From NCBI RefSeq assembly GCF_014201505.1, contig NZ_JACHEO010000001.1, forward strand, positions 62,001 to 126,000: a stretch of DNA of 64,000 nt, written 5' to 3'. The notes under the pieces were generated by a model. It saw only the letters and a list, made by a program, of their open reading frames with translations, had not been told where the DNA came from and searched no databases. This document shows positions 1 to 64,000 of this stretch, piece by piece. The translations under genes were made by a program, and so were the position numbers. Origin of the DNA: Desulfoprunum benzoelyticum. GTDB lineage: Bacteria > Desulfobacterota > Desulfobulbia > Desulfobulbales > Desulfocapsaceae. Numbering within the stretch: position 1 is the first letter of the stretch; every line of letters begins with the position of its first letter.

Positions 1-192
1 AATATCTCCGGTCAGGGAGAGCACGAGGATGCTGTTGTCCTCCAGCCCGGGGCTGCCGCCGGTGAATATGGCGATGCCGGCGATAAGGATAACCAGGAGG
101 AAGAGGAGATTGAAGGCGGTATTGCGGACAAACGTCAGCAGACGTCCGGCGAACCGGAAGATGCCGAAAATGGAACGGAGAAGGTCTCTCAT
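1..192 (-). CDS. sppA: Signal peptide peptidase SppA, N-terminal part only (runs off the window)
   Basis: The minus strand from the ATG at 192 gives 64 residues that leave the window at base 1 without a stop. They start MRDLLRSIFGIFRFAGRLL, continue into a single hydrophobic segment (about residues 27-46) and then a short periplasmic start with the stretch ILVLSLTGDI. This short basic/aromatic cytoplasmic head followed by one transmembrane anchor is the usual N-terminus of the long form of SppA (protease IV), a membrane serine peptidase that degrades cleaved signal peptides. The catalytic Lys and Ser would lie outside the window. It sits 57 bases downstream of dinB on the same strand. No good ribosome binding site is visible before 192, so the start is chosen on N-terminal similarity. 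The call rests on the N-terminus alone. Confidence 0.6.
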   Translation of the reverse strand, partial: MRDLLRSIFGIFRFAGRLLTFVRNTAFNLLFLLVILIAGIAIFTGGSPGLEDNSILVLSLTGDI

Positions 193-249
193 GAGCGTAG
201 TCGAAAGCTGGTACAGGGTGAATGGAGTGGTTTGCCGTCAGACTGTAAG

Positions 250-1410
250 TCATCCGCCGGCAGATGCAAGGGCAACGGTTGCCGATCCCGCTCTTGTCGG
301 CGATGCCGGCGACGGCGGGAGAAAGGGAAGCGGCAGCTGGCGCGGAAGTCGTCTGTCTCTTGGCGTCAGCTTTGAAAGGGAGACCCCGAGAAGCCGGATC
401 TTCCGCTTTCCGGCCTCGGTGGCATGGAGCAGGCGCGGGATATGGTCGACGATTGCCTGCCGGTCATAGATCGGGGCGGACAAGGTCAGGGAACGGGTAA
501 CGGTGACAAAATCATGGTAGCGGACCTTCAGGGTGATGGTCGATGCGCCCTGCCGGTGACGGGACAGGGCGGTTTCGATGCTTGTCGCCAGGGAGTGAAG
601 GATGGCGAATATTTCCGTCAGATCGGCGGTGTCGCGATCGAGGGTGACCTCGCTGCCGATCGACTTGCGGAGCCGTGACGGCTGGACCGGGCGATTGTCG
701 CGGCAACGGACGATATCGTAGAAAAACTCCCCAGCCTTGCCGAAATGCCTGATCAGTTCCTCCCGGCTTATCTGCCGCAGGTCATATCCGCTCTGGATTC
801 CGAGCCGCCGCATCCTGTTCTCGGTGACCTGGCCGACCCCGTAGAACGTGCCGATCGGCAGGGCGTCGAGAAAGTCCTGGGCCTGATGCGGCAGAACGAC
901 CGTCAGCCCCCGCGGTTTCTCGTATCCGCTTGCCACCTTGGCCAGAAACTTGTTGCAGGAGACGCCGGCCGAGGCGGTGAGTCCGGTTTCATTATGGATG
1001 CGGCGGCAGATCTCGCGGGCGATCAAGGTTGCCGAACCCTGGCACCGTTGGCACAGCGAGACGTCGAGAAATGCCTCGTCGAGGGAGAGCGGCTCCACCA
1101 GGTCGGTATAGTCTCTGAAGATTGCCATCACCTGCCGGGAGATTTCCTTGTAGCGGGCCATCCTCGGTCTGAGGAAGACGGCCTCGGGACACAGTTGCAT
1201 CGCCCTGGCGCTCGGCATCGCCGAGTGGATGCCGTGGCGGCGGGCCTCATAGGAACAGGCGGCGACGACCCCACGCCGGTCGGGAGAACCGCCGACAATG
1301 ACTGCCTCACCCCGCAGTTCGGGATTGTCGAGCTGCTCTACCGAGGCGTAGAAGGCATCCATATCGATGTGGATAATCTTGCGGTGGCGGGTTGCTGTCT
1401 CGTTCACCAT
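250..1410 (-). CDS. dinB: DNA polymerase IV (Y-family, DinB)
   Basis: 386 residues from the ATG at 1410. Y-family translesion polymerase that extends past lesions and mismatched primer ends. The palm motifs are present: IIHIDMDAFYASVEQ with metal-binding Asp near the N-terminus and SLDEAFLDV with the catalytic acidic pair near residue 100. A helix-hairpin-helix/thumb region (ALPIGTFYGVGQVT) and a C-terminal little-finger domain follow. The tail QLPLPF resembles a beta-clamp binding peptide (QLxLF type). The open frame extends up to a GTG at 1470, but family members begin only a few residues before the IDMDAFYAS motif, so 1410 is preferred; neither start has a clear ribosome binding site. It is divergent from the Crp-like gene at 1583. 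No obvious LexA box was recognised. Confidence 0.93.
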   Translation of the reverse strand: MVNETATRHRKIIHIDMDAFYASVEQLDNPELRGEAVIVGGSPDRRGVVAACSYEARRHGIHSAMPSARAMQLCPEAVFLRPRMARYKEISRQVMAIFRDYTDLVEPLSLDEAFLDVSLCQRCQGSATLIAREICRRIHNETGLTASAGVSCNKFLAKVASGYEKPRGLTVVLPHQAQDFLDALPIGTFYGVGQVTENRMRRLGIQSGYDLRQISREELIRHFGKAGEFFYDIVRCRDNRPVQPSRLRKSIGSEVTLDRDTADLTEIFAILHSLATSIETALSRHRQGASTITLKVRYHDFVTVTRSLTLSAPIYDRQAIVDHIPRLLHATEAGKRKIRLLGVSLSKLTPRDRRLPRQLPLPFLPPSPASPTRAGSATVALASAGG

Positions 1411-1582
1411 TATACGATTCGGAGGTGCTGGTGAGTTATGGCCTGAATGTTTGCCTCCACTATACGACACACGGCATTTTTTCTCATCACTTCAATATGG
1501 TGCTGAGAAATCGGATTATCTGGTATATATCGCTGAAAATAGGCCGGTGACGGTCATAAAGTGACATGCTAAAGGAGAAGAG

Positions 1583-2245
1583 ATGAAAGCAAATCAGGTG
1601 ATCGGCGCCAGTGTACTTTTTCAGGGACTGCCTGAGCATCAAATCAAAGAAATTGTCGACATCATTATTGAACGGACGTACGGCAAAGGGGAGTCGATAT
1701 TCTTCGAAGGCGATCCCGGACACGGCTTCTACATGGTCGGGGAGGGCAAGGTCAAGATCTTCAAAATGTCGCTTGGCGGCAAGGAGCAGATCCTCCACAT
1801 TTTCGGCGAGGGCGAACCTTTCGGCGAGGTCTCGGTCTTTCACGGTCATCCGTTCCCGGCATCGGCGGAGGCTCTTTCGCCCACAAAAGTGTTGTACTTT
1901 CCCCGCGACAAGTTTGTCGCCCTGGTCTCCAGGAACCCATCCATTGCCCTGAATATGCTTGCCGTCCTGTCGTTGCGGCTGCGGCGCTTCACCGTGCAGA
2001 TCGAAAACCTGTCGCTCAAGGAGGTGCCGGCCCGCCTCGCCGGCTATATCCTTTATCTGCTGAAGGAACAGGGACGGGAAGACAGCGTTGAACTGGAGAT
2101 CTCGAAAGGGCAGTTGGCCAGCCTGCTTGGCACCATCCCGGAAACCCTGTCGCGTATCTTTGCCAAAATGACTGAGGAGGGGCTGATCGAGGTGGTGGGC
2201 CGGAGGATCAATATTCTCGACCGCCGGGGGCTCGAGGCAAAATAG
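1583..2245 (+). CDS. Crp/Fnr-family transcriptional regulator
   Basis: 220 residues with a strong ribosome binding site (AAGGAGAAGAG) before the ATG. The N-terminal half is a cyclic-nucleotide-binding beta-roll (about residues 15-125), with FFEGDPGHGFYMVGEGKVKI and a phosphate-cassette-like FGEVSVFHGHPFPASAE. The cassette keeps Gly-Glu but lacks the Arg that binds the cyclic phosphate in true CRP, so cAMP is unlikely to be the ligand. No N-terminal cysteine cluster of Fnr type is present. The C-terminal Crp-type helix-turn-helix (about 150-210) contains the typical QLASLLGTIPETLSRIFAKM recognition region. DNA-binding transcription factor; effector unknown. It is divergent from dinB and convergent with the PilZ gene 8 bases downstream. 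Confidence 0.9.
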   Translation: MKANQVIGASVLFQGLPEHQIKEIVDIIIERTYGKGESIFFEGDPGHGFYMVGEGKVKIFKMSLGGKEQILHIFGEGEPFGEVSVFHGHPFPASAEALSPTKVLYFPRDKFVALVSRNPSIALNMLAVLSLRLRRFTVQIENLSLKEVPARLAGYILYLLKEQGREDSVELEISKGQLASLLGTIPETLSRIFAKMTEEGLIEVVGRRINILDRRGLEAK

Positions 2246-2253
2246 CGATGGAA

Positions 2254-2595
2254 CTACGCCGCTGAATCGGGGACCTGGTTGTTGAGGACGATGTTTCTCA
2301 GGTGGAGGTAGCTATCGAGCTCGAGTTCGGTGAAACGAACGGCGACTCCGGCCTGGTCCTGCCTGACCGTTCTGCCCTTGATCTGCATCGACAGGGTGCT
2401 GGAGGTTCCGGAGATGGTGATGGTGACCCGGCAGGGGACGTTGATCGGCACCGGTTCGCTGGTCCGGATAAAGATCCCGTCGAGACTGATATCCCGGGAC
2501 AGGGTATTGCCGGCCAGGCTGCGGTCACTGATCTGCAGGTTGGCCGAGGTCTCCAGTTTGACCCGGGTCTTGGTGCGCTGGTCTGGTCGTTCCAT
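2254..2595 (-). CDS. PilZ-domain protein (c-di-GMP receptor)
   Basis: 113 residues forming a single PilZ beta-barrel. Both c-di-GMP binding signatures can be read: an RxxxR-type motif near the N-terminus (RTKTR, residues 7-11) and the D/NxSxxG-type motif (RDISLDG, about residue 35). It has no signal peptide or extra domain, so it probably acts as a stand-alone cytoplasmic c-di-GMP receptor; the partner is unknown. It lies 14 bases downstream of the L,D-transpeptidase gene on the same strand and may be co-transcribed with it, and is convergent with the Crp-like gene. Confidence 0.85.
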   Translation of the reverse strand: MERPDQRTKTRVKLETSANLQISDRSLAGNTLSRDISLDGIFIRTSEPVPINVPCRVTITISGTSSTLSMQIKGRTVRQDQAGVAVRFTELELDSYLHLRNIVLNNQVPDSAA

Positions 2596-2609
2596 GGTAT
2601 TATCGCCTT

Positions 2610-3365
2610 CTAAGGCTGTCGGGCAAGTTCGATGGTTGTCGCTTTGAAGATATACCGATCCCGGTTCACGGTCACTTCCGGCGGCGTCGCTGTGCGTTCA
2701 AAAATGTCGTAGCCTTCCTTCAGGTTGCCCCAGAAGCGCTGCCACCTGCCGTCATGGTGTCGACGCATGTTTTCCGCCGTCATCCGGAAGGGGAAGATAT
2801 GGACTGCAAAGGATTCCTGGCCGTTGGCCAAGGCGGCGTCGGCGATTGTGTAGATCTCCTCCATCCGGTAGTCGGTCATCGCGAAGCAGCCGATCGATGA
2901 GCAGCGGCCGTGCACCATCAACGCGTTCCCGGTCCGGCCGTTGCACCGGTCATAGTCGTTGGGGTAGCCGAGGTTGAACGCCAGGTGAAATCTGCTCCAG
3001 GGATTGAGCTGGGCCGGTCCGACCCGGTAGAATCCCTCCGGACTCTGTTTGTCCCCCTCCTTCTCCTTGGGACCGAGGCCTCCCGAATAGTCGCAGATCG
3101 TGTAGGTCTTGAAGTGCACAAAACCGTTGTCCCGCAGGACCCAGATCTCGAGCTCATCGGATTCCTTGAAGATTCGCATGAAGATCGGTGCCCCGAGATG
3201 AAGGGCTTTTTTTGCCATGGCTTGAGCGATTTCCGGGGCCATCCGCGTCACCACTTCCAGAGAGGTCTCGCTTGCCGGAGTCTCGACAATGGTGTCGGAG
3301 TGGCAGATGCGGGTGTTGATGATTATCGTCAAGATCAGGACGCCGCAGCAAATCGAAGGTTTCAT
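2610..3365 (-). CDS. YafK/ErfK-type murein L,D-transpeptidase (YkuD domain), exported
   Basis: 251 residues starting MKPSICCGVLILTIIINTR, a short Sec-type signal peptide. The YkuD catalytic signature is present as VHGRCSSIGCFAMTD (about residues 150-164), with the His, the Ser/Gly and the nucleophilic Cys in the HGxxSxxGC pattern. The segment GPKEKEGDKQSPEGFYRV upstream is typical of the YafK subgroup. Such enzymes act in the periplasm on peptidoglycan stem peptides; YafK (DpaA) of E. coli removes Braun lipoprotein from murein, so transpeptidase versus amidase activity is open here. The downstream neighbour is the PilZ protein. Confidence 0.88.
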   Translation of the reverse strand: MKPSICCGVLILTIIINTRICHSDTIVETPASETSLEVVTRMAPEIAQAMAKKALHLGAPIFMRIFKESDELEIWVLRDNGFVHFKTYTICDYSGGLGPKEKEGDKQSPEGFYRVGPAQLNPWSRFHLAFNLGYPNDYDRCNGRTGNALMVHGRCSSIGCFAMTDYRMEEIYTIADAALANGQESFAVHIFPFRMTAENMRRHHDGRWQRFWGNLKEGYDIFERTATPPEVTVNRDRYIFKATTIELARQP

Positions 3366-3791
3366 CGGTTCTGCTCTTCACCTGGTGAAAACTGTACGGA
3401 AAAATCGCGTGGAGAGGCGGAGAAAACAGCTAACAGGTTCTTAATAGAGCAAAAAATTACGTGAAAGTCCAGCAGGAAGAGGCTGAGCGACAGAATCTAC
3501 CTATGTCACCGAAGATCTTTTCATCATGGATCCGTACAGGTCGGCAGCCTTATATGCATCACTTTCCAAATGCGGAAGACATCTGGAGCTGGTTCATATC
3601 TTGGGTTGTCGTGGAATCAATTGAAGTTCAACCGGTATCATGGAGAAAATCGTGACCAAGGTCGACGGTGGAGGAGGTGAGCAGGACCGGCGGTTGTCAC
3701 TATTCACTTGCTCAGGAATCGGTCTGCAGGTAGTGTCAGAGCCGAATCCACGGTGAAATCATTTCATTCTGTTAAAGGAAGCAACCACGCG
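3366..3791. other. Intergenic stretch, no supported gene
   Basis: About 425 bases between the divergently read transpeptidase and PHP genes. A 64-codon open frame at 3461-3655 has no recognisable protein pattern and no ribosome binding site. The region should hold the two divergent promoters, but no box close to consensus was recognised. Confidence 0.5.
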
Positions 3792-4634
3792 ATGGCCCTT
3801 GATCTCCATGTCCACAGCACATTTTCGGACGGCACGATGTCACCTGCCGAGTTGGTTGAGTTGGCGCGGGTCAAGCGGCTGGTTGCCATCGCCCTCACCG
3901 ACCATGATACGGTCGACGGATTTATCCCGGCGCAGCAGGCCGCTGCCGGCATGTCGCTAGAAGTCATTGCCGGTCTGGAGTTCAGTGTCCTCCACCAAGG
4001 AACCTCGATGCATATTCTTGGGTACCTGATGGATATCGCTCATGCCGATCTCAACCGGATGCTGGCTGATCTGCAGAAGGGGCGAATAGAGCGCAATGCG
4101 AAAATCCTCGATAAGCTTCAGGGGCTTGGAATATCAATTGAACCTGACGAATTGCGGCAGGTATCGGTAACCGGCCAGACCGGACGACCGCATATTGCCC
4201 GACTGCTGTTGGCGAAGGGTGCGGTCGGCAGCATGCTCCAGGCCTTCGAGCAGTATCTTGGTCGCAAGGGGTTGGCATATGTGTCGCGACCGGTACCGAC
4301 TGCGGAGGACGCCATCGCTGTCCTGCGCGCCGCTGGCGGTCTCTGCGTCCTTGCCCATCCGCAGCAGATGGATCCGGACCTCAAACAATTGCCGGCGTTG
4401 CTCGATGAACTGGTGCCGATGGGGCTCGATGGTCTCGAAGCCTATTATCCGACCCATTCGTCCAGAACACGTCGCAAGATTATCGCCGCGGCCGAACACT
4501 ATGGGCTGGTGCTGACGGGCGGCAGCGATTTCCACGGCGATATCCGACCGGGAACGACGCTTGCCGGCGGCCGCAATGTCTACGTTCCTGATGAATTGTT
4601 GAGCATCCTGAAAGATCGAGCGGCATCCCGGTGA
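3792..4634 (+). CDS. PHP-domain phosphoesterase (RNase AM / nucleoside 3',5'-bisphosphate phosphatase type)
   Basis: 280 residues from the ATG at 3792, which has AAGGAAG 10 bases upstream; an upstream in-frame ATG at 3708 is disfavoured because the protein core begins at once with LDLHVHSTFSDG. Metal-binding PHP motifs follow in order: HVHSTFSDG, LTDHDTVDG, GLEFSV, CVLAHPQQMD and the late GGSDFHGD. This is the arrangement of the YciV/TrpH group, trinuclear-metal phosphoesterases that trim 5' ends of short RNAs or hydrolyse 3',5'-bisphosphonucleotides. Substrate is inferred from the family. The gene stands alone, about 200 bases before the response regulator gene. Confidence 0.86.
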   Translation: MALDLHVHSTFSDGTMSPAELVELARVKRLVAIALTDHDTVDGFIPAQQAAAGMSLEVIAGLEFSVLHQGTSMHILGYLMDIAHADLNRMLADLQKGRIERNAKILDKLQGLGISIEPDELRQVSVTGQTGRPHIARLLLAKGAVGSMLQAFEQYLGRKGLAYVSRPVPTAEDAIAVLRAAGGLCVLAHPQQMDPDLKQLPALLDELVPMGLDGLEAYYPTHSSRTRRKIIAAAEHYGLVLTGGSDFHGDIRPGTTLAGGRNVYVPDELLSILKDRAASR

Positions 4635-4831
4635 CCACAGCAGGCCGGATCGGGATGTCGAACTTCAACCATCCCGACAATGTTGTGGTCCGGCAGGATG
4701 TCTGCGCGATATGGTGGCGAATGGTCTGTCTTTCTCGATTCGGAAAATTTTGTTCGACATTGATTGTCCGAAGGAATTCAAGTAATTTTTAGCCTTAACA
4801 ACTTTTTTGCGCATAAGGGTGGGCGTTTCAT

Positions 4832-6220
4832 ATGTATTCAATCCTGATCGTCGATGATGAACCCAATTATCTGATTGTCCTGTCGGAGTTACTACGGGAC
4901 GAAGGCTTCGAGGTCTTCACCGCTGCAAACGGCCGGGAAGGGTTGCAGGTGGTCAAGGATGTCGATCTCGATCTCGTTATTACCGACATGCAGATGCCGG
5001 AGATGGATGGGATGCAGCTGCTCAATCATGTCAAGGCGCTCAACCGCGAATTGCCGGTCATAATGATCACCGCTTACGCCCAGGTGGAGAAGGCCGTGGC
5101 GGCGATGCAGGCCGGCGCTTTCAGCTATCTCGCCAAACCGTTTTCCAATGATGAACTGATTGTCACTATCCAGAAGGCGGGACAGCACTACTCGCTGGTT
5201 CGGGAAAACACCCGCCTGCGCAGTGAAATCCGTGGCAAATCAGGGTTCAGTGGCATGGTCGGTAAGAATCCGCGCATGCTCCAGGTCTACGAGCTGATCG
5301 AAAAGGTGGCGCCGACTCCGGCCTCCGTATTGATCTCCGGCGAGAGTGGCACCGGCAAGGAATTGGTGGCTAAAGCCATTCATATGAACAGCCCGCGAGA
5401 GGACAAGGCCTTTATCACAGTCAACTGTGCCGCACTGGCCGAGAACCTGCTCGAGAGCGAGCTTTTCGGCCATGAGAAGGGGGCCTTCACCGGGGCGGTG
5501 GCGATGCGCAAGGGAAGGTTCGAACTGGCCGACGGCGGCACGATCTTCCTCGATGAGGTTGGTGAGATACCGTTGGCCCTGCAGGCGAAACTCCTCAGAG
5601 CTCTGCAGGAAAGAAGTTTCGAACGGGTGGGTGGGACCAAAACCCTGACTGTCGACGTTCGGATTATCAGTGCTTCGAACCGCGATCTGAAGGAAGAGGT
5701 CATGCAGGGCCGTTTCCGTGAGGACCTCTTCTATCGTCTCAATGTCATTCACGTTACCCTCCCGGCCCTGCGCGAGCGCATGGATGATATGCCGTTACTG
5801 GTCGATTTTTTTATCGATAAATTTTCGCAAAAACTGCAGAAGAAAGATCTCGCGATCACGAAGGAGGCGTTGCGGCTGCTTATGACCCTGCCGTGGGAAG
5901 GCAATGTCCGCGAACTCGAAAATACCATCGAAAGGGCGGCGATTCTCTGCAACGGCAACTGTATCGAGGCCGAGGATGTTCAACCGGAATCGGTCAACCT
6001 GGACAACCAGGCGGCCTGGAGTCGGGAATTGGATCTGCATCAGATCATCCCTGAGTCAGCCAGTCTCAATGACGTTCTTTATGCCGTCGAGGAAAAGATG
6101 TTGGTGGAAGCGCTTGAAGAGGCGAATTTTGTTCAGGCCAGGGCGGCCGACCGTCTTGGGATAACCAAGAGTCTGCTCCAGTATAAGATGAAAAAGTACG
6201 GAATCAAGAAAAAGAAATGA
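4832..6220 (+). CDS. NtrC-type sigma-54-dependent response regulator
   Basis: 462 residues in three domains. A receiver domain (1-120) carries DDE at 8-10, the phospho-acceptor Asp52 in ITDMQMPEMDG and the switch/lysine region YLAKPF. A sigma-54 AAA+ domain (about 140-375) has Walker A GESGTGKE near 170, the sigma-54-contacting GAFTGA loop near 216, Walker B GGTIFLDEVGE and the sensor region FREDLFYRLNV. A C-terminal Fis-type helix-turn-helix (ARAADRLGITKSLLQYKMKK) ends the protein. It should activate sigma-54 promoters after phosphorylation by a histidine kinase; no kinase gene is in the window, so the signal is unknown. Start: ATG preceded by AAGGGTGGG. Confidence 0.95.
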   Translation: MYSILIVDDEPNYLIVLSELLRDEGFEVFTAANGREGLQVVKDVDLDLVITDMQMPEMDGMQLLNHVKALNRELPVIMITAYAQVEKAVAAMQAGAFSYLAKPFSNDELIVTIQKAGQHYSLVRENTRLRSEIRGKSGFSGMVGKNPRMLQVYELIEKVAPTPASVLISGESGTGKELVAKAIHMNSPREDKAFITVNCAALAENLLESELFGHEKGAFTGAVAMRKGRFELADGGTIFLDEVGEIPLALQAKLLRALQERSFERVGGTKTLTVDVRIISASNRDLKEEVMQGRFREDLFYRLNVIHVTLPALRERMDDMPLLVDFFIDKFSQKLQKKDLAITKEALRLLMTLPWEGNVRELENTIERAAILCNGNCIEAEDVQPESVNLDNQAAWSRELDLHQIIPESASLNDVLYAVEEKMLVEALEEANFVQARAADRLGITKSLLQYKMKKYGIKKKK

Positions 6221-6723
6221 TTGCTTCCGGCATGGCAACGATGCATGTATGGCAGCGAACTGGAGTTGTTGTGCTTCTGTCGTCGTTTGGCAACAGGGGC
6301 CAAGAAGTTTAAGCGGTACGGGGCGACAGCTCTGTGTCAAGGGAGGGGCCAAGGTGTGGTCAGCTACCACCCTGGCTCGAAGTCTCAACCAGCAGGTGAC
6401 ACTCCGCCAAGGCCGACGACTCGTGATGTCGTGATAAGGAGAATTTGTCCTCGAAAAGATCGTAACCTCTTCAAGAGATCCAGATTGTCTCCGGGCTCAA
6501 CCGGGGTTGAGTCGAAAAGCCCAGTCTGCTTCGGTCACGACCTCAGCCGTGTTTCTCCTGTTGCCGCAACCCTTTACTGATGCATAACCGCTCTTATGGA
6601 CTATTACCCAGAGGCAATGACGATCTTTGGATGCGGAATAATCGATAGAACCTGCAGTGAAAAATGTCTCGCCCCACCAAGACGTAGCTCAAACTCCCAG
6701 TATCGCGTTTGCTCTTCGCGCTT
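6221..6723. other. 500-base gene-free stretch with hairpins, possible untranslated RNA
   Basis: No frame here shows a protein pattern, codon bias like the neighbours, or a ribosome binding site. Self-complementary segments are clear: 6348-6376 (a 13/11-base stem with two bulges around a CAGCT loop) and 6496-6511 (CTCAACC/GGTTGAG around GG, nested in a GGGCT...AGCCC pair). It matches none of the common RNAs checked by eye (tRNA, tmRNA, RNase P RNA, 6S, SRP). It may be a non-coding RNA, a long 3' region of the response regulator transcript, or decayed sequence. Confidence 0.3.
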
Positions 6724-7164
6724 TCAGGCCGGGTACTTCCCTTCCATGTACTCCTTCAGATACTGGTTTTCAACGTCCCTTACCTTCAGTTGCGCGTTGA
6801 CCACGTCGCCGATGGAGACAATGCCCTGCAATTTGCCCTTTTCAATGATCGGGATATGCCGGATCCGGTTTTCCGTCATTACGGCCTGAATATAATCGAT
6901 ATTGTCATCCAGTTTGGCGACAATCATGTTTGTGCTCATAAACTGCTTGACGCTGGCGTGACGGATATTGTCCGGATCTGTGCTGACGGCCTTCAGGACA
7001 TCATTGGGGGCAAAAATCCCTTTGATATCGTCATTATGATCGACAACGATCAAGGATCCAACACGATTGGCAAAGAACATACCAACGGCATCCATGATCC
7101 TGTTGTCCTGATGGATTGTAATTACCCTGCTTCCTTTGACTGCCAGAATATCCTTCGCCTTCAT
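6724..7164 (-). CDS. Tandem CBS-domain protein
   Basis: 146 residues made of two CBS domains (a Bateman module) and almost nothing else: the first about 1-62 (VGSLIVVDHNDDIKGIFAPN DVLK region) and the second about 72-130 (RIRHIPIIEKGKLQGIVSIGDVV). Such small proteins bind adenine nucleotides (AMP, ATP, NADH, SAM) and regulate a partner. It has AAGGAG nine bases before the ATG. It follows nuoN by 55 bases on the same strand, so it could be the last gene of the nuo transcript; a link to energy charge is attractive but only inference. Confidence 0.88.
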   Translation of the reverse strand: MKAKDILAVKGSRVITIHQDNRIMDAVGMFFANRVGSLIVVDHNDDIKGIFAPNDVLKAVSTDPDNIRHASVKQFMSTNMIVAKLDDNIDYIQAVMTENRIRHIPIIEKGKLQGIVSIGDVVNAQLKVRDVENQYLKEYMEGKYPA

Positions 7165-7219
7165 TGTGCTTTTCTCCTTATCTGGATTGGACTCGTATGA
7201 TCAATGTCATTTCTTGTCG

Positions 7220-8635
7220 TTAAATCGCTACCGGATAGAGGCTCAATGCCAATACGCAAATGGCGAGTATAAAGGCGCAGACTGGGGCTGATCGCGAGCC
7301 GCTGGTTTCAAACAGGTCATCTGCCTCATGGAAATACATGGCGATGATAAGACGAAGGTAATACCACATCGAGAGGATGCTGCTGACAATACCGAGGACG
7401 GCCAGGATGACATGACCTCCCTGGTAGGCAGTAACGATTATGTAGAGCTTGCCCATAAATCCTGCGGTTGGCGGAATCCCGGCCATTGACAGGAGGAAGA
7501 TGGTGATGGCCGCAGCCGAATAGGGACGTACTTTAGCCAATCCACTGAAATCGTTAAATTCCTTTCGCTTTTCGTCGGTACCTGAAAGATAGGACAGTGA
7601 AGCAAAGATTCCGAGGGTGCTGGCAGCATAGGCAGCAAGATAGTAGAGGATCACAGATCCGCTGAACTGGTCGCCGGAAACGGCAATCAATGCGATCAAC
7701 AGATAACCAGTATGGACGATGCCGGATGCGGCAAGCATTCGCTTAAGACTGTTCTGGCCGATGGCGATAAGGTTCCCTGCAAACAGGGTCAGAACGGTCA
7801 GATAGAAGAGCATGTCGAGCCAGGACTCGCGGATGTCGCCAGCAAGCAGCAAGACATTGGCAAGCACGGCGATAATGGCTGTCTTCAGTGCCGTCGCCAT
7901 GAAACCGGTGACGGGAATCGGTGCTCCGTCATAAACGTCAACAACCCATGAATGGAAGGGGAACACGGTGACTTTAAAGAACAGGGCGAAGAGAATGAAG
8001 AGCAGACCGCCTGCCAGGGCTGGGTTGTGCAACAAACCGTCTCTGCTGACGGATGCGGCGATTGCGGCAAAACCAGTATCACCAAGCGCACCGTAAACAA
8101 GAGCTATTCCCATCGCGAAAAACCCTCCAGCAAAAGCCCCGAGAATCAGATACTTAAGGACAGCTTCTGAGCTCAAAACGTTGCGGCGGTTGTAGCCGAC
8201 CAGGACATATATCGAAAGTGAAACGGTTTCAAGGGCGATGAAAACGGTTATAAGTTCCTGGGCCATGGTGAGCAGCAGCATGCCGCTTACGGCGAAAGTC
8301 ATTAGACTGAAAAACTCGAGCGACCCGAAGTTGTTCTGGCGAAAGTAGCTGATAGCGCTCATCGCTGTGAACAAACCGCAGGCGATGATGATCATTGATG
8401 CAATGCGGGTAAAATCACTGACTGCCAGCATGCCGTTAAAAATCGAGACGAACGGTAGAACGTCGGTCAGTCCGATCGGTACCAGTTGGACCAAGAATGC
8501 CAAGGCGAAGATGCCAACCGACAAGGCTGATGCCACCTCGAGACGGATAGATTCAAAGGCCGACAGCAGCATCAACAGGATGGCGCCGATGGTGACGATG
8601 AAGAGGGGGAGCAGGAATACGATATCACAGTTCAT
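7220..8635 (-). CDS. nuoN: NADH-quinone oxidoreductase subunit N
   Basis: 471 residues from the ATG at 8635, with GAGGATGG upstream; an open extension to 8752 overlaps nuoM and lacks a membrane pattern. Antiporter-like membrane subunit of complex I with about 14 transmembrane helices, part of the proton-pumping arm. Family landmarks are LYYLAAYAASTLG and the segment SMAGIPPTAGFMGK, shared by the NuoL/M/N group; conserved Lys residues lie in the middle helices (for example KYLILGAFAGGFF, FKVTVFPFHSW). It is the last subunit gene of the operon, 13 bases after nuoM. Confidence 0.95.
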   Translation of the reverse strand: MNCDIVFLLPLFIVTIGAILLMLLSAFESIRLEVASALSVGIFALAFLVQLVPIGLTDVLPFVSIFNGMLAVSDFTRIASMIIIACGLFTAMSAISYFRQNNFGSLEFFSLMTFAVSGMLLLTMAQELITVFIALETVSLSIYVLVGYNRRNVLSSEAVLKYLILGAFAGGFFAMGIALVYGALGDTGFAAIAASVSRDGLLHNPALAGGLLFILFALFFKVTVFPFHSWVVDVYDGAPIPVTGFMATALKTAIIAVLANVLLLAGDIRESWLDMLFYLTVLTLFAGNLIAIGQNSLKRMLAASGIVHTGYLLIALIAVSGDQFSGSVILYYLAAYAASTLGIFASLSYLSGTDEKRKEFNDFSGLAKVRPYSAAAITIFLLSMAGIPPTAGFMGKLYIIVTAYQGGHVILAVLGIVSSILSMWYYLRLIIAMYFHEADDLFETSGSRSAPVCAFILAICVLALSLYPVAI

Positions 8636-8648
8636 GGTCTGTCCATCC

Positions 8649-10160
8649 TCATTTCTGTGGCTGAATATGATCAAGAGCGACTTGGCCGGAGATCTGGCCG
8701 GTCCCCTGGACCGTGGCGATTTGAGATTGAGCTGCCGGTGTAATTCTGGCAATGAAGGGTTGCGGGAATACCCCCATAAACAGGATCAGCAGGATGACCG
8801 GCAGAAAGGCCAGGGTCTCGCAGATGCTCAGATCTGCAAAACCATTGGTCCTATCGTTACCTTTTTCAAAGAAAACACGCTGGAACATCCACAGCATGTA
8901 ACAGACTCCAATGATCAGTGTGGTGGCGGCGAGGACACCTAGAGTGGTATCAAATTTGATCGCTCCCATTATGATCAGGAACTCGCCGATAAAACCGCTG
9001 GTGCCGGGAAGGCCGACCGAAGCCAGCAGGGCGATTGCAAAAAAACAGGCGAAGATTGGCGCCTGGCGGGCGATGCCGCCGAGGTCAGAGATTTCTCTTG
9101 TCTGCAATCGGTCTTCAATGATGCCGATGAGGAGGAAGAGTAGGCCTGTGCTCGTTGCGTGGGCCATGATCTGATATATCGAGCCGGTGAGCGCTTGGAT
9201 ATTAAGGCAAAAGAGGCCGAGGGCGAGGATGCCCATATGAGACGCTGAGGAAAAGGCGAGCAGGCGTTTGATGTCTTTTTGGCCGATGGCGGCAATGCCG
9301 CAATATATCAGGCCGATAACGGCAGCCCAGGCTAGCGGCATGGCATAACGAACAAGCTCCGGACCAAATATCGGCATGATGAAACGAATGACGGCGTAGA
9401 TACCGATTTTAGCCATAATTGCAGACAGCAGAAAGGTGGCTGCGGCTGGTGCTTCCGTGTACGCATCGGGAAGCCAGGTGTGGAGAGGAAAGATCGGGAT
9501 CTTGATGGCGAAGGCGATCATGAAGGCAAAGAATGATAATGCCGCAGCCTTGTCGCTGAGTTGAAGTCCGGCAAGACCGGCTGTATCGAACGACCAAACT
9601 CCGTACTGACCATGAAACGCGACGCCGAGATAGATGATTGCGGCCAGCATCAACAACGAGCCAGATACGGTATAGAGCATGATCTTGATAGTCGCAGCCT
9701 TACGGTTTGGACCACCGTAAATACCGATCATGAAAAAAATCGGCAGGAGCATAACCTCCCAGAAGGCATAGAAGAGCACCAGGTCGGCCGCACATATTGC
9801 TCCAGCCATCGCTCCCTGAGTGACCAGCAAGCTCCCGTAAAAGGCCCGTGGCCTGTCCTTGACGACTACAAAGACGATTGGAATCAGGGCAGCCCCGGTC
9901 AACAGAACGAAAAGGCTGATCCCATCGACACCGATCCGGTAAAAGATACCTACGGATTCAATCAGGGATCGAGTTTCAGTGAATTCGAGCTGTCCATTGC
10001 CAGTGAATCCAAGGTAGACCTTGATCCCGAAGAACAGGACGACCAAAGACACAATGAGTCCGATCCTTCGTGCGGTCGTGGAGCTGAACGGTATCAGCAT
10101 TGCTGCCAGACCGATGACGATCGGCAGAAAAATCATGGTGGAGAGGACGTTTTCAAACAT
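8649..10160 (-). CDS. nuoM: NADH-quinone oxidoreductase subunit M
   Basis: 503 residues, about 14 transmembrane helices. Antiporter-like proton-channel subunit of complex I. Typical motifs are the charged-helix segment YAFWEVMLLPIFFMIG (conserved Glu in TM5), IPIFPLHTWLPDAYTEAP, the central-helix Lys in GQKDIKRLLAFSSASHMG, and SVGLPGTSGFIGEF. The length is normal for NuoM. It starts 13 bases after the nuoL stop and precedes nuoN by 13 bases, consistent with one polycistronic message. Confidence 0.96.
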   Translation of the reverse strand: MFENVLSTMIFLPIVIGLAAMLIPFSSTTARRIGLIVSLVVLFFGIKVYLGFTGNGQLEFTETRSLIESVGIFYRIGVDGISLFVLLTGAALIPIVFVVVKDRPRAFYGSLLVTQGAMAGAICAADLVLFYAFWEVMLLPIFFMIGIYGGPNRKAATIKIMLYTVSGSLLMLAAIIYLGVAFHGQYGVWSFDTAGLAGLQLSDKAAALSFFAFMIAFAIKIPIFPLHTWLPDAYTEAPAAATFLLSAIMAKIGIYAVIRFIMPIFGPELVRYAMPLAWAAVIGLIYCGIAAIGQKDIKRLLAFSSASHMGILALGLFCLNIQALTGSIYQIMAHATSTGLLFLLIGIIEDRLQTREISDLGGIARQAPIFACFFAIALLASVGLPGTSGFIGEFLIIMGAIKFDTTLGVLAATTLIIGVCYMLWMFQRVFFEKGNDRTNGFADLSICETLAFLPVILLILFMGVFPQPFIARITPAAQSQIATVQGTGQISGQVALDHIQPQK

Positions 10161-10173
10161 GCGGACCTCTTTC

Positions 10174-12087
10174 CTACTTGAATGATTGGGTGAGCAAATA
10201 GCTCATCACGCTCAGGCCAATGATCATGTAAATTGCGTAGACACGAACATAGCCAACCTGCAGCAGTTTGAAAGTGGAGCCGAACTGCCGGTAGAACCAG
10301 ACGATCAACTGCACCGGCCCGTCGGTGACGTGAGCATCGATTAAGTTGCCGATCGCTGAACCTATAGCCTTGTAGGGCCGTACAAACAGTACATCATAAA
10401 GCTCGTTGATCCGGAAGGTATGATAGGCGAAACTGGAGAAACCACTGTATACCGGTTCCTCAGCCCCCTTGCCGAATTTTCGATAAGCGATGAATATGCC
10501 GATCGCGAAGGCGGCGACACTGGCGGCTATGGCTATGATCTCAATGCTGTGCGAAGCCTCGTGAGCATGCTCGGCAAGACTGGGTGCCAGCCAGTGGGTA
10601 ACCTGCTGTGAACCGCCGAACAAGGAAGGAAGGTTGAGGAAACCGGCAAACAAAGCGCCGATAGCGAGTATTACCAGCGGTACAGTCATGACTGCTGGTG
10701 GTTCGTGGGCGTGCTCATAGGCATGGGCATCACGAGGACTGCCATGAAAAACGACAAAGATCATACGGAAGGTATAGTAGGCAGTCATGCCGGCAACCAG
10801 GACACCGACCACCCAGATTCCGGTATGGCCTGATGCCAGTGCCGAGTAGAGGATCTCGTCCTTGCTGAAAAATCCCGAGAAAGGAGGGCAGCCGGCAAGG
10901 GCTAATGACCCGATCAGCATCGTCTTGTAAGTCAGTGGCAGTTTGGTCTTAAGTCCACCCATTTTCCAGATGTTCTGTTCGTGGTGCAGGGCATATATGA
11001 CCGAACCGGCGCCGAGAAACAGTAGGGCCTTGAAAAAGGCGTGAGTGAAGACATGAAAAATCCCGGCCGAATAGGCGGCAAGACCGACGCCGGCAAACAT
11101 GTAACCGAGCTGGCTGACGGTCGAATAGGCCAACACCTTCTTGATATCATTCTGGAACATGCCGTAGATAGCCGAGACCAGGGCGGTGAGGATGCCGGTC
11201 CAGGCTACGATCAACCCGACAGTCGGGACGTGAACATAGAGAAAGCTGAAACGGGCCACCATGTAGACACCGGCAGTAACCATTGTGGCGGCATGGATCA
11301 AAGCTGAGACTGGGGTCGGACCGGCCATTGCGTCCGGCAGCCAGACGTAAAGCGGTATCTGGGCCGATTTTCCTGTGGCGCCGACAAAGAGCAGCAGGCA
11401 CACCAGGGTAACGGTGGCCGGGGCCAGCATGTGCGCATTGGTTTTTAGTGAAATATAGTCAAATCCGGAATCTCCGATTGCCCAGAACAGGAAGGCCATG
11501 CCGAGGACAAAACCGAAATCACCGATACGGTTGACGATGAAAGCCTTGTTCCCGGCGAGGACGTTGCTTCGGTCCTCGCTATAGTAGCTGATCAGAAGAT
11601 AGGAGCAGAGCCCGACACCTTCCCAGCCGACGAACATGACTACCGGTCCGTTACCGAGGACGAGTATCAGCATGCTGCCGAGAAACAGGTTCAGGTAGGC
11701 GAAAAATTTGGCGAAGCTTTCATCTCCGGCCATATACCCGATTGAATAAATATGGATCAGTGAAGCGGTGAAGGTGACGAAGAGCAGCATCAGGGAACTG
11801 AGAGGATCAGCGAGAAATCCCATGCTGATATTCATTTCACCGACCTCGAACCAGGTAAAGACCTCGTGTGTGAGGGCGCGGCCATCGACGGGCAAACCGT
11901 TCAGGTCGAAAAAGACCTTCACAGCCAGGACGAAGGTCAGGATCGGTGTGGAACAGGCTAGAACGGCGTAGAGTTGATCCGGTAAACGCTTTTTCTTGCA
12001 GGTAGCAAGGTGCAGGATTCCGACTACTGCCGCGCCGATGAGGGGCAACAGCGGGATCATGCCGAGATATGATACATTCTGGGCCAT
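10174..12087 (-). CDS. nuoL: NADH-quinone oxidoreductase subunit L
   Basis: 637 residues, the largest antiporter-like subunit, about 16 transmembrane helices. Landmarks are MLILVLGNGPVVMFVGWEG (conserved Glu of TM5), QIPLYVWLPDAMAGPTPVSA, FQNDIKKVLAYSTVSQLGYM with the Lys of the central axis, and AGCPPFSGFFSKDEIL. The C-terminal part (about 480-637) contains the region that forms the lateral amphipathic helix along the membrane arm. It starts four bases after the nuoK stop, its ribosome binding site (AAGGGGTGA) lying inside the end of nuoK, so translation is probably coupled. Confidence 0.96.
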   Translation of the reverse strand: MAQNVSYLGMIPLLPLIGAAVVGILHLATCKKKRLPDQLYAVLACSTPILTFVLAVKVFFDLNGLPVDGRALTHEVFTWFEVGEMNISMGFLADPLSSLMLLFVTFTASLIHIYSIGYMAGDESFAKFFAYLNLFLGSMLILVLGNGPVVMFVGWEGVGLCSYLLISYYSEDRSNVLAGNKAFIVNRIGDFGFVLGMAFLFWAIGDSGFDYISLKTNAHMLAPATVTLVCLLLFVGATGKSAQIPLYVWLPDAMAGPTPVSALIHAATMVTAGVYMVARFSFLYVHVPTVGLIVAWTGILTALVSAIYGMFQNDIKKVLAYSTVSQLGYMFAGVGLAAYSAGIFHVFTHAFFKALLFLGAGSVIYALHHEQNIWKMGGLKTKLPLTYKTMLIGSLALAGCPPFSGFFSKDEILYSALASGHTGIWVVGVLVAGMTAYYTFRMIFVVFHGSPRDAHAYEHAHEPPAVMTVPLVILAIGALFAGFLNLPSLFGGSQQVTHWLAPSLAEHAHEASHSIEIIAIAASVAAFAIGIFIAYRKFGKGAEEPVYSGFSSFAYHTFRINELYDVLFVRPYKAIGSAIGNLIDAHVTDGPVQLIVWFYRQFGSTFKLLQVGYVRVYAIYMIIGLSVMSYLLTQSFK

Positions 12088-12091
12088 CTGG

Positions 12092-12388
12092 TCACCCCTT
12101 CAACAAGCTGAAGACATTTGTGTCGACCTTGCCGGTATGCTTGTGCAGCAGTATGACAACGGCAAGGGCGAGGGCCGCCTCCGCGGCAGCAACCGCCATT
12201 ACCAGCATGGCGAGAACGTGTCCATCCATGTTCTCATGCAGCCGGGCGAGGGCGATGAAAGCAAGATTGGCGGCATTCAGCATCAGTTCGACCGACATAA
12301 AGACGGTAAAGACGTTGCGCCTCGAGATGACGCCAAGGATGCCGAGGCAGAAGAGCAGGATACTGAGGGACAGGTAGTCATGAATCAT
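12092..12388 (-). CDS. nuoK: NADH-quinone oxidoreductase subunit K
   Basis: 98 residues with three transmembrane helices. Small membrane subunit of complex I; the two conserved buried Glu residues are visible in SVELMLNAANL (Glu34) and AVAAAEAALALAV (Glu70). The start is the ATG at 12388, whose last base begins the nuoJ stop (ATGA overlap), giving coupled translation. The longer open frame reaching 12883 is only the out-of-frame reading of nuoJ. Confidence 0.95.
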   Translation of the reverse strand: MIHDYLSLSILLFCLGILGVISRRNVFTVFMSVELMLNAANLAFIALARLHENMDGHVLAMLVMAVAAAEAALALAVVILLHKHTGKVDTNVFSLLKG

Positions 12389-12894
12389 TGGGTCATCTCC
12401 TTTTTCCCGGCAAGAACAACGGCACCGACCAGGGCGACGAGTAGCAGGATCGAGACGATCTCGAACGGCAGCAGCCAGTCGCGGAACAGTACCAGACCGA
12501 CCGACTTGACTTGTCCAAAGCCGTTGCCGACGATGTCGACATCTCCTTCCGGCAACGAGCTGACGATTTTCAGCAGGAGCAGGCCGATCGGAATGACCGC
12601 CAGACACCCGCCGAGGAGATAGGCCCACTTGCCTTTTTCGTCCGGGATGTCGGCAGGCTGGATATTGAGAAACATAATAATAAATATGATCAGGGACATG
12701 ATCGCCCCAGCATAGACGATAAGCTGCAGGGCAAAGAGCAGCGATGCCGAGAGCAGAGAGTAGAGCCCCGCCAGCGACACCAGGGTTACCACGAACCACA
12801 ATGCCCCGTTCATCGGATGCCGGCTGAGGATCAAACCAAGGGCGCCGAGCACCGACACGGTGGCGAATGCGTAGAACAGCCATTGACTGAGCAT
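12385..12894 (-). CDS. nuoJ: NADH-quinone oxidoreductase subunit J
   Basis: 169 residues from the ATG at 12894, five predicted transmembrane helices. Membrane subunit of complex I next to NuoA/H/K; the segment LLFALQLIVYAGAIMSLIIF is the characteristic third helix with the pi-bulge region. It begins five bases before the nuoI stop codon ends and overlaps nuoK by four bases. The open frame reaching 13053 is out-of-frame nuoI and was not used. Confidence 0.95.
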   Translation of the reverse strand: MLSQWLFYAFATVSVLGALGLILSRHPMNGALWFVVTLVSLAGLYSLLSASLLFALQLIVYAGAIMSLIIFIIMFLNIQPADIPDEKGKWAYLLGGCLAVIPIGLLLLKIVSSLPEGDVDIVGNGFGQVKSVGLVLFRDWLLPFEIVSILLLVALVGAVVLAGKKEMTQ

Positions 12895-12898
12895 GGTA

Positions 12899-13423
12899 TC
12901 ACAGCCCCCTTTTTTTGTAGTCTTCTTCGCTGAACGCCCCTGGCGTGGCCAGCAGTTCGTCCATTCCTTTGACGACGGAACTACGCTCAGAGGAAATGAC
13001 TGAGTAGATGCCGGTGTCCATACGGATGGCATCCATCGGACAAGCTTCGACACAATATCCGCAGTAAATGCATTCGAGCAGATCTATTTCAAAACGAATG
13101 GGCATCTTTTCCGATTTGCCGTCAACCCGTTCTCCCGCTTCGATCGAGATGCAGTGGGAAGGGCAATTGGTCTGGCACATGAAGCATGCGACGCATTTCA
13201 TCGTCCCGTCCTCATGGGTTGTCAGCCGATGCCGTCCCCGCCAGCGCGGTGTGATTTCCGGTTTGACCTCAGGGTAGTGGCGGACATAGGATTTCGAGTT
13301 GTCGAGCAGGATCCGCCAAAAATGGCCAAAGGTCGTGCGCATCCCTCTGAACACTTCGACCAGATAGAGCTTCTCGATGAAAGTGGAACCTTGGCGTTCC
13401 AAGGTCTTGATTTTTACAGTCAT
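12899..13423 (-). CDS. nuoI: NADH-quinone oxidoreductase subunit I (2 x [4Fe-4S])
   Basis: 174 residues from the ATG at 13423 (GAGGAATTCC precedes it). Ferredoxin-like subunit carrying clusters N6a and N6b: two CxxCxxCxxxC motifs, CVACFMCQTNCP (about residue 75) and CIYCGYCVEACP (about 118). It relays electrons from NuoG toward N2 in NuoB. An upstream in-frame start at 13507 would overlap nuoH by over 70 bases and is rejected. It lies between nuoH and nuoJ with only a few bases separating the genes. Confidence 0.95.
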   Translation of the reverse strand: MTVKIKTLERQGSTFIEKLYLVEVFRGMRTTFGHFWRILLDNSKSYVRHYPEVKPEITPRWRGRHRLTTHEDGTMKCVACFMCQTNCPSHCISIEAGERVDGKSEKMPIRFEIDLLECIYCGYCVEACPMDAIRMDTGIYSVISSERSSVVKGMDELLATPGAFSEEDYKKRGL

Positions 13424-13434
13424 GGAATTCCTCT

Positions 13435-14721
13435 TCAACTCAGAGCAACGACAACGGCGCTGGTGATAAAGATGTTCACGAGGGACATCGGCAGGAGAAT
13501 CTGCCAACCGAGTTTCTGCAGCTGATCATAACGGAACCGCGGCAGCGTCCAGCGTACCCAGACATAAACAAAACACATTATTGTGGCTTTCAACAGGAAG
13601 GAGGCCATCTGCAGCAGCACTACAAAAATCCGAACTCCGTCTGCACTGGGGTTGATTACCACCAAGGTAAGAAGAATGAGTTCGACGGCAGCGGCGAGGA
13701 TCCAACAGATCTTGATATAGACATTCGCTTCACGGACAAGGGGATCGTTTTGCCGATTGTAGTGGCTGACGTTGTTTTTCCGGATCCAGTTGGTGAAATA
13801 ATAAGTTATGACCGGCAGCAGCAGCATCAGCACGATGGCAATGGGCTGGGCGTACGCGACCATGGTCTCGGTGGCGAGCCAGGGGATCTGGTAGCCGCCG
13901 AAAAAGAGAGTGACGATGATCGCACTCGAGACGAACATCGCGACATACTCACCAAGGAAAAACATGCCGAATTTCATTGAACTGTACTCTATATGGAAAC
14001 CGGCGACGATTTCGCTTTCACCCTCGGCGAAGTCGAAGGGGGTGCGATTGGTCTCGGCAAAGGCAGCAACAATGAAAATGACAACGCCGAGTGGTTGGAG
14101 AATCACCCCCCACATTGGAATGAAGCCGAACAGCAGTTGTCCCTGAAATCTTGCGATCTCACTGAGATTGACCGTGCCGTAGACCACCAGCAGGCTGACA
14201 ATGGCCAGACCCATCGGGATTTCGTAGGCGATAACCTGTGCAGCGGATCGTAATCCACCGAGGATGCCGTATTTATTATGCGACGACCAGCCGGCGAGGA
14301 TAATTCCGTAGACTGCAAAACCAGTGCAAGCCAAGAACCAAAGTATGCCGATGTCGAGGGGGACGGTCTGCATAATGTAGCTTTTGCCGCCCAAAATCAG
14401 CGTATCAGCAAAGGGAATCACTGCGAATGAGACCAGGGCGGTGAAGAAGACCAGTACCGGCGCAAGGACAAAGTAGAACTTATGCTGTATATGCCCAGCG
14501 ATCATATCCTCCTTGAAGATCAGCTTCACTCCATCGGCGAGATTCTGCACCAGTCCGCCGGCTCGGAAACCAAAAATATTGCAACGGTTTGGGCCTAGGC
14601 GGTCCTGAATAAATCCGGCACCTCGACGCTCCATCCATACCCCGATCGCGATGAAGCAGATCGGGATGAAGGCGCCGAAGGCGACCCGGAGGACGACCAT
14701 GAGGATATCAAGCTGTGACAT
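13435..14721 (-). CDS. nuoH: NADH-quinone oxidoreductase subunit H, with extended insert
   Basis: 428 residues, clearly longer than the roughly 325-340 usual for NuoH. The quinone-chamber landmarks are intact: ERRGAGFIQDRLGPNRCN near the N-terminus, the acidic loop AFAETNRTPFDFAEGESEIV and EYSSMKFGMFFLGEY. The extra length sits after this loop, with additional hydrophobic and charged segments (TYYFTNWIRKNNVSHYNRQN) before the conserved C-terminal helix VWVRWTLPRFRYDQL. Complex I subunit forming the quinone entry site and joining the two arms. GGAGAAGGAGA precedes the start, which overlaps the nuoG stop by 14 bases. Confidence 0.93.
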   Translation of the reverse strand: MSQLDILMVVLRVAFGAFIPICFIAIGVWMERRGAGFIQDRLGPNRCNIFGFRAGGLVQNLADGVKLIFKEDMIAGHIQHKFYFVLAPVLVFFTALVSFAVIPFADTLILGGKSYIMQTVPLDIGILWFLACTGFAVYGIILAGWSSHNKYGILGGLRSAAQVIAYEIPMGLAIVSLLVVYGTVNLSEIARFQGQLLFGFIPMWGVILQPLGVVIFIVAAFAETNRTPFDFAEGESEIVAGFHIEYSSMKFGMFFLGEYVAMFVSSAIIVTLFFGGYQIPWLATETMVAYAQPIAIVLMLLLPVITYYFTNWIRKNNVSHYNRQNDPLVREANVYIKICWILAAAVELILLTLVVINPSADGVRIFVVLLQMASFLLKATIMCFVYVWVRWTLPRFRYDQLQKLGWQILLPMSLVNIFITSAVVVALS

Positions 14722-16270
14722 GATCAGTCTCCTTCTCCTTCAGATTCAATCCAGCAGTGGGAAAAGCGGTTGCCTCGATTCCGGCGAGGACCGGGATCGC
14801 ATCCTGCATCGCCTTGGTGATAGTGACGTCATCGGTCACCGGTCCACCAAGCAGACGAACTACCTCAATCATGTTCGGAACTGGATCATTTTTAACTACC
14901 GCCGCCGTGAACCGTTGCAGTATCTGGTCCTGGTTTATGATCGTCCCGCCATATTCGCTGTATGAGGAGACAGAGAAGGCGACTGTTGCCTTGCGGGTAA
15001 GTGTGTTGTCATGGCTGCTGACGGCGATGACGGTCAAAGCAGAAAGCTTCTCAGTAAAAGTACCGCTCGCTTCGCTACGCAGCAGATCGTTGTTGAAGTT
15101 GACAAGCAGATCGGCTTCGTTCAAGGCCAGCCTGAATGCTTCCAGTGTGGTATCGATTCCAAGGGCGGCGAAGCCGGCCCTATTGGCAGACTTGTCATCC
15201 CGTATCAGGAAATCGTCTCCGTCTCCTTCCATGATATAGCTGTCGCTGTATCCCGAGACCCTCCCTTTACGGGCGGTGGCTAACCCCTTGATCGCAATCA
15301 TCTGCTCGAGGGTACAATTCGGTGAGATCAGGAAAAGCGGTTTGCGGGCATTTTCGATCTTGCGGCGAGCAGTTTCCACAGCCTCGTCGATGGTGCAGTC
15401 TTTGCCGGCAAGTCGGGTGGTGCCCAGACGACCTTCATTCTCCTGATGATAACTCAATCGACCGGCGTCGCAGATGAAATAGCCATTGACCAGTCCATTA
15501 TGGCGTGCACGGAAACGATAGATACGATCATCTCCACCTTTTTCGCGGTTATGGTCAATGAAAATATTGCAGCCTTTTGCGCAACCATGGCAGATTCCGG
15601 ACGACCTTGACAGAAACCACGCCCGCTGTTTGAACCGGAAGTCCTTGCTAGTCATCGCCCCTACCGGGCAGAGATCGACGACATTGAGGGCGTAGCGGTT
15701 ATCGAGTTTTCGGCCGGGAAACGTTGTTACCCGTGCTTCATCAGAACGATTAACGATACCGAGTTCACCGGTTTTGGTAATCAAGCGAGTGAAACGGACG
15801 CAACGGGCGCAGAGGACGCAACGCTCCTGGTCATGGATGACGCCGCAGCCGAAATCCATCTTTTTGCCTTTGAGCACCTGTGGCACACGCATTCGGCTGG
15901 CCTGGTGATCATAGGTCATATAGTAGTCCTGCAGGGTGCATTCTCCGGCCTGATCGCAGACCGGGCAATCGGTCGGATGGTTGATCAATTCCAGCTCCAT
16001 GACATCATGCTGGATTTTCTTGATCTTCTCGGTGTCGAGCTGAACTTTCAGTCCCTCTGCGACCGGAGTCTTGCAGGCAGGGACGAGCGGCGGTCGGCCG
16101 TCTTCGATGCCGACCAGGCACATTCGGCAGTTGCCGTCCGCACCCAGGGCCGGATGATAGCAGAAGTGGGGAATCTCGACACCGATAACCTTGAAGGCAT
16201 CGATGAGGTTCTTCCCGGATTCCACTTCGACCTCTTGTCCGTTGACAAAGAGTTTTACCGTCTCAGCCAT
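14708..16270 (-). CDS. nuoG: NADH-quinone oxidoreductase subunit G (iron-sulfur, short form)
   Basis: 520 residues. An N-terminal [2Fe-2S] ferredoxin domain has CYHPALGADGNCRMC; the His-Cys cluster domain follows (HPTDCPVCDQAGEC), then CVLCARCVRF with a later partner Cys in VDLCPVGAM, and a molybdopterin-oxidoreductase-like [4Fe-4S] site CHGCAKGCN. The rest is a shortened version of the inactive oxidoreductase domain; E. coli NuoG is over 900 residues, so the C-terminal part is much reduced here, a known shorter form in some bacteria. It receives electrons from NuoE/F. It lies 21 bases after nuoF. Confidence 0.92.
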   Translation of the reverse strand: MAETVKLFVNGQEVEVESGKNLIDAFKVIGVEIPHFCYHPALGADGNCRMCLVGIEDGRPPLVPACKTPVAEGLKVQLDTEKIKKIQHDVMELELINHPTDCPVCDQAGECTLQDYYMTYDHQASRMRVPQVLKGKKMDFGCGVIHDQERCVLCARCVRFTRLITKTGELGIVNRSDEARVTTFPGRKLDNRYALNVVDLCPVGAMTSKDFRFKQRAWFLSRSSGICHGCAKGCNIFIDHNREKGGDDRIYRFRARHNGLVNGYFICDAGRLSYHQENEGRLGTTRLAGKDCTIDEAVETARRKIENARKPLFLISPNCTLEQMIAIKGLATARKGRVSGYSDSYIMEGDGDDFLIRDDKSANRAGFAALGIDTTLEAFRLALNEADLLVNFNNDLLRSEASGTFTEKLSALTVIAVSSHDNTLTRKATVAFSVSSYSEYGGTIINQDQILQRFTAAVVKNDPVPNMIEVVRLLGGPVTDDVTITKAMQDAIPVLAGIEATAFPTAGLNLKEKETDHVTA

Positions 16271-16291
16271 GATGGTTCCTTCTCACGTGAT

Positions 16292-17560
16292 TCATGCTTG
16301 TTCGGGCTTGGGCCGGTCCGTGGCGTAGGCCACAAATTCTGACCGGAATTTGTCCAGATAGCTGCGCACCGGCATAGTGCAGGCGGCCGAAAGGACGCAG
16401 ACCGTCTTCATCTCGATATTGTCACAGAGTTCCCTGAGCAGTTCGATGTCGGCAATGGTCCCTTCACCACGCAGCAGCTGTTTGACAATCTTCAGCATCC
16501 AGCCGAGTCCCTCGCGGCAGGGAGTGCACTGGCCGCAGGATTCATGGTGATAGAAGTCGATGAGATTTTTTGTTAGTTCGACCACATCGACCGTTTCGTC
16601 GAGGACAACGATACCACCGGATCCGAACATCGTCTTGTGGGCCGCCATCGATTCGTAGTCAAGAGTCGCCGTTGCTGCCTCCTCCGGAGTCAGCACTGGA
16701 GTCGAACTGCCACCGGGGATGACGGCCTTCAGTTTTCTTCCCCGCCAGACACCGCCGGCCATCTTTTCGATAACTTCAAGAAGAGGCAGACCGAGAGGCA
16801 GTTCGTACATGCCAGGTTTCTCAACGTGGCCTGAGATCCCGAAGAGATGGGTTCCCGGGCTTTTTTCAGTGCCATAGGCCTTATAGGCTGCAGCACCGTT
16901 GGCGAGAATGAACGGCAGTGAGGCAATGGTCTGAACGTTGTTGATGATTGTCGGGCAGCCATAGAGTCCGGCTACGGCTGGAAACGGCGGTTTGCTGCGG
17001 GGTTGTCCTTTTCGCCCCTCGATCGACTCGAGAAGGGCGGTTTCCTCGCCGCAGACATAGGCGCCGGCGCCGCGGTGGACGGTGACGTCGAGCTTGAAAT
17101 CATGACCGGCGACCTTCTCCCCGAGATAGCCGGCGGCATATGCCTCATCGATGGCGAACTGCAGAGCCTTGCGCTGAGTCGTATACTCGCCGCGAATGTA
17201 TATATAGCAGTCATGACAGCCGATGGCGTAACAGCAGATGATAATGCCTTCGATGAGGAGATGGGGGTCGCGGGTGAGGATATATCGATCCTTGAATGTC
17301 GCCGGTTCCGATTCATCGGAGTTGACGGTAAGGTACACCGGTTTATCCACTCCTTTCGGGAGGAACGACCATTTGAGGCCCGCCGGAAACCCGGCGCCAC
17401 CACGCCCACGCAATCCACTGTTTTTGACCTCGTCGGTGACATCAGCTGGCGGCATCGCAAAGACCTTGTCGAGCGTGGCGTAGGCGCCATGCTGTTTGGC
17501 CACTTCCAGAAGGTGGGCATCGGCGATGTCGAATTTTCGGCTGAGAATCCTTACTTCCAT
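16292..17560 (-). CDS. nuoF: NADH-quinone oxidoreductase subunit F (NADH/FMN site)
   Basis: 422 residues, normal length. It oxidises NADH: the FMN/NADH loop GRGGAGFPAGLKW is at about 52-64, the acidic NADH-binding stretch SDESEPATFKDR follows, then GAGAYVCGEETAL, and the N3 [4Fe-4S] ligands are in ESCGQCTPCREG with a fourth Cys in MKTVCVLSAAC. Unlike fused hydrogenase-type homologues it has no extra ferredoxin domain, which supports a genuine complex I role. It follows nuoE by 13 bases. Confidence 0.96.
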   Translation of the reverse strand: MEVRILSRKFDIADAHLLEVAKQHGAYATLDKVFAMPPADVTDEVKNSGLRGRGGAGFPAGLKWSFLPKGVDKPVYLTVNSDESEPATFKDRYILTRDPHLLIEGIIICCYAIGCHDCYIYIRGEYTTQRKALQFAIDEAYAAGYLGEKVAGHDFKLDVTVHRGAGAYVCGEETALLESIEGRKGQPRSKPPFPAVAGLYGCPTIINNVQTIASLPFILANGAAAYKAYGTEKSPGTHLFGISGHVEKPGMYELPLGLPLLEVIEKMAGGVWRGRKLKAVIPGGSSTPVLTPEEAATATLDYESMAAHKTMFGSGGIVVLDETVDVVELTKNLIDFYHHESCGQCTPCREGLGWMLKIVKQLLRGEGTIADIELLRELCDNIEMKTVCVLSAACTMPVRSYLDKFRSEFVAYATDRPKPEQA

Positions 17561-17573
17561 CGATGCTTCTCCT

Positions 17574-18080
17574 TTACCGCAGCCCTGACAAGAGCTGTTT
17601 CAGTTTTTCGACATCCATGTTTTCATGGAATTCGCCGTTGATCTGGACAACCGGCGCAGTGCCGCAATGGCCGAGACATTCAACCTCTTCGAGGCTGAAT
17701 TGGCCGTCTTCACTTATCTCTCCAGGCCGGATGCCGATCTCATTTGCCAGATAATCAACAATTTCCTGTTTGCCCCGCAGCCAGCAGGACAGTGTCCGGC
17801 ATATACAGATGTGATTTCTGCCGACCGGATGGAGATTGTACATGGTGTAGAAGGTCGCTGCCTCGTAGACCTGGCTGGCGAAGGTGCCAATCCGGTCGGC
17901 GATATAGGCGATAGCCTCTCCCGGAACCCATCCTTCCTGTTCCTGGGTCAGCCAGAGCGCCGGCAGAATCATCGATTCTCTGCTCGGATATCGTTTGACG
18001 AGGTATTCAAATTCGGCATCGCGCTCGGCGTCGAATTGAAAGGGTTTTCCGGTAAAGATCAGGTGTGAACGATCACTCAT
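17574..18080 (-). CDS. nuoE: NADH-quinone oxidoreductase subunit E ([2Fe-2S])
   Basis: 168 residues, a thioredoxin-fold [2Fe-2S] protein (cluster N1a). The four cysteine ligands are read as CICRTLSCWLRG (first pair) and ECLGHCGTAPV (second pair). The N-terminal helical region has the usual ALWLTQEQEGWVP. It forms the dehydrogenase tip with NuoF. Its start overlaps the nuoCD stop by four bases (ATGA), indicating coupled translation. Confidence 0.96.
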   Translation of the reverse strand: MSDRSHLIFTGKPFQFDAERDAEFEYLVKRYPSRESMILPALWLTQEQEGWVPGEAIAYIADRIGTFASQVYEAATFYTMYNLHPVGRNHICICRTLSCWLRGKQEIVDYLANEIGIRPGEISEDGQFSLEEVECLGHCGTAPVVQINGEFHENMDVEKLKQLLSGLR

Positions 18081-19792
18081 CGGTCGAGTTCCCCTCCGAT
18101 AATGTTGATGCTGCCGAGATTGATGACGACGTCGGCGATCATCGACCCCTCAACCATTTCATGAAACCCACTCATGATATAAAAGCATGGTGGGCGTACC
18201 TTGACCTTATACGGTCGACCGGAACCGTCAGAGACGATATGGAAGCCGAGTTCGCCGTTGGCGGCCTCGAAGGAGTCGTACCATTCACCAGCCGGCGCCT
18301 TCACCCCATCAAAGATCAGCTTGAAGTGATTGGCCAATCCTTCGATATTATTGTAGACATTTGACTTAGGCGGCAGGCAGACCAAAGGGTTGTCGACGAA
18401 GACAGGGCCTTCCGGAATCATCTTGACTGCCTGCCGGATGATCTTGATGCTCTGAAAGATCTCCTCGAAACGGATCATCAGCCGGTCGTACAGATCGCCG
18501 GTCGATCCGATGGGTACCTCAAAATCGAAGAGATCGTAGTGATAGTATGGAGCATCCTTGCGCAGATCGTAGGGAACGCCACTTGCGCGCAGGCAGGGTC
18601 CGGTATACCCGTACGACAGGGCTTTTTCCTTGGGCATGATGCAGATGCCCTGGCTTCGGTCGTGGACAATGCGGTTTTTCAACACAAGTTTGAGGGAATC
18701 GGCGACGCCGCGCTCGATGTCCTTGAGCTGGTTCTCCAGGTCGGTTTCCCACCCCTCGTAAAAATCGCGGTACATTCCTCCTATACGGGTGAAAGTGCTG
18801 GTTAGACGGGCGCCTGTGAGGCGGCTGATGAAATCATAGGAGGCTTCTTTCTCGTCGTAAAGATAAAAGTAGTTGGTGAGTCCACCCATGTCGACCAGAT
18901 TGGCGGCAAGGCAGACGAGATGATCGAGGACACGGTAGAATTCCGTGAGAATGACCCGCATAAACTTGGTCCGCTCGGTGATCTCAACTCCGAGCCATTT
19001 TTCGACCGCCTTGACATAGGCAATGTTATTGATCAGCGATGAGCAATAATTGAGACGGTCGGTAAGCGGGATCACCTGGTTATAGGTCAGGTTCTCGGCG
19101 GTTTTCTCGAACCCTCGGTGGAGGTAGCCGATTTCGTTGACGTTAGCGAGAACGGTTTCGCCGTCGAGTGCCGTCAGGATGCGGATCGCCCCATGGGTTA
19201 CAGGGTGAGCGGGACCGATGTTGAGAAACATGATCTCGGTATTGAAATCCTTGAGGACAGCTGTATCAATGCCATTTACCTTCAGTCTGGCTCTGATCTC
19301 TTTTTCCAGGCTGTCGTTCTCGTAGCAGATATGACTGCGGCCGACAGGGTAGTCCTTGCGTAACGGATGTCCTTCGAACTGCCAATGGTTGAGAATCCGC
19401 CGCAGGTCGGGATGGCCTTTGAATGGGATACCGTATTGATCGTAGGCCTCGCGCTCTCCCCAGTTGGCTGAAGCCCAGATCCCAGTGGCACTGGGAATTC
19501 CCGCCTCAGGATCACTAACTGCCACCCGGACCTGCGCCACCATGTTATGCGGCAGGCTCCGCAACGTATAAACGACCACAAAGCGCTTGGCTTGGGCAAC
19601 AGCGTAGTGGAGATAGTCAACGACGGTGACATCCAGCAGGAGATCGAATTGGAGGTCTGGATCGGTCCTCATCAATCCCAGGACATCGAGCATCTGTTCC
19701 TGGGGCACGTCAACAACCAGATTGCCGAGTGATTCTGAGCAAGTCGTCCCGGCAAAGGCGGTGCCAATTTTTTCCAGTACGTGAGCCTTCAT
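18077..19792 (-). CDS. nuoCD: Fused NADH-quinone oxidoreductase subunits C and D
   Basis: 571 residues from the ATG at 19792 (AAGGGGA upstream; longer frames to 19852 enter nuoB). The first 160 or so residues are the NuoC (30 kDa) domain with WASANWGEREAYDQYGIPF and HPLRKDYPVG; the rest is the NuoD (49 kDa) domain with GPAHPVTHGAIRI, the quinone-site region, and the closing GSINIIGGELDR. The two subunits are separate in many bacteria and fused in others such as E. coli. Peripheral-arm subunit at the quinone-binding site. It starts two bases after the nuoB stop. Confidence 0.95.
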   Translation of the reverse strand: MKAHVLEKIGTAFAGTTCSESLGNLVVDVPQEQMLDVLGLMRTDPDLQFDLLLDVTVVDYLHYAVAQAKRFVVVYTLRSLPHNMVAQVRVAVSDPEAGIPSATGIWASANWGEREAYDQYGIPFKGHPDLRRILNHWQFEGHPLRKDYPVGRSHICYENDSLEKEIRARLKVNGIDTAVLKDFNTEIMFLNIGPAHPVTHGAIRILTALDGETVLANVNEIGYLHRGFEKTAENLTYNQVIPLTDRLNYCSSLINNIAYVKAVEKWLGVEITERTKFMRVILTEFYRVLDHLVCLAANLVDMGGLTNYFYLYDEKEASYDFISRLTGARLTSTFTRIGGMYRDFYEGWETDLENQLKDIERGVADSLKLVLKNRIVHDRSQGICIMPKEKALSYGYTGPCLRASGVPYDLRKDAPYYHYDLFDFEVPIGSTGDLYDRLMIRFEEIFQSIKIIRQAVKMIPEGPVFVDNPLVCLPPKSNVYNNIEGLANHFKLIFDGVKAPAGEWYDSFEAANGELGFHIVSDGSGRPYKVKVRPPCFYIMSGFHEMVEGSMIADVVINLGSINIIGGELDR

Positions 19793-19793
19793 C

Positions 19794-20306
19794 TTAACCG
19801 AGTATCCCCTTGAAATCTTTATGACGATCATGCAGTATCGTCTCGCTCGCAATTTTCTCCTGAATTTTCATCAGGGCATCGAGTATTGCTTCGGGTCGCG
19901 GCGGGCAACCGGAAATATAGACATCGACCGGGATGATGGTGTCGATACCCTGCACAGTGCAGTAATTGTCGTAAATACCGCCGGATGAGGCGCATGCACC
20001 GACAGCGACAACCCATTTCGGTTCAGCCATCTGTTCGTAGATCCGTTTCAGCGTCGGGGCCTGTTTGTAACTGACCGTACCGCAGACAAGGAGCAGGTCC
20101 GCCTGACGTGGTGAATAGCGGATAACCTCGGCGCCGAAACGCGAGATGTCGTACTGGGCGGCGGCGGTGCTCATAAACTCGATCGCACAACAGGCGGTGC
20201 CGAAGACATATGGCCAGAGTGAGTATTGCCGTCCCCAGTTGATGATTGCATCAAGCTTGGTGGTAATGACAGATTCCCCGAGTTGGGATTCGATTCCTAG
20301 CGCCAA
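19794..20306 (-). CDS. nuoB: NADH-quinone oxidoreductase subunit B (cluster N2)
   Basis: 170 residues using the TTG at 20306, which overlaps the nuoA end and has AAGGGGG six bases upstream; no ATG lies in a better place, and the frame extending to 20390 is out-of-frame nuoA. The N2 [4Fe-4S] ligands are visible: the tandem cysteines in GTACCAIE, a Cys in GACASSGG and one in GCPPRPEA. N2 passes electrons to quinone. The short N-terminus before [12 protein letters not shown] is usual for the family. Confidence 0.94.
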
Positions 20307-20656
20307 TTGAGTACCCCCTTCTGGAGAATATAGATGAGGCCGGTGAAGAGGAACAGCATGAAAACGACCATTTCGATAAAGCCGAACCATCCGAGTTCAC
20401 GGACACTGACAGCCCACGGATACATGAAGACGGCCTCGATGTCGAAGATCAGAAAAAGAATGGCGAGGAGGTAGAATTTGACACTGAACTTCTGGTCGAC
20501 CACACCGATGGTCGCACCGATACCGCTCTCATAGGCCTCGTCTTTTATTTTGCCCTTGGCTCTTGGCCCGAATATGGCAGTAACGAGCATCAAGGCTGGG
20601 ATAAGAACAGCAAGGCCAATGAGCGCCGCCGCTGAAAGAACAAGTTCTAGATCCAT
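20297..20656 (-). CDS. nuoA: NADH-quinone oxidoreductase subunit A
   Basis: 119 residues from the ATG at 20656, which has a very strong GAGGAGGGGAGG directly upstream. Three transmembrane helices; the conserved loop between TM1 and TM2 reads [10 protein letters not shown] (without the Cys of the usual YECG) and is followed by [18 protein letters not shown]. First gene of the nuo operon; its stop overlaps the nuoB TTG start region by ten bases. Confidence 0.95.
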
Positions 20657-20740
20657 CCTCCCCTCCTCTTTGATACCGTGTATGGTGTGATCTTGACCTT
20701 GGGTACGTGTATCAGTCAAGAAATGCTACAAGATTGTCCA

Positions 20741-20770
20741 TCGATAGCAGGTTGGGGAGCTTTGTGTCAA
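20741..20770 (-). promoter_or_regulatory. Candidate sigma-70 promoter for the nuo operon
   Basis: Minus-strand TTGACA (20765-20770) is followed after 18 bases by TATCGA (20741-20746), about 85 bases upstream of nuoA. The -35 box is perfect, the -10 box weak and the spacer one base long, so the call is tentative. Confidence 0.4.
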
Positions 20771-21295
20771 GAAAAGAATTTTATCGGTTGCGGCAGATAT
20801 TGTTAGCAATTCAAAGAGGATAATCGAAAGATAATTTTGTGCATAGTGTGCTTAGGGGGAGGTGTTGTCAGCAGGTGTTCACAATAATAATTTTTCGTCA
20901 TACATGCATGTCAGAAATTAACTAAGTAATTAAATTAATATATATAAATATGACAATGAGGACTGATTCATTCCTCAGAAAACAGGAAAGCCGATTGTAG
21001 TTTATGGGTAAGTGATATGCATTGCATGCACAACATGAACTTCATTGTTATCAAATCAGGATATGAGGTTTACGTTAGATAGAGATTTGAGAAATAATCC
21101 CAAATTTCAAAAAATAACGGAGTATCGATAAAATATTACAATCTTTTGTTTTTATTCATTCGTTTGAACAAGATGATCAGAGATAATTATGGATGATGTT
21201 TGATAAAAAGAAAATAGAGCCTTTAGCAAAATGACGAGAACAAGCAACAACCGACAGGTCAATCTGCTGCAGTTTTTCTATTTTAACAACTTGAA
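20771..21295. other. AT-rich intergenic sequence upstream of nuoA
   Basis: About 525 bases, much richer in A+T than the flanking genes (for example around 20930-20960 and 21110-21160), with no reading frame showing a protein pattern. It continues on the other side of the insertion sequence (22456-22519), so the element landed inside this gap. A short dyad with GCATTGCATGC lies near 21020. Confidence 0.5.
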
Positions 21296-21300
21296 ATAAT

Positions 21301-22450
21301 TGAGCTTCATGGCATTTTCTGGTAAAATCCTGTATCCAGCAAAAAAGAACCGAAGGAGACGCCATGAAGCTCACGGAAAAGATATCATGGTTGATGGGGC
21401 GTGTCCAAAGAAGTCCGTTTGCGCATCTCAACAATTGTTTGCCAACGCCGCTCACTGAGCAGGAACAGCGGTTGGTGTCGATTCTAGAGATCGTCGAGGT
21501 TGAGAGACATGTCCCCAGAATCGTTACCCGGTATCGATATCCCGGTCGTAAACCTCGTGACCGGCAGGCGTTGGCCCGTGCGTTCGTGGCCAAGGCACTC
21601 TATCGTTACCCGACGACCAGCGACCTGCATCGAGCCCTGCAATCGACAGCCAACCTGCGCAGGATATGTGGATTTGGAACTGCAGGTTCCTTGCCATCGG
21701 AGGCCACCTTTTCGCGGGCTTTTTGCCACATTTGCCGCCGGCAATCTGGGCAACGTGGTGCATGCATTGGTGGCAGAATACCTGTCGCAGGAGCTTGTCG
21801 GTCACATAAGTCGGTATTCTACGGCGATTGTTGGCCGCGAGAAGCCGGCAAAGAAGGCCGCCAAAGAGCCCAAGCCTCCTCGCAAACGAGGCCGGCCCGC
21901 CAAGGGCAAACAACGGGAGACGGCGACTTTGAAACGACTGGATCGCCAGGTGCACCAGACTGCTGAGGAGGCTATTGGCGAACAGCCGACGATCTGTGAC
22001 CGTGGGACCAAGCAGAATGCTAAGGGCTACAAAACATCATGGAACGGCTATAAGCTGCATCTGGATACCAATGATATCGGCCTGCCGATCAGCGTCCTTG
22101 TCACCTCAGTCTCGTTGCATGATAGCCAAGTGGCTATTCCGCTGATCAAAATGACCAGCGAAAAGGTAACCTACCTATACGACCTGATGGATGCCGCCTA
22201 TGACGCCCACTTGATTGAAAAGACCAGCCGGAAATTTGGTCATGTCCCGATTGCCGATAGAAATGGACGAGGCAAGGAGGTTGTCCCCATGGCGCCTCAC
22301 GAAGCAGAGCGCTACAAGATTCGATCGTGTGCGGAGCGGGCGAACAGTCGGTTAAAAGAAGACTTCGGCTGGCGGCCGGATAGAATGTCAAAGATCAAAG
22401 AGAGCAGCTTGCATCCAACTTGGTCCGCTGTTCATTTTGCACGAGGCTCA
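21301..22450 (+). mobile_element. Decayed insertion sequence with inverted ends and 5-bp target repeat
   Basis: 1,150 bases. The left end (TGAGCTTCATGGCA from 21301) and the reverse complement of the right end (TGAGCCTCGTGCA from 22450) match at 11 of 13 positions allowing one gap, the differences being transitions. ATAAT stands directly outside both ends (21296-21300 and 22451-22455), as expected of a target-site duplication, though the surrounding sequence is AT-rich and a chance match is possible. Inside is a damaged transposase gene. Family by transposase similarity: IS1182/IS5-like DDE. Confidence 0.5.
21364..22450 (+). pseudogene. IS1182-like DDE transposase, frameshifted and probably inactive
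   Basis: The first part (ATG at 21364, GAAGGAGA upstream) encodes the DUF772-type N-terminus with RQALARAFVAKALYRYPTTS and ends at TFSRAF. The sequence then continues one base out of frame with ATFAAGNLGNVVHALVAEYL; one extra T in the T-run at 21720-21724 explains the break. The downstream part has a Lys/Arg/Pro-rich linker, the second acidic site region YDLMDAAYDA, and AERANSRLKEDFG with the catalytic Glu. The first catalytic Asp, expected in SRDSTAI, is Tyr here (SRYSTAI). After 22369 the C-terminus no longer resembles the family in any single frame; the open frame runs on to 22708, beyond the element. Confidence 0.75.
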
Positions 22451-22519
22451 ATAATAACCAGAAAAAGAACGCTCCAAACTCATTCATATGATTTTGTAGA
22501 TAAAAACGTAAATACGGGG

Positions 22520-23395
22520 TTAGTCTCGGTTAGGTGTTCCTTGAAAACCCCAATGGAGCTTAGTGCGCAGGATGGAGAAATAATCGCGTCTGGCGGAGGT
22601 GACCAGGCGGAGGGGAAGAGAGGCGGATTTGATTTCGAGGATGTCACCCTGGCGCATATCCCAGGTCGGCTGCCCATCAACGATAATTTTGGCCCTGGCG
22701 CTGTCTGAGCGGCTGTCGAAGCTGGTGGTGATGATCCGGTCGGCAGGCAGGATGATTGGACGGCTGCCGAGCATGAAGGGACAGATAGGGGTAACGAGGA
22801 TTGCCGCCAACCCCGGATGGACGAGTGGCCCGCCAGCTGAGAGGTTGTAGGCCGTGGACCCGGTCGGGGTGGAAAAGATCAGGCCGTCGGCTTTGTAGGT
22901 AGTAATGGTGTTGTTGTCGGCCCTGGAGGCCAGATTAAGGAGGCGATCCTCAGCTTTCTTGTTGATGACGACTTCATTGAGGGCATATCGGTTGCCGCTG
23001 CTGACGCCACCCGATAACAGCCGAACCCGCAGCATCTGCCGGTTTTCGATGGTTACAGGCCCGGCAAGGAGTGAATGCAGGACGTTTTCCGTTTCCGTAG
23101 CCGTGAATTCTGTAAGGAAACCGAGGTAGCCAAGGTTGATACCGACTACCGGAATTGCATGGAGAGCTGCATTCTCAGCGATATGGAGCAAAGTTCCATC
23201 GCCGCCGAGCACGATCAGGATGTCGAGATCGGACGTTATGCAGTCAACGGTTGTCTCTATCTGCCGTTTCCCGAACCATTCGCCGAGACGTCCCGCATAT
23301 TCAGCCGATTCCTGGTCGTCCGGTTTGGTTATGATCCCGGCCCTGCGGATGGTTATCGACGGCAGGATGCGAACAGGGGGGTAGAAGTCGCTCAT
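22520..23395 (-). CDS. nadK: NAD kinase
   Basis: 291 residues from the ATG at 23395. Phosphorylates NAD to NADP using ATP (or polyphosphate). The diagnostic GGDGT motif (VLGGDGTLLHIAE) is near residue 60, followed by GINLGYLGFLTE, the NE/D site ALNEVVINK and the TPTGSTAYNLSAGGP motif of the second domain. Length is normal. The start overlaps the proC stop in an ATGA arrangement. A longer frame to 23629 is out-of-frame proC. The C-terminus ends about 65 bases from the insertion sequence. Confidence 0.94.
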   Translation of the reverse strand: MSDFYPPVRILPSITIRRAGIITKPDDQESAEYAGRLGEWFGKRQIETTVDCITSDLDILIVLGGDGTLLHIAENAALHAIPVVGINLGYLGFLTEFTATETENVLHSLLAGPVTIENRQMLRVRLLSGGVSSGNRYALNEVVINKKAEDRLLNLASRADNNTITTYKADGLIFSTPTGSTAYNLSAGGPLVHPGLAAILVTPICPFMLGSRPIILPADRIITTSFDSRSDSARAKIIVDGQPTWDMRQGDILEIKSASLPLRLVTSARRDYFSILRTKLHWGFQGTPNRD

Positions 23396-24207
23396 CTTTT
23401 GCCGCCCAACTCCAGCGACCGCCGGGTCGCGGCCTCGACCGCATCGATGATGATACCTGAAAAACCGGCTCGTTCCAGGACATGCAGTCCGGCAATGGTC
23501 GTTCCTCCCGGCGAAGTCACCCTGGCGCGCTGAACTGCCGGATGTTCCCCGCTCTGCCGCAATAGATTGACTGATCCAAGAATTGTTTGAAGAGTGAGGG
23601 CTTCGGCGACATTGCGAGGCAGGCCGCACTTGACTCCGGCGTCGATCATCGCCTCGGTGAAAGTGAAGACATAGGCCGGTCCCGAGCCGCTGAGGCCTGT
23701 TACGGCGTCAAGATACTCCTCGGCGACGACGATCGCCTTGCCGACGGAGTTGAAGATCCCAATTGCCTGTTGCAGATCGGTTGCGGTGACGTTTTCGTTA
23801 CCGCTGAGGGCCGATGCCCCTTCGAGAACGAGGGCAGGGGTGTTCGGCATAACCCTGATAATCCGGTATGCCCGTGCGTTGAGACAATCGTTGTAAAAAG
23901 ACAGGGGCAGACCGGCGGCGATCGTGATGATCAGGTGCCTTTCGCTCACATGGTCTTTGTCCCGGCGGAGCAAACGGCCCATGACCTGGGGCTTGACGGC
24001 AAGGATCACCGTATCGCTTGTCAACCATACGTCGGCGCTGTTGCCGCTGGTTGCGACGGAGTAAGTCTGCTCCAGGAACTGCCGCCGATCGGCATCGGGG
24101 TCGGCGACGACGATCTGTTCCTTCGGATAGAGACCTGACTGGAGGATGCCCTTGATCAGGGCCTCTCCCATCTGTCCTCCACCGATACAACCGAGCTTGT
24201 TGGTCAT
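23392..24207 (-). CDS. proC: Pyrroline-5-carboxylate reductase
   Basis: 271 residues. Last step of proline synthesis, NAD(P)H-dependent reduction of pyrroline-5-carboxylate. The N-terminal Rossmann motif is GCIGGGQMGEALIKGI; VKPQVMGRL and RVMPNTPALV follow; the C-terminal dimer domain has the signature LSGSGPAYVFTFTEAMIDAG and TSPGGTTIAGLHVLE. Overlaps nadK by four bases, so the two are a translationally coupled pair. Confidence 0.95.
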   Translation of the reverse strand: MTNKLGCIGGGQMGEALIKGILQSGLYPKEQIVVADPDADRRQFLEQTYSVATSGNSADVWLTSDTVILAVKPQVMGRLLRRDKDHVSERHLIITIAAGLPLSFYNDCLNARAYRIIRVMPNTPALVLEGASALSGNENVTATDLQQAIGIFNSVGKAIVVAEEYLDAVTGLSGSGPAYVFTFTEAMIDAGVKCGLPRNVAEALTLQTILGSVNLLRQSGEHPAVQRARVTSPGGTTIAGLHVLERAGFSGIIIDAVEAATRRSLELGGKR

Positions 24208-24389
24208 TGGCTGATTTCCGAGAATTTTATGGGCTGCCTGCCCGAAGCGGATGAGACATCCTCTTGATTTCCGTCTCCAGCAGGAGGATGATCAAATTCA
24301 ATTGATTATTGCACTGTACCATGTATCTTTGACGCAGTCCATACACTCAACTGTAAGTAAATCGATGATATAAGAACAAGGTACACGGC

Positions 24390-24560
24390 ATGGATATGAA
24401 AGAACTCGCCGAGATTCTTGCCTGCCCTCAGTGCAAGGGGCCGGTGAAACTGGTGAACGAAGAAAAGGGGCTGCTCTGTGAAAAGTGCGGTCTGCTCTAT
24501 GAGATAAAGGACGGCATTCCGGTGATGCTGGTCAGCGAGGCGCGGAAAGTGACACAGTAA
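24390..24560 (+). CDS. Trm112/YcaR-family small zinc-ribbon protein
   Basis: 56 residues starting MDMKELAEILACPQCKGPV and ending at the TAA of 24558-24560. Two CxxC pairs (CPQC at about 12-15, CEKC at about 30-33) frame a zinc ribbon, followed by the family's LLYEIKDGIPVML. Bacterial members (UPF0434) are relatives of Trm112, a partner that stabilises methyltransferases; the bacterial partner is not known. A weak AAGG lies nine bases upstream. It stands alone on the plus strand between proC and ppsA, both read on the minus strand. Confidence 0.88.
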   Translation: MDMKELAEILACPQCKGPVKLVNEEKGLLCEKCGLLYEIKDGIPVMLVSEARKVTQ

Positions 24561-24610
24561 ATGCGGGCAGGCGGGGACAGACCGATGTGCCGGCCGTCCC
24601 CGCCTGTCAG

Positions 24611-27064
24611 TCATGGAGTGATGCCGAGTTCCTGTTCCTTCTTTAGAACCCGTAGTCTGGTCTTGACCGCCGAATCCGGAATCAGGCTGATCGAATCGAT
24701 GCCGCATTCGACGAGAAATGTGGCGAATTCCGGGAAATCGGAGGGGGCCTGGCCGCAGATTCCGATCTTGCGGCCCCGCCTTTTGGCGGTGTCGATGGCC
24801 ATCTTGACCAGGGTTTTGATCGCCGGATTGCGCTCGTCGAAAATGTGGGCGACCAGATCGGAGTCGCGATCGAGGCCGAGGGTCAGCTGGGTCAGATCGT
24901 TCGACCCGATCGAGAAGCCGTCGAAGATGTCGCAGAAGGCGTCGGCGGAAATGACATTCGACGGGATTTCGCACATGACGTAGACTTCGAGACCGTTCTC
25001 GCCTTGGACTAGGCCGAATTCCTTCATCGTTTCGATAACTTTTTTCCCTTCCTCAGGAGTCCGGCAGAACGGGACCATCAGCTTGATGTTGGTCAGTCCC
25101 ATGTCGTTGCGGGCCTTGAGCAGTCCCTTACACTCCAGTTCGAAGGCCGCCTTGTACTTCGGGTCGTAGTAACGCGAGGCCCCGCGCCAGCCGATCATCG
25201 GGTTCGATTCCACCGGCTCGTAGAGTTTGCCGCCGACGAGGTTGGCGTATTCATTCGACTTGAAATCGGAAAGACGGACGATAACGTCCTTGGGGTAAAA
25301 GCCGGCGGCGATGCGGCCGACCCCCTCCGCCAGTTTGTCGATGAAAAACTGCCGTTTGTCGTGGGGGTAGGCGGTGGTCCGTTTGTCGATCTCGGCGACG
25401 ATCTCGGCGAGATCGTCATCACCGTCTGCGGCTTTTTTCCGCAGGTCATCATAGTTATAAAGGGCGAGCGGATGGATGCCGATGTGGGCGTTGATGATGA
25501 ACTCCTCCCGGGCCAACCCGACGCCGTCATTGGGGACCTGGCATTCGAAGAAGGCCTTCTCCGGGATGCCGACGTTGAGCATGATCCTGGTCCTGGTTTC
25601 CGGGACTTCGTCGAGATTGAGTCGCTCTATCGTGTATTCGAGCCTGCCGGCAAAGACATAACCGGTCTCACCCTCGGCGCAGGAGACGGTGACCTCCATC
25701 CCCGGGGCGATGCGCTCGGTTCCGTCAACAGTGCCGATCAGGCAGGGAATGCCGAGTTCGCGGGAGATGATCGCCGCATGGCAGGTCCGCCCGCCGCGGT
25801 TGGTGACGATTGCTCCGGCCCTCTTCATGATCGGTTCCCAGTCCGGGTCGGTCATATCGGTGACCAGGACCTCGCCGGGCTGGAAATCATTGATGCCGCC
25901 CACCGTACCTATTACTCGGGCCGGGCCTTGGCCGATCTTGGCGCCGACGGCCTGCCCCTTGACCAGGATCTTGCCATGGTTCTTGAGCAGGTAAGTTTCG
26001 GTGATATTTTTCGACGTCTGGGAATGGACGGTCTCGGGCCGGGCCTGGACGATGTAGAGCTGACCGTTGCCTTTGGTGACCCCGTCGCCGTCCTTGGCCC
26101 ATTCCACATCCATGTTGCAGCCGTAGTGCTCCTCGATGATCATCGCCCAGCGGGCGAGCTGCAGCAGTTCGTCGTCGCTGAGAATATAGGAGTTGCGCTC
26201 GCTATCGGTCGTCGGGATATTGATCACCGGATGCCTGGCGTCGGGGCGGTTGTCATAGATCATCTTGATCTCCTTGCTGCCGAGGCGCTTGGAGACGATA
26301 GGCCGCTTGCCTTCTACCAGGGTCGGCTTGAAGACGTAGTACTCGTCGGGGGTGACGGCTCCCTGGACGATATTCTCCCCGAGCCCCCACGAGCCGGTGA
26401 TATACACCGCGTTCTGGAAACCCGATTCGGTGTCGAGGGTGAAGAGCACCCCGGAACAGGCGCTGTCGGAGCGGACCATTTTCTGGACCACAATCGACAG
26501 GTAGACGTCGAACTGGCCAAAGCCCTTGTCGTGACGGTAGGAGATCGCCCGGTCAGTGAACAGACTGGCGAAGCACTGGCTGCAATAGTCGATTACCGCC
26601 TCCGCCCCCCGGACGTTGAGGTAGGTGTCCTGCTGACCGGCGAAGGAGGCGTCCGGCAGGTCTTCGGCGGTGGCCGAGGAACGGATGGCGACATCGACAT
26701 TGACACCGTATTCGTCCTCCATCTTTTTATAGGCGGTGGTGATGGCCTCTCGCAGATCGGTTGGAATAGGGGCGTTCCTGATGATGCCCCGGACCTTTTT
26801 GCCCCGTTCCTGCAGATTCCGGAGGTTGTGGGTGTCGAGCCCCGCCAGCGCCTCTGTGACCGCGTTCTGCACCCCGCTGGTCTCGATGAGATGGCGGTAG
26901 GCGGAAGCGGTGATCGCAAATCCGTGCGGCACCTGGACGCCGCGGGAGGTCAGGTACTGATACATCTCGCCGAGTGATGCGTTTTTGCCGCCGACAAGGG
27001 CTACATCATCGATGCCGATGTCGTCGAACCACAGGATCAGTTCCTTTTCATGATTATGGGCCAT
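24611..27064 (-). CDS. ppsA: Phosphoenolpyruvate synthase
   Basis: 817 residues from the ATG at 27064 with AGGAG six bases upstream. Converts pyruvate and ATP to PEP, AMP and phosphate for gluconeogenesis. An N-terminal ATP-grasp domain (ALVGGKNASLGEMYQYL, RSSATAEDLPDASFAGQQ), the swivelling phospho-His domain (GGRTCHAAIISREL, His429) and the PEP/pyruvate-binding TIM barrel (FSIGSNDLTQLTLGLDRD; catalytic Cys in ICGQAPSD) are in the order of the PpsA/PPDK family. The length and GRTCHAA variant fit PEP synthase rather than the longer PPDK. An extension to 27214 is rejected for lack of similarity. Confidence 0.94.
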   Translation of the reverse strand: MAHNHEKELILWFDDIGIDDVALVGGKNASLGEMYQYLTSRGVQVPHGFAITASAYRHLIETSGVQNAVTEALAGLDTHNLRNLQERGKKVRGIIRNAPIPTDLREAITTAYKKMEDEYGVNVDVAIRSSATAEDLPDASFAGQQDTYLNVRGAEAVIDYCSQCFASLFTDRAISYRHDKGFGQFDVYLSIVVQKMVRSDSACSGVLFTLDTESGFQNAVYITGSWGLGENIVQGAVTPDEYYVFKPTLVEGKRPIVSKRLGSKEIKMIYDNRPDARHPVINIPTTDSERNSYILSDDELLQLARWAMIIEEHYGCNMDVEWAKDGDGVTKGNGQLYIVQARPETVHSQTSKNITETYLLKNHGKILVKGQAVGAKIGQGPARVIGTVGGINDFQPGEVLVTDMTDPDWEPIMKRAGAIVTNRGGRTCHAAIISRELGIPCLIGTVDGTERIAPGMEVTVSCAEGETGYVFAGRLEYTIERLNLDEVPETRTRIMLNVGIPEKAFFECQVPNDGVGLAREEFIINAHIGIHPLALYNYDDLRKKAADGDDDLAEIVAEIDKRTTAYPHDKRQFFIDKLAEGVGRIAAGFYPKDVIVRLSDFKSNEYANLVGGKLYEPVESNPMIGWRGASRYYDPKYKAAFELECKGLLKARNDMGLTNIKLMVPFCRTPEEGKKVIETMKEFGLVQGENGLEVYVMCEIPSNVISADAFCDIFDGFSIGSNDLTQLTLGLDRDSDLVAHIFDERNPAIKTLVKMAIDTAKRRGRKIGICGQAPSDFPEFATFLVECGIDSISLIPDSAVKTRLRVLKKEQELGITP

Positions 27065-27397
27065 GTATTGCTCCTGGCTGTTGGGTGAGGTGGGATTGGG
27101 GGAAATGTTGACGTGTCGATAACGGGCCTGAAAGGTCATGCAGCTGAATTTTCGCTGCGGCCGTATGAGGTTGGCGTTACGATCAGTATTGCTGTTAAAA
27201 TATAGAAGAGACATTGATATCTGTCAAGCACCAGGGGGACTGGAAAAGGATGGCAACAAAACGAAAAACAAGGGAAAAATCTGTACAACTGGATGTTTCT
27301 GCCGTTAAGATACTGTACTGAGAGCGGCTGGCTGGCGGGGTTGGCTTGGAGCCCGATGTGTCAACCGCGGCAACGTCAATTCAACGGAGGACTGAGG
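27065..27397. other. Divergent intergenic region between ppsA and the phosphohexomutase gene
   Basis: About 330 bases. It holds the ppsA promoter (27199-27227) and, between that and the ppsA start, a leader of roughly 130 bases containing a small GCAGCTGAATTTTCGCTGC hairpin. No riboswitch class was recognised and no clear plus-strand promoter was found. Confidence 0.5.
27199..27227 (-). promoter_or_regulatory. Strong sigma-70 promoter for ppsA
   Basis: On the minus strand TTGACA (27222-27227) is followed after exactly 17 bases by TATATT (27199-27204). Both boxes are near consensus. Transcription would start near 27192, giving ppsA a leader of about 130 bases. Confidence 0.7.
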
Positions 27398-29131
27398 ATG
27401 GCGGCGATGGACACGACCGGGCAGCTGTTCGCCCGATATCTGGTTGCAGGAGATCATGGCGCCAGCGACTACTTTGCACTGCTCAAGGAACTGGTTGCCC
27501 GAAGAAACAGCGAAGGCCTCTCCTGGCAGCAGGAGATCGACAGAGTCTATGCCCTGGTGCATCGGGAGATCCTCGAAAACCAGGGGCAGCCGACAGAACC
27601 GGTGACCTTTGGGACCTCCGGCTGGCGCGGCCGTCTCGGCAAGGACATATTCGTCAGGTCGGTCATGGTGGTGACCGCGGCGATCGTTGAACTCTATCGG
27701 GATCTCGAACGTGACAGCGAAAGCGGTCTGTATCTCGGCGTCAACAGTTTCGACGAGGCTCAGCTGCGTGGCTGTGTCCTCGGTTTCGACAACCGCTTCG
27801 ATGGCGGGGTCTTGGCGGCGGCAGCCGCCAATGTCCTGCTGGCGGCGGGGTTTACGGTCCACTACGCCGGCGAATCGACCACCGGTGTCCTGTCGGCGGC
27901 GGTCCTCGAACTGGGTGCCGCCTTCTCGGTCAACCTGACCCCTTCGCACAATCCCCTCGAGTACGGCGGATACAAATACAATGCTGCCGATGCCGGACCG
28001 GCGGCGACGATGTTAACGGAACGGATCACCGTCAATGCCAGGCGGCTGATGGCCACCGATATCTGCGCCACTGCCGGCGGCGATTTTTCCTGGCAGGTGA
28101 AGGAGTCCGCCGGGCTGCGACCGTTCGATTCGCTGGCCGCCTGGAAAAGCCTGGTCCGCCGGAATAAGGGTACGCATGGTCTTGACCTCGACCGGATCAT
28201 CGAAGAATTTCACCGCCGCGACGATATCGTCGTTGCCGTCGATTCGGTCCATGGCGCCAGCCGTCTCCACATCCGCAGGCTGTTTGCCGACACGACGAGC
28301 GATCGCCTCATAACCCTGCGGGACACTGCTGATGTGACCTTCGGCGGCATCGCTCCGGAGCCCTCCAGCGCCAATATGAGAGGGGTGGTAGCGGCGATCA
28401 ACGCCCGTCCGCAACGGTTGAAGCTGGGGGCGATCATCGATCCGGATGGGGACAGGATACGATTTACCGATGGCCGCAAAGAAATCGGCATGAATCAGTT
28501 TGGCGCCATGGCCTACCATTTTCTCCATGAATATCGGGGCAAGAGGGGGATGGTCGCAAAAACGGTGGCCACCTCGAATATGGCCAACCGGCTGGCTGAG
28601 GCCTTCGGCGAGGAACTGTTCGAACCGAAGGTCGGATTCAAGGAGTTCAAACCGGTCATCGGTCGTGCTCTGGTCATCTTCGAGGAGTCGGACGGCATCT
28701 CGATAGTCGGCCACACCCCGGAAAAGGACGCATATATCGGCCTCCTTCTGGCCCTCGACATGGTGACCGCAACCGGCAAAAATCTGAGCGAGTACCTGCA
28801 GGATATTGAAGATCTCTACGGCGCCTACCATCCCGACCGTGACGGGGTGGCCGTGCGGATCAAGGGAAAGGAACTGCTCGATACCCTCGCCCGCCTCGAA
28901 AAATACGCTCCCGGCGTGACCATCAACGTTGGCGGGGAGCCGAAGAGGATTACCGAAGTCATCACCCTCGATGGCCGCAAGATGATCCTCGACGACGGTT
29001 CCTGGCTGATGATCCGCCCCTCGGGGACCGAACCGAAGATCCGTTTCTACGTCGAATCGAGGACGGCCGACGGCACCGCCGACCTGGTGGCCACTGCCCG
29101 GGCGATGCTGGCCGAGATCGGGTTGCTGTAA
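27398..29131 (+). CDS. Phosphoglucomutase/phosphomannomutase family protein
   Basis: 577 residues from the ATG at 27398, with GGAGGACTGAGG immediately upstream; in-frame starts further upstream lack one. Alpha-D-phosphohexomutase fold in four domains: the substrate loop VTFGTSGWRGRLGKD, the phosphoserine loop TPSHNP (usually TASHNP; Ser retained), the metal loop IDPDGDRIRF, the sugar loop IFEESDGIS and the C-terminal phosphate-binding RPSGTEPKIRFYVES. It interconverts hexose 1- and 6-phosphates; glucose is likely given glgB elsewhere in the window, but mannose or both are possible. An N-terminal extension of about 65 residues precedes the substrate loop. It is divergent from ppsA. Confidence 0.88.
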   Translation: MAAMDTTGQLFARYLVAGDHGASDYFALLKELVARRNSEGLSWQQEIDRVYALVHREILENQGQPTEPVTFGTSGWRGRLGKDIFVRSVMVVTAAIVELYRDLERDSESGLYLGVNSFDEAQLRGCVLGFDNRFDGGVLAAAAANVLLAAGFTVHYAGESTTGVLSAAVLELGAAFSVNLTPSHNPLEYGGYKYNAADAGPAATMLTERITVNARRLMATDICATAGGDFSWQVKESAGLRPFDSLAAWKSLVRRNKGTHGLDLDRIIEEFHRRDDIVVAVDSVHGASRLHIRRLFADTTSDRLITLRDTADVTFGGIAPEPSSANMRGVVAAINARPQRLKLGAIIDPDGDRIRFTDGRKEIGMNQFGAMAYHFLHEYRGKRGMVAKTVATSNMANRLAEAFGEELFEPKVGFKEFKPVIGRALVIFEESDGISIVGHTPEKDAYIGLLLALDMVTATGKNLSEYLQDIEDLYGAYHPDRDGVAVRIKGKELLDTLARLEKYAPGVTINVGGEPKRITEVITLDGRKMILDDGSWLMIRPSGTEPKIRFYVESRTADGTADLVATARAMLAEIGLL

Positions 29132-29265
29132 ATGCCGAGACCCGTCCTTCGCTTGCTGCCAGGGCCGTCGGCAACGGATAAAACCCGGTTGCTTTTTGCG
29201 CCCCAGGTATTATTGTCACTCTGAAAAGGCTTTTCTGATAAACAATATTCAGGAGTTACTCTATT

Positions 29266-30099
29266 ATGTGGGAATATACGGATCTGGTAAAAGAACATTT
29301 TTTGAATCCACGCAACGTCGGCGAGGTGGAGCAGGCCGACGGGACAGGCGATGTCGGTTCTCTGGCTTGCGGCGACGCTCTGAAACTGACGATCAAGGTC
29401 GATGACAAGGGGATCATCACCGACGCCAAATTCAAGACGTTCGGCTGTGCCAGCGCCATCGCCTCTTCATCGGCGCTGACGGAGATGGTCAAGGGGATGA
29501 GTCTCGACGAGGCGAGCAAGATCACCAACGAGGACATCGCCGACTATCTCGGCGGCCTGCCGAAGGAGAAGATGCACTGTTCGGTCATGGGGCGGGAGGC
29601 TCTCGAGGCGGCGATCGCCGATTATCGCGGTCTGACGCTGCCGATGGCGGAAGGAGAGATCGTCTGTGAATGTTTCGGGGTCACCGACCTCGAGATCATC
29701 CGGGCGATCAACGAGTCCAACCTCCGGTCCGTCGAAGAGATCACCAACTTCACCAAGGCCGGCGGCGGTTGCGGAAAATGCGAGGACAAGCTCCGGGAGA
29801 TCCTGCAGCGGACGGTGGAGGGCAAGCTGGAATGGATCAAACCGATGGAAAAACCGAAAAAGATGACGACGCTGCAGAAGATCAAGAAGATCGAGGATGT
29901 TCTCGAGCGGGAGATCAGACCGGGCCTGCGCAAGGATGGCGGCGATATCGAGTTGATCGACGTCGATGGCGATTTCGTCAGCGTTTCGCTGCGCGGGGCC
30001 TGCAAAAGCTGCGCGAAATCGCAGACCACGATCAAGGAATACGTGGAGAAGAAATTGCGCGAGCTCGTCCTGGATACCCTGATCGTGGAGGAAAACTGA
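29266..30099 (+). CDS. nifU: NifU Fe-S cluster scaffold protein (three-domain form)
   Basis: 277 residues with all three NifU domains. The IscU-like N-terminal domain (1-125) has Cys in SLACGDALKL, FGCASAIAS and KMHCSVMG. The central [2Fe-2S] domain (about 130-180) has VCECFGVTDLEI and GGGCGKCEDKL. The C-terminal Nfu-type domain has GACKSCAKSQTTIKEYVEKK with the CxxC. It assembles Fe-S clusters on sulfur delivered by NifS, encoded next and overlapping (TGATG). No nitrogenase genes are nearby, so it may serve general Fe-S assembly. AGGAG lies about ten bases before the start. Confidence 0.95.
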   Translation: MWEYTDLVKEHFLNPRNVGEVEQADGTGDVGSLACGDALKLTIKVDDKGIITDAKFKTFGCASAIASSSALTEMVKGMSLDEASKITNEDIADYLGGLPKEKMHCSVMGREALEAAIADYRGLTLPMAEGEIVCECFGVTDLEIIRAINESNLRSVEEITNFTKAGGGCGKCEDKLREILQRTVEGKLEWIKPMEKPKKMTTLQKIKKIEDVLEREIRPGLRKDGGDIELIDVDGDFVSVSLRGACKSCAKSQTTIKEYVEKKLRELVLDTLIVEEN

Positions 30100-31283
30100 T
30101 GGAACTGCATAACGATGCGGTTATCTACATGGATAACAACGCGACAACCAGGATTGCTCCCGAGGTCCTCGAGACGATGATGCCTTTCCTGGCTGATTAT
30201 TATGGCAATCCGTCGAGCATGCATACCTTCGGCGGCCAGGTCGGTCACGCGCTGGCAAAGGCCCGTGACCAGGTGGCGAATCTGATTGGTGCCGAACCGG
30301 AGGAGATCACCTTTACCAGTTGCGGCACCGAGAGCGATTCGACCGCGATTCTGTCCGCTCTCCAGACCTACCCTGAAAAACGCCATATCGTCACGACCCG
30401 GGTCGAGCATCCGGCGGTCAAGAACCTCTGCGAAAACCTTGATCGCCTGACCGGGCACAAGCACAGGGTGACCCGACTGAAGGTCGATGCGGACGGCATG
30501 CTTGACCTGGGCGAGTATGAGGAGGCGCTGACCGATGATACGGCTATCGTCAGCGTCATGTGGGCCAACAATGAGACAGGTGTCATTTTCCCGGTTGCCG
30601 AAATGGCGAAGATGGCCAAGGAGCGGGGGATTCTCTTCCATACCGATGCCGTCCAGGCGGTTGGCAAGGTGCCGATCAATCTCAAGGATCTGGAGGTCGA
30701 TTTCCTCTCCCTGTCCGGTCACAAGCTCCATGCGCCGAAGGGGGTCGGGGTGCTGTACGTACGCCGGGGAACGATGTTCGTGCCTTTTTTGACCGGCGGG
30801 CATCAGGAGAAGGGGCGCCGTGGCGGCACCGAGAACGTCGCCTCGATCATCGCTCTGGGAAAGGCCTGCGATCTGGCGGCGGAGAGGATGGATGATGAAA
30901 ACACCAGGGTCAGAGCCCTCAGGGACAAACTCGAAGAGGGACTGCTCGCCGCCGTGCCGAGATCGATGCGCAACGGGCACCAGACCGAACGACTGCCGAA
31001 CACCAGCAATATCAGCTTCGAGTTCGTGGAAGGGGAGGCGATCCTGCTGCACATGAATCGCTATAACATCTGCGCTTCATCCGGTTCGGCCTGCACTTCG
31101 GGGTCCCTTGAGCCTTCCCATGTCCTGCGCGCCATGGGCGTCCCCTTCACCGCTGCCCATGGGTCGATCCGCTTTTCGTTGAGCTCGTACAACACCGAGG
31201 CTGAAATCGATTTCGTTCTGGCAAAGATGCCGGGCATCATCGAATCCCTCCGGCAGATGTCGCCCTTCTGGAAAGGAAACTGA
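30099..31283 (+). CDS. nifS: Cysteine desulfurase NifS/IscS type
   Basis: 394 residues from the ATG at 30099, overlapping the nifU stop by one base. PLP enzyme that takes sulfur from cysteine as a persulfide. N-terminal MDNNATTRIAPEV, PLP-site HTDAVQAVGK, the Schiff-base Lys209 in SLSGHKLHAPKG, and the active-site loop with Cys332 in SSGSACTSGSLEPSHVLRAMG are all present; the SSGSACTSGS loop is of the NifS/IscS class. The same frame is open upstream through nifU in the wrong phase and was not used. Confidence 0.95.
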   Translation: MELHNDAVIYMDNNATTRIAPEVLETMMPFLADYYGNPSSMHTFGGQVGHALAKARDQVANLIGAEPEEITFTSCGTESDSTAILSALQTYPEKRHIVTTRVEHPAVKNLCENLDRLTGHKHRVTRLKVDADGMLDLGEYEEALTDDTAIVSVMWANNETGVIFPVAEMAKMAKERGILFHTDAVQAVGKVPINLKDLEVDFLSLSGHKLHAPKGVGVLYVRRGTMFVPFLTGGHQEKGRRGGTENVASIIALGKACDLAAERMDDENTRVRALRDKLEEGLLAAVPRSMRNGHQTERLPNTSNISFEFVEGEAILLHMNRYNICASSGSACTSGSLEPSHVLRAMGVPFTAAHGSIRFSLSSYNTEAEIDFVLAKMPGIIESLRQMSPFWKGN

Positions 31284-31287
31284 GCCT

Positions 31288-32214
31288 ATGAAAATTGTCG
31301 AACCTTCGTTTGAAATCCAGGATGATCTCGATCGATCCTCCCTGGCCGTACGCCTCGAGGCCTGCGGCAGGGTCTGTTACAAGAGCGAGGACAAGATCAC
31401 GGAGGATTCGGCAATTCCCTTTGTCACGAAGGTCTCGGCCCATGGACATAATTCGGTGCTCGAGATGGCCGTGGCGACGTTTGACGTTACCTGTCGTCCG
31501 GCCCTGCTGGCGCAGCTCTTTGCCTGTCAGCCCAGGTTCCTGATAATCGACCCGACACCGGCCGGCTGCATCGTCACCGGCTCCATCAGGGCCTATCGCG
31601 AAATTTCCCTGCAGCATTGCGACAATCCGATCGTCAACGGTATCTTGGCCGTTCTTCACGGCAAGACCTCCTATCTTTTTGAAGGTGTTTTCTCGGCCGA
31701 CAAGGTCCTGCCACGGGAACCGGGGCTGGATATCCGCAAAATGAGTCTCTCCGAGGTCGAAAACATGCCGATGCCTCTCCTGCGTCGGCATCGCCATGTC
31801 GGGGTCAGGTTCATCGTCAACAGGGCGGTTACCCATGAGCTGGTTCGGCACCGCCCCTGTTCCTTCCTGCAGGAAAGTCAGCGCTACTGCCGCTACAGCC
31901 AGGACAAGTTCGGCAATCAGGTGACCTTTATCAAACCGGTGTTTTTTGAGAAGGGCACAGCCGAGTACAGCCTCTGGCAGCAGGCAATGGAGGAGACCGA
32001 ACGGCTGTATCTTCAGCTCCTCGAGACATCGACGCCTCAGGCGGCGCGTACCGTTCTCCCCAATTCCTGTAAGACCGAGATCATTATGTATTGTAATATT
32101 TCGGAATGGAAGCATATTTTCTCTTTGCGAACCACCCAGGCAGCAGAGCCGTCTATGCGGGAGATCATGATCCCGCTTGCCGCAGAGTTCAGAAAAAGAT
32201 ACCCGTTGTTGTAG
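31288..32214 (+). CDS. thyX: Flavin-dependent thymidylate synthase ThyX
   Basis: 308 residues, longer than many ThyX proteins (about 220-250). Makes dTMP from dUMP with FAD, NADPH and methylene-tetrahydrofolate. The signature RHRPCSFLQESQRY (ThyX motif RHRxxS with the extra FxQxSxRY) is at about 190-203; SAHGHNSVLEMA and the late NSCKTEIIM (with catalytic-region Asn/Ser) also match. It starts five bases after nifS, so nifU-nifS-thyX looks like one operon, closed by the terminator at 32232. No thyA is in the window. Confidence 0.93.
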   Translation: MKIVEPSFEIQDDLDRSSLAVRLEACGRVCYKSEDKITEDSAIPFVTKVSAHGHNSVLEMAVATFDVTCRPALLAQLFACQPRFLIIDPTPAGCIVTGSIRAYREISLQHCDNPIVNGILAVLHGKTSYLFEGVFSADKVLPREPGLDIRKMSLSEVENMPMPLLRRHRHVGVRFIVNRAVTHELVRHRPCSFLQESQRYCRYSQDKFGNQVTFIKPVFFEKGTAEYSLWQQAMEETERLYLQLLETSTPQAARTVLPNSCKTEIIMYCNISEWKHIFSLRTTQAAEPSMREIMIPLAAEFRKRYPLL

Positions 32215-32231
32215 ATTGAGCGGGATACCAG

Positions 32232-32271
32232 AGGTCCTTTTATCTCGAAATGAGATGAAAGGACCTTTTTT
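32232..32271 (+). terminator. Rho-independent terminator after nifU-nifS-thyX
   Basis: A 15-base near-perfect stem (AGGTCCTTTTATCTC paired with GAGATGAAAGGACCT, loop GAAAT) is followed by a run of T. It lies 18 bases after the thyX stop. Confidence 0.9.
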
Positions 32272-32416
32272 GCCTTGCCTGACCCCTGAAAGCAATGGGC
32301 ATACGGACTCATTAAATGTAATAATCAATTTCATTTTCCATGGATAAAAGGTATTTTACAGGTTTAAGGCTTTCCGGAACATAGATCGGAAGAAGAGAAG
32401 AATATACCCATTCAGG

Positions 32417-34675
32417 ATGAATGCGAATATGGCTGCGTTAGCGAGTACGGCAGGTCGTACCGGAACTTCGATGAAAAAAACCGTCAAAGATCAGTCTGGT
32501 GCGGGTAAACTGAAGATCGGCGAGCTGTTGAGCAAGGCCGGGTATATAACGCCATCACAGTTGGAAAACGCCAAGAAGGAAATGCAGAAAACCGGTGGAC
32601 GGTTGAGCACTATTCTTCGTCAACTCGACTACATCGATGAGAATACGGTTTTCAATTTTCTCAGTCGACAGCATAATTACCCTCCGGTTGTCATTCAGAA
32701 CGAACCACCTTCCAAGGACGCGCTGAAACTCCTTTCTTACGAGACCGCCAAGCAGTATATGGCCTTTCCCTTACGGATGGCCGGAAATACATTGCAGATC
32801 ACCATGTCCGAACCGACCGATGCCATGGCCGTGGAGGAACTGCAGAATGCCTTGAACAAGGAACTGTCGGTCTGTGTCTCGACAGAAAAAGATATCGTCG
32901 AGGCCTACAGGAAGCACTACGGTATCAGTGACGAAGAGGCGAAGAGTTTCTTCCTGGCGAAGGAAGAGTCGCACGAGGATGACAAGGTCACCGAGGTTGA
33001 TGATTTCGGCTCGATCCTGGCCGAAGCGGCGGATGATTTTGAGATTGATTCCAGTGGCAACGAAGAAAATTTCGATCAGTTTGCCGCTTCCGATGCCCCT
33101 ATTATCAAACTGGTTAACGGCATCCTGATCAAAGCGGTACAGGATGGGGTCTCGGATGTCCATGTCGAGCCCTATGAAAAGAACATGCAGGTTCGGTATC
33201 GCAAGGACGGCTCCCTTTTCAAGGCCATGAATCTGCCGCTGACCATCAAAAATGCCCTCGTCGCCAGACTCAAGATTCTCTCCGGTCTCGATATCACCGA
33301 ACGGCGGGTGCCGCAGGACGGGCGTATCAAGATGCGGGTCGGGCGCAACCGATCGGTCGATTTTCGAGTCTCTTCCCTGCCTACCCTTTACGGTGAATCC
33401 GTCGTCCTTCGTATCCTGGACAAAAGCTCACTCAATGTCGATCTGACCAAACTGGGGTTCGAAGACAAAACCTTCGAGATGCTCAAACGCTGTCTGGCAA
33501 GACCACAGGGATTGCTGCTGGTTACCGGGCCGACGGGTTCAGGCAAGACGGTGACCCTGTATTCGGCCTTGAACTCGTTGAACAGCGAGGATATCAAAAT
33601 TCTGACGGCGGAAGATCCGGTTGAATTCAATTTCAAGGGCATCAATCAGGTCAATGTCCACAACGAGGTTGGAATGACCTTCGCCGCTGCTCTCAAGGCC
33701 TTTCTCCGCCAGGATCCGGATATCATCATGGTCGGTGAGATCCGGGACATGGAGACAGCCGAGATCGCGATCAAGGCGGCCATGACCGGCCATCTGGTGT
33801 TCTCCACCCTGCACACCAACGACAGCGCCGCCACGATCGCTCGTCTGGTGGATATCGGCATCCCTCCTTACATGCTGGCCTCATCGGTGACCATGGTACT
33901 TTCGCAGCGATTGGGCCGGAGACTCTGTGCGAATTGTAAAAAAGTCGTCAAACATTCGAGAGAAGAATTGCTGCGGGCCGGCTTTCGCGAGGAAGAAGTG
34001 GATACAGTCGTCACCTACGGACCGACCGGTTGTTCGGAATGCAACGGGCTCGGCTACAAGGGACGGGTCGGATTTTTCGAGTTGATGGAAATGACCGATG
34101 AGGTCTGCAAGGCGGTCAGTGCCGAAGTCCCTGAGGATCAACTGCGCAAGGTCGCCATCCAGGAAGGAATGACGCCGCTGCGGGAAGCTGCGCTCGCCAA
34201 GGTTCGGCAGGGAATCACCAGTATCGATGAGGCGTTGCGCCGCACGGTCGCCCATAAGGAGAGCCTGCCAGCCTATCTGATCAATCCGGATGTCGAAAAT
34301 TATGAAGACGGGGATATCATTATTCGGGAAGGGAACACCGATATTGATTTTTTCAAACTTATCCGCGGTGCCCTGGCGGTCATCAAGGGAGGAAAAAAGA
34401 TTGCCGAGTTGACCGAACCGGGCGAATACTTCGGGGAAATGGCGTCCATCTCCGGCGAACAGCGGACGGCAACGGTCGTTTCCCAGGGACGGAGTACCAT
34501 CAAACGCTATCCTGGGAACAAGATCGATGAAATAATCGAAAAATACCCGCATATTTCCAGTCATCTTTTCAAGACGATGACGAACAGGTTACAGAAAACC
34601 AGCCAGATCATTGTCAAGCTTGCCGGTGGTGGGGCACGTAAGCCGTCCTCCGGCCCTCCCCCTCAATCGCGGTAG
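32417..34675 (+). CDS. PilB/GspE-type secretion ATPase fused to a C-terminal cyclic-nucleotide-binding domain
   Basis: 752 residues. An N-terminal MshEN/T2SSE_N-like domain (about 30-95: KIGELLSKAGYITPSQL) of the kind that binds c-di-GMP in MshE; the ATPase core (about 210-590) with Walker A GPTGSGKT near 371, Asp box, Walker B region DPDIIMVGEIRD, His box STLHTNDSA and the zinc tetracysteine (CANC near 504, CSEC near 539). After a normal PilB end the protein continues into a cNMP-binding domain (about 625-715) with cassette GEYFGEMASISGEQRTATV, keeping the Glu and the Arg that bind the cyclic phosphate. It would power type IV pilus or type II secretion assembly, possibly gated by nucleotides. 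No other pilus gene is in the window. Start uncertain: ATGs at 32429 and 32471 are alternatives. Confidence 0.9.
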   Translation: MNANMAALASTAGRTGTSMKKTVKDQSGAGKLKIGELLSKAGYITPSQLENAKKEMQKTGGRLSTILRQLDYIDENTVFNFLSRQHNYPPVVIQNEPPSKDALKLLSYETAKQYMAFPLRMAGNTLQITMSEPTDAMAVEELQNALNKELSVCVSTEKDIVEAYRKHYGISDEEAKSFFLAKEESHEDDKVTEVDDFGSILAEAADDFEIDSSGNEENFDQFAASDAPIIKLVNGILIKAVQDGVSDVHVEPYEKNMQVRYRKDGSLFKAMNLPLTIKNALVARLKILSGLDITERRVPQDGRIKMRVGRNRSVDFRVSSLPTLYGESVVLRILDKSSLNVDLTKLGFEDKTFEMLKRCLARPQGLLLVTGPTGSGKTVTLYSALNSLNSEDIKILTAEDPVEFNFKGINQVNVHNEVGMTFAAALKAFLRQDPDIIMVGEIRDMETAEIAIKAAMTGHLVFSTLHTNDSAATIARLVDIGIPPYMLASSVTMVLSQRLGRRLCANCKKVVKHSREELLRAGFREEEVDTVVTYGPTGCSECNGLGYKGRVGFFELMEMTDEVCKAVSAEVPEDQLRKVAIQEGMTPLREAALAKVRQGITSIDEALRRTVAHKESLPAYLINPDVENYEDGDIIIREGNTDIDFFKLIRGALAVIKGGKKIAELTEPGEYFGEMASISGEQRTATVVSQGRSTIKRYPGNKIDEIIEKYPHISSHLFKTMTNRLQKTSQIIVKLAGGGARKPSSGPPPQSR

Positions 34676-34785
34676 TCCGAGGATATTTTTCTACAGTTTC
34701 ATCGCCAAATCTACACCACCTGTTGCCGCCGATTGCCGTAAAAATCGAGCTTGCACGCACAACGTGAGAGTGTAAGCTGCATTCC

Positions 34786-35751
34786 ATGACTGAAAATAAA
34801 CAGCCGATGAAAGTCCTCGCCTACTTTGATGGTCGGCCGGGGCATGAGAAACAGACCAGGGGCATCCTGTATGAACTTGGCAGGCTTGTCGACCTGGAAA
34901 TCATCGAGATCAAGATCAAGCGCAAGGGGGTGCCGGGCAATATTGCCGAACTCGCCGGACTTCTTGTGGCACGGGCGGCGAAAGAAACGAAGGACCATCA
35001 TGGTATCGACCTGCTTATCGGCACCGGTTCTTCGACCCATGTACCGATGCTCAGGAAAAAGAAGATCGCGGGTGTTCCAGCCGTGACCTGTATGACTCCG
35101 GCCTCCTACCTGCGACCTTGTTTTGATCTCTGCTTTGTCCCACTCCATGATGGAGCCAGAGACGGCGGCAACATCGTGACCACCATCGGTCCTCCCAACT
35201 GCTCGCGACCGTGCGGTGACAAGGATCCGTCCCGCGGACTGATCCTTATCGGCGGCGTTGACAAAAAAAGTCATCGCTGGCATTCGGCAGAGACGGTCGG
35301 GCAGGTCCGGGAGATTGCACGGCGGCGACAGGATGTTTATTGGACCGTCGGTTCATCGCCGCGAACTCCCATGGATACGGTCGAAATGCTGATTGCGGCG
35401 GCACGTGCGTCCGCCAACATCGAATTCGTCAGATATGAGGCGACATCTGCAGGATGGATTGAACAACAATACGCCCGGAGCCTGCATGTCTGGGTTACCG
35501 CCGATTCGATGTCGATGGTGTACGAGGCGCTGAGCGCCGGATGCAAGGTTGGGATGTTGCCGGTGGAATGGTTGAACTCTGTCAATAAATTCAAAAAAAG
35601 TGCGGACTACCTGACAGCACACGGCATGGCCGTCGTTTATGCGGACTGGCTCTCAGGGCGAGAGGCGGTGGGGTCTGAAAATGACGAGCCTTTACATGAA
35701 GCCAGGCGCTGTGCTGAAGAGATCGTGAAGAGATGGCCTCCAAAAAACTGA
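34786..35751 (+). CDS. ELM1/GtrOC1-family putative nucleoside-diphosphate-sugar protein
   Basis: 321 residues of the family named after plant ELM1 (DUF1022), in bacteria usually beside glycosyltransferases and thought to share their fold. Landmarks: [33 protein letters not shown], and the C-terminal [20 protein letters not shown], which looks like a sugar-nucleotide site. It has no transmembrane segment or signal. Its last 19 bases overlap the start of the tandem glycosyltransferase gene, so a joint role in cell-surface glycan assembly is likely, but the activity is not known. An ATG at 34807 (MKVLAYFDG) is an alternative start. Confidence 0.78.
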
Positions 35752-38036
35752 ATGTCGTACAGATTGTTCCCGAACTGGAAGAAGGCGGGGTCGAGGGAGA
35801 AACGGTGGAACTCGCCATCCATCTCGCCCGATGCGGTCATCGGTCGATTGTCATTTCCGGAGGGGGACGATTGGTTCCGCTGTTGGAACGCAATGGCTGC
35901 GAGCACCTGCTCTGGCCCTGCATCGGTGAAAAAAGTGCGAGATGCTTGAAATACATCAAGAAACTTCGTCATCTGTTTGTCGAGGAAAAAATTGATGTCG
36001 TCCATCTCCGCTCAAGGTTACCGGGCTGGATAGGATATCTGGCCTGGAACATGCTTCCGGATGACTCCCGTCCCGCCCTTGTTACCAGTTTCCATGGTTT
36101 TTACTCGGTCAACCAGTATTCGACGATCATGACCAAAGGCGAGAAGGTTATCGCCGTCTCGAAAACGATTCGTGACCACATCCTCCAGAATTATCATGTC
36201 GAGCCTGATAGAATCGAGTTGATTCACGGTGGGTTTGAGGTCCAATGCTTCGATCCCGACCTGGTTGAACCGGATCGGGTTGACGCCCTGCGACAACAAT
36301 GGCAGCTCGTTGGCAATCATTTCCCGGTGATCGTTCTTCCAGGGCGGCTCACCCAATGGAAAGGCCAGGAGGTTTTCATCGACAGCCTCAACCTGATAAG
36401 AGATCTGCCGTTTATTGCCCTGTGTGTCGGAGATATTGATGAAAATCAGTCATTCACCAGAAGACTGCGGGACAAGATCGCCAGCTACGGTCTTGACGAC
36501 AAGATACGACTGGTCGGTCACTGCGCCGATATGCCGGCGGCCATGCTGGTGGCAGACGTCGTGGTTTCCGCCTCATCCAGCCAGCCGGAGGCCTTCGGCA
36601 AGGTGGCCATCGAGGCGATGGCGATGGGACGGCCGGTCATTGCCACGGCCCATGGCGGCAGCCTGGAGACCGTCGTCGACGGGACCACCGGATGGCTGGT
36701 GCCGCCTTCCGACCCGCAGGCAATGGCCGAGGCCATACGGCAGGCACTGGCCGATCAGGCTCGGTTGCGGCGAATGGGTGCGGAGGGGAAGGAATGGGCC
36801 ACCCGACATTTTACCGCGGCGCTGATGTGCAGCAAGACAGTCGATCTGTATACCCGCCTGCTCGAGGAAAAAGAGGCAAAAAGGACAGGGCGTCGTTTCA
36901 CTGTCGTGCAGATGCTGCCTGAACTCGAGGGTGGCGGCGTCGAACGGGGGACCCTCGAGGTTGGCCGCTATCTGGCCGGCAAGGGGCATCGCTCGATCGT
37001 CGTCTCTGGTGGTGGACGGCTCGTCGTTCAACTCGAAAGAGAGGGAAGCCGTCATGTCACCTGGAGTGTCGGCAGCAAGAGCCCGTTGTCCCTGCGATAT
37101 GTCCTTCCCCTGCGCCGTCTGTTGCAGAAGGAGAAGGTGGATATCCTGCACCTGCGCTCCCGCATGCCGGCCTGGGTCGGCTACCTGGCCTGGAAATCGC
37201 TGCCGCCACACCGGCGGCCGATTCTGGTGACGACCTTCCATGGTTTTTATTCGGTGAACGCCTACAGCGCCATCATGACCAGAGGCATGGAAGTCATCGC
37301 CGTATCGGAAAGCATAAAAAAGCATATACGGGAACGTTATGGCCGGAAAGAGGGGGTGACCCTAATCTTTCGGGGGGTCGACATCCAGCAGTTTGCCGCC
37401 GAACACGTTGATCCCATGCGCGTCGAAAGCCTGCGCCAGCAATGGGGGATAGCTGCCGGACAACCCCTCGTCATGCTGCCGGGACGGCTCACCCGGCTGA
37501 AAGGGCAGGACGTGTTCATCAAGTGTCTCGCTATGCTGCGCCATCAGGATTTCCAGGCGGTACTGGTCGGGGACACCGACGAAAATCCGGGATTTGTAGA
37601 GGAACTCAAGCAGTTGGCGACCAAATCCGGTCTGGCCGGCAAGGTCATGATGGTGGGGCATTGTTCGGACATGCCGGCAGCCTATGCTCTCGCGGATGTC
37701 GTTATTTCAGCTTCTTCCAGCGAGCCGGAGGCCTTTGGCCGGACGAGTATCGAGGCAATGGCGATGGGTAAACCGGTCATCGCCACCGCGCATGGCGGCA
37801 GCCTCGAAACCGTTGTCGATCAGGAGACCGGTTGGCTGGTGCAGCCATCCGATCCAGTTGATATGGCTCGCGCCCTTGATGAGGCGCTGTCGATGGAATC
37901 ACCCCGGCTTGCAGCATTTGGTGAAAAGGGAAAACGTCGTGTTCGGGAGCATTTCACCACCGAGTCCATGTGTGAGCAGACGGAGACCCTGTATCGACAG
38001 CTGCTTGGCGAGAGGAGAGCCCTGGCGCCGGCATGA
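35733..38036 (+). CDS. Glycosyltransferase with two complete GT4 units in tandem
   Basis: 767 residues made of two similar GT-B halves, about 4-380 and 385-765. Matching landmarks occur in both: [18 protein letters not shown] / [35 protein letters not shown] / [30 protein letters not shown] / [13 protein letters not shown]; the donor-site [14 protein letters not shown] / [14 protein letters not shown] (E-x7-E kept in both); and [14 protein letters not shown] in both. Both halves therefore look catalytically competent. Family: retaining GT4, typical of LPS core or other surface glycan synthesis. Gene duplication followed by fusion is inferred; no stop or frameshift separates the units. It overlaps the ELM1-family gene by 19 bases and is convergent with the DUF4126 gene. 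Confidence 0.9.
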
Positions 38037-38038
38037 AC

Positions 38039-38764
38039 TCAGGGAACCGGCGGTTCCGGCGGCGGGAGCATGACTGCGGGTGATTGACCGCGTTGCTGCG
38101 CCAAGCCTGGGCCGCCGACGGAGAGGGCTCCGGGCTGTCCGCTTGGATCTGTTACACTTTGTTTGCCGAAGAGGCGGAAAATCTTCCTGAAGACGGTGAC
38201 GATGGCCTTCCAGAGTTGAGGAATGAGCCAGATCGCCAGCATGATAAACAGGACAAAGAGGGCAAGAAAGAGCATGGGGGAATGGAGTGCCAGCCAGAGT
38301 CCACCGATTACCGCCACATCTTCGGTGAACGAGGCCCCCCAGTTCGAGAATGGTTCGGGGGAGGTGTTGATCAGGACCCGGGTACCGGCCTTGATCATGT
38401 GACTGGTGGCGGCGACGGATCCGCCGATGATGCCGGCCGCAATTGCCAGGGCCGGATTCACCTCGCCGACGGCGCCGGCTGCAAGCATGATCCCGGCCGG
38501 GATTCTGATAAATGAATGAATCGCATCCCAGCCGGTATCCACCCCCGGGGTCTTGTCGGCGAAAAACTCGACACAGTACATCAGGGAGGCGGCCCCTATG
38601 ATGAGAGGATCCTGGAGGATGACGAGGGATGAAGGCAGAACGATATTACCGGTGCTCCCCAGGATGCCGAGCATGGCGATCGTGGCATAGAGATTGATGC
38701 CGCTTGCCCAGGCCGTGCCCATCATTAGCGCGATAGTGGCGATTATCTGGCTGTACGCGTCCAT
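38039..38764 (-). CDS. DUF4126 membrane protein
   Basis: 241 residues from the ATG at 38764 (a TTG two codons earlier is possible). Several hydrophobic segments with the DUF4126 landmarks GTAWASGINLYATIAMLG, MYCVEFFADKTPGVDTGWD and GGSVAATSHMIKAGTR. The cytoplasmic-like C-terminus is Pro/Gly-rich. Function unknown; an integral inner-membrane protein. Convergent with the tandem glycosyltransferase gene, the two stops being two bases apart. Confidence 0.8.
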   Translation of the reverse strand: MDAYSQIIATIALMMGTAWASGINLYATIAMLGILGSTGNIVLPSSLVILQDPLIIGAASLMYCVEFFADKTPGVDTGWDAIHSFIRIPAGIMLAAGAVGEVNPALAIAAGIIGGSVAATSHMIKAGTRVLINTSPEPFSNWGASFTEDVAVIGGLWLALHSPMLFLALFVLFIMLAIWLIPQLWKAIVTVFRKIFRLFGKQSVTDPSGQPGALSVGGPGLAQQRGQSPAVMLPPPEPPVP

Positions 38765-38892
38765 CGGCAATTTCTCATGGTCAGATTTTGGTCTTCCATA
38801 TCAACCAACGGCAGGTCGCGACGGAAACCTCGTTGTCCGCGCTGTTGCCATCCTGGCCGAATGAGCGCAACTGAAAGCTGGCCCACAAAAAC

Positions 38893-39081
38893 CTATTTTC
38901 CTTCCTCCAGGATCTGACGGTTGAGAAACTCGCATTCGAGCGGGGTCAGATCGAATCTGGTTTCAACCATTTCCAGAAGACTGCGTCGATCACGTTCCGG
39001 GTGATTTTGCTTCATCTCGCAATAGGCCACGAGCGCCTTTTTTACTCTTTCTCCGGGAAGTTGTGTCGGGAGTGCGGTCAT
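38893..39081 (-). CDS. Small conserved-looking protein of unknown function
   Basis: 62 residues from the ATG at 39081 with GGAG about nine bases upstream. Charged and probably helical, with the region RRSLLEMVETRFDLTPLECEFL; no Cys pairs, signal peptide or membrane segment. I do not recognise a named family. It lies 38 bases after glgB on the same strand and may be co-transcribed. A longer start at 39126 would overlap glgB and is not supported. Confidence 0.6.
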   Translation of the reverse strand: MTALPTQLPGERVKKALVAYCEMKQNHPERDRRSLLEMVETRFDLTPLECEFLNRQILEEGK

Positions 39082-39119
39082 CTGTCTTGCTCCGGATAAT
39101 GGTGATGGAGGGGCATCAA

Positions 39120-41420
39120 TCAGCATGGTTTGAGGATGACGCCGGCAAGTGGCGGAATCTTCAAGGTGGTACGATACTCGGCCTGGGCATACGGATCGGC
39201 GACAGGGGTATAAATCACATCTTCATTAGCCCCGCTGCCGCCATAGACGACATCGTCCGAGCAGAAAATCTGCCGGTACGGCCTGTCGCTCGGCAGGCCG
39301 ATGGTGTACTTGAAAAACGTCTGTGGGGTGAAGTTGAAAACCCCGACCAGGTGGTCTTCACGATTGCGGGCATAGCGGACGAACGAGATGATCGAGTTGT
39401 TCCGGTCATCGAGATCGATCCAGCGAAAGCCATGGGGCGAAAAGTCCTGTTGCCAGAGTGAAGGATTTCCCAGATACATCGTATTCAACGCTTCGACAAA
39501 GTCCATGGTCTGCCGATGCAGGTCGTTTTCTTCGAGAAGGTGCCAGTCGAGACTCCGTTTGCAGTACCATTCCGACCATTGCCCGAATTCCCCACCCATG
39601 AACAGGAGTTTCTTGCCCGGGTGCATCCACATGGTCAGCAGGAGAAGACGGAGGTTGGCAAATTTCTGCCACAGATCGCCCGGCATCTTATCAATGAGCG
39701 ATCGTTTCCCATGCACGACCTCGTCGTGCGACATCGGCAGAATGAAATTCTCTGTGAAGGCGTACATGATCGAGAATGTCAGGGCGTTATGATGAAATTT
39801 CCTGAACAGCGGATCCTTTGAGAAATAGCTGAGGATATCGTTCATCCACCCCATGTTCCATTTGAAACCGAAGCCGAGTCCGCCGACGTCGGCAGGCTTC
39901 GAAACACCATAGAAACTGGTCGATTCCTCGGCGATCATCAGCGTGTTGGGATAATGGTTGAAGACCACGGAGTTGGTGTGGCGGAGAAATTCAATCGCTT
40001 CAAGGTTCTCTTTGCCGCCATAACAGTTCGGCAGCCATTCACCCTCGCGCCGAGCGTAGTCGCGATAGAGCATCGAAGCGACAGCATCGACCCGAAGACC
40101 GTCGATATGATATTTGTCCATCCAGAACAAGGCGTTGGCAATCAAATAGTTGCTGACTTCCTTACGCCCGTAATTGTAGATGAAGGTCCCCCATTCGGGA
40201 TGGGATCCGAGCCGGGGATCCTCGTGCTCGTAGAGGGATGTGCCGTCGAAATGTCCGAGGCTGTGGTCGTCTTTGGGAAAATGGGCCGGAACCCAGTCGA
40301 GGATGACCCCGATCCCGTTCAGGTGGGCCTGGTCGACAAAGTACATGAAATCTTCCGGAAGCCCGTAACGGCTGGTGATGCTGAACGGTCCGGTCACCTG
40401 ATAGCCCCAGGATTCATCGAGTGGATGTTCCATCACCGGCATCAATTCGATATGGGTGAAGCCGAGTTTCTTGACGTAGGGAATCAGCTTTTCCGCCAGT
40501 TCTCTGAAGGTGAAAAAACGGTCCGGATCATCGGGATCGCGCTGCCACGACCCTGGATGGACCTCATAGATCGACAGCGGTCGATCATAGGGCGCCACGG
40601 TTCGTTTATTCTCCTGCCATTTGTCATCCTGCCATTGGTAACGGTTGAGATCGCGGACGATCGATGCGGTTTTCGGCCGGATTTCACCATAAAATTGAAA
40701 AGGATCGGATTTGTCTATAAAATTCCCGTCGCTGGTCCTGATTCGGAATTTATAGACTTCATTCTCCTGCAGACCCGGAATGAACAATTCCCAGATGCCC
40801 GAACTGCCAAGTGAACGCATGGGGTGGATTCTGCCGTCCCAGCCATTGAAATTGCAGATGACGGCGACTGCTTCGGCGTTCGGGGCCCAGACACGGAAGA
40901 TGACTCCGGCGACATGCCGTATAACCGCGCAATGACTGCCGAGGTGATCGTACAGTCGATAATTGGTTCCGAAGTTGAAAAGATACTGGTCGTCCGCGTC
41001 AAGTTGAGGGAGAAATCGATAGGGATCGTTGATGGTCTCCACGAACCCGCTGTGATAATGAATGGTAAATCGATAAGTATAGGGATCGAGATTGGTATCG
41101 GCAAGGGTGGACCGATCAATAACGGCCTCGAACATCCCTTCCTCCCGGGTCCTGGTCATCTCGGTGCTCCCGTTGCCGATCAGCAGTTCCACCTTTCGGG
41201 CATGGGGCTGAAAGGTCCGGATTGTTGCCGTCTCTTCATTCTCGCCGGAAAAGTGAACCCCAAGGACCTGAAAAGGATCGTAATGGGCGGAATGGATGAT
41301 ACGTTCTATGTGTTGATCAATATCCATGTTGGTTGCGGCCTGCGCTGAGGAGGGAATATTACCGGAGTGTTGTTCGCTTTTTAGAAGTGTATGGCATTGG
41401 CGTCCATTTGTCATGGTCAT
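39120..41420 (-). CDS. glgB: 1,4-alpha-glucan branching enzyme
   Basis: 766 residues from the ATG at 41420, chosen because GGAGGGG lies nine bases upstream; the ATG at 41327 (MDIDQHIERII), closest to the usual N-terminus, is an alternative without such a site. Forms alpha-1,6 branches in glycogen. An N-terminal CBM48 region (HYDPFQVLGVH, RVWAPNAEAVAVICNFNGW) precedes the GH13 barrel with ILDWVPAHFPKD, GLRVDAVASMLYRD (catalytic Asp), MIAEESTSF (catalytic Glu) and LPMSHDEVVHGK. It has the length of the GlgB class with a double N-module shortened. Divergent from yqgE. Confidence 0.95.
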   Translation of the reverse strand: MTMTNGRQCHTLLKSEQHSGNIPSSAQAATNMDIDQHIERIIHSAHYDPFQVLGVHFSGENEETATIRTFQPHARKVELLIGNGSTEMTRTREEGMFEAVIDRSTLADTNLDPYTYRFTIHYHSGFVETINDPYRFLPQLDADDQYLFNFGTNYRLYDHLGSHCAVIRHVAGVIFRVWAPNAEAVAVICNFNGWDGRIHPMRSLGSSGIWELFIPGLQENEVYKFRIRTSDGNFIDKSDPFQFYGEIRPKTASIVRDLNRYQWQDDKWQENKRTVAPYDRPLSIYEVHPGSWQRDPDDPDRFFTFRELAEKLIPYVKKLGFTHIELMPVMEHPLDESWGYQVTGPFSITSRYGLPEDFMYFVDQAHLNGIGVILDWVPAHFPKDDHSLGHFDGTSLYEHEDPRLGSHPEWGTFIYNYGRKEVSNYLIANALFWMDKYHIDGLRVDAVASMLYRDYARREGEWLPNCYGGKENLEAIEFLRHTNSVVFNHYPNTLMIAEESTSFYGVSKPADVGGLGFGFKWNMGWMNDILSYFSKDPLFRKFHHNALTFSIMYAFTENFILPMSHDEVVHGKRSLIDKMPGDLWQKFANLRLLLLTMWMHPGKKLLFMGGEFGQWSEWYCKRSLDWHLLEENDLHRQTMDFVEALNTMYLGNPSLWQQDFSPHGFRWIDLDDRNNSIISFVRYARNREDHLVGVFNFTPQTFFKYTIGLPSDRPYRQIFCSDDVVYGGSGANEDVIYTPVADPYAQAEYRTTLKIPPLAGVILKPC

Positions 41421-41599
41421 TTTCCCGTTCCCCTCCAAGAATCGAGAACAACAGGCAAGGCAAAACCCTGGTGAAACGGAGGGCAGGACCGGTTGACTTG
41501 ACGAGTGGGAAGTTGGTCTGATACTATGCAGGGAAGGATGTTGACGACAGGAATGGCTGCAAAGTTCTGCGAACCCATTTTCACGAAGAGGGGAACACA

Positions 41600-42175
41600 A
41601 TGTCAACGCACAGGGCCCCGATCATTGATACGCTCACCGGTTCCTTCCTGGTTTCGACGCCAAGGATGCCCGATCCCCGTTTCGAAGAGCAGGTGATTCT
41701 GGTCTGTGCTCATAACAATGAGGGGGCAATGGGAGTCGCGGTCAATAAACCCAACCCCGCCTTCAGTCTGTCGGAAATCCTCAACGGGGCGCACCTGCCG
41801 ATTCCTGAAAAAAAACTCCCTCCGGTCTATGTTGGGGGGCCGGTTGAACTGGAATCGGCTTTTATCCTCTACCAATCAGATTATCAGACTGATTATCGGC
41901 TGGAGATCAGCCCTACCATTTCGTTGTCACGAGAATCCAGGGTCCTTGAGGACATAGCGCAGGGCAGGGGACCCGAGAAGTTTCTCTTTCTGCTTGGATA
42001 TACCGGCTGGGGTCCCGGTCAACTCGAACAGGAACTGGTCAGTGACGGTTGGCTGACTGTTCCTGCCAGTGATCATATCATCTTCGACACCCCTGATGAG
42101 TTCAAATGGAAGGCGGCGGCGATGCAATTCGGTATCGACATTTCGACCTTTGGAGATTATATCGGCTACGCCTAG
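41600..42175 (+). CDS. YqgE/AlgH family protein
   Basis: 191 residues, preceded by GAGGGGA. Typical family motifs: GSFLVSTPRMPDPRFEEQVI near the N-terminus, GAMGVAVNKP, VYVGGPVE, FLFLLGYTGWGPGQLEQEL and the WLTVPAS segment. Cytoplasmic protein of unsettled function (AlgH was first linked to alginate regulation in Pseudomonas). Monocistronic-looking, divergent from glgB. Confidence 0.92.
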   Translation: MSTHRAPIIDTLTGSFLVSTPRMPDPRFEEQVILVCAHNNEGAMGVAVNKPNPAFSLSEILNGAHLPIPEKKLPPVYVGGPVELESAFILYQSDYQTDYRLEISPTISLSRESRVLEDIAQGRGPEKFLFLLGYTGWGPGQLEQELVSDGWLTVPASDHIIFDTPDEFKWKAAAMQFGIDISTFGDYIGYA

Positions 42176-42284
42176 TGACGGGGCCGATCCTCTTCTCATT
42201 CCCTCGTTTCACCACAGGTCCATAGCTCAACGAAGTTGCGTCAATTTACGGTGTGACTGATACCAGTATTTTTGCGAGATATTC

Positions 42285-42686
42285 ATGTCGGAAATTGAAA
42301 ATATTTTTATCTGCCAACGCTGCGGGTTCTGCTGCCACGGGGAGACCACCGTGTCACTGGACGAAAATGACCAGCGGCAGATGGTTCAGTGTCTCAACCT
42401 TGATCGCGAAGAAGTCACGTCGAAATACTGGCGGATCACCGGGACGATCGTGCAGATGCAGACGGTTGAAGGCCATTGCATTTTTTACAGCCAGGGATGT
42501 CTCGTCCATGCCGGACGTCCCTGGCGATGCCGTCAATGGCCCCTCCATCCTTCGATTCTTGATGATGAAATGAATTTTCACATTATCGCCGAATCCTGTC
42601 CCGGGATACGGGCAGAGATCGGCTACGAGGAATTCTGTCGCATTCTTCGCCGGATCATGGCCGACACAGCCAAGGTCAGTTGCTGA
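42285..42686 (+). CDS. YkgJ-family cysteine cluster protein
   Basis: 133 residues with the spaced cysteines of the UPF0153/YkgJ group: FICQRCGFCCHGE at the N-terminus, then GHCIFYSQGCLVH, RPWRCRQWPLHP and a late ESCPG. The set suggests a bound metal or Fe-S/zinc cluster; the role is unknown. Starts about 110 bases after yqgE on the same strand and is convergent with tlyA. Confidence 0.85.
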   Translation: MSEIENIFICQRCGFCCHGETTVSLDENDQRQMVQCLNLDREEVTSKYWRITGTIVQMQTVEGHCIFYSQGCLVHAGRPWRCRQWPLHPSILDDEMNFHIIAESCPGIRAEIGYEEFCRILRRIMADTAKVSC

Positions 42687-42763
42687 TTGCGATTCGACCG
42701 CTGGCTGGGCAGTGCATGAAAGAAGGGCCGATCGCTGGCAATGAAAGAGGCAAGCCCGGTTTG

Positions 42764-43489
42764 TCAGGAATGCAGATAAATGAGAAATTCCCTGTTTCCC
42801 TTGGGACCCAAAACAGGGGAGGGGACGGTGCCCTCAGTCTTCAGACCCAGGCCCAGAGCATAATCGGTGACAAGCTCAATGGCCTTCTGGTGCATTTCCT
42901 TCAGAAGGACGACTCCCCCGTGCGGGATATCCTCCTTCGGCAGTTCGAATTGCGGTTTAATCAGCGCCAACAGGGAAAATGGCCTGGTGAATAAAGGTAG
43001 CAGGACGGGGATGATCTTGGTGATGGAGATAAAGGAGACGTCCATTACCGCCAAATCGATCGGCTCGGGGATCTGTGCCGGTGTCAAAAGGCGGGCGTTG
43101 CACCGTTCAAGAACGACCACACGGGGATCCTGGCGGATTTTCCAGCTCAGCTGTCCATAAGCGACATCGACGGCATAGATCTTGTCGGCACCGTGCTGGA
43201 GCAGGCAGTCGGTAAATCCGCCACTCGATGCCCCGATGTCGATACACGTCAGGCCGCTTGGATCTGCTCTGAAGTGATCGAGCCCCGCCGCCAGTTTCAA
43301 GCCTCCTCGGGAGACGTAGGGGCAATGTGTTCGAAGCCGGATAGTTGCTCCGGGGTCGCAGAGGTGCCCAACCTTGTCAACCACCCTCTCGTTTACCAGA
43401 ACTTCACCGGCACCGATCAACGCCCTGGCCTTGTCCTTCTGCTGAACGAGGTTTCTCTCGATCAAGAGCGCATCGAGGCGGATTTTCAC
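42764..43489 (-). CDS. tlyA: TlyA-family 2'-O-ribose rRNA methyltransferase (also called hemolysin A)
   Basis: 241 residues. An N-terminal S4 RNA-binding domain (RLDALLIERNLVQQKDKARALI) leads into an FtsJ-like methyltransferase with the SAM motif CIDIGASSGGFTDCLL, the acidic MDVSFISITKIIP and catalytic-type Lys in LIKPQFEL. Mycobacterial TlyA methylates 16S and 23S rRNA; the same is inferred here. The hemolysin label is historical. It lies 19 bases after cpoB and is probably the last gene of the tol transcript. Confidence 0.92.
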   Translation of the reverse strand: MKIRLDALLIERNLVQQKDKARALIGAGEVLVNERVVDKVGHLCDPGATIRLRTHCPYVSRGGLKLAAGLDHFRADPSGLTCIDIGASSGGFTDCLLQHGADKIYAVDVAYGQLSWKIRQDPRVVVLERCNARLLTPAQIPEPIDLAVMDVSFISITKIIPVLLPLFTRPFSLLALIKPQFELPKEDIPHGGVVLLKEMHQKAIELVTDYALGLGLKTEGTVPSPVLGPKGNREFLIYLHS

Positions 43490-43507
43490 GACGAGATCAA
43501 CCTCTCC

Positions 43508-44647
43508 CTACATTTTGTTGAGTTTTTCCTGAGCCTGCGCCGCCTCCGGCGATGAGCCATAACTGGACAGGATTTTCTGGTAGATGATTTTGGCGGTTTC
43601 GTTGTCGGAAAGCTTTTCGAAGGCCATGGCCTGACGCAGCATCGCCGACGCTGCCTTCGGATGTTTGGCCTGTTGGGCGATAATCTTTTGATATTGTAGA
43701 ATTGCCTGATCGAATTCTTTCTGCTGGAACAGACACTCTCCCATCATGTAGCGGGCATCGATGGCATCGTTGCCGGTGCCGTTGTCCCTGACAACCTGTT
43801 CGTACAGTGCGTAGGCTTGTTGGTATTTGCCGCTGTCGTAGAGATTTTTGGCCTCGGCCAGACTGCCACCCGTCTTGACGGCGGCAGGGGCGGGCGAAGG
43901 AGGAGGCGGCGGTGCAACTGGCTGTTGCGGAGGTGGTTCAGGCGCAATGCGCTGCTGGACCTCGGTCTGGACAGCGGCCGGTGGCGTCGGCGGTGCGACT
44001 GATGCCGTCAAGGTCGGTTTCGGCGCCACGGCGGTGGTTTCCGGCAGCGTTGAAGAGGAGAGGATTTTTTTCTGCTGCGCCGCCCCGATCTTGACGACTC
44101 CGGCGCCACCGGTCGCCAGGGCGCTGCCGGCTGCCTGTGTCCGTGCCTTGGCCTTTTCTGCCGCAAGTTTCGCTTCCCGGGCACGGCGTTCAGCCTCCTG
44201 TACCCTCGCCTCCTGCATCGCCTGGACACTTTCCTGCTGCACCTTCAGTTTTTCGGAGAGTTCGGCCAACTTGGCTTCCTTGGCTTTCTGCTCCTCCTCC
44301 ATCCGCCGTATCGCCTCGTCACGTTTGGCGGATTCCTGTTGGGTGTAATTAGAAAAAGTATTCTCGAGCTGGGTGTTTTTTTCCTTCAGCTGGGAATTGA
44401 GCTGTTGCGTCTCATCGAGCTGACTTTTGAGGGTCATAATCTCCTGCTCGAGCTGGCTCATCTGGCCTGACGAATCGGCCTGCCGTTTCTGGAGATCGCT
44501 GACGGTATTGACCTTCATGTCCTCCAGTTTCTTGTTCATGATGCGCAGCTGGTACTGCAGGTTCTGAACCTCGTTCTGGGTCGCGCACTGCAGAAGGAAC
44601 GGGGAAACGGCGATCATCAGTGCGAAATGGAGGATGGTTTTTTTCAT
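43508..44647 (-). CDS. cpoB: Tol-Pal system protein CpoB/YbgF, long form
   Basis: 379 residues. The N-terminus is a signal peptide ending LLQCATQNEV, possibly a lipobox-like Cys (the -1 Gln is atypical). An N-terminal coiled coil (about 25-170, Gln/Glu/Lys-rich) trimerises in relatives. A Pro/Ala-rich linker (about 200-265) follows, and three TPR-like repeats (about 265-379: AKNLYDSGKYQQAYALYEQV, GECLFQQKEFDQAILQYQKI) end it. Periplasmic partner of TolA that coordinates outer-membrane constriction with peptidoglycan synthesis. Located after tolB with no pal between them. Confidence 0.9.
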   Translation of the reverse strand: MKKTILHFALMIAVSPFLLQCATQNEVQNLQYQLRIMNKKLEDMKVNTVSDLQKRQADSSGQMSQLEQEIMTLKSQLDETQQLNSQLKEKNTQLENTFSNYTQQESAKRDEAIRRMEEEQKAKEAKLAELSEKLKVQQESVQAMQEARVQEAERRAREAKLAAEKAKARTQAAGSALATGGAGVVKIGAAQQKKILSSSTLPETTAVAPKPTLTASVAPPTPPAAVQTEVQQRIAPEPPPQQPVAPPPPPSPAPAAVKTGGSLAEAKNLYDSGKYQQAYALYEQVVRDNGTGNDAIDARYMMGECLFQQKEFDQAILQYQKIIAQQAKHPKAASAMLRQAMAFEKLSDNETAKIIYQKILSSYGSSPEAAQAQEKLNKM

Positions 44648-44680
44648 AGCATTGCCAGGCTGAATTAGGGTTGAAGGTCG

Positions 44681-45964
44681 TTACCGCGACCACCGGGGAT
44701 AGGTGTTGCTGCCCGGGAAAGAGAAGATAGGCCGCTGGAAACTGCCGTTTTTCATGATGGCATGGATCTGGTGCCTGTTGCCGCCACGTTTTGCAAAGAT
44801 AATCTGGTTCCCGTCCGGGGACCAGCTCGGCATTTCATGATGACTGAGATCGGTAGTGAGCTGCTGGGCTGCACTGCCGTCGGGTTTGATCGTGCAGATC
44901 TGATACACGCCATTACGCAGGCTGGTGTAAACGATGAGATTCTCCGTAGGGGACCAGGATGGTTCGGAGTTTTCAGATCCCTCGAAGGTGAGGCGCTGAA
45001 CCTGACGAGTAGAAAGATTCATCATATATATATGAGGCTTGCCGGTACGATCGGAGACGAAGACAATCTGGCTGCCGTCCGGCGACCACGACGCGGATAC
45101 GTTGATTCCGGAGCGGTCGGTCAGCTGTTCAATGATTTTGGCATTGCTGTCACAGAGATACAGGTCGGGATTGCCATTGATCGACAATGTCAGAATCATG
45201 TACCGTCCGTCCGGCGACCAGGCGGGTGCGAGGTTCAGTCCCTTTCTTTTTGAAATCAAACGGGTCGTCTTGCTCTGGCTGAGATCGGTAATATAGAGGT
45301 TCTGGTTGCCGGAATGGTATGAGGTGTAGCTGAGCTTCTTGCCGTCGGGCGTAAAACGTGGGGAAACGGCGAGATTCCGGTGACGGGTCACCTGCCGCAG
45401 TTTGTGGCCCAGGATGTCGGTGAGATACACTTCCTTGGCGTTACGCGTATAGGAAACGAAGGCGATCTTGGTGGAGGCGATGCCTGGCTTGCCGGTCAGG
45501 GCTTCAATCACGCTGTCGCAGAATTTGAACAACATTTCGTCCTGCTGCTGGACCGTCCCGGTGTAGGATTTGCCGAGGAGAATCTGATTGGTTGCGATGT
45601 CGAGGACACGGATCTCTAAAGAGAGGTTCTTGCCGGACAGAGCGAACTGACCGAGAACGGCATAATCAACGCCGAGTTGCCGCCAGTTTGCCGACTGGGT
45701 ACCGCCGTACTCGGCAGTGGGGGAAATACCGATGACACCGTGAAATTCGAGGGCCTTGGCCAGGGTGTCGGCCAGTTCCTTGCCCTTGCTCTGGTCCTGA
45801 CCAGCCTGGGCGTTGGCGAACCACGGGACGGCAAAGTTGATCTTGCGGGTGCTGGAAGCGGTGATATCGACATATACCCGGTCGGCGGCCTGAGATGGAG
45901 ATGGCAGGCTGAAGCACGACAGAAGCAGAAATATGAGCGCAAATGCTGATTTGTTCATTGTCAT
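44681..45964 (-). CDS. tolB: Tol-Pal system beta-propeller protein TolB
   Basis: 427 residues from the ATG at 45964 (a second ATG at 45958), with a clear signal peptide (AFALIFLLLSCFSLPSPSQA). An N-terminal domain with RVYVDITASSTRKINFAVPW precedes a six-blade propeller whose repeats read SWSPDG, APAWSPDGRYM, PSWSPDGNQIIFAK and similar. Periplasmic protein that binds Pal in other bacteria. An upstream extension to 46042 overlaps tolA and lacks a signal peptide. Confidence 0.94.
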   Translation of the reverse strand: MTMNKSAFALIFLLLSCFSLPSPSQAADRVYVDITASSTRKINFAVPWFANAQAGQDQSKGKELADTLAKALEFHGVIGISPTAEYGGTQSANWRQLGVDYAVLGQFALSGKNLSLEIRVLDIATNQILLGKSYTGTVQQQDEMLFKFCDSVIEALTGKPGIASTKIAFVSYTRNAKEVYLTDILGHKLRQVTRHRNLAVSPRFTPDGKKLSYTSYHSGNQNLYITDLSQSKTTRLISKRKGLNLAPAWSPDGRYMILTLSINGNPDLYLCDSNAKIIEQLTDRSGINVSASWSPDGSQIVFVSDRTGKPHIYMMNLSTRQVQRLTFEGSENSEPSWSPTENLIVYTSLRNGVYQICTIKPDGSAAQQLTTDLSHHEMPSWSPDGNQIIFAKRGGNRHQIHAIMKNGSFQRPIFSFPGSNTYPRWSR

Positions 45965-46001
45965 GGGTACACGCTGTAGGGCTGAGGTCTGGGTTGATCG
46001 G

Positions 46002-47006
46002 CTAATGGATTCCGCCGGGGCTGAATTTGAGCCCCATTTCAATGCGTTGCTTCCGCAAAGCAGGCGGGATCGGCGGTAATGGATTGGCCGCTTCTATACT
46101 CTTGATCACGAACTGGTCGTACAATGCGTCGCCGGAACTGGATTCGATCTGGGTATCGGCGACTTCCCCGCTCTTGCTGATGGTAATAATGACGACCGTG
46201 AGCAGGGCCGGATCGAACGTTTTGATCTCCGGCAGCTGGAAGAACGGCTGAATCCGGGCGGCCACAGCAGCATAGTACTGGGCGTCAAGGGCGCTGGTCG
46301 ACCCGCCGCCCTGGGTTGCCGCGGGGCTTGACGAGGTCGAGGTGCTTGACGTGGTCGAGGAGGCGCTGCCCTGAACCGATGAGCGGATCTGCGACAGCCG
46401 TTGCCTCGTCTGTTCCATCCGATTGCGTTCGGCTTCGGCCGCTTCGGCTGCCAGCTGCGCCTCTTCGGCGGCAATCTGCTCGGCCCTCAGACTTTCGGCC
46501 AGCTGCTGACGCGTCTGTTTTTCGATCTCCCGATTGCGTTTCTGTTTCTCGATCTCTTGTTCGCGCCTTTCCGCTTCCCGTTGCACCGTATCATCCGGCG
46601 GCACCTCTTTCTTTACCTTTCGCTTGATCGGTGTCAGCGATACCGCTTTCGGCGGTGCCGGCGGAGCGACTTCTGCCGGCTGCACGACTTCTGCCGGCTT
46701 TTCGGCGGCAACTGGGACCGCCGCTTTCGGCGGAATCTTGACCGGGGCCGCGGTTTTTTCAATGACCTTGGGCGGCGCTGCCGGCGGCGGTTGAGACTGC
46801 GTCTTGGCCGGCGCCGGCGCTGGCGCTGGAGCTGGAGCCGCTGGCGCTGCCGGCTCTTCCATATTTACAAGATTGACCGAATAGATATCAACAAATTCCG
46901 GTTTGCTTTTGAAGACCATCGGAAACAGGATCGTCGACAGGGCCACCAGAATATGGAAACCGATCGCCAGATTGAGCGGCAGTTTCCAGTCGTTGTTGCT
47001 GCTCAT
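46002..47006 (-). CDS. tolA: TolA-like protein with TonB C-terminal domain
   Basis: 334 residues from the ATG at 47006 (47036 is an alternative). A short cytoplasmic head, one transmembrane helix (AIGFHILVALSTILFPMVF), an Ala/Pro-rich stretch with APAPAPAPA, a long charged helix rich in Arg/Glu/Gln/Ala, a Ser/Thr-rich linker, and a TonB/TolA C-terminal domain (about 240-334: YYAAVAARIQPFFQLPEIKT, VVIITISKSGEVAD). Inner-membrane protein spanning the periplasm, energised by TolQ/R. Annotated TolA on order and architecture; sequence of these domains is low-complexity. Confidence 0.9.
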   Translation of the reverse strand: MSSNNDWKLPLNLAIGFHILVALSTILFPMVFKSKPEFVDIYSVNLVNMEEPAAPAAPAPAPAPAPAKTQSQPPPAAPPKVIEKTAAPVKIPPKAAVPVAAEKPAEVVQPAEVAPPAPPKAVSLTPIKRKVKKEVPPDDTVQREAERREQEIEKQKRNREIEKQTRQQLAESLRAEQIAAEEAQLAAEAAEAERNRMEQTRQRLSQIRSSVQGSASSTTSSTSTSSSPAATQGGGSTSALDAQYYAAVAARIQPFFQLPEIKTFDPALLTVVIITISKSGEVADTQIESSSGDALYDQFVIKSIEAANPLPPIPPALRKQRIEMGLKFSPGGIH

Positions 47007-47038
47007 GTATGTTACTCGGTATTCCTGGTATGTCATGC

Positions 47039-47458
47039 CTATTCAAGTTTTTCTGATGGCTTGGTGATCATGCCGAGCTTGTCGAAGCCGGCCGCTTTGA
47101 TATCCGCCATGACCGTAACCACGCTCCCGTAGGCTGCATCCTTGTCGGCCTTCAGGTAGATAGGTTCTTTCTTTTTTTCTTCGGACATGCCATCAAGTTG
47201 CTCTTTAAGCTTTGCCGGGGCCATCTCCAACTTCCCTAAAGTGATCTTCCCCTCCTTGTCGACGGTGACGATGAGTGGCTCATCGTCCTGCCGCAGGGCC
47301 TTTGACGTGGTCTCAGGCAGGTTGACGTCAAGTCCCTGGGTCATCATCGGCGCCGTCACCATGAAGATGATCAACAGCACCAGCATGACATCAACCAGTG
47401 GCGTGACGTTGATGTCTGCGACCAACCCTTTTCGGCCTCTACCGTTCAATGGACCCAT
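47039..47458 (-). CDS. tolR: Biopolymer transport protein TolR/ExbD
   Basis: 139 residues. Short N-terminus, one transmembrane helix with the conserved Asp (INVTPLVDVMLVLLIIFMV), then a periplasmic domain with DVNLPETTSK and the lipid-facing C-terminal region. It forms the proton channel with TolQ. It follows tolQ by 42 bases and precedes tolA, the standard order. Confidence 0.94.
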   Translation of the reverse strand: MGPLNGRGRKGLVADINVTPLVDVMLVLLIIFMVTAPMMTQGLDVNLPETTSKALRQDDEPLIVTVDKEGKITLGKLEMAPAKLKEQLDGMSEEKKKEPIYLKADKDAAYGSVVTVMADIKAAGFDKLGMITKPSEKLE

Positions 47459-47500
47459 AGAATTATCTGCAATATTGGTGTGATATGATTTGAAACAGAA

Positions 47501-48202
47501 TTACACCCGGCTTATAAAATCACGTTCGACCAGGTTGAGGAAATCGGTCGTGAAATTCTGCATGTTCCCATCGATATCGTTTACTCTGTTCGAGAAATAA
47601 TTAAAGAAAATAACTGCCGGAATGGCCACGGCCAAGCCGGCGGCGGTGGCGACCAGAGCTTCGGAAATGCCGGGGGCGACGACCGCCAGGGAGGCGGAAC
47701 CACGCTGGCCGATATCGTGGAAAGAAGCCATGATCCCCCAAACGGTACCGAAAAGACCGATGAACGGTGTGGCGCTGCCGGTTGTTGCCAGAAAGGCGAG
47801 CGCACTCCCGAGTTTGGTCAGTTGCTGGGCCTCGGCCTTCCTGACCGCTCTCTTCAGGTTGTCCATGGTTGCAAGCTGCATCTCCAGGGTTTCGGCAGCG
47901 GCATTCTCGTCTTTCCTGCTGCGGATCTTGTTGATCTTCTGCAATTCCGCAAACCCGGCGGTGAAGACCGACGCCTCTGGGCTGTACTCGTACTCGGTCG
48001 CTGCCTTATGGGCCTCGTTCAGGTTCGTTGAGGCCCAGAAAGTTTCGAGAAAGTCCTCGCTGTCAATGCGGACCTTGCGGAACAGTCGAGTCTTCATGAA
48101 CACAATGGTCCATGAAGCTACTGAAAATATAAGTAATGTCAGCATAACCAGTTGTCCTACCGGTCCTGCGTGAAAAATCATGTCGGTGATTGAAAGCTGC
48201 AC
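47501..48202 (-). CDS. tolQ: Biopolymer transport protein TolQ/ExbB
   Basis: 233 residues from a GTG at 48202 with AAGG nine bases upstream; the ATG at 48181 is an alternative. Three transmembrane helices: QLVMLTLLIFSVASWTIVFM, the long ATTGSATPFIGLFGTVWGIM and EALVATAAGLAVAIPAVIFF, the last two being the family signature with conserved Thr/Pro/Gly. MotA/TolQ/ExbB proton channel. First gene of the tolQ-R-A-B-cpoB run. Confidence 0.94.
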   Translation of the reverse strand: MQLSITDMIFHAGPVGQLVMLTLLIFSVASWTIVFMKTRLFRKVRIDSEDFLETFWASTNLNEAHKAATEYEYSPEASVFTAGFAELQKINKIRSRKDENAAAETLEMQLATMDNLKRAVRKAEAQQLTKLGSALAFLATTGSATPFIGLFGTVWGIMASFHDIGQRGSASLAVVAPGISEALVATAAGLAVAIPAVIFFNYFSNRVNDIDGNMQNFTTDFLNLVERDFISRV

Positions 48203-48409
48203 GGGTGATACCTTGCCTTGTGAAGTCAGTGCCTGGAATCCTGTGAGGGATGTCGCAGGATCCGATGTTCCATGAGTTAAAAAAATGAAAATAAATCAAT
48301 GGTTATATTAAACCGATCAATTTACTTCTTCTCGATGAAAAGATCAATATTTGAGTGTTGGCGCCGTGCACTTTCCTGTTCAGGCGGGACGAGAAGGTTG
48401 AGGTGCGGC

Positions 48410-48856
48410 TCAGACTGTTTTCTGGAGGGTGCAGGAAAAATCGATCTGGAGGGCGAGTTTCTCCCGGACATGGAGTCTCGCTGAAAAAAACCAGGCTGAG
48501 GAGAGCATTTCGGTGAGTTTGACCGTCATGACAATGGTATCTCCCGGATACACCGATCTCTTGAATCTGGCGCCGCCGATTCGGGCGAGAACCGGGACGC
48601 AGGCTTCGATTCCCGCTTTCCCGCGTTCCTGCATTTTCGCCAGCAGCAGGGCCCCTGACTGGAATACCGCCTCGCAGAGCAGGACCCCGGGCATGATCGG
48701 ATGGCCGGGATAATGTCCCAAGAAGATGTCCAGATCGGTAGGGATCATTTTTTCGGTGACGATGGTATCATCCTGATAGTCGACGATCCGGTCGACCCAG
48801 AGAAACGGCGGACGATGAGGGATAAGGGCATGTATTTCCGGATCGGGAGAAAGCAT
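48410..48856 (-). CDS. FabZ-type 3-hydroxyacyl-ACP dehydratase, cluster copy
   Basis: 148 residues from the ATG at 48856. Hot-dog-fold dehydratase with IPHRPPFLWVDRIV, the catalytic GHYPGHPIMPGV (His48) and EAVFQ (Glu62; usually EAMAQ), and ARFKRSVYPGDTI. The spacing is that of FabZ. It should dehydrate 3-hydroxyacyl-ACP made by the adjacent FabG-type enzyme. The start overlaps the fabG-like stop (TGATG), and the gene closes the ketosynthase-ACP-oxidoreductase cluster. Its EAVFQSGALL segment is divergent from housekeeping FabZ. A continuation of this frame upstream to 49597 is antiphase reading of the neighbour. Confidence 0.88.
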   Translation of the reverse strand: MLSPDPEIHALIPHRPPFLWVDRIVDYQDDTIVTEKMIPTDLDIFLGHYPGHPIMPGVLLCEAVFQSGALLLAKMQERGKAGIEACVPVLARIGGARFKRSVYPGDTIVMTVKLTEMLSSAWFFSARLHVREKLALQIDFSCTLQKTV

Positions 48857-49593
48857 CACAGGCCTCCGTTGATTTCCAGCACTGCGCCGGTGATATAGCC
48901 GGCGTTCCTGCCGGCGAGAAAGAGAACGGCATCGGCGACCTCGGCGGTGGTGCCGAAGCGGCGCATCGGTACCAGGGCCTTGTAGCCGTCGAGTTGCTCC
49001 TTCGGCAGGCCGTGGAGGAAATCGGTCTCGATGAAACCGGGGGAGACGCAGTTGACGGTAATCTTTTTTTTCGCCGTTTCCTTCGCCAGCGACCTGGTCA
49101 TGCCGATTTGCCCGGCCTTGGAGGCGGCGTAGTTGGCCTGACCGGCAAAGCCGAGATACGATATCGGGGAGGTGATGTTGATGATGCGGCCGTATTTTTT
49201 CTTCATCATCAGCAGGACCGCCTGCTTCGCCATCAGGAAGGAACCGGTAAGGTTGATGTCGATGACGGATCGCCAGTCCTCGCTCTTCATCATCGCCAGC
49301 ACGGCATCGCGGCGGATTCCGGCGCAGTTGACGAGGATGTCGATGGCTGAGAATTGCCGTTCGACGGCAGCGAAGAAGGAATTGACCTGGGTCTCGTCGG
49401 CGACATCGCATTGAAAGAGATGGAGCTTGTTCGTCCCGCCGCTTTCCTGCCGCAACTGCTTCACCGCCTGATGGTTGCTGTGGTAAATGCCGGCCACCGT
49501 TGCCCCCTGCTGCAGCAGGGCAAGGGTAACCGCCTTCCCTATGCCGCGGGTTGCACCGGTGACCACGGCGACCTGGTGCAGAAAAGTATCCAT
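48856..49593 (-). CDS. FabG-type 3-oxoacyl-ACP reductase, cluster copy
   Basis: 245 residues from the ATG at 49593 (GAGG eight bases upstream). Short-chain dehydrogenase with the NADPH motif VTGATRGIGK, the structural DILVNCAG, Asn114, Ser142, Tyr155 and Lys159 in NYAASKAG, as in FabG. The loop ISYLGFAGQ takes the place of the usual VSSVVG-like segment. Inferred to reduce a 3-oxoacyl chain on the ACP of this cluster. It starts four bases before the end of the preceding oxidoreductase stop region and overlaps the fabZ-like start by one base. Confidence 0.9.
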   Translation of the reverse strand: MDTFLHQVAVVTGATRGIGKAVTLALLQQGATVAGIYHSNHQAVKQLRQESGGTNKLHLFQCDVADETQVNSFFAAVERQFSAIDILVNCAGIRRDAVLAMMKSEDWRSVIDINLTGSFLMAKQAVLLMMKKKYGRIINITSPISYLGFAGQANYAASKAGQIGMTRSLAKETAKKKITVNCVSPGFIETDFLHGLPKEQLDGYKALVPMRRFGTTAEVADAVLFLAGRNAGYITGAVLEINGGL

Positions 49594-49597
49594 GCAA

Positions 49598-51010
49598 TTA
49601 TCCTCGCAATGAACGCAGGTAGCCATCGGCGTCATTGGCGACGATGACCCCGTAGTTGATGGCCCCCAGCCAGCCGGACATGATGATCCCGACGGAGCCG
49701 ACGTGAAACAGTCCGCCGATCTCCTTGAAGATCGTTCGGGAAATGTCGAGACCTTCGAATTTGGTTCCGAACGAAGTCCCGCAGGTATGCAGGGTGTAGT
49801 GGTTGAACGTGCGCGGGGTGGCCGCCTCGACCCAGTCGACCTTGGTCCGGATGTCGGGGAGATAGCGTGTGAGGTCATCGAGCGTCCGTTCTATCAGCAG
49901 CTCCTTTTCGCCGACGTACTGTTCGTCATCCATGTTTTGCCAGTCTTCGAAGCGACTGTTCATCGAGGCAACAATGGTATAACGGTCATGGCCGGGCCGG
50001 GTTTTTGGGTAGTAGAGGGAAAAGGTCTTTGACCTCGTGTGCAGATCGAGCAGTTCCCGGGAATCGAATTCCGGCGCGGACGAGGTGAACAGCAAATCGC
50101 CGATATCGTTAACCTGCTCACCCTTCCTGATGCCGATATAGACCTGGCAGCTGGAGTTGTTGACCCGGATGGCCGCCGCCTTCTCGAGAAAGGCCTCGGA
50201 AAAAGCGCGCCTGTCGGTGAGGTTGTTGATGGTATTGGTGATGCCGCTATTGGAGACCACCGCCTTTGCCGCAATGACCCTGCCGTTGGCCTCGACCCCC
50301 TTGACCCTGCCTTTTTCGACGACAATCCTTTCGACCTTCGACCTGGTGCAGATCGTCACCCCGTTTTTTTCGAGCTCGGCAGTCATCATGTCGATCAACC
50401 TGTCCGTCCCGCCTTCGAAGGTGAAAACGCCTCGACTCATGAAATTGGAGAAAACAATGCCGTAGGTGATCGCCGGGTCGTCCAGGGTCGAACCGTTGGC
50501 GTAGGTGATGGGTTCCATCAGCAGCCTGTGGATATCGGTCCGGCCGGGGAAGAACTGTTCGAACAGCTCCCGGGTGGTCATCGTCTGGTCGTCGTAGAAA
50601 TTCATCGACGAGACTGCGGAGAAGAACGCCTCTATCGTCTGCCGGGGGATGCGGAAACGGTTTTCGAGAATCGAGGTGAAATCCTGCCGGTCAAAGGTCG
50701 TCTCCAGGGAAAACTGGGGATTGTCAAAAACGATTTTTTTGAGCTGGACGATGGAGTTCATGATCTCGCGGTTCCAGTACTTCTTGCAGGTCTTGACCAT
50801 CCCATAAGGAAAACCGTGCAGTGACACATCGAAGATATGGCCGCGGCGCTTGAACCAGGCGGCGAGCCCGCCGAGCTTGTGGTGGTATTCGAGCAGCAGG
50901 ACTTTGTGGCCGCAATAGGCAAGGCGATTGGCGGTCGTCAGTCCCCCCAGTCCCGAGCCAATGATGATCGCATCATAGGCATCGGATGCTTCAGAAAATG
51001 GCACAGGCAT
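49598..51010 (-). CDS. CrtI-like FAD-dependent oxidoreductase (phytoene-desaturase superfamily), first copy
   Basis: 470 residues from the ATG at 51010; a TTG at 51058 overlaps the neighbour stop and is an alternative. N-terminal FAD Rossmann motif [20 protein letters not shown] with acidic [11 protein letters not shown]; substrate-domain region [17 protein letters not shown]-terminal FAD signature [20 protein letters not shown], as in carotenoid desaturases and isomerases. Soluble or peripheral; no transmembrane helix. No carotenoid genes (phytoene synthase, GGPP synthase) are near. It lies between the second CrtI-like gene and the FabG-type gene, so an acyl substrate is more plausible than a carotenoid; reaction unknown. 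Confidence 0.85.
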
Positions 51011-51054
51011 TGAAATAATCTGATTGCTTGCTTGAGGTTGAATGCCGGAACGAA

Positions 51055-52440
51055 TCAAAATTTGTTGAGAATATGCTGATTTACCATGGATACACCACTG
51101 AGCATCGAGCCGACGATGCCCAGGAATCCCTGATCGGTTCCGGCAAGGAAGAGGTTGTCATAGCCAAGGTCCCCATCCTTTATTTTTTGCGGATTTCCAT
51201 AAATTGCGCCTTCTTTCTTAGCAGTGTAGCGTTCGATTGTCAACGGGGTGAAGGTGTCCTGAAAGACGATCGCCTGGCCGAAATTGCCGACGATGTCCTC
51301 GAGCACCAACCTCGATCGTTCGGCTGTTTGCGTCTTCAGGGACTCATAGGCCTGGCGGTCGGCGGCGATCGTCTGCCATTGCTCGTAACTGGCGAGATGG
51401 GTGGATCGGACTTCTTTTGTGGTCGTGGCCTGGAGCCCTGCGAAATTTGACGGCAGGCAGATGACTCCACTGGAGAAGTCGACCGCCTGATCGGGGCGTC
51501 GATATCGGAACGACTCGCTATTGTTGAAGAAGATGATGGTCCGGTCGGTGGGGAGGGTCGGACCGCGGCAGGTCTGGATCTGATAGATGGTCTCGACGAA
51601 GCCGAGACGCGTCGAGTCGCTGGACAATGGCGGGCGGTGGAGCAGGGCGAGGGTCTCGTCAAGGCCGATGGTCGAAAGGATCGATCCGCAGTGGATTGTC
51701 TCTCCCGTGGTCAGAACGACGCCTTGGACCTTGCGGCCGTCGTGGAGGATCTCCCGCACTCCGGCGCTCGTGCGGATCGAACCACCGAGACCTCGGTAAT
51801 GGTCGAGCAGGCGGTCGAGCAGGGTCTTGATCGATCCGCCCGGCCTGAACATCCCCTCTTGAAAAATCGACCGGAACATGATGGCGAACTGGCTGAGGTC
51901 CATATCGTCTTCGACACTCGAGCCGTAATACATCAGGGGGCAGAGCAGCATGTCGACCAGCAGGCGATCGGGGAGAATGTCGAGAAGGAACAGCCGGGCG
52001 GAGCGAAACGGGGCGATCGTGAAGGGATCGAAGCTGTCGAGCAAGGACACGAGCCGGTCGAACCCATCGCTGGAACGGGGGAATTTCGAGGCGATTTCGT
52101 CCTTGATCAACATGAAATCATTGGAGAATAAAAGACTCTCAACTCCTTTGAAGACGATTTCACTGCAGATCTGCTGATGGATATCGAGATGATCGCGATT
52201 GAACTTGAGTTGTCGCAACAGGCGATTGAGCGGCGCCCTCCTGTTGCCTGCATCGGCATAGTTGGTAATCGCGTGCAGCCCGGTTTCGAAGATTCTGTTG
52301 TTTCTGTAGAAATACGAGTTGAGACCGCCGATGCGGCTGTGTTTTTCGAGGAGGAGAACTTCGGGGTTGAATCGGGCAAATCTGATGGCGGCGGCAAGCC
52401 CGGAGAGCCCGCCGCCGATGACGAGGAACGGAACCTTCAC
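51055..52440 (-). CDS. CrtI-like FAD-dependent oxidoreductase, second copy
   Basis: 461 residues from a GTG at 52440, right after the acyl carrier protein stop, so translation is probably coupled. FAD motif [36 protein letters not shown], the substrate-side [17 protein letters not shown] and the C-terminal [19 protein letters not shown]. It is clearly not a recent duplicate of the first: the two share the fold and signature positions but differ widely elsewhere. Like the first it resembles phytoene desaturase/isomerase enzymes. Inferred to act on chains made by this cluster. Confidence 0.85.
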
Positions 52441-52443
52441 CCC

Positions 52444-52695
52444 TCAGGCGTCTTGCAACAGGGGTTCCAGGTAGTCCGCGCAGCTGTTGAGGGTGGCGAG
52501 ACGGGGGTAGTCGGATTCGGGGATCTGCAACTGGTGACGCTTGCGGAGTTCCATGACGATGTCGAGAAAATCCATGGAATCAAGGTCGAGTTGATCGCGG
52601 AGCGGTTTGTCGGGATCCAGATCGTCAAAATCCGCCTCGTCATCTATGTCGTGAATAATCTCCAGGATAAGAGTTTTGATATCTTCTCGCGTCAT
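52444..52695 (-). CDS. Acyl carrier protein, cluster copy
   Basis: 83 residues, GGAG seven bases before the ATG. Four-helix acyl carrier domain with the phosphopantetheine Ser40 in DLDSMDFLDIV (family DSLD/M motif). Highly acidic, as usual. It differs from housekeeping AcpP in length and in the hydrophobic segment after the Ser, and sits with a ketosynthase, reductase and dehydratase instead of fabD/fabF genes, which points to a dedicated carrier. Confidence 0.93.
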   Translation of the reverse strand: MTREDIKTLILEIIHDIDDEADFDDLDPDKPLRDQLDLDSMDFLDIVMELRKRHQLQIPESDYPRLATLNSCADYLEPLLQDA

Positions 52696-52782
52696 GAGTG
52701 TCTCCAGATAATATATTGATCAGTAGCGTGTGTTTGCAGGGTCGGAAGTGCTGCCGCTTTTGCGGAAAATACAATCGGCAAA

Positions 52783-52796
52783 GGTATCTGTATACC
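52783..52796. promoter_or_regulatory. Dyad upstream of the acyl carrier protein gene, possible operator
   Basis: GGTATCTGTATACC is a 5-base inverted repeat (GGTAT/ATACC) around CTGT, in the 160-base gap between the ketosynthase stop and the acyl carrier protein start. No matching promoter boxes are clear. Confidence 0.25.
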
Positions 52797-52854
52797 ATAG
52801 ATGCTAGAACTTTTTCATTCTTTTTTTGTCACGATCGATTTTCAGCGCCAGTGC

Positions 52855-54099
52855 TCACGGCTCAAATTTCTTGACGATGAGGGCCGAGTTGATGCCGACC
52901 ATACCGAAGGAGTTGTTGAGGATAACTGAAATCGAGCCGGCATCGACCGGGGTATTGACGACAAGATTGGGGAGACTGCACTCCGGATCGAGTTCGTCGA
53001 TGTTGATGGTCGGATGGACCAGGTGATCGTCGAAGGAGGGGAGATTGCCGGCCAGTTCGAGGACCCCGGCTGCACCCATCGCGTGGCCGATGTTGCTCTT
53101 GGTGTTGTTGACGTATGTCGATGCCGAATCTCTGAAGACCTCGCGGATCGCCTTGCACTCTTCGATATCGCCCTGCCTGGTGCCGGTGGCGTGGGTATTG
53201 ATCAGATCCACATCTTCCGGTCGCAGTCCGGCCCGCCTGAGGGCAAGCCGCATGCACTCGGCCTGCCTCGGTCCGTAGGGCAGCACAAAGTCCCGGGCAT
53301 CGGAGTTCATCGCGTAGCCGACGATTTCCCCAAGTATCCTGGCGTTCCTGGCAAGTGCCCGGTCCATGGATTCGATGACGTAGATGCAGCCTCCCTCGGA
53401 GATGACAATACCGTTGCGGCCGAGATCGAAGGGTCGTGACGCCCGTCGGGGATCGGTGGCCTCGGCGAGGGCGTTCTGGGCCTTGAAGCTGGCGAAGATA
53501 CCGAAGGATCCGACTGATTCGGAGACACCACCGGCAAGCGCCATATCCACCTCGCCGAGTCGAATCATCTGTGCCGCCTGGATCAGGGCGGCGTTGCCGG
53601 CGGCGCAGGCGGCCCCGATCGAGTAGTGGGGACCGGTGATGCCGAGGCTCATCGTGATCTCGCCGGCGGGGTTGTTGAGGACGGTTCGCGGGTTGTGGTG
53701 GTGGGTCCAGTAGTTGGTGTCGTAGTTGTATCTGCTGATGTTGAACACTTCGTTTTCGGTCTCGACGGTGCCATGCTCGGTCAGGCCGATATAGACGCCG
53801 ATACGGGCGGGATCACAGGACGAAATCTCAATTCCGGCGTTCACCAGGGCCTCGTGGGCACAATAGACACCGATACAGCCGGCGCGGGTCCCACGTTTGT
53901 TTTCCTTGTTTTTCCGATGTTTGGTCTCTGGAAAGGTGCATAAACCTGCCGCCGCCTTGCCGAAGTAGCGGAGATCGATTTCCTGGATCTCGCTGATCCC
54001 GTGCAGCAGTTTACGGCGAAACTCGACAGGATTGTCGGCATTCGGGGAGACTAGGCCGACACCGGTGATTACGATTCTGCGATCGAGGGGATTATTCAT
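52855..54099 (-). CDS. Beta-ketoacyl-ACP synthase (FabF/KAS II type), cluster copy
   Basis: 414 residues. Thiolase-fold condensing enzyme with complete Cys-His-His triad: Cys165 in GAACAAGN (usually ACSTG), His303 in NTHATGT and His339 in KSNIGHAMGAAG. It elongates acyl-ACP. Unlike FabF, a basic insert (KHRKNKENKRG, about 60-70) and the altered nucleophile loop suggest a distinct substrate. No chain-length factor partner is present. It is separated from the acyl carrier protein gene by 160 bases, and starts the cluster, upstream of ACP in transcription order. Confidence 0.9.
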   Translation of the reverse strand: MNNPLDRRIVITGVGLVSPNADNPVEFRRKLLHGISEIQEIDLRYFGKAAAGLCTFPETKHRKNKENKRGTRAGCIGVYCAHEALVNAGIEISSCDPARIGVYIGLTEHGTVETENEVFNISRYNYDTNYWTHHHNPRTVLNNPAGEITMSLGITGPHYSIGAACAAGNAALIQAAQMIRLGEVDMALAGGVSESVGSFGIFASFKAQNALAEATDPRRASRPFDLGRNGIVISEGGCIYVIESMDRALARNARILGEIVGYAMNSDARDFVLPYGPRQAECMRLALRRAGLRPEDVDLINTHATGTRQGDIEECKAIREVFRDSASTYVNNTKSNIGHAMGAAGVLELAGNLPSFDDHLVHPTINIDELDPECSLPNLVVNTPVDAGSISVILNNSFGMVGINSALIVKKFEP

Positions 54100-54289
54100 G
54101 AGTTGGATCTCGAATGTGAGGATAATGATGGGAAAAAGGTGTTATACTCTTCCGGATTTGAGGTTGCGGCGCTATTGAATCCGGCTTTTATCTTGAACCG
54201 GGAAGTGGTCGCCTGGGCAAAATGAAGCATGATCCTGTCGTCCGAAAGGCTCCCTTGAGGAGAAAGCCAATATACCTGTTGACTGGTTT

Positions 54290-55114
54290 TCAATAGGAGT
54301 ATTTCGCCTTCTTCCTGCTGAACAGCTTTCCCGAAAACATGCCGCCAAGAAAGACCAGTGCGCCTGCCATGAACCAGTAAATAATCGTTTTTTCAGCAAG
54401 TTTATCGTTTTCTGCGGTAAGCACGGTTATCCGTTGATCCTTCGCTCGATTATCCGCAACCAGTCTTTCTTTTTCCTGAACCAGGGCGTCGATATCGATC
54501 CGGCCGTCATTGAGGCTTTCAATCTGGGCCCTGAGAGCGGTAATTTCCGTTTCCAGTTGGGTCCTTTTTTCAACCAGGACCATAATTTCCGAGGATAGAG
54601 CTTCAGGATCAGGCGGAGCGGGGGCCTCTGCCGGTTGCGCTGCCTGTGCCTGCAGCTCGGTAATACGGGTCCGGGCGGTCTCCAGTTCAAGCTGGAGTCG
54701 GTCACGTTCTTTGCGCAGTTCCGAATCCACCGCTGGTGGAGTGGCGGTACTGCCGGACTGCGGGATCTGGGTCCGCAGCGCAGCGATCTCTCTCTGCAGC
54801 CGTTCGATCACCACCGTCTTCGGCACCGTCGTGGTCAGATACTGCCTGGCAATCCACCCAATCTGCCTGTCTGCCGTTTGTATCCGGGCGTAGCCATCGT
54901 TTTCTTCCAGGACGTTGACCGCCTCGTTTGATCGCACCTTGGCTACCACCGTGTAGGGTTGTTCGAGATTGTCCTTGACGTTGATGGTCAGCTGATCGGA
55001 GACATATCGTGTTTCCGCAGGTGAGTTGGTTGCAGGCAGGAGAAAGAGGAAAAACAGCACAGGAAGGGCAATGCATTTTCGAAAATACTTTCCGGTATAC
55101 TGAAAAGGAACCAT
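54290..55114 (-). CDS. SH3-domain and coiled-coil membrane-anchored protein (YgiM/TIGR04211 type)
   Basis: 274 residues. Signal peptide (ALPVLFFLFLLPATNSPA), an SH3-like domain (about 35-92: YVSDQLTINVKDNLEQPYTV ending in GWIARQYL), a coiled coil rich in Leu/Glu/Arg (about 100-240) interrupted by a Pro/Ala linker, and a C-terminal transmembrane helix (IIYWFMAGALVFLGGMFSG) with a basic tail. This is the layout of TIGR04211, where the protein is exported and anchored by its C-terminus. Function unknown; an envelope role is likely. GGAG six bases before the ATG; a strong promoter lies at 55190. Confidence 0.85.
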   Translation of the reverse strand: MVPFQYTGKYFRKCIALPVLFFLFLLPATNSPAETRYVSDQLTINVKDNLEQPYTVVAKVRSNEAVNVLEENDGYARIQTADRQIGWIARQYLTTTVPKTVVIERLQREIAALRTQIPQSGSTATPPAVDSELRKERDRLQLELETARTRITELQAQAAQPAEAPAPPDPEALSSEIMVLVEKRTQLETEITALRAQIESLNDGRIDIDALVQEKERLVADNRAKDQRITVLTAENDKLAEKTIIYWFMAGALVFLGGMFSGKLFSRKKAKYSY

Positions 55115-55654
55115 ATCCTGCTCCGATGTGTGCTCGAATCGTCTTTACCTTGAAGAAACCTTTGCTGCCGGGGGGAGATCGCTGACCAATCTATACAACA
55201 TGAGCATGTTATGTCAATAAATTGCCGGATATCGTGATAGCGTCCGGTGAACCTGGTGCAGGTCTCCTGCTGTTTCCCGCTTGTCGTTTGAGCTGCGAGA
55301 TGAGCCTGATGTCGTCCCGACATGGACTGGTAAGGACCGGTAATAAAACCCGGGTCGAATTGGCTTCGGAAAATTCCGCTGGAATCCTCTTCCACTGGTA
55401 TCCGTTTACAATAATTGGGAAATGATTTGTGCGTGGTGGCAGGTCAAGGGTATAATGAACCTGTCGGGGCACCGTGCCTCGGGTGGATGTTCAGAAGCGA
55501 GTCGGAAGCGCGGACATTGAGTGACTGTGGTGGAGAGGTCGTCTGCTGATCGGCGCGAATTTCTCTATTATTCGCTGTCGATGATCATCGAGGCGATGCC
55601 GCTTCACTGCGGCATTCATCCCAGGAAAATATCTTCAAAAAGGAGATGATGGGT
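55115..55654. other. Divergent intergenic region with promoter, dyad and hairpin
   Basis: About 540 bases between the SH3 protein gene and the dus gene. It contains the minus-strand promoter with an internal dyad (55190-55217) and a GATGCCGC/GCGGCATC-type hairpin near 55595-55620, not followed by a T-run. No credible reading frame. Confidence 0.5.
55190..55217 (-). promoter_or_regulatory. Strong promoter for the SH3 protein gene with an operator-like dyad in the spacer
   Basis: Minus-strand TTGACA (55212-55217) and TATAGA (55190-55195) are 16 bases apart, about 75 bases upstream of the start at 55114. The spacer contains the inverted repeat AACATG-N2-CATGTT (55197-55210), where a bound repressor would block RNA polymerase. 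Confidence 0.55.
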
Positions 55655-56659
55655 ATGGCAGAAGGGGGGATCGGGGTGGCAATCACAAACAGCTTGGCCC
55701 TGCGTGGTCTGACGATAGCTCCGCCGCTCGCGCTTGCCCCGATGGTCGGTCTTTCGCACTCGGCCTTGCGGACGCTGGTGGTGGAGGAAGGCGGGGCAGG
55801 GTTGCTCTTTACCGAGATGCTGGCGGCACGGAAACTGCCGCAGGAAAGCGACCAGACCTCGCCCTATCTCATCCGCGGGAAAGAAGAACGGCCGCTGTTC
55901 TATCAGCTTTTCTTGACGGAAAAGGAGGATATCGCCCCGGCCGTTGACCGGCTGCATCAGCTTCATGCCCAGGGGATCGATCTCAATCTTGGCTGTCCGG
56001 CTCCACAATTGCGGCGTCATGGCGCCGGGGTTTTCCTGACCGGCGATCCACAACGGGTTCGGATCCTGATTCAGACCTTGCGGGCGGCGACCAACCTGCC
56101 GGTCAGCGCCAAGATCCGCCTCGGAGAATGTCTCGACGAGGGCAGGCTGTTGGCGTTCTGCCGGATGCTCGAGGGAGAGGGGGTCGATCTGCTGACCGTT
56201 CACGGCAGGCTGGACAAAGAGAAATTCTGTCGGCGTCCGCGCTGGGATTGGATCGGTATGGTGAAGGGGGCCGTCACCATCCCGGTTCTGGCCAACGGCG
56301 GAATCTTTTCGGTCGAAGATGCGCGGCAATGCCTGCAGGTATCAGGGGCTGACGGCCTGATGCTGGGCCGGGGGGCGGCATGCCGGCCGTGGCTGTGCGC
56401 CGAGATTGCGCGGAGGGTTTACGGACAGCAGATTGCCCCTACCGGCAGGACGGCGCAGGAGGTGTTCAATCGTTTTGCAACGCTGCTCGAGGAGCGCTTC
56501 CCGCTGGAACGCCGGCTCGGGCGGTTGAAGCAGTTCAGTCACTATTTTGCCCAAAATTTTCAGTTCGGGCACATTCTGGCGACATCAGTCCAGAACAGTC
56601 TGACGATGGATGAGGCGAAGCGGCAGGCTGAGGAATTTTTTCTCCATTCTACGGTATGA
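55655..56659 (+). CDS. tRNA-dihydrouridine synthase
   Basis: 334 residues from the ATG at 55655, which has AAGGAG nine bases upstream; ATGs at 55646 and 55649 lie on top of that site. FMN TIM-barrel enzyme that reduces uridines in the tRNA D-loop. Seen: PPLALAPMVGLSHSALR, the active-site signature DLNLGCPAPQLRRHGAG (catalytic Cys), VHGRLDKEKFC, VLANGGIFSVEDA and GLMLGRGAACRPWL, plus the C-terminal helical RNA-binding domain. It belongs to the DusB/DusC-like group; which U positions are targeted is not clear. Confidence 0.9.
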   Translation: MAEGGIGVAITNSLALRGLTIAPPLALAPMVGLSHSALRTLVVEEGGAGLLFTEMLAARKLPQESDQTSPYLIRGKEERPLFYQLFLTEKEDIAPAVDRLHQLHAQGIDLNLGCPAPQLRRHGAGVFLTGDPQRVRILIQTLRAATNLPVSAKIRLGECLDEGRLLAFCRMLEGEGVDLLTVHGRLDKEKFCRRPRWDWIGMVKGAVTIPVLANGGIFSVEDARQCLQVSGADGLMLGRGAACRPWLCAEIARRVYGQQIAPTGRTAQEVFNRFATLLEERFPLERRLGRLKQFSHYFAQNFQFGHILATSVQNSLTMDEAKRQAEEFFLHSTV

Positions 56660-56684
56660 CAATCGAAAAAACAGGAGGGGTGGC

Positions 56685-57011
56685 ATGTTTGAATTGATCA
56701 AGAAAGCGATGTTTACCGGCATCGGCATGGCAGCGATGACCAAGGACAAGGTCGAGGAACTGGCCGCCGATTTTATCAAGAAAGGGAACCTCTCGGAACA
56801 GGAGGGGCGAAAGCTTGTCGACGAGCTGATGAAAAAATCGGAGGAATCCCAGACCGAGTTCAAAAAACAGCTGGACGAAATCGTCTGCTCGACCTTGGAA
56901 AAGATGGAGGTGGCGCGCAGGGGCCAGATCGACGAACTGCGGGAAGAGATCATGCAGCTTCGGCAGGCTGTCGAAAAACTGCAGAACGCCTCTGGCGCCG
57001 ATCAGTTCTGA
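56685..57011 (+). CDS. Phasin-like small coiled-coil protein
   Basis: 108 residues, GGAGGGG before the ATG. Almost wholly helical and charged, with an N-terminal amphipathic stretch (LIKKAMFTGIGMAAMTKDKVEE), a middle like the DUF1732/phasin type (LAADFIKKGNLSEQEGRKL) and a heptad-like C-terminus. Similar small proteins are annotated as phasin family or polyhydroxyalkanoate granule-associated; no other such gene is nearby, so the role is open. Located 25 bases after dus; the 3' end overlaps murJ by ten bases. Confidence 0.7.
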   Translation: MFELIKKAMFTGIGMAAMTKDKVEELAADFIKKGNLSEQEGRKLVDELMKKSEESQTEFKKQLDEIVCSTLEKMEVARRGQIDELREEIMQLRQAVEKLQNASGADQF

Positions 57012-58678
57012 GGGCTGAGCCTTGACCTGATTCTGGCCACGGCGTCGTCGAGCTCGGGCATGCCGAGCTTGAACAACATCACCCCGTAGATCAGGGTTCC
57101 GCTGAGGATCAGGGAAAAGGTGGCGACAAGCTGCTGGAAGACGTTGCCCACCAGCCAGGCGGTCACGGGCATCCTTCCCAGATAGAGCCAGAGCGACATG
57201 ATGGCGGTGGCGATGAGAATCTTGATCAGGCCGGTAGCCAGCCGGCCAAGGTTGAACCCTCCCATTTTCCAGTACAGCACGGTCGTCAGAAAGACGAAAT
57301 TGAGCAGCATCGTGCACGAGGTCGAAAAGGCGATCGCCAGGTGCTGGAAACGATCGATGGTCACGGTGATGATGACGATGTTGAAGAGAATGGCGAGAAA
57401 GCTGGCGATGACCGGATATCTCGTCCTGTTGATGGCGTAGAAGGCCGGGACCAGGACCTTGTTGGCGGAGTAGGCAAACAGGCCGATGGCATAGAGAGAC
57501 AGGGTGCTCGCCGTCGCCACGGTGTCGGCGGCGGTGAAGGCCCCGTGCTCGAAGATCAGGCGGATGATCGGATCTGCCAGCAGGATCAGCCCGGCGGTCG
57601 CCGGCAGGGTGAGGCAGAAGACGATGTTGAGCGAGGAGGCGAGGGTGCCCCGCATCGCTCCAATGTCCTTGTTGGCGGCATGCCGGGCCAGGACAGGCAT
57701 CATCGCGATCGACAGGGCGACCCCGAACAGGCCGATCGGCAGCTGCACCAGGCGGAAGGCGTAGTTGAGCCAGGAGACCGACCCCTCGGCGCAGGACGAG
57801 GCGAAATTGGTGTTGATGAAGATGTTGATCTGGGTCGCGGAGAGGCCGATGGTCGCCGGCGCCATCAGCAGCAGGATCCGGACCAGACCGGGGTCGGTCA
57901 GGCGCAGGGCGGGACGAAAGCGGAAACCGGTGGCGGCCAATGCGGGCAGCTGGACCGCCAACTGCATGATCCCGCCGATCAGGGTCCCGCAGGCCATGCC
58001 GACAATCGCCGGCTGACCGAAGCGTGGCATCAGCCAGGCCAGGCCGACGCCGCCGATGATCGAGCCGAGATTGAAAAAGCTCGATGCCATGGCCGGAACA
58101 AAAAACCGCCCCTGGGTGTTGAGCATCCCCATCACGACCGCCGCCAGCGAGATAAAGACCAGGAAGGGGAGCATGATCCGGGTGAGCTGGACCGTCAACG
58201 CCGTTTTGCCAGCCACCAGGCTGAAATCGGGAGCGAGCAGCGCGACCACGGGTTCGGCCAGATAGATGCCGATCAGCGAGATCAGGCTGAGGGCGATGGC
58301 GAAGAAGGTCAGCACGTTCGAGGCCAGCCGCCAGGTGTCCTTTTTCCCCCTGTTGGTGTCGTAATCGGCGAAGACCGTGACGAAGGCCGCCGAAAGAGCT
58401 CCTTCGCCGAAGAGGTCCCGCAGCAGGTTGGGAATGCGGAAGGCGACGACGAAGGAATCGTAGGCAAGCCCGGCGCCGAACATCGCGGCGAACACCTGCT
58501 CTCTGATCAGGCCGAGGATGCGGCTGCACAGCACCGCCACTCCGACTGTCGCTGCCGATCGGGCAATACCCCCGCTGGTTGTTTCTGTGTTTTTCAATGA
58601 ATATTGTCGGAAGTGGAAGTCTGGAACAGGAAAAATGCACGGCAACAATACCTTTTCCACACCTTTTTTTCCAGTCAT
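57002..58678 (-). CDS. murJ: Lipid II flippase MurJ
   Basis: 558 residues, 14 predicted transmembrane helices. Translocates lipid II across the inner membrane for peptidoglycan synthesis. MOP/MurJ family landmarks: SRILGLIREQVFAAMFGAG, AFRIPNLLRDLFGEGALS, TVFADYD and SSFFNLGSIIGGVGLAWL. The N-terminal 35 residues before TSGGIARSAATVG are longer than usual and no ribosome binding site supports 58678, so a later start is possible, for example the TTG near 58597. Convergent with the phasin-like gene. Confidence 0.92.
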   Translation of the reverse strand: MTGKKGVEKVLLPCIFPVPDFHFRQYSLKNTETTSGGIARSAATVGVAVLCSRILGLIREQVFAAMFGAGLAYDSFVVAFRIPNLLRDLFGEGALSAAFVTVFADYDTNRGKKDTWRLASNVLTFFAIALSLISLIGIYLAEPVVALLAPDFSLVAGKTALTVQLTRIMLPFLVFISLAAVVMGMLNTQGRFFVPAMASSFFNLGSIIGGVGLAWLMPRFGQPAIVGMACGTLIGGIMQLAVQLPALAATGFRFRPALRLTDPGLVRILLLMAPATIGLSATQINIFINTNFASSCAEGSVSWLNYAFRLVQLPIGLFGVALSIAMMPVLARHAANKDIGAMRGTLASSLNIVFCLTLPATAGLILLADPIIRLIFEHGAFTAADTVATASTLSLYAIGLFAYSANKVLVPAFYAINRTRYPVIASFLAILFNIVIITVTIDRFQHLAIAFSTSCTMLLNFVFLTTVLYWKMGGFNLGRLATGLIKILIATAIMSLWLYLGRMPVTAWLVGNVFQQLVATFSLILSGTLIYGVMLFKLGMPELDDAVARIRSRLSPQN

Positions 58679-58879
58679 TCATCTGAATTCGAACTGCAGC
58701 AATTTCCTTATGGGGTTATTTATTTTCCCGGCTTCCGGCCGATGTCGTTCATCCTTGACTTTGTCTTTTGGAATTGAATATATCTGATGTGTTTCGTTCG
58801 GAGTCAGGAGATCCTTTGATAGTGTGTTTCGGAGATTTGGAGAGGCTATTGAATAACCGTCGATTTTGAGGAGATACAG

Positions 58880-60943
58880 ATGCAGGATACAAATTTAGTC
58901 AGGAATATCGCAATAGTAGGGCACGGAAACTGTGGTAAGACATCGCTAGCCGAGGCCATGCTGTATACTGCCGGCAAGATCAGCCGGCTCGGCAAGGTTG
59001 ATGACGGCAATTCGGCAATGGATTATGACGACGAGGAAATCAGCAGAAAGATCTCCATCAACTCCTCCTTCCACAACTATTCCTGGAAAAAACACGATAT
59101 CTATCTGATCGACACCCCCGGTGACGACAACTTCCTCAACGAAACCCTTTTTGCCACCCATGTCTGTGATGCCGCCGTTTTTGTCACCGATGCCATCCTC
59201 GGCGTCAAGGGACAGACGATAAAATTCGCTACCATGGTCGCCGAGCGTAACCTGCCCAGCATGATCCTCATCAATAAGATGGATCGGGAACGTGCCGATT
59301 TTTCCCGAACGCTTGGGGAGATCAGGGAATCGCTGCCGTTCAAGCCTGTCGTCATGCAGATTCCGATTGGTGCGGAAGAAAACTTTCGCGGGATCGTCGA
59401 TGTCTTATCCGGCAAGGCCTATCACTTCGAAGATGGGAGCAAGGGGACGCTGAAAGAGACGGCGGTGCCGGACGATCTGGCCGACGAGCTGACATTGTAC
59501 CGCGAGAATCTGATGGAGAGCGTCGCCGAGACCGATGACGATCTGATCGAAAAATTCCTCGAGGAAGGGGAGCTGACCGACGAGGAAATCCTCGACGGGC
59601 TTCGGGCAGGTATTGCCAAGGCCCTGATCACACCGGTCTGCGTCTGTTCGGCTCTGCTCAACAAGGGGACGGCGGCATTTCTCGACACCATCAACCTGTA
59701 TCTCCCGTCCCCGGCTGATCGTCCGGCGCAGATCGGCACCGTTCCCGGCAGCAACGAAGAGGCTGAGAGAAAACCGTCGGTCGATGCACCATTTTCGGCC
59801 CTGGTCTTCAAGACCATGGCCGACCCCTATGCCGGCCGTCTGACGATTTTCAAGGTCTGGTCCGGGGAACTGAAGGGGGACAGCTTTTTCAACGCCACGA
59901 AGAATACGGCGGAGCGGTTCGGCCAGCTGTATGTCCTCGAGGGGAAAGAACAGAAACCGGTCGAAAGTGCCGGTCCGGGCATGATCGTCGCTGTTGCCAA
60001 ACTGAAGGAAACGACGACCGGCGACACCCTCTGCGCCGCCAACGCCCCCATCGTCTACGAGGCCCCGGAGGCGTTGCAGCCGGTGATTTCCTTTGCCGTC
60101 AGCGCCAAAAAAGGGGATGAGGAAAAGCTGTTCTCGACGATCACGAAGATGCTTGACGAGGACCTGACGCTCAGGCTGACCAGAGAACAGCAGACCAAAC
60201 AGGTCCTGATCTCCGGGATCGGCAAAGTTCATCTCGAGGTCGTCGGCTCGCGGATCAAAAAGAAATTCGGCGTCGAAATGGAACTGGCCCTGCCGAAAAT
60301 CCCCTATATGGAGACGATTCGCGGTTCCGCCAGGGTTCAGGGCAAGCACAAGAAACAGAGTGGCGGCCGCGGCCAGTATGGCGACTGCTGGGTCGAGATT
60401 TCTCCGTTGCCCGGCGGTGGCTATGAATTCGTCGACCAGATTGTCGGCGGCGTCATCCCGCAGCAGTATCGGCCTGCCGTTGACAAGGGGATTCAGGAGG
60501 CTATGGAGAGAGGGGTTCTCGCCGGTTACCCGGTGATCGACGTCAAGATCGCCCTCGTCGACGGTTCTTATCACAACGTCGACTCTTCGGAAATGGCCTT
60601 CAAGATCGCCGGTTCGCTGGCATTCAAGAAGGGGGCCCAGGAAGCTGGGCTGGTCCTGCTCGAACCTTATATGAACATGGTGATCAAGGTCGGTAAAGAC
60701 CATGTCGGTGATGTCATGGGCGACCTGAATTCGCGAAGGGGCAAGGTCATGGGGATGGATTCGGATGCCAAATCCGAGATCATCAATGCACAGGTGCCTA
60801 TGGCGGAGATCCAGACCTACGCCACCGACCTGACCTCGATGACAGGTGGGCTCGGCAGCTTCACGGTATCTTTCTCCCACTACGAAGAAGTACCGGCGCA
60901 GATCGCTGAAAAGATCATCGCCGAGCGCAAGAATGAAGAATAA
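58880..60943 (+). CDS. EF-G-like translation factor with altered G3 motif
   Basis: 687 residues. Complete EF-G architecture: G domain with Walker A GHGNCGKTS (14-22), G2 region, G3 as DTPGDDNF (78-85), G4 NKMD and the G' insert, then domains II-V ending in SMTGGLGSFTVSFSHYEEV. Canonical EF-G has DTPGHVDF, where the His positions the catalytic water; here it is Asp82. This variant group (FusA2-like, non-canonical EF-G) is known in several bacteria and its role in translocation or ribosome recycling is unsettled. AGGAG-like GAGGAGATACAG before the ATG. The downstream mog-type gene overlaps its last 11 bases. Confidence 0.9.
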   Translation: MQDTNLVRNIAIVGHGNCGKTSLAEAMLYTAGKISRLGKVDDGNSAMDYDDEEISRKISINSSFHNYSWKKHDIYLIDTPGDDNFLNETLFATHVCDAAVFVTDAILGVKGQTIKFATMVAERNLPSMILINKMDRERADFSRTLGEIRESLPFKPVVMQIPIGAEENFRGIVDVLSGKAYHFEDGSKGTLKETAVPDDLADELTLYRENLMESVAETDDDLIEKFLEEGELTDEEILDGLRAGIAKALITPVCVCSALLNKGTAAFLDTINLYLPSPADRPAQIGTVPGSNEEAERKPSVDAPFSALVFKTMADPYAGRLTIFKVWSGELKGDSFFNATKNTAERFGQLYVLEGKEQKPVESAGPGMIVAVAKLKETTTGDTLCAANAPIVYEAPEALQPVISFAVSAKKGDEEKLFSTITKMLDEDLTLRLTREQQTKQVLISGIGKVHLEVVGSRIKKKFGVEMELALPKIPYMETIRGSARVQGKHKKQSGGRGQYGDCWVEISPLPGGGYEFVDQIVGGVIPQQYRPAVDKGIQEAMERGVLAGYPVIDVKIALVDGSYHNVDSSEMAFKIAGSLAFKKGAQEAGLVLLEPYMNMVIKVGKDHVGDVMGDLNSRRGKVMGMDSDAKSEIINAQVPMAEIQTYATDLTSMTGGLGSFTVSFSHYEEVPAQIAEKIIAERKNEE

Positions 60944-61472
60944 CGGCAACGACCGGCAACTGGCGGGGCCGGTCCCCGCTCCGGCGTACTCCTTCGCGGT
61001 GCTGACCTTGAGCGACAAGGGATCCCGTGGCGAGCGGGAGGATACCAGCGGTCCCTATCTGGTGGAACGCCTGACACGGGAAGGGTATGTGCTGCAGTCT
61101 TATGCGATCATTCCCGATCAGTTGCCGGTCATTGTCGATGCCCTGATCGCCCTGGTCGACCGTCAGGCGGTAGATCTCATCGTCACGACCGGCGGCACCG
61201 GGGTGGCGCCGACCGATGTGACTCCCGAGGCGATGCTCCAGATTATCGACAAGGAAGTGCCGGGGATGGCCGAGGCAATGCGGGCCGAAAGTCTTCGGAA
61301 AACCCCGCATGCCATGCTGTCGCGAGGGAAGGTCGGAATCCGCGGCCAGACCCTGATTGTCAACCTACCCGGCAGCCTGAAGGCGGCGAGGGAGAACATC
61401 GAGGTGGTCCTGCCTGTCCTGCCGCATGCCCTGGAAAAGATTGGCGGCGGCACCGCCGACTGCGCCAGCTGA
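60933..61472 (+). CDS. MogA/MoaB-type molybdopterin adenylyltransferase
   Basis: 179 residues from the ATG at 60933, which overlaps the EF-G-like stop by 11 bases. MoCF-binding fold: LTLSDKGSRGEREDTSGP, the TTGGTGVAPTDVTPEA loop with the conserved Gly and Asp, and RGKVGIRGQTLIVNLPGS. It should adenylate molybdopterin before metal insertion; MogA and MoaB are not distinguished by sequence alone. No other Moco gene is in the window. It shares the end region of its transcript with the hairpin at 61479-61507. Confidence 0.88.
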   Translation: MKNNGNDRQLAGPVPAPAYSFAVLTLSDKGSRGEREDTSGPYLVERLTREGYVLQSYAIIPDQLPVIVDALIALVDRQAVDLIVTTGGTGVAPTDVTPEAMLQIIDKEVPGMAEAMRAESLRKTPHAMLSRGKVGIRGQTLIVNLPGSLKAARENIEVVLPVLPHALEKIGGGTADCAS

Positions 61473-61507
61473 AAAAACAAGGCCTTTCATCATCGATGAA
61501 AGGCCTT
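61472..61507 (-). terminator. Terminator for purM (hairpin also usable by the mog gene)
   Basis: AAGGCCTTTCATC and GATGAAAGGCCTT form a perfect 13-base stem around ATC (61479-61507). On the minus strand it is followed by a T-run (the As at 61472-61477 on the plus strand), so it terminates purM; on the plus strand no T-run follows. Confidence 0.85.
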
Positions 61508-61531
61508 GACACTGTTGCGACAACCCGTTTT

Positions 61532-62587
61532 TTAGTCGACCAAATCGACGTCGATGGTCTCGTTGGGGTCTCTCTGCACAATCTCTCCGATGATAAAGGC
61601 CTGTTCACCGACGGCGTTGAAATGGTGACAGATGTCGGTCGCCTGACTCTCGTCGACCATCGCCATCAGGCCGATGCCCATATTGAAGGTGCGGTACATT
61701 TCCGCGACCGGCACATTCCCCTTCTCGGCCAGAAACGTGAAGATCGGTGGTTGCGGCCAGCGGGTTGTATGGATGACGGCCTTGCAGCCGGGGGGGAGAA
61801 TCCTCGGGACATTGTCGATGAATCCACCGCCGGTGTTATGGACCATCCCGTTGATCTTGTAATTTCGGAGAACCTTGAGGACGGACTGGACATAGATCCT
61901 GGTCGGCTTCAACAGTTCCTCGCCGAGGGTGCAGCCCAATTCTTCCAGGTAGTGGTCGACGGTGAGACCGACCTCGTCGAAACAGATCTTGCGCACCAGT
62001 GAATAGCCGTTGGAGTGGAGGCCGCTGGAGGCAAGGCCGATGATGGCGTTGCCGACACGAATATCGGACCCGTCGATGATGGAGTCGCGATCGACGATTC
62101 CGGTAACGAAGCCGGCAAGATCATAATCATTGCCGCGGTAAAGGCCCGGCATTTCGGCAGTCTCCCCGCCGACCAGCGAACATTTGGCCTGGCGGCATCC
62201 CTCGGCGATCCCTTTGACAACCTCCGTGGCCATTGCCACATCAAGGCGGCCGATGGCAAAATAGTCGAGGAAACACAAGGGAGTCGCACCACCGACGATG
62301 ATATCGTTGACGCACATCGCCACCAGGTCGATACCGATGGTGTTGTGTTTGTTGCAGAGATGGGCAATGGCCAGTTTGGTCCCAACTCCGTCTGTCGAGG
62401 TGACGAGGACCGGCTGTCGATATTTGTTGAGGTCGATGGCGTAATGGGCGGAGAATCCGCCGATGTCGTTCAGGACCCCGGTCTGGTGAGTGGAGGCGAC
62501 GATCTCTTTGATCCCTTTGACAAAGGCATTGCCCTTGTCGATATCGACGCCGGCTTCACTGTATCTGGACGGATGTGTTTCGGTCAT
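61532..62587 (-). CDS. purM: Phosphoribosylformylglycinamidine cyclo-ligase
   Basis: 351 residues from the ATG at 62587; a GTG at 62620 adds eleven residues without a ribosome binding site. Fifth step of purine synthesis, forming AIR from FGAM with ATP. Seen: SRYSEAGVDIDKGN near the N-terminus, the ATP/metal loop VTSTDGVGTKLAIA, GIDLVAMCVNDIIVGGATPL, LVGGETAEMPGLY, and the C-terminal HNTGGGFIDNVPRILP and FNMGIGLMAM. Ends 25 bases before its terminator. Confidence 0.95.
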   Translation of the reverse strand: MTETHPSRYSEAGVDIDKGNAFVKGIKEIVASTHQTGVLNDIGGFSAHYAIDLNKYRQPVLVTSTDGVGTKLAIAHLCNKHNTIGIDLVAMCVNDIIVGGATPLCFLDYFAIGRLDVAMATEVVKGIAEGCRQAKCSLVGGETAEMPGLYRGNDYDLAGFVTGIVDRDSIIDGSDIRVGNAIIGLASSGLHSNGYSLVRKICFDEVGLTVDHYLEELGCTLGEELLKPTRIYVQSVLKVLRNYKINGMVHNTGGGFIDNVPRILPPGCKAVIHTTRWPQPPIFTFLAEKGNVPVAEMYRTFNMGIGLMAMVDESQATDICHHFNAVGEQAFIIGEIVQRDPNETIDVDLVD

Positions 62588-62765
62588 GATGTGCGTCTTG
62601 AAAGTAAAATTGAAACCCACGGAATATGGAACAGATTATTGAAGTTTTGCAACATAGTATTAGCCCTTTGGCGAAAATGCAATGCAATTGCACCGGGTCG
62701 CGAAAAGACGGGGACAAGCCCCCCTCTCTCTTGAATTCCCTTTCCGGCTCTGGTAGAAAGCGGCC

Positions 62766-62969
62766 ATGAAACTGTTTCTTCTCCTTGTCGGCATGGTCTT
62801 TATCCTAGAGGGACTGCCCTATGTCGCCTTTCCCGAGGCAATGCGTGGCTGGCTTGCCAAACTCAGCCAGACCCCGGCCGGCCAACTCCGGGTTGTCGGC
62901 CTGGTCGTCATGGTCGTGGGATTTTTACTGTGCTGGGTGGTCCAGAGAACCGACCTGTTTGTAGAGTAA
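62766..62969 (+). CDS. DUF2065 small membrane protein (YjeT-like)
   Basis: 67 residues with two hydrophobic segments (KLFLLLVGMVFILEGLPYVA and VVGLVVMVVGFLLCWVV) joined by a short loop, the layout of DUF2065/YjeT. Inner-membrane protein of unknown role. An AGAAAGCGG-type site precedes the ATG. Divergent from purM by about 180 bases. Confidence 0.85.
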   Translation: MKLFLLLVGMVFILEGLPYVAFPEAMRGWLAKLSQTPAGQLRVVGLVVMVVGFLLCWVVQRTDLFVE

Positions 62970-63114
62970 AACCCTGGCACCGTTTTCTGGCCATCTTCAT
63001 CGACCTCGTCGAATCAGCTTTGTCTCCCGCCGGTTTCGTCATACAATAAAAATAAACCAAAGGTTACGTAACCACTCTACAGATAAACAAATTTTGTCGC
63101 AGAAGGGGAAGGAT

Positions 63115-64000
63115 ATGCTAACAAAAGGGGCCTTGACCGGTATCCGGGTGCTCGATCTGTCGAGATTGCTGCCTGGTCCGTACTGTTCGATGATTCTGGC
63201 CGATCATGGAGCCGATGTCATTGCCGTCGAAGGAAAAAAATTCCAGTCCGACGGGATGTTCTTCAAAGAGATCAGCCGCAACAAACGGCATGTCTCGCTC
63301 AATCTCAAGACCCGGGAGGGAAAAGCCATTTTTCTGGCCCTGGCGAGCAAGACCGATGTCATCCTCGAAGGATTCCGTCCGGGGGTCGTCAAGACTCTCG
63401 GGGTCGATTACGAGACCGTCAAGGCCGTGAATCCAGGCGTTATCTACTGTTCGATCACCGGCTACGGCCAGACCGGGCCGATGTGGGACCGGGTCGGTCA
63501 TGATGTCAACTATCTGAGCATTTCCGGGGTCCTCGATCTGATCGGCGAAAAAGGACATCCCCCTTCCATCCCCGGGGTCCAGTTCGCCGATATCGCCGGC
63601 GGCAGCATGAACGCGGTGATCGGCATTCTGCTGGCCCTGTTCGCCCGAGAAAAAAACGGCAAGGGCCAGTATATAGATATTTCGATGACCGACGGGATGA
63701 TCGGCTATCTGACCCTGCCCTCGTTTTTCACCAAGCTGACCGGGCAGCGTTACGAACGATCGGAGACCAAGCTCTCGCATCGCTTCGCCTGCTACAATAC
63801 CTACGAAACCTCAGACCACAAGTACATCGCCATCGGAGCGGTGGAAGAGCGGTTCTGGCGCAATCTCTGTGAACATCTGGGGGTTCCGGAATATACCAGC
63901 CTCCAGTATGACGAGGACAGGCGGCAGGAGCTCATCGCCTTCATGCGCAAAACCTTTGCCGAAAAGAGTCTGGAGGAGTGGGAGGAAGAGTTTCTCGAGG
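63115..64000 (+). CDS. CaiB/BaiF-family CoA-transferase, partial (3' end outside the window)
   Basis: 295 complete codons from the ATG at 63115 (AAGGGGAAGG upstream), still open at the window end. Family III CoA-transferase: N-terminal GIRVLDLSRLLPGPYCSMIL and LADHGADVIAVEG, then ISMTDGMIGYLTLP, in which the Asp corresponds to the catalytic aspartate of formyl-CoA transferase. Members also include alpha-methylacyl-CoA racemase, so the reaction cannot be fixed. An AT-rich 145-base gap separates it from the DUF2065 gene. Confidence 0.87.
   Translation, partial: MLTKGALTGIRVLDLSRLLPGPYCSMILADHGADVIAVEGKKFQSDGMFFKEISRNKRHVSLNLKTREGKAIFLALASKTDVILEGFRPGVVKTLGVDYETVKAVNPGVIYCSITGYGQTGPMWDRVGHDVNYLSISGVLDLIGEKGHPPSIPGVQFADIAGGSMNAVIGILLALFAREKNGKGQYIDISMTDGMIGYLTLPSFFTKLTGQRYERSETKLSHRFACYNTYETSDHKYIAIGAVEERFWRNLCEHLGVPEYTSLQYDEDRRQELIAFMRKTFAEKSLEEWEEEFLE

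Follow-up and report, generated by a model that had tools for sequence, protein, structure and literature searches.

A six-gene locus of Desulfoprunum benzoelyticum, situated within the 64,000-nucleotide stretch of DNA analysed here (the window), probably encodes a dedicated, oxygen-independent, dissociated (type II) polyunsaturated-acyl synthase, the predicted C16 polyunsaturated acyl-ACP product of which would pass to OleA and, with OleBCD, end up in a C31:9-type hydrocarbon. The evidence consists of the genes themselves, their conserved order, the fusion, seen in other lineages, of these genes with FabI and oleABCD, and an exact partition of the sampled genomes that contain OleA; the cluster would stand in for Pfa as the acyl supplier of OleA. 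Polyunsaturated chains are otherwise known from oxygen-dependent desaturases and Pfa-type synthases.

As given in a preliminary description of this DNA, six ORFs of the respective families (Pfam and NCBIfam profiles) are all located on the minus strand of the window, at positions 48410-54099:

52855..54099, minus strand, KS, FabF-like beta-ketoacyl-ACP synthase, 414 aa (PF00109/PF02801)
52444..52695, minus strand, ACP, acyl carrier protein, 83 aa (PF00550)
51055..52440, minus strand, CrtA, CrtI/amine-oxidase-fold flavoenzyme, first of the pair, 461 aa, GTG start
49598..51010, minus strand, CrtB, CrtI/amine-oxidase-fold flavoenzyme, second of the pair, 470 aa, ATG start
48856..49593, minus strand, FabG-like 3-oxoacyl-ACP reductase, 245 aa (PF13561/PF00106)
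48410..48856, minus strand, FabZ-like 3-hydroxyacyl-ACP dehydratase, 148 aa (PF07977)

A TTG at 51058 is also possible as the start of CrtB; the ATG is where the aligned orthologs begin. Of the start/stop overlaps reported initially, only that between FabG and FabZ (TGATG, 1 nt) was found, the remaining junctions being gaps of 159, 3, 44 and 4 nt. The DSM motif in the ACP translation is presumably the phosphopantetheine site. An SH3 gene is adjacent to the cluster.

No housekeeping fab set adjoins the cluster, in agreement with the preliminary description, and the FabF of this genome (650 bits, over the cut-off) is encoded on a different contig. The cluster KS scores about 307-308 bits against the TIGR03150 cut-off of 494, that is, it does not score as the housekeeping equivalog, and in the KS tree that had been proposed as a check, it falls in a clade separate from the FabF of this genome (support 99/98 in a tree with one FabF). 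The residues Cys165, His303, Lys334 and His339 are kept in every aligned ortholog of this KS (n = 17; n = 16 in a second alignment that includes two sequences from other phyla). All 15 NCBIfam matches of the ACP are under their cut-offs (NF002147, 36 bits versus 84), and the ACPs of the family loci are 72-95% identical to that of the window. FabG scores 281.6 bits versus the TIGR01830 cut-off of 297.75 but exceeds the threshold of NF009466, a broad FabG subfamily model (250/222), and FabZ scores 111.5 bits versus 113 for NF000582 and 111 versus 155 for TIGR01750. The scores of both FabZ and FabG lie near housekeeping cut-offs, a point against the reading of a dedicated synthase. Searches of the PDB with KS, FabZ and ACP retrieved ordinary FabF, FabZ and ACP relatives.

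In a CrtI tree, which had likewise been proposed as a check, the two flavoenzymes, CrtA and CrtB, form two clades that are separate from two further family members encoded in the same genome. Among the carotenoid models (CrtI/CrtD/CrtISO), the best scores are 105 bits against a cut-off of 587 for CrtB and 61 against 550 for CrtA, so that both are below every cut-off, and a PADLOC scan of CrtA yielded just one match, a weak one over the first 50 residues, to a desaturase-like model. In fold searches, the top matches of CrtA and CrtB are carotenoid desaturases; the lower matches, among them amine oxidases, protoporphyrinogen oxidases and a P. acnes fatty acid isomerase (2b9w), are similar in Z and do not indicate the reaction type. 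CrtA and CrtB share the fold and the FAD-binding family with the CrtI/CrtISO carotenoid enzymes but differ from these in the 15-19% identity to the solved desaturases, in the sub-cut-off scores and in a host without phytoene synthase. A search for phytoene/squalene synthase (PF00494) in the host genome, which is 93% complete, found none; a carotenoid pathway was rejected on this ground, and the result accords with the earlier remark that carotenoid-backbone genes are missing. Unlike CrtA and CrtB, FabX of Helicobacter pylori is a [4Fe-4S] protein; it is a flavoprotein of a fold other than CrtI. The likeness lies in the predicted activity, FabX being described as a bifunctional dehydrogenase/isomerase acting in unsaturated fatty acid synthesis (PMC8626469).

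CrtA was detected in 87 of the 93 genomes of the window's family (within the Desulfobulbales), where the locus is, accordingly, core, and all six genes are present in order at 34 of the 40 family loci fetched; whether they stay together was another check suggested at the outset. Because the order is kept across the window's family and beyond, the gene set cannot be attributed to chance. FabG or FabZ is absent from four of the 40 loci (L037, L051, L052 and L070), so these two genes are not strictly part of the locus. Neither FabI nor OleA adjoins the cluster at any of these 40 loci. Outside this family, FabI and oleABCD are fused to the set in genomes of further families and in MAGs from different phyla, in the following arrangements (all records beyond the phylum are MAGs, in which binning errors are possible):

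KS-ACP-CrtA-CrtB-FabG-FabZ-FabI-OleABCD, loci L098, L100 and L104
the same order, cut off after OleC by the end of the contig, Desulfogranum japonicum, L223
KS-ACP-CrtA-OleABCD-CrtB-FabG-FabZ-FabI, loci L106, L109 and L110
KS-ACP-CrtA-OleABCD, L233, titled Bacteriovoracaceae MAG
OleBCD-KS-ACP-CrtA-CrtB-FabZ-FabI, L272, class of a Phycisphaerae MAG
CrtB-FabZ-FabI-OleA-OleB, L261, Opitutaceae MAG

In wider samples, CrtA is found in 22 of the 395 phylum genomes and in 4 of 120 genomes drawn at class level with the Phycisphaerae MAG as the centre, the centre genome included. Cultured carriers of the cluster include Desulfogranum japonicum DSM 18378 and Desulfosediminicola flagellatus IMCC35005. 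Phylogenetic trees join family f33 with the Bacteriovoracaceae MAG for KS (99/95), OleA (100/100) and, weakly, CrtA (91/33), as expected if the block moved together.

The conserved partner, OleABCD, is the head-to-head olefin pathway, and all four of its genes are present in the host genome, with OleA at G000:C4:133045-134073 and OleC at G000:C1:352957-354576, flanked by OleB and OleD (L243). Within the family, OleC is present in 88 of the 93 genomes, in 84 over the cut-off, and in 54 of the 54 good ones. Of the genomes behind the 80 CrtA loci, which are not confined to the family, 11 named ones were taken, and OleA was found in all 11; in three of these (L201, L223 and L233) it had already been seen at the locus. 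The 395 phylum genomes include 44 with OleA, 22 with CrtA and 40 with a PfaA-like protein, and the 44 genomes with OleA fall into 18 with CrtA and 26 with PfaA-like, none having both and none having neither. At E <= 1e-100, the PfaA model TIGR02813 was found neither in the window genome nor in any of the 22 CrtA genomes. Among the 26 Pfa-type OleA genomes, no more than 15 have a match over the curated cut-off for PfaA, and the six weakest matches (family f83) cover the ketosynthase part only, with a FabA-like domain on the same contig in three of the six. The presence of OleA in 18 of the 22 CrtA genomes is co-occurrence only, an analogy to Pfa rather than membership, in that the cluster would supply acyl chains to OleABCD and not belong to that pathway itself. 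In the other four, G095 (84% complete) and three genomes of genus g35 of family f15 (G103, G141 and G177), OleA was not found, so that in these genomes the product may serve a different purpose.

In the OleA tree, which comprises all 44 OleA genomes and four others, the supplier label (CrtA versus Pfa) switches only once or twice, with two switches needed in the best tree. The partition therefore reflects matched pairs that were inherited together, not a large number of independent events, and nominal p values overstate it. A single split with all CrtA-type sequences on one side appears in 16% of the bootstrap trees with all 44 OleAs; in a smaller tree, without 7 of the 26 Pfa-type and 2 of the 18 CrtA-type sequences, the CrtA-type sequences are all on one side of a branch with 87/64 support. 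No link between CrtI-like FASII clusters and oleABCD was found in the literature searched, a body that leaves most subscription journals outside its coverage.

The product and each catalytic step of the cluster are predicted as follows. KS, FabG and FabZ would elongate the chain on the dedicated ACP, and FabI, which is in the operon in many lineages, would fully reduce it at C4, C10 and C16. CrtA and CrtB would be two flavin-dependent isomerases acting on the 2E-enoyl-ACP made by FabZ, one converting 2E to 3Z at C6 and C12, and the other 2E to 2Z at C8 and C14, two isomerisations being the predicted minimum for 16:4 n-3, with double bonds at 4, 7, 10 and 13. OleA, with OleBCD, would then join two polyunsaturated chains into one long C31:9-type hydrocarbon. 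A predicted 16:4 n-3 chain is likewise what Pfa feeds to OleA, probably from ACP (PMC6463001), so that the Pfa-OleABCD combination of the Shewanella and Geobacter type resembles the present one in the predicted oxygen-independent, de novo formation of polyunsaturated acyl-ACP for OleA and in the ole linkage. Pfa, however, is multidomain, with dehydratase/isomerase domains, whereas the cluster comprises separate type II proteins with two CrtI-fold flavoenzymes in place of those domains, and the cluster KS is only ~29% identical to two PfaA KS domains.

It is a nearly even call, then, whether the cluster constitutes a third natural route to methylene-interrupted PUFA, a type II synthase in which CrtI-fold 2E-to-3Z and 2E-to-2Z enoyl-ACP isomerases replace the Pfa dehydratase/isomerase domains, and which is core in one family of the Desulfobulbales, reaches cable bacteria and moved among four phyla with its own OleA. 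An oxygen-free route with separate enzymes would explain the C31:8 and C31:9 hydrocarbons of Desulfotalea psychrophila in the absence of Pfa, a puzzle since 2009, predict that polyunsaturated hydrocarbons are biomarkers of Desulfobulbales, cable bacteria among them, offer a small-protein assembly kit for PUFA and hydrocarbon engineering, and provide a test case for the role of the CrtI-like enzymes in anammox clusters.

The cluster could also make a polyunsaturated chain with CrtA and CrtB acting as true desaturases of saturated or monounsaturated acyl-ACP that pass electrons to a membrane carrier; we consider this a serious if less probable alternative, and it resembles a proposal for homologous families in PMC2649909. 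An end product in the form of a free or membrane-bound PUFA or another polyene, of which OleA uses only a part, appears unlikely: genus g35 and G095 keep the cluster together with FabI, with no OleA found, but OleA is encoded in 18 of the 22 CrtA genomes, and PMC8497536 lists no clear PUFA among the fatty acids of D. psychrophila and of two Desulfosediminicola strains (the method may miss some), a summed feature that possibly includes 18:2 amounting to 1.2% at most. Slightly less likely still, the cluster might take the place of FabA and serve the family generally as its anaerobic source of monounsaturated membrane fatty acids, with the ole tie secondary. The cluster is core in the family, FabA over the cut-off is found in none of its 93 genomes, and 16:1 and 17:1 acids have been reported from strains of the family (PMC8497536). 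However, none of the 395 phylum genomes, most of them without the cluster, has FabA over the cut-off, so its absence is not specific to the cluster family, and FabA replacement was dropped as a strong lead. Furthermore, the four sampled genomes of family f4, from the same order, lack both the cluster and FabA, and the Pfa partition and oleABCD fusion point to PUFA. FabA-like matches at E <= 1e-20 occur in 40 of the 395 genomes, many in ORFs of >900 aa (Pfa-like), and a FabA-like match that stands alone occurs in three of the CrtA genomes, all from family f33.

The preliminary description had suggested a ladderane-like or polyene lipid pathway. The dedicated polyene-lipid assembly line is borne out by the separate KS and CrtA/CrtB clades, the kept gene order and the oleABCD tie; a ladderane-like or other ring-bearing product is highly improbable. 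The CrtI-like, FabF-like, ACP and FabZ proteins do belong to broad families also represented in anammox gene sets (PMC2649909, PMC4790861), but a profile scan of the six genes, the adjacent SH3 gene and nine flanking ORFs (one without any match) found no radical SAM gene, as had been noted before; the KS catalytic residues are intact, whereas the atypical FabFs of anammox bacteria have changes there (PMC2649909, Table 2); and the conserved partners are oleABCD, the head-to-head olefin genes. On these grounds, the ladderane reading was set aside; PMC2649909 also reports that no ladderanes were detected in D. psychrophila. This is the sulfate reducer that the preliminary description mentioned as having a similar set. 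In the clusters of FASII and phytoene-dehydrogenase-like genes described for D. psychrophila and Kuenenia (PMC2649909), as here, KS, ACP, FabG/FabZ-type and CrtI-like genes occur together, and D. psychrophila likewise has a pair of CrtI-like genes, tagged consecutively (DP2405/DP2406); the comparison is based on the tags given in that paper. Unlike the clusters of that paper, the present set has an intact KS and is without radical SAM, methyltransferase and CoA-ligase genes. In a Desulfotalea MAG protein query, none of the 120 matches listed out of 484, most of them nameless, was named D. psychrophila. A PUFA or polyunsaturated hydrocarbon (PUHC) role for the FASII and CrtI-like set was suggested in 2009 (PMC2649909), with no link to oleABCD in the accessible part of the paper, and the same source reports that D. 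psychrophila contains C31:8 and C31:9 hydrocarbons and no Pfa-type synthase.

A single sample of 395 genomes from the host phylum was searched for CrtA, OleA, PfaA-like proteins and FabA. CrtA was detected in 22 genomes, OleA in 44 (every match over the cut-off) and PfaA-like proteins in 40 at E <= 1e-100, 18 of these over the cut-off; none of the 395 genomes encodes a FabA over the curated cut-off. The OleA-encoding genomes split into 18 with CrtA and 26 with Pfa (15 of which pass the PfaA cut-off), such that none has both and none has neither, and the split extends to the family level, with 6 CrtA and 12 Pfa families and no overlap. The association of CrtA with OleA has a nominal Fisher p of 1e-15, but the genomes are related, and in the OleA tree, which includes all 44 genomes and four sequences from other genomes, the supplier label switches only once or twice, so that the statistics of the partition are weakened. 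The partition thus goes back to one or two past changes of supplier, after which the pairs were faithfully inherited and transferred together. Such a pattern is compatible with a matched supplier-acceptor pair; recognition of a cognate ACP by OleA has been suggested (PMC6463001).

The window genome carries OleA on contig C4. Its OleB-OleC-OleD genes are on C1, separated from the cluster by about 240 kb, and the genome has no PfaA-like match. OleC is present in 88 of the 93 family genomes; in three fetched relatives (L244-L246), oleBCD is located right past tol and is oriented convergently to the cluster, and in a fourth (L247), it is about 14 kb beyond TolB. Of 17 loci taken from the phylum's other families, 13 have the six cluster genes in order, 13 have FabI and 10 have OleA on the same strand, and in family f33, oleABCD is placed between CrtA and CrtB. 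The additional genes at these loci were named by scanning one representative set against protein family models: OleA (PRK09258) and OleC (PRK09274) are over the cut-off, the olefin beta-lactone synthetase models for OleC and the 2-alkyl-3-oxoalkanoate reductase models for OleD are below theirs, and an OleB-like hydrolase and a FabI-like reductase were also recognized. In a set of 80 named CrtA loci, the best 80 of 496 confirmed and some from genomes counted in other sets, the six genes are in order at 52, KS-ACP-CrtA at 77, FabI at 14 and OleA at 15, many stretches ending early.

Four of the 22 CrtA-encoding phylum genomes lack OleA (G095, G103, G141, G177). Three of these, from genus g35 of family f15, combine the cluster with FabI (L111 and L248, the same place in G177; L113 and L153 in G103; L154 in G141). 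Upstream of KS, G177 encodes three proteins that are related to one another, 341-366 aa long and partly hydrophobic, in stretches. Cable bacteria (L221, L224 and L228; Electrothrix gigas, Electronema) have KS-ACP-CrtA and also OleA, so that polyunsaturated hydrocarbons would be predicted there; L221 has no CrtB within 9 kb after CrtA.

The records from other phyla, titled as Bacteriovoracaceae, Opitutaceae and Phycisphaerae, are all MAGs. The Bacteriovoracaceae MAG encodes KS-ACP-CrtA-OleABCD (L233). The Opitutaceae MAG has KS-ACP-CrtA on one contig (L229), with no ole neighbor except for a weak OleD-like match on the opposite strand, and CrtB-FabZ-FabI-OleA-OleB on another (L261). The Phycisphaerae MAG contigs (L227, 3.0 kb; L260, 4.5 kb) are too short to show whether ole genes are linked, and a class-level sample around this MAG yielded CrtA in 3 further genomes. 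In two of these (L271, L272), ole genes directly precede KS-ACP-CrtA-CrtB-FabZ-FabI, with no FabG match at the locus; the third (L273) has KS-ACP-CrtA only.

FASII clusters with phytoene-dehydrogenase-like genes have been known in Kuenenia and D. psychrophila since 2009, the latter being the sulfate reducer mentioned in the preliminary description; in the same report, D. psychrophila contains C31:8/C31:9 and lacks a Pfa-type synthase, and an anaerobic PUFA route is proposed (PMC2649909). The two Kuenenia enzymes were reported to produce no lycopene (PMC4790861, 2016). Pfa-like types were connected with ole in 2011 (PMC3098273), in a paper that contains neither "Desulfotalea" nor "phytoene". 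Rather than to a ladderane-like pathway, one of the two candidates originally suggested, we assign the cluster, as its likely role, to anaerobic PUFA supply for olefin synthesis, which is itself known.

CrtA and CrtB yield confident structure models with carotenoid-desaturase-like folds. The fatty acid double-bond isomerase 2b9w has the same fold, so that isomerization by CrtA and CrtB is possible. OleA is thought to condense a 16:4 n-3 chain (PMC6463001). If built by two-carbon elongation, this chain would acquire new bonds at position 3 at C6 and C12 and at position 2 at C8 and C14; at C4, C10 and C16, it would be fully reduced. Such a scheme would need two isomerizations and one enoyl reductase, which, we infer, match the two flavoenzymes and FabI. 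As far as we could find, the following are new compared to the published literature: the gene set as defined, the several arrangements in which it is fused with oleABCD, the CrtA-cluster/Pfa partition of OleA genomes, the extension of the set to MAGs from outside the phylum and the specific two-isomerase proposal.

All six genes were recovered on the same strand where initially placed, and Pfam confirmed the family of each; of the start/stop overlaps described, only that of FabG and FabZ holds, the other junctions being short gaps. The genes assigned, with positions in the window, are as follows.
48410-54099, minus: KS, ACP, CrtA, CrtB, FabG, FabZ
43508-48202, minus: tolQ-tolR-tolA-tolB-ybgF, directly after the cluster (tolA and ybgF below cut-off)
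One flank of the cluster: SH3-domain gene; dihydrouridine-synthase-like gene (match below cut-off); MurJ; EF-G
8649-17560, minus: NADH-quinone oxidoreductase genes NuoM, NuoL, NuoH-like, NuoG-like, NuoF (NuoH and NuoG below cut-off)
One small flanking ORF has no family match.

KS, ACP, CrtA and CrtB score far under the cut-offs that NCBIfam sets for the related housekeeping or carotenoid families. FabG and FabZ are slightly under some (FabZ, 111.5 vs 113), and FabG is over that of one broad subfamily model. The reported lack of carotenoid-backbone genes was borne out by a search of the window genome, in which phytoene synthase is absent. The 19 cluster KSs form one clade (support 99/98), separate from two PfaA KS domains and from the one housekeeping FabF of the window genome, the single FabF included. 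The 16 CrtA and the 13 CrtB sequences each group in a clade of their own (97/95 and 100/99), separate from two other PF01593 proteins of this genome. Because several branches are long, deep placement in these trees is unsure.

CrtA orthologs (E below 1e-100) are present in 87 of the 93 family genomes, and the six without a match are all <90% complete; the closest named match is from a Desulfoprunum MAG (87%). Desulfosediminicola has been assigned to this family, Desulfocapsaceae (PMC8497536), and the host is placed in Desulfobulbales. Among 40 loci fetched from CrtA-bearing family genomes, all six genes are in order at 34, and TolQ follows FabZ at 35, the Tol neighborhood being retained across most of the family. 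There are six exceptions. L037, from one genome of genus g2, has no FabG match where CrtB is followed by FabZ. L051 and L052, from both fetched genomes of genus g8, have no FabZ match after FabG, and the space before TolQ could not hold one. L070 matches neither gene, despite a further 3.2 kb of contig, and the sequence stops before KS at L048 and L058. Given this pattern, the most secure core consists of KS, ACP, CrtA and CrtB, and housekeeping enzymes may replace the lost FabZ (L051, L052) and FabG (L037). Among the 17 other-family loci, L112 (family f25) has tolQ, tolR and tolB (12570-16057) just upstream of KS, and the other 16 have no Tol match. In two relatives from family f2, an acyltransferase-3 protein (PF01757) is encoded between CrtB and FabG (L101, 12325-13458; homolog in L102, 6276-7388).
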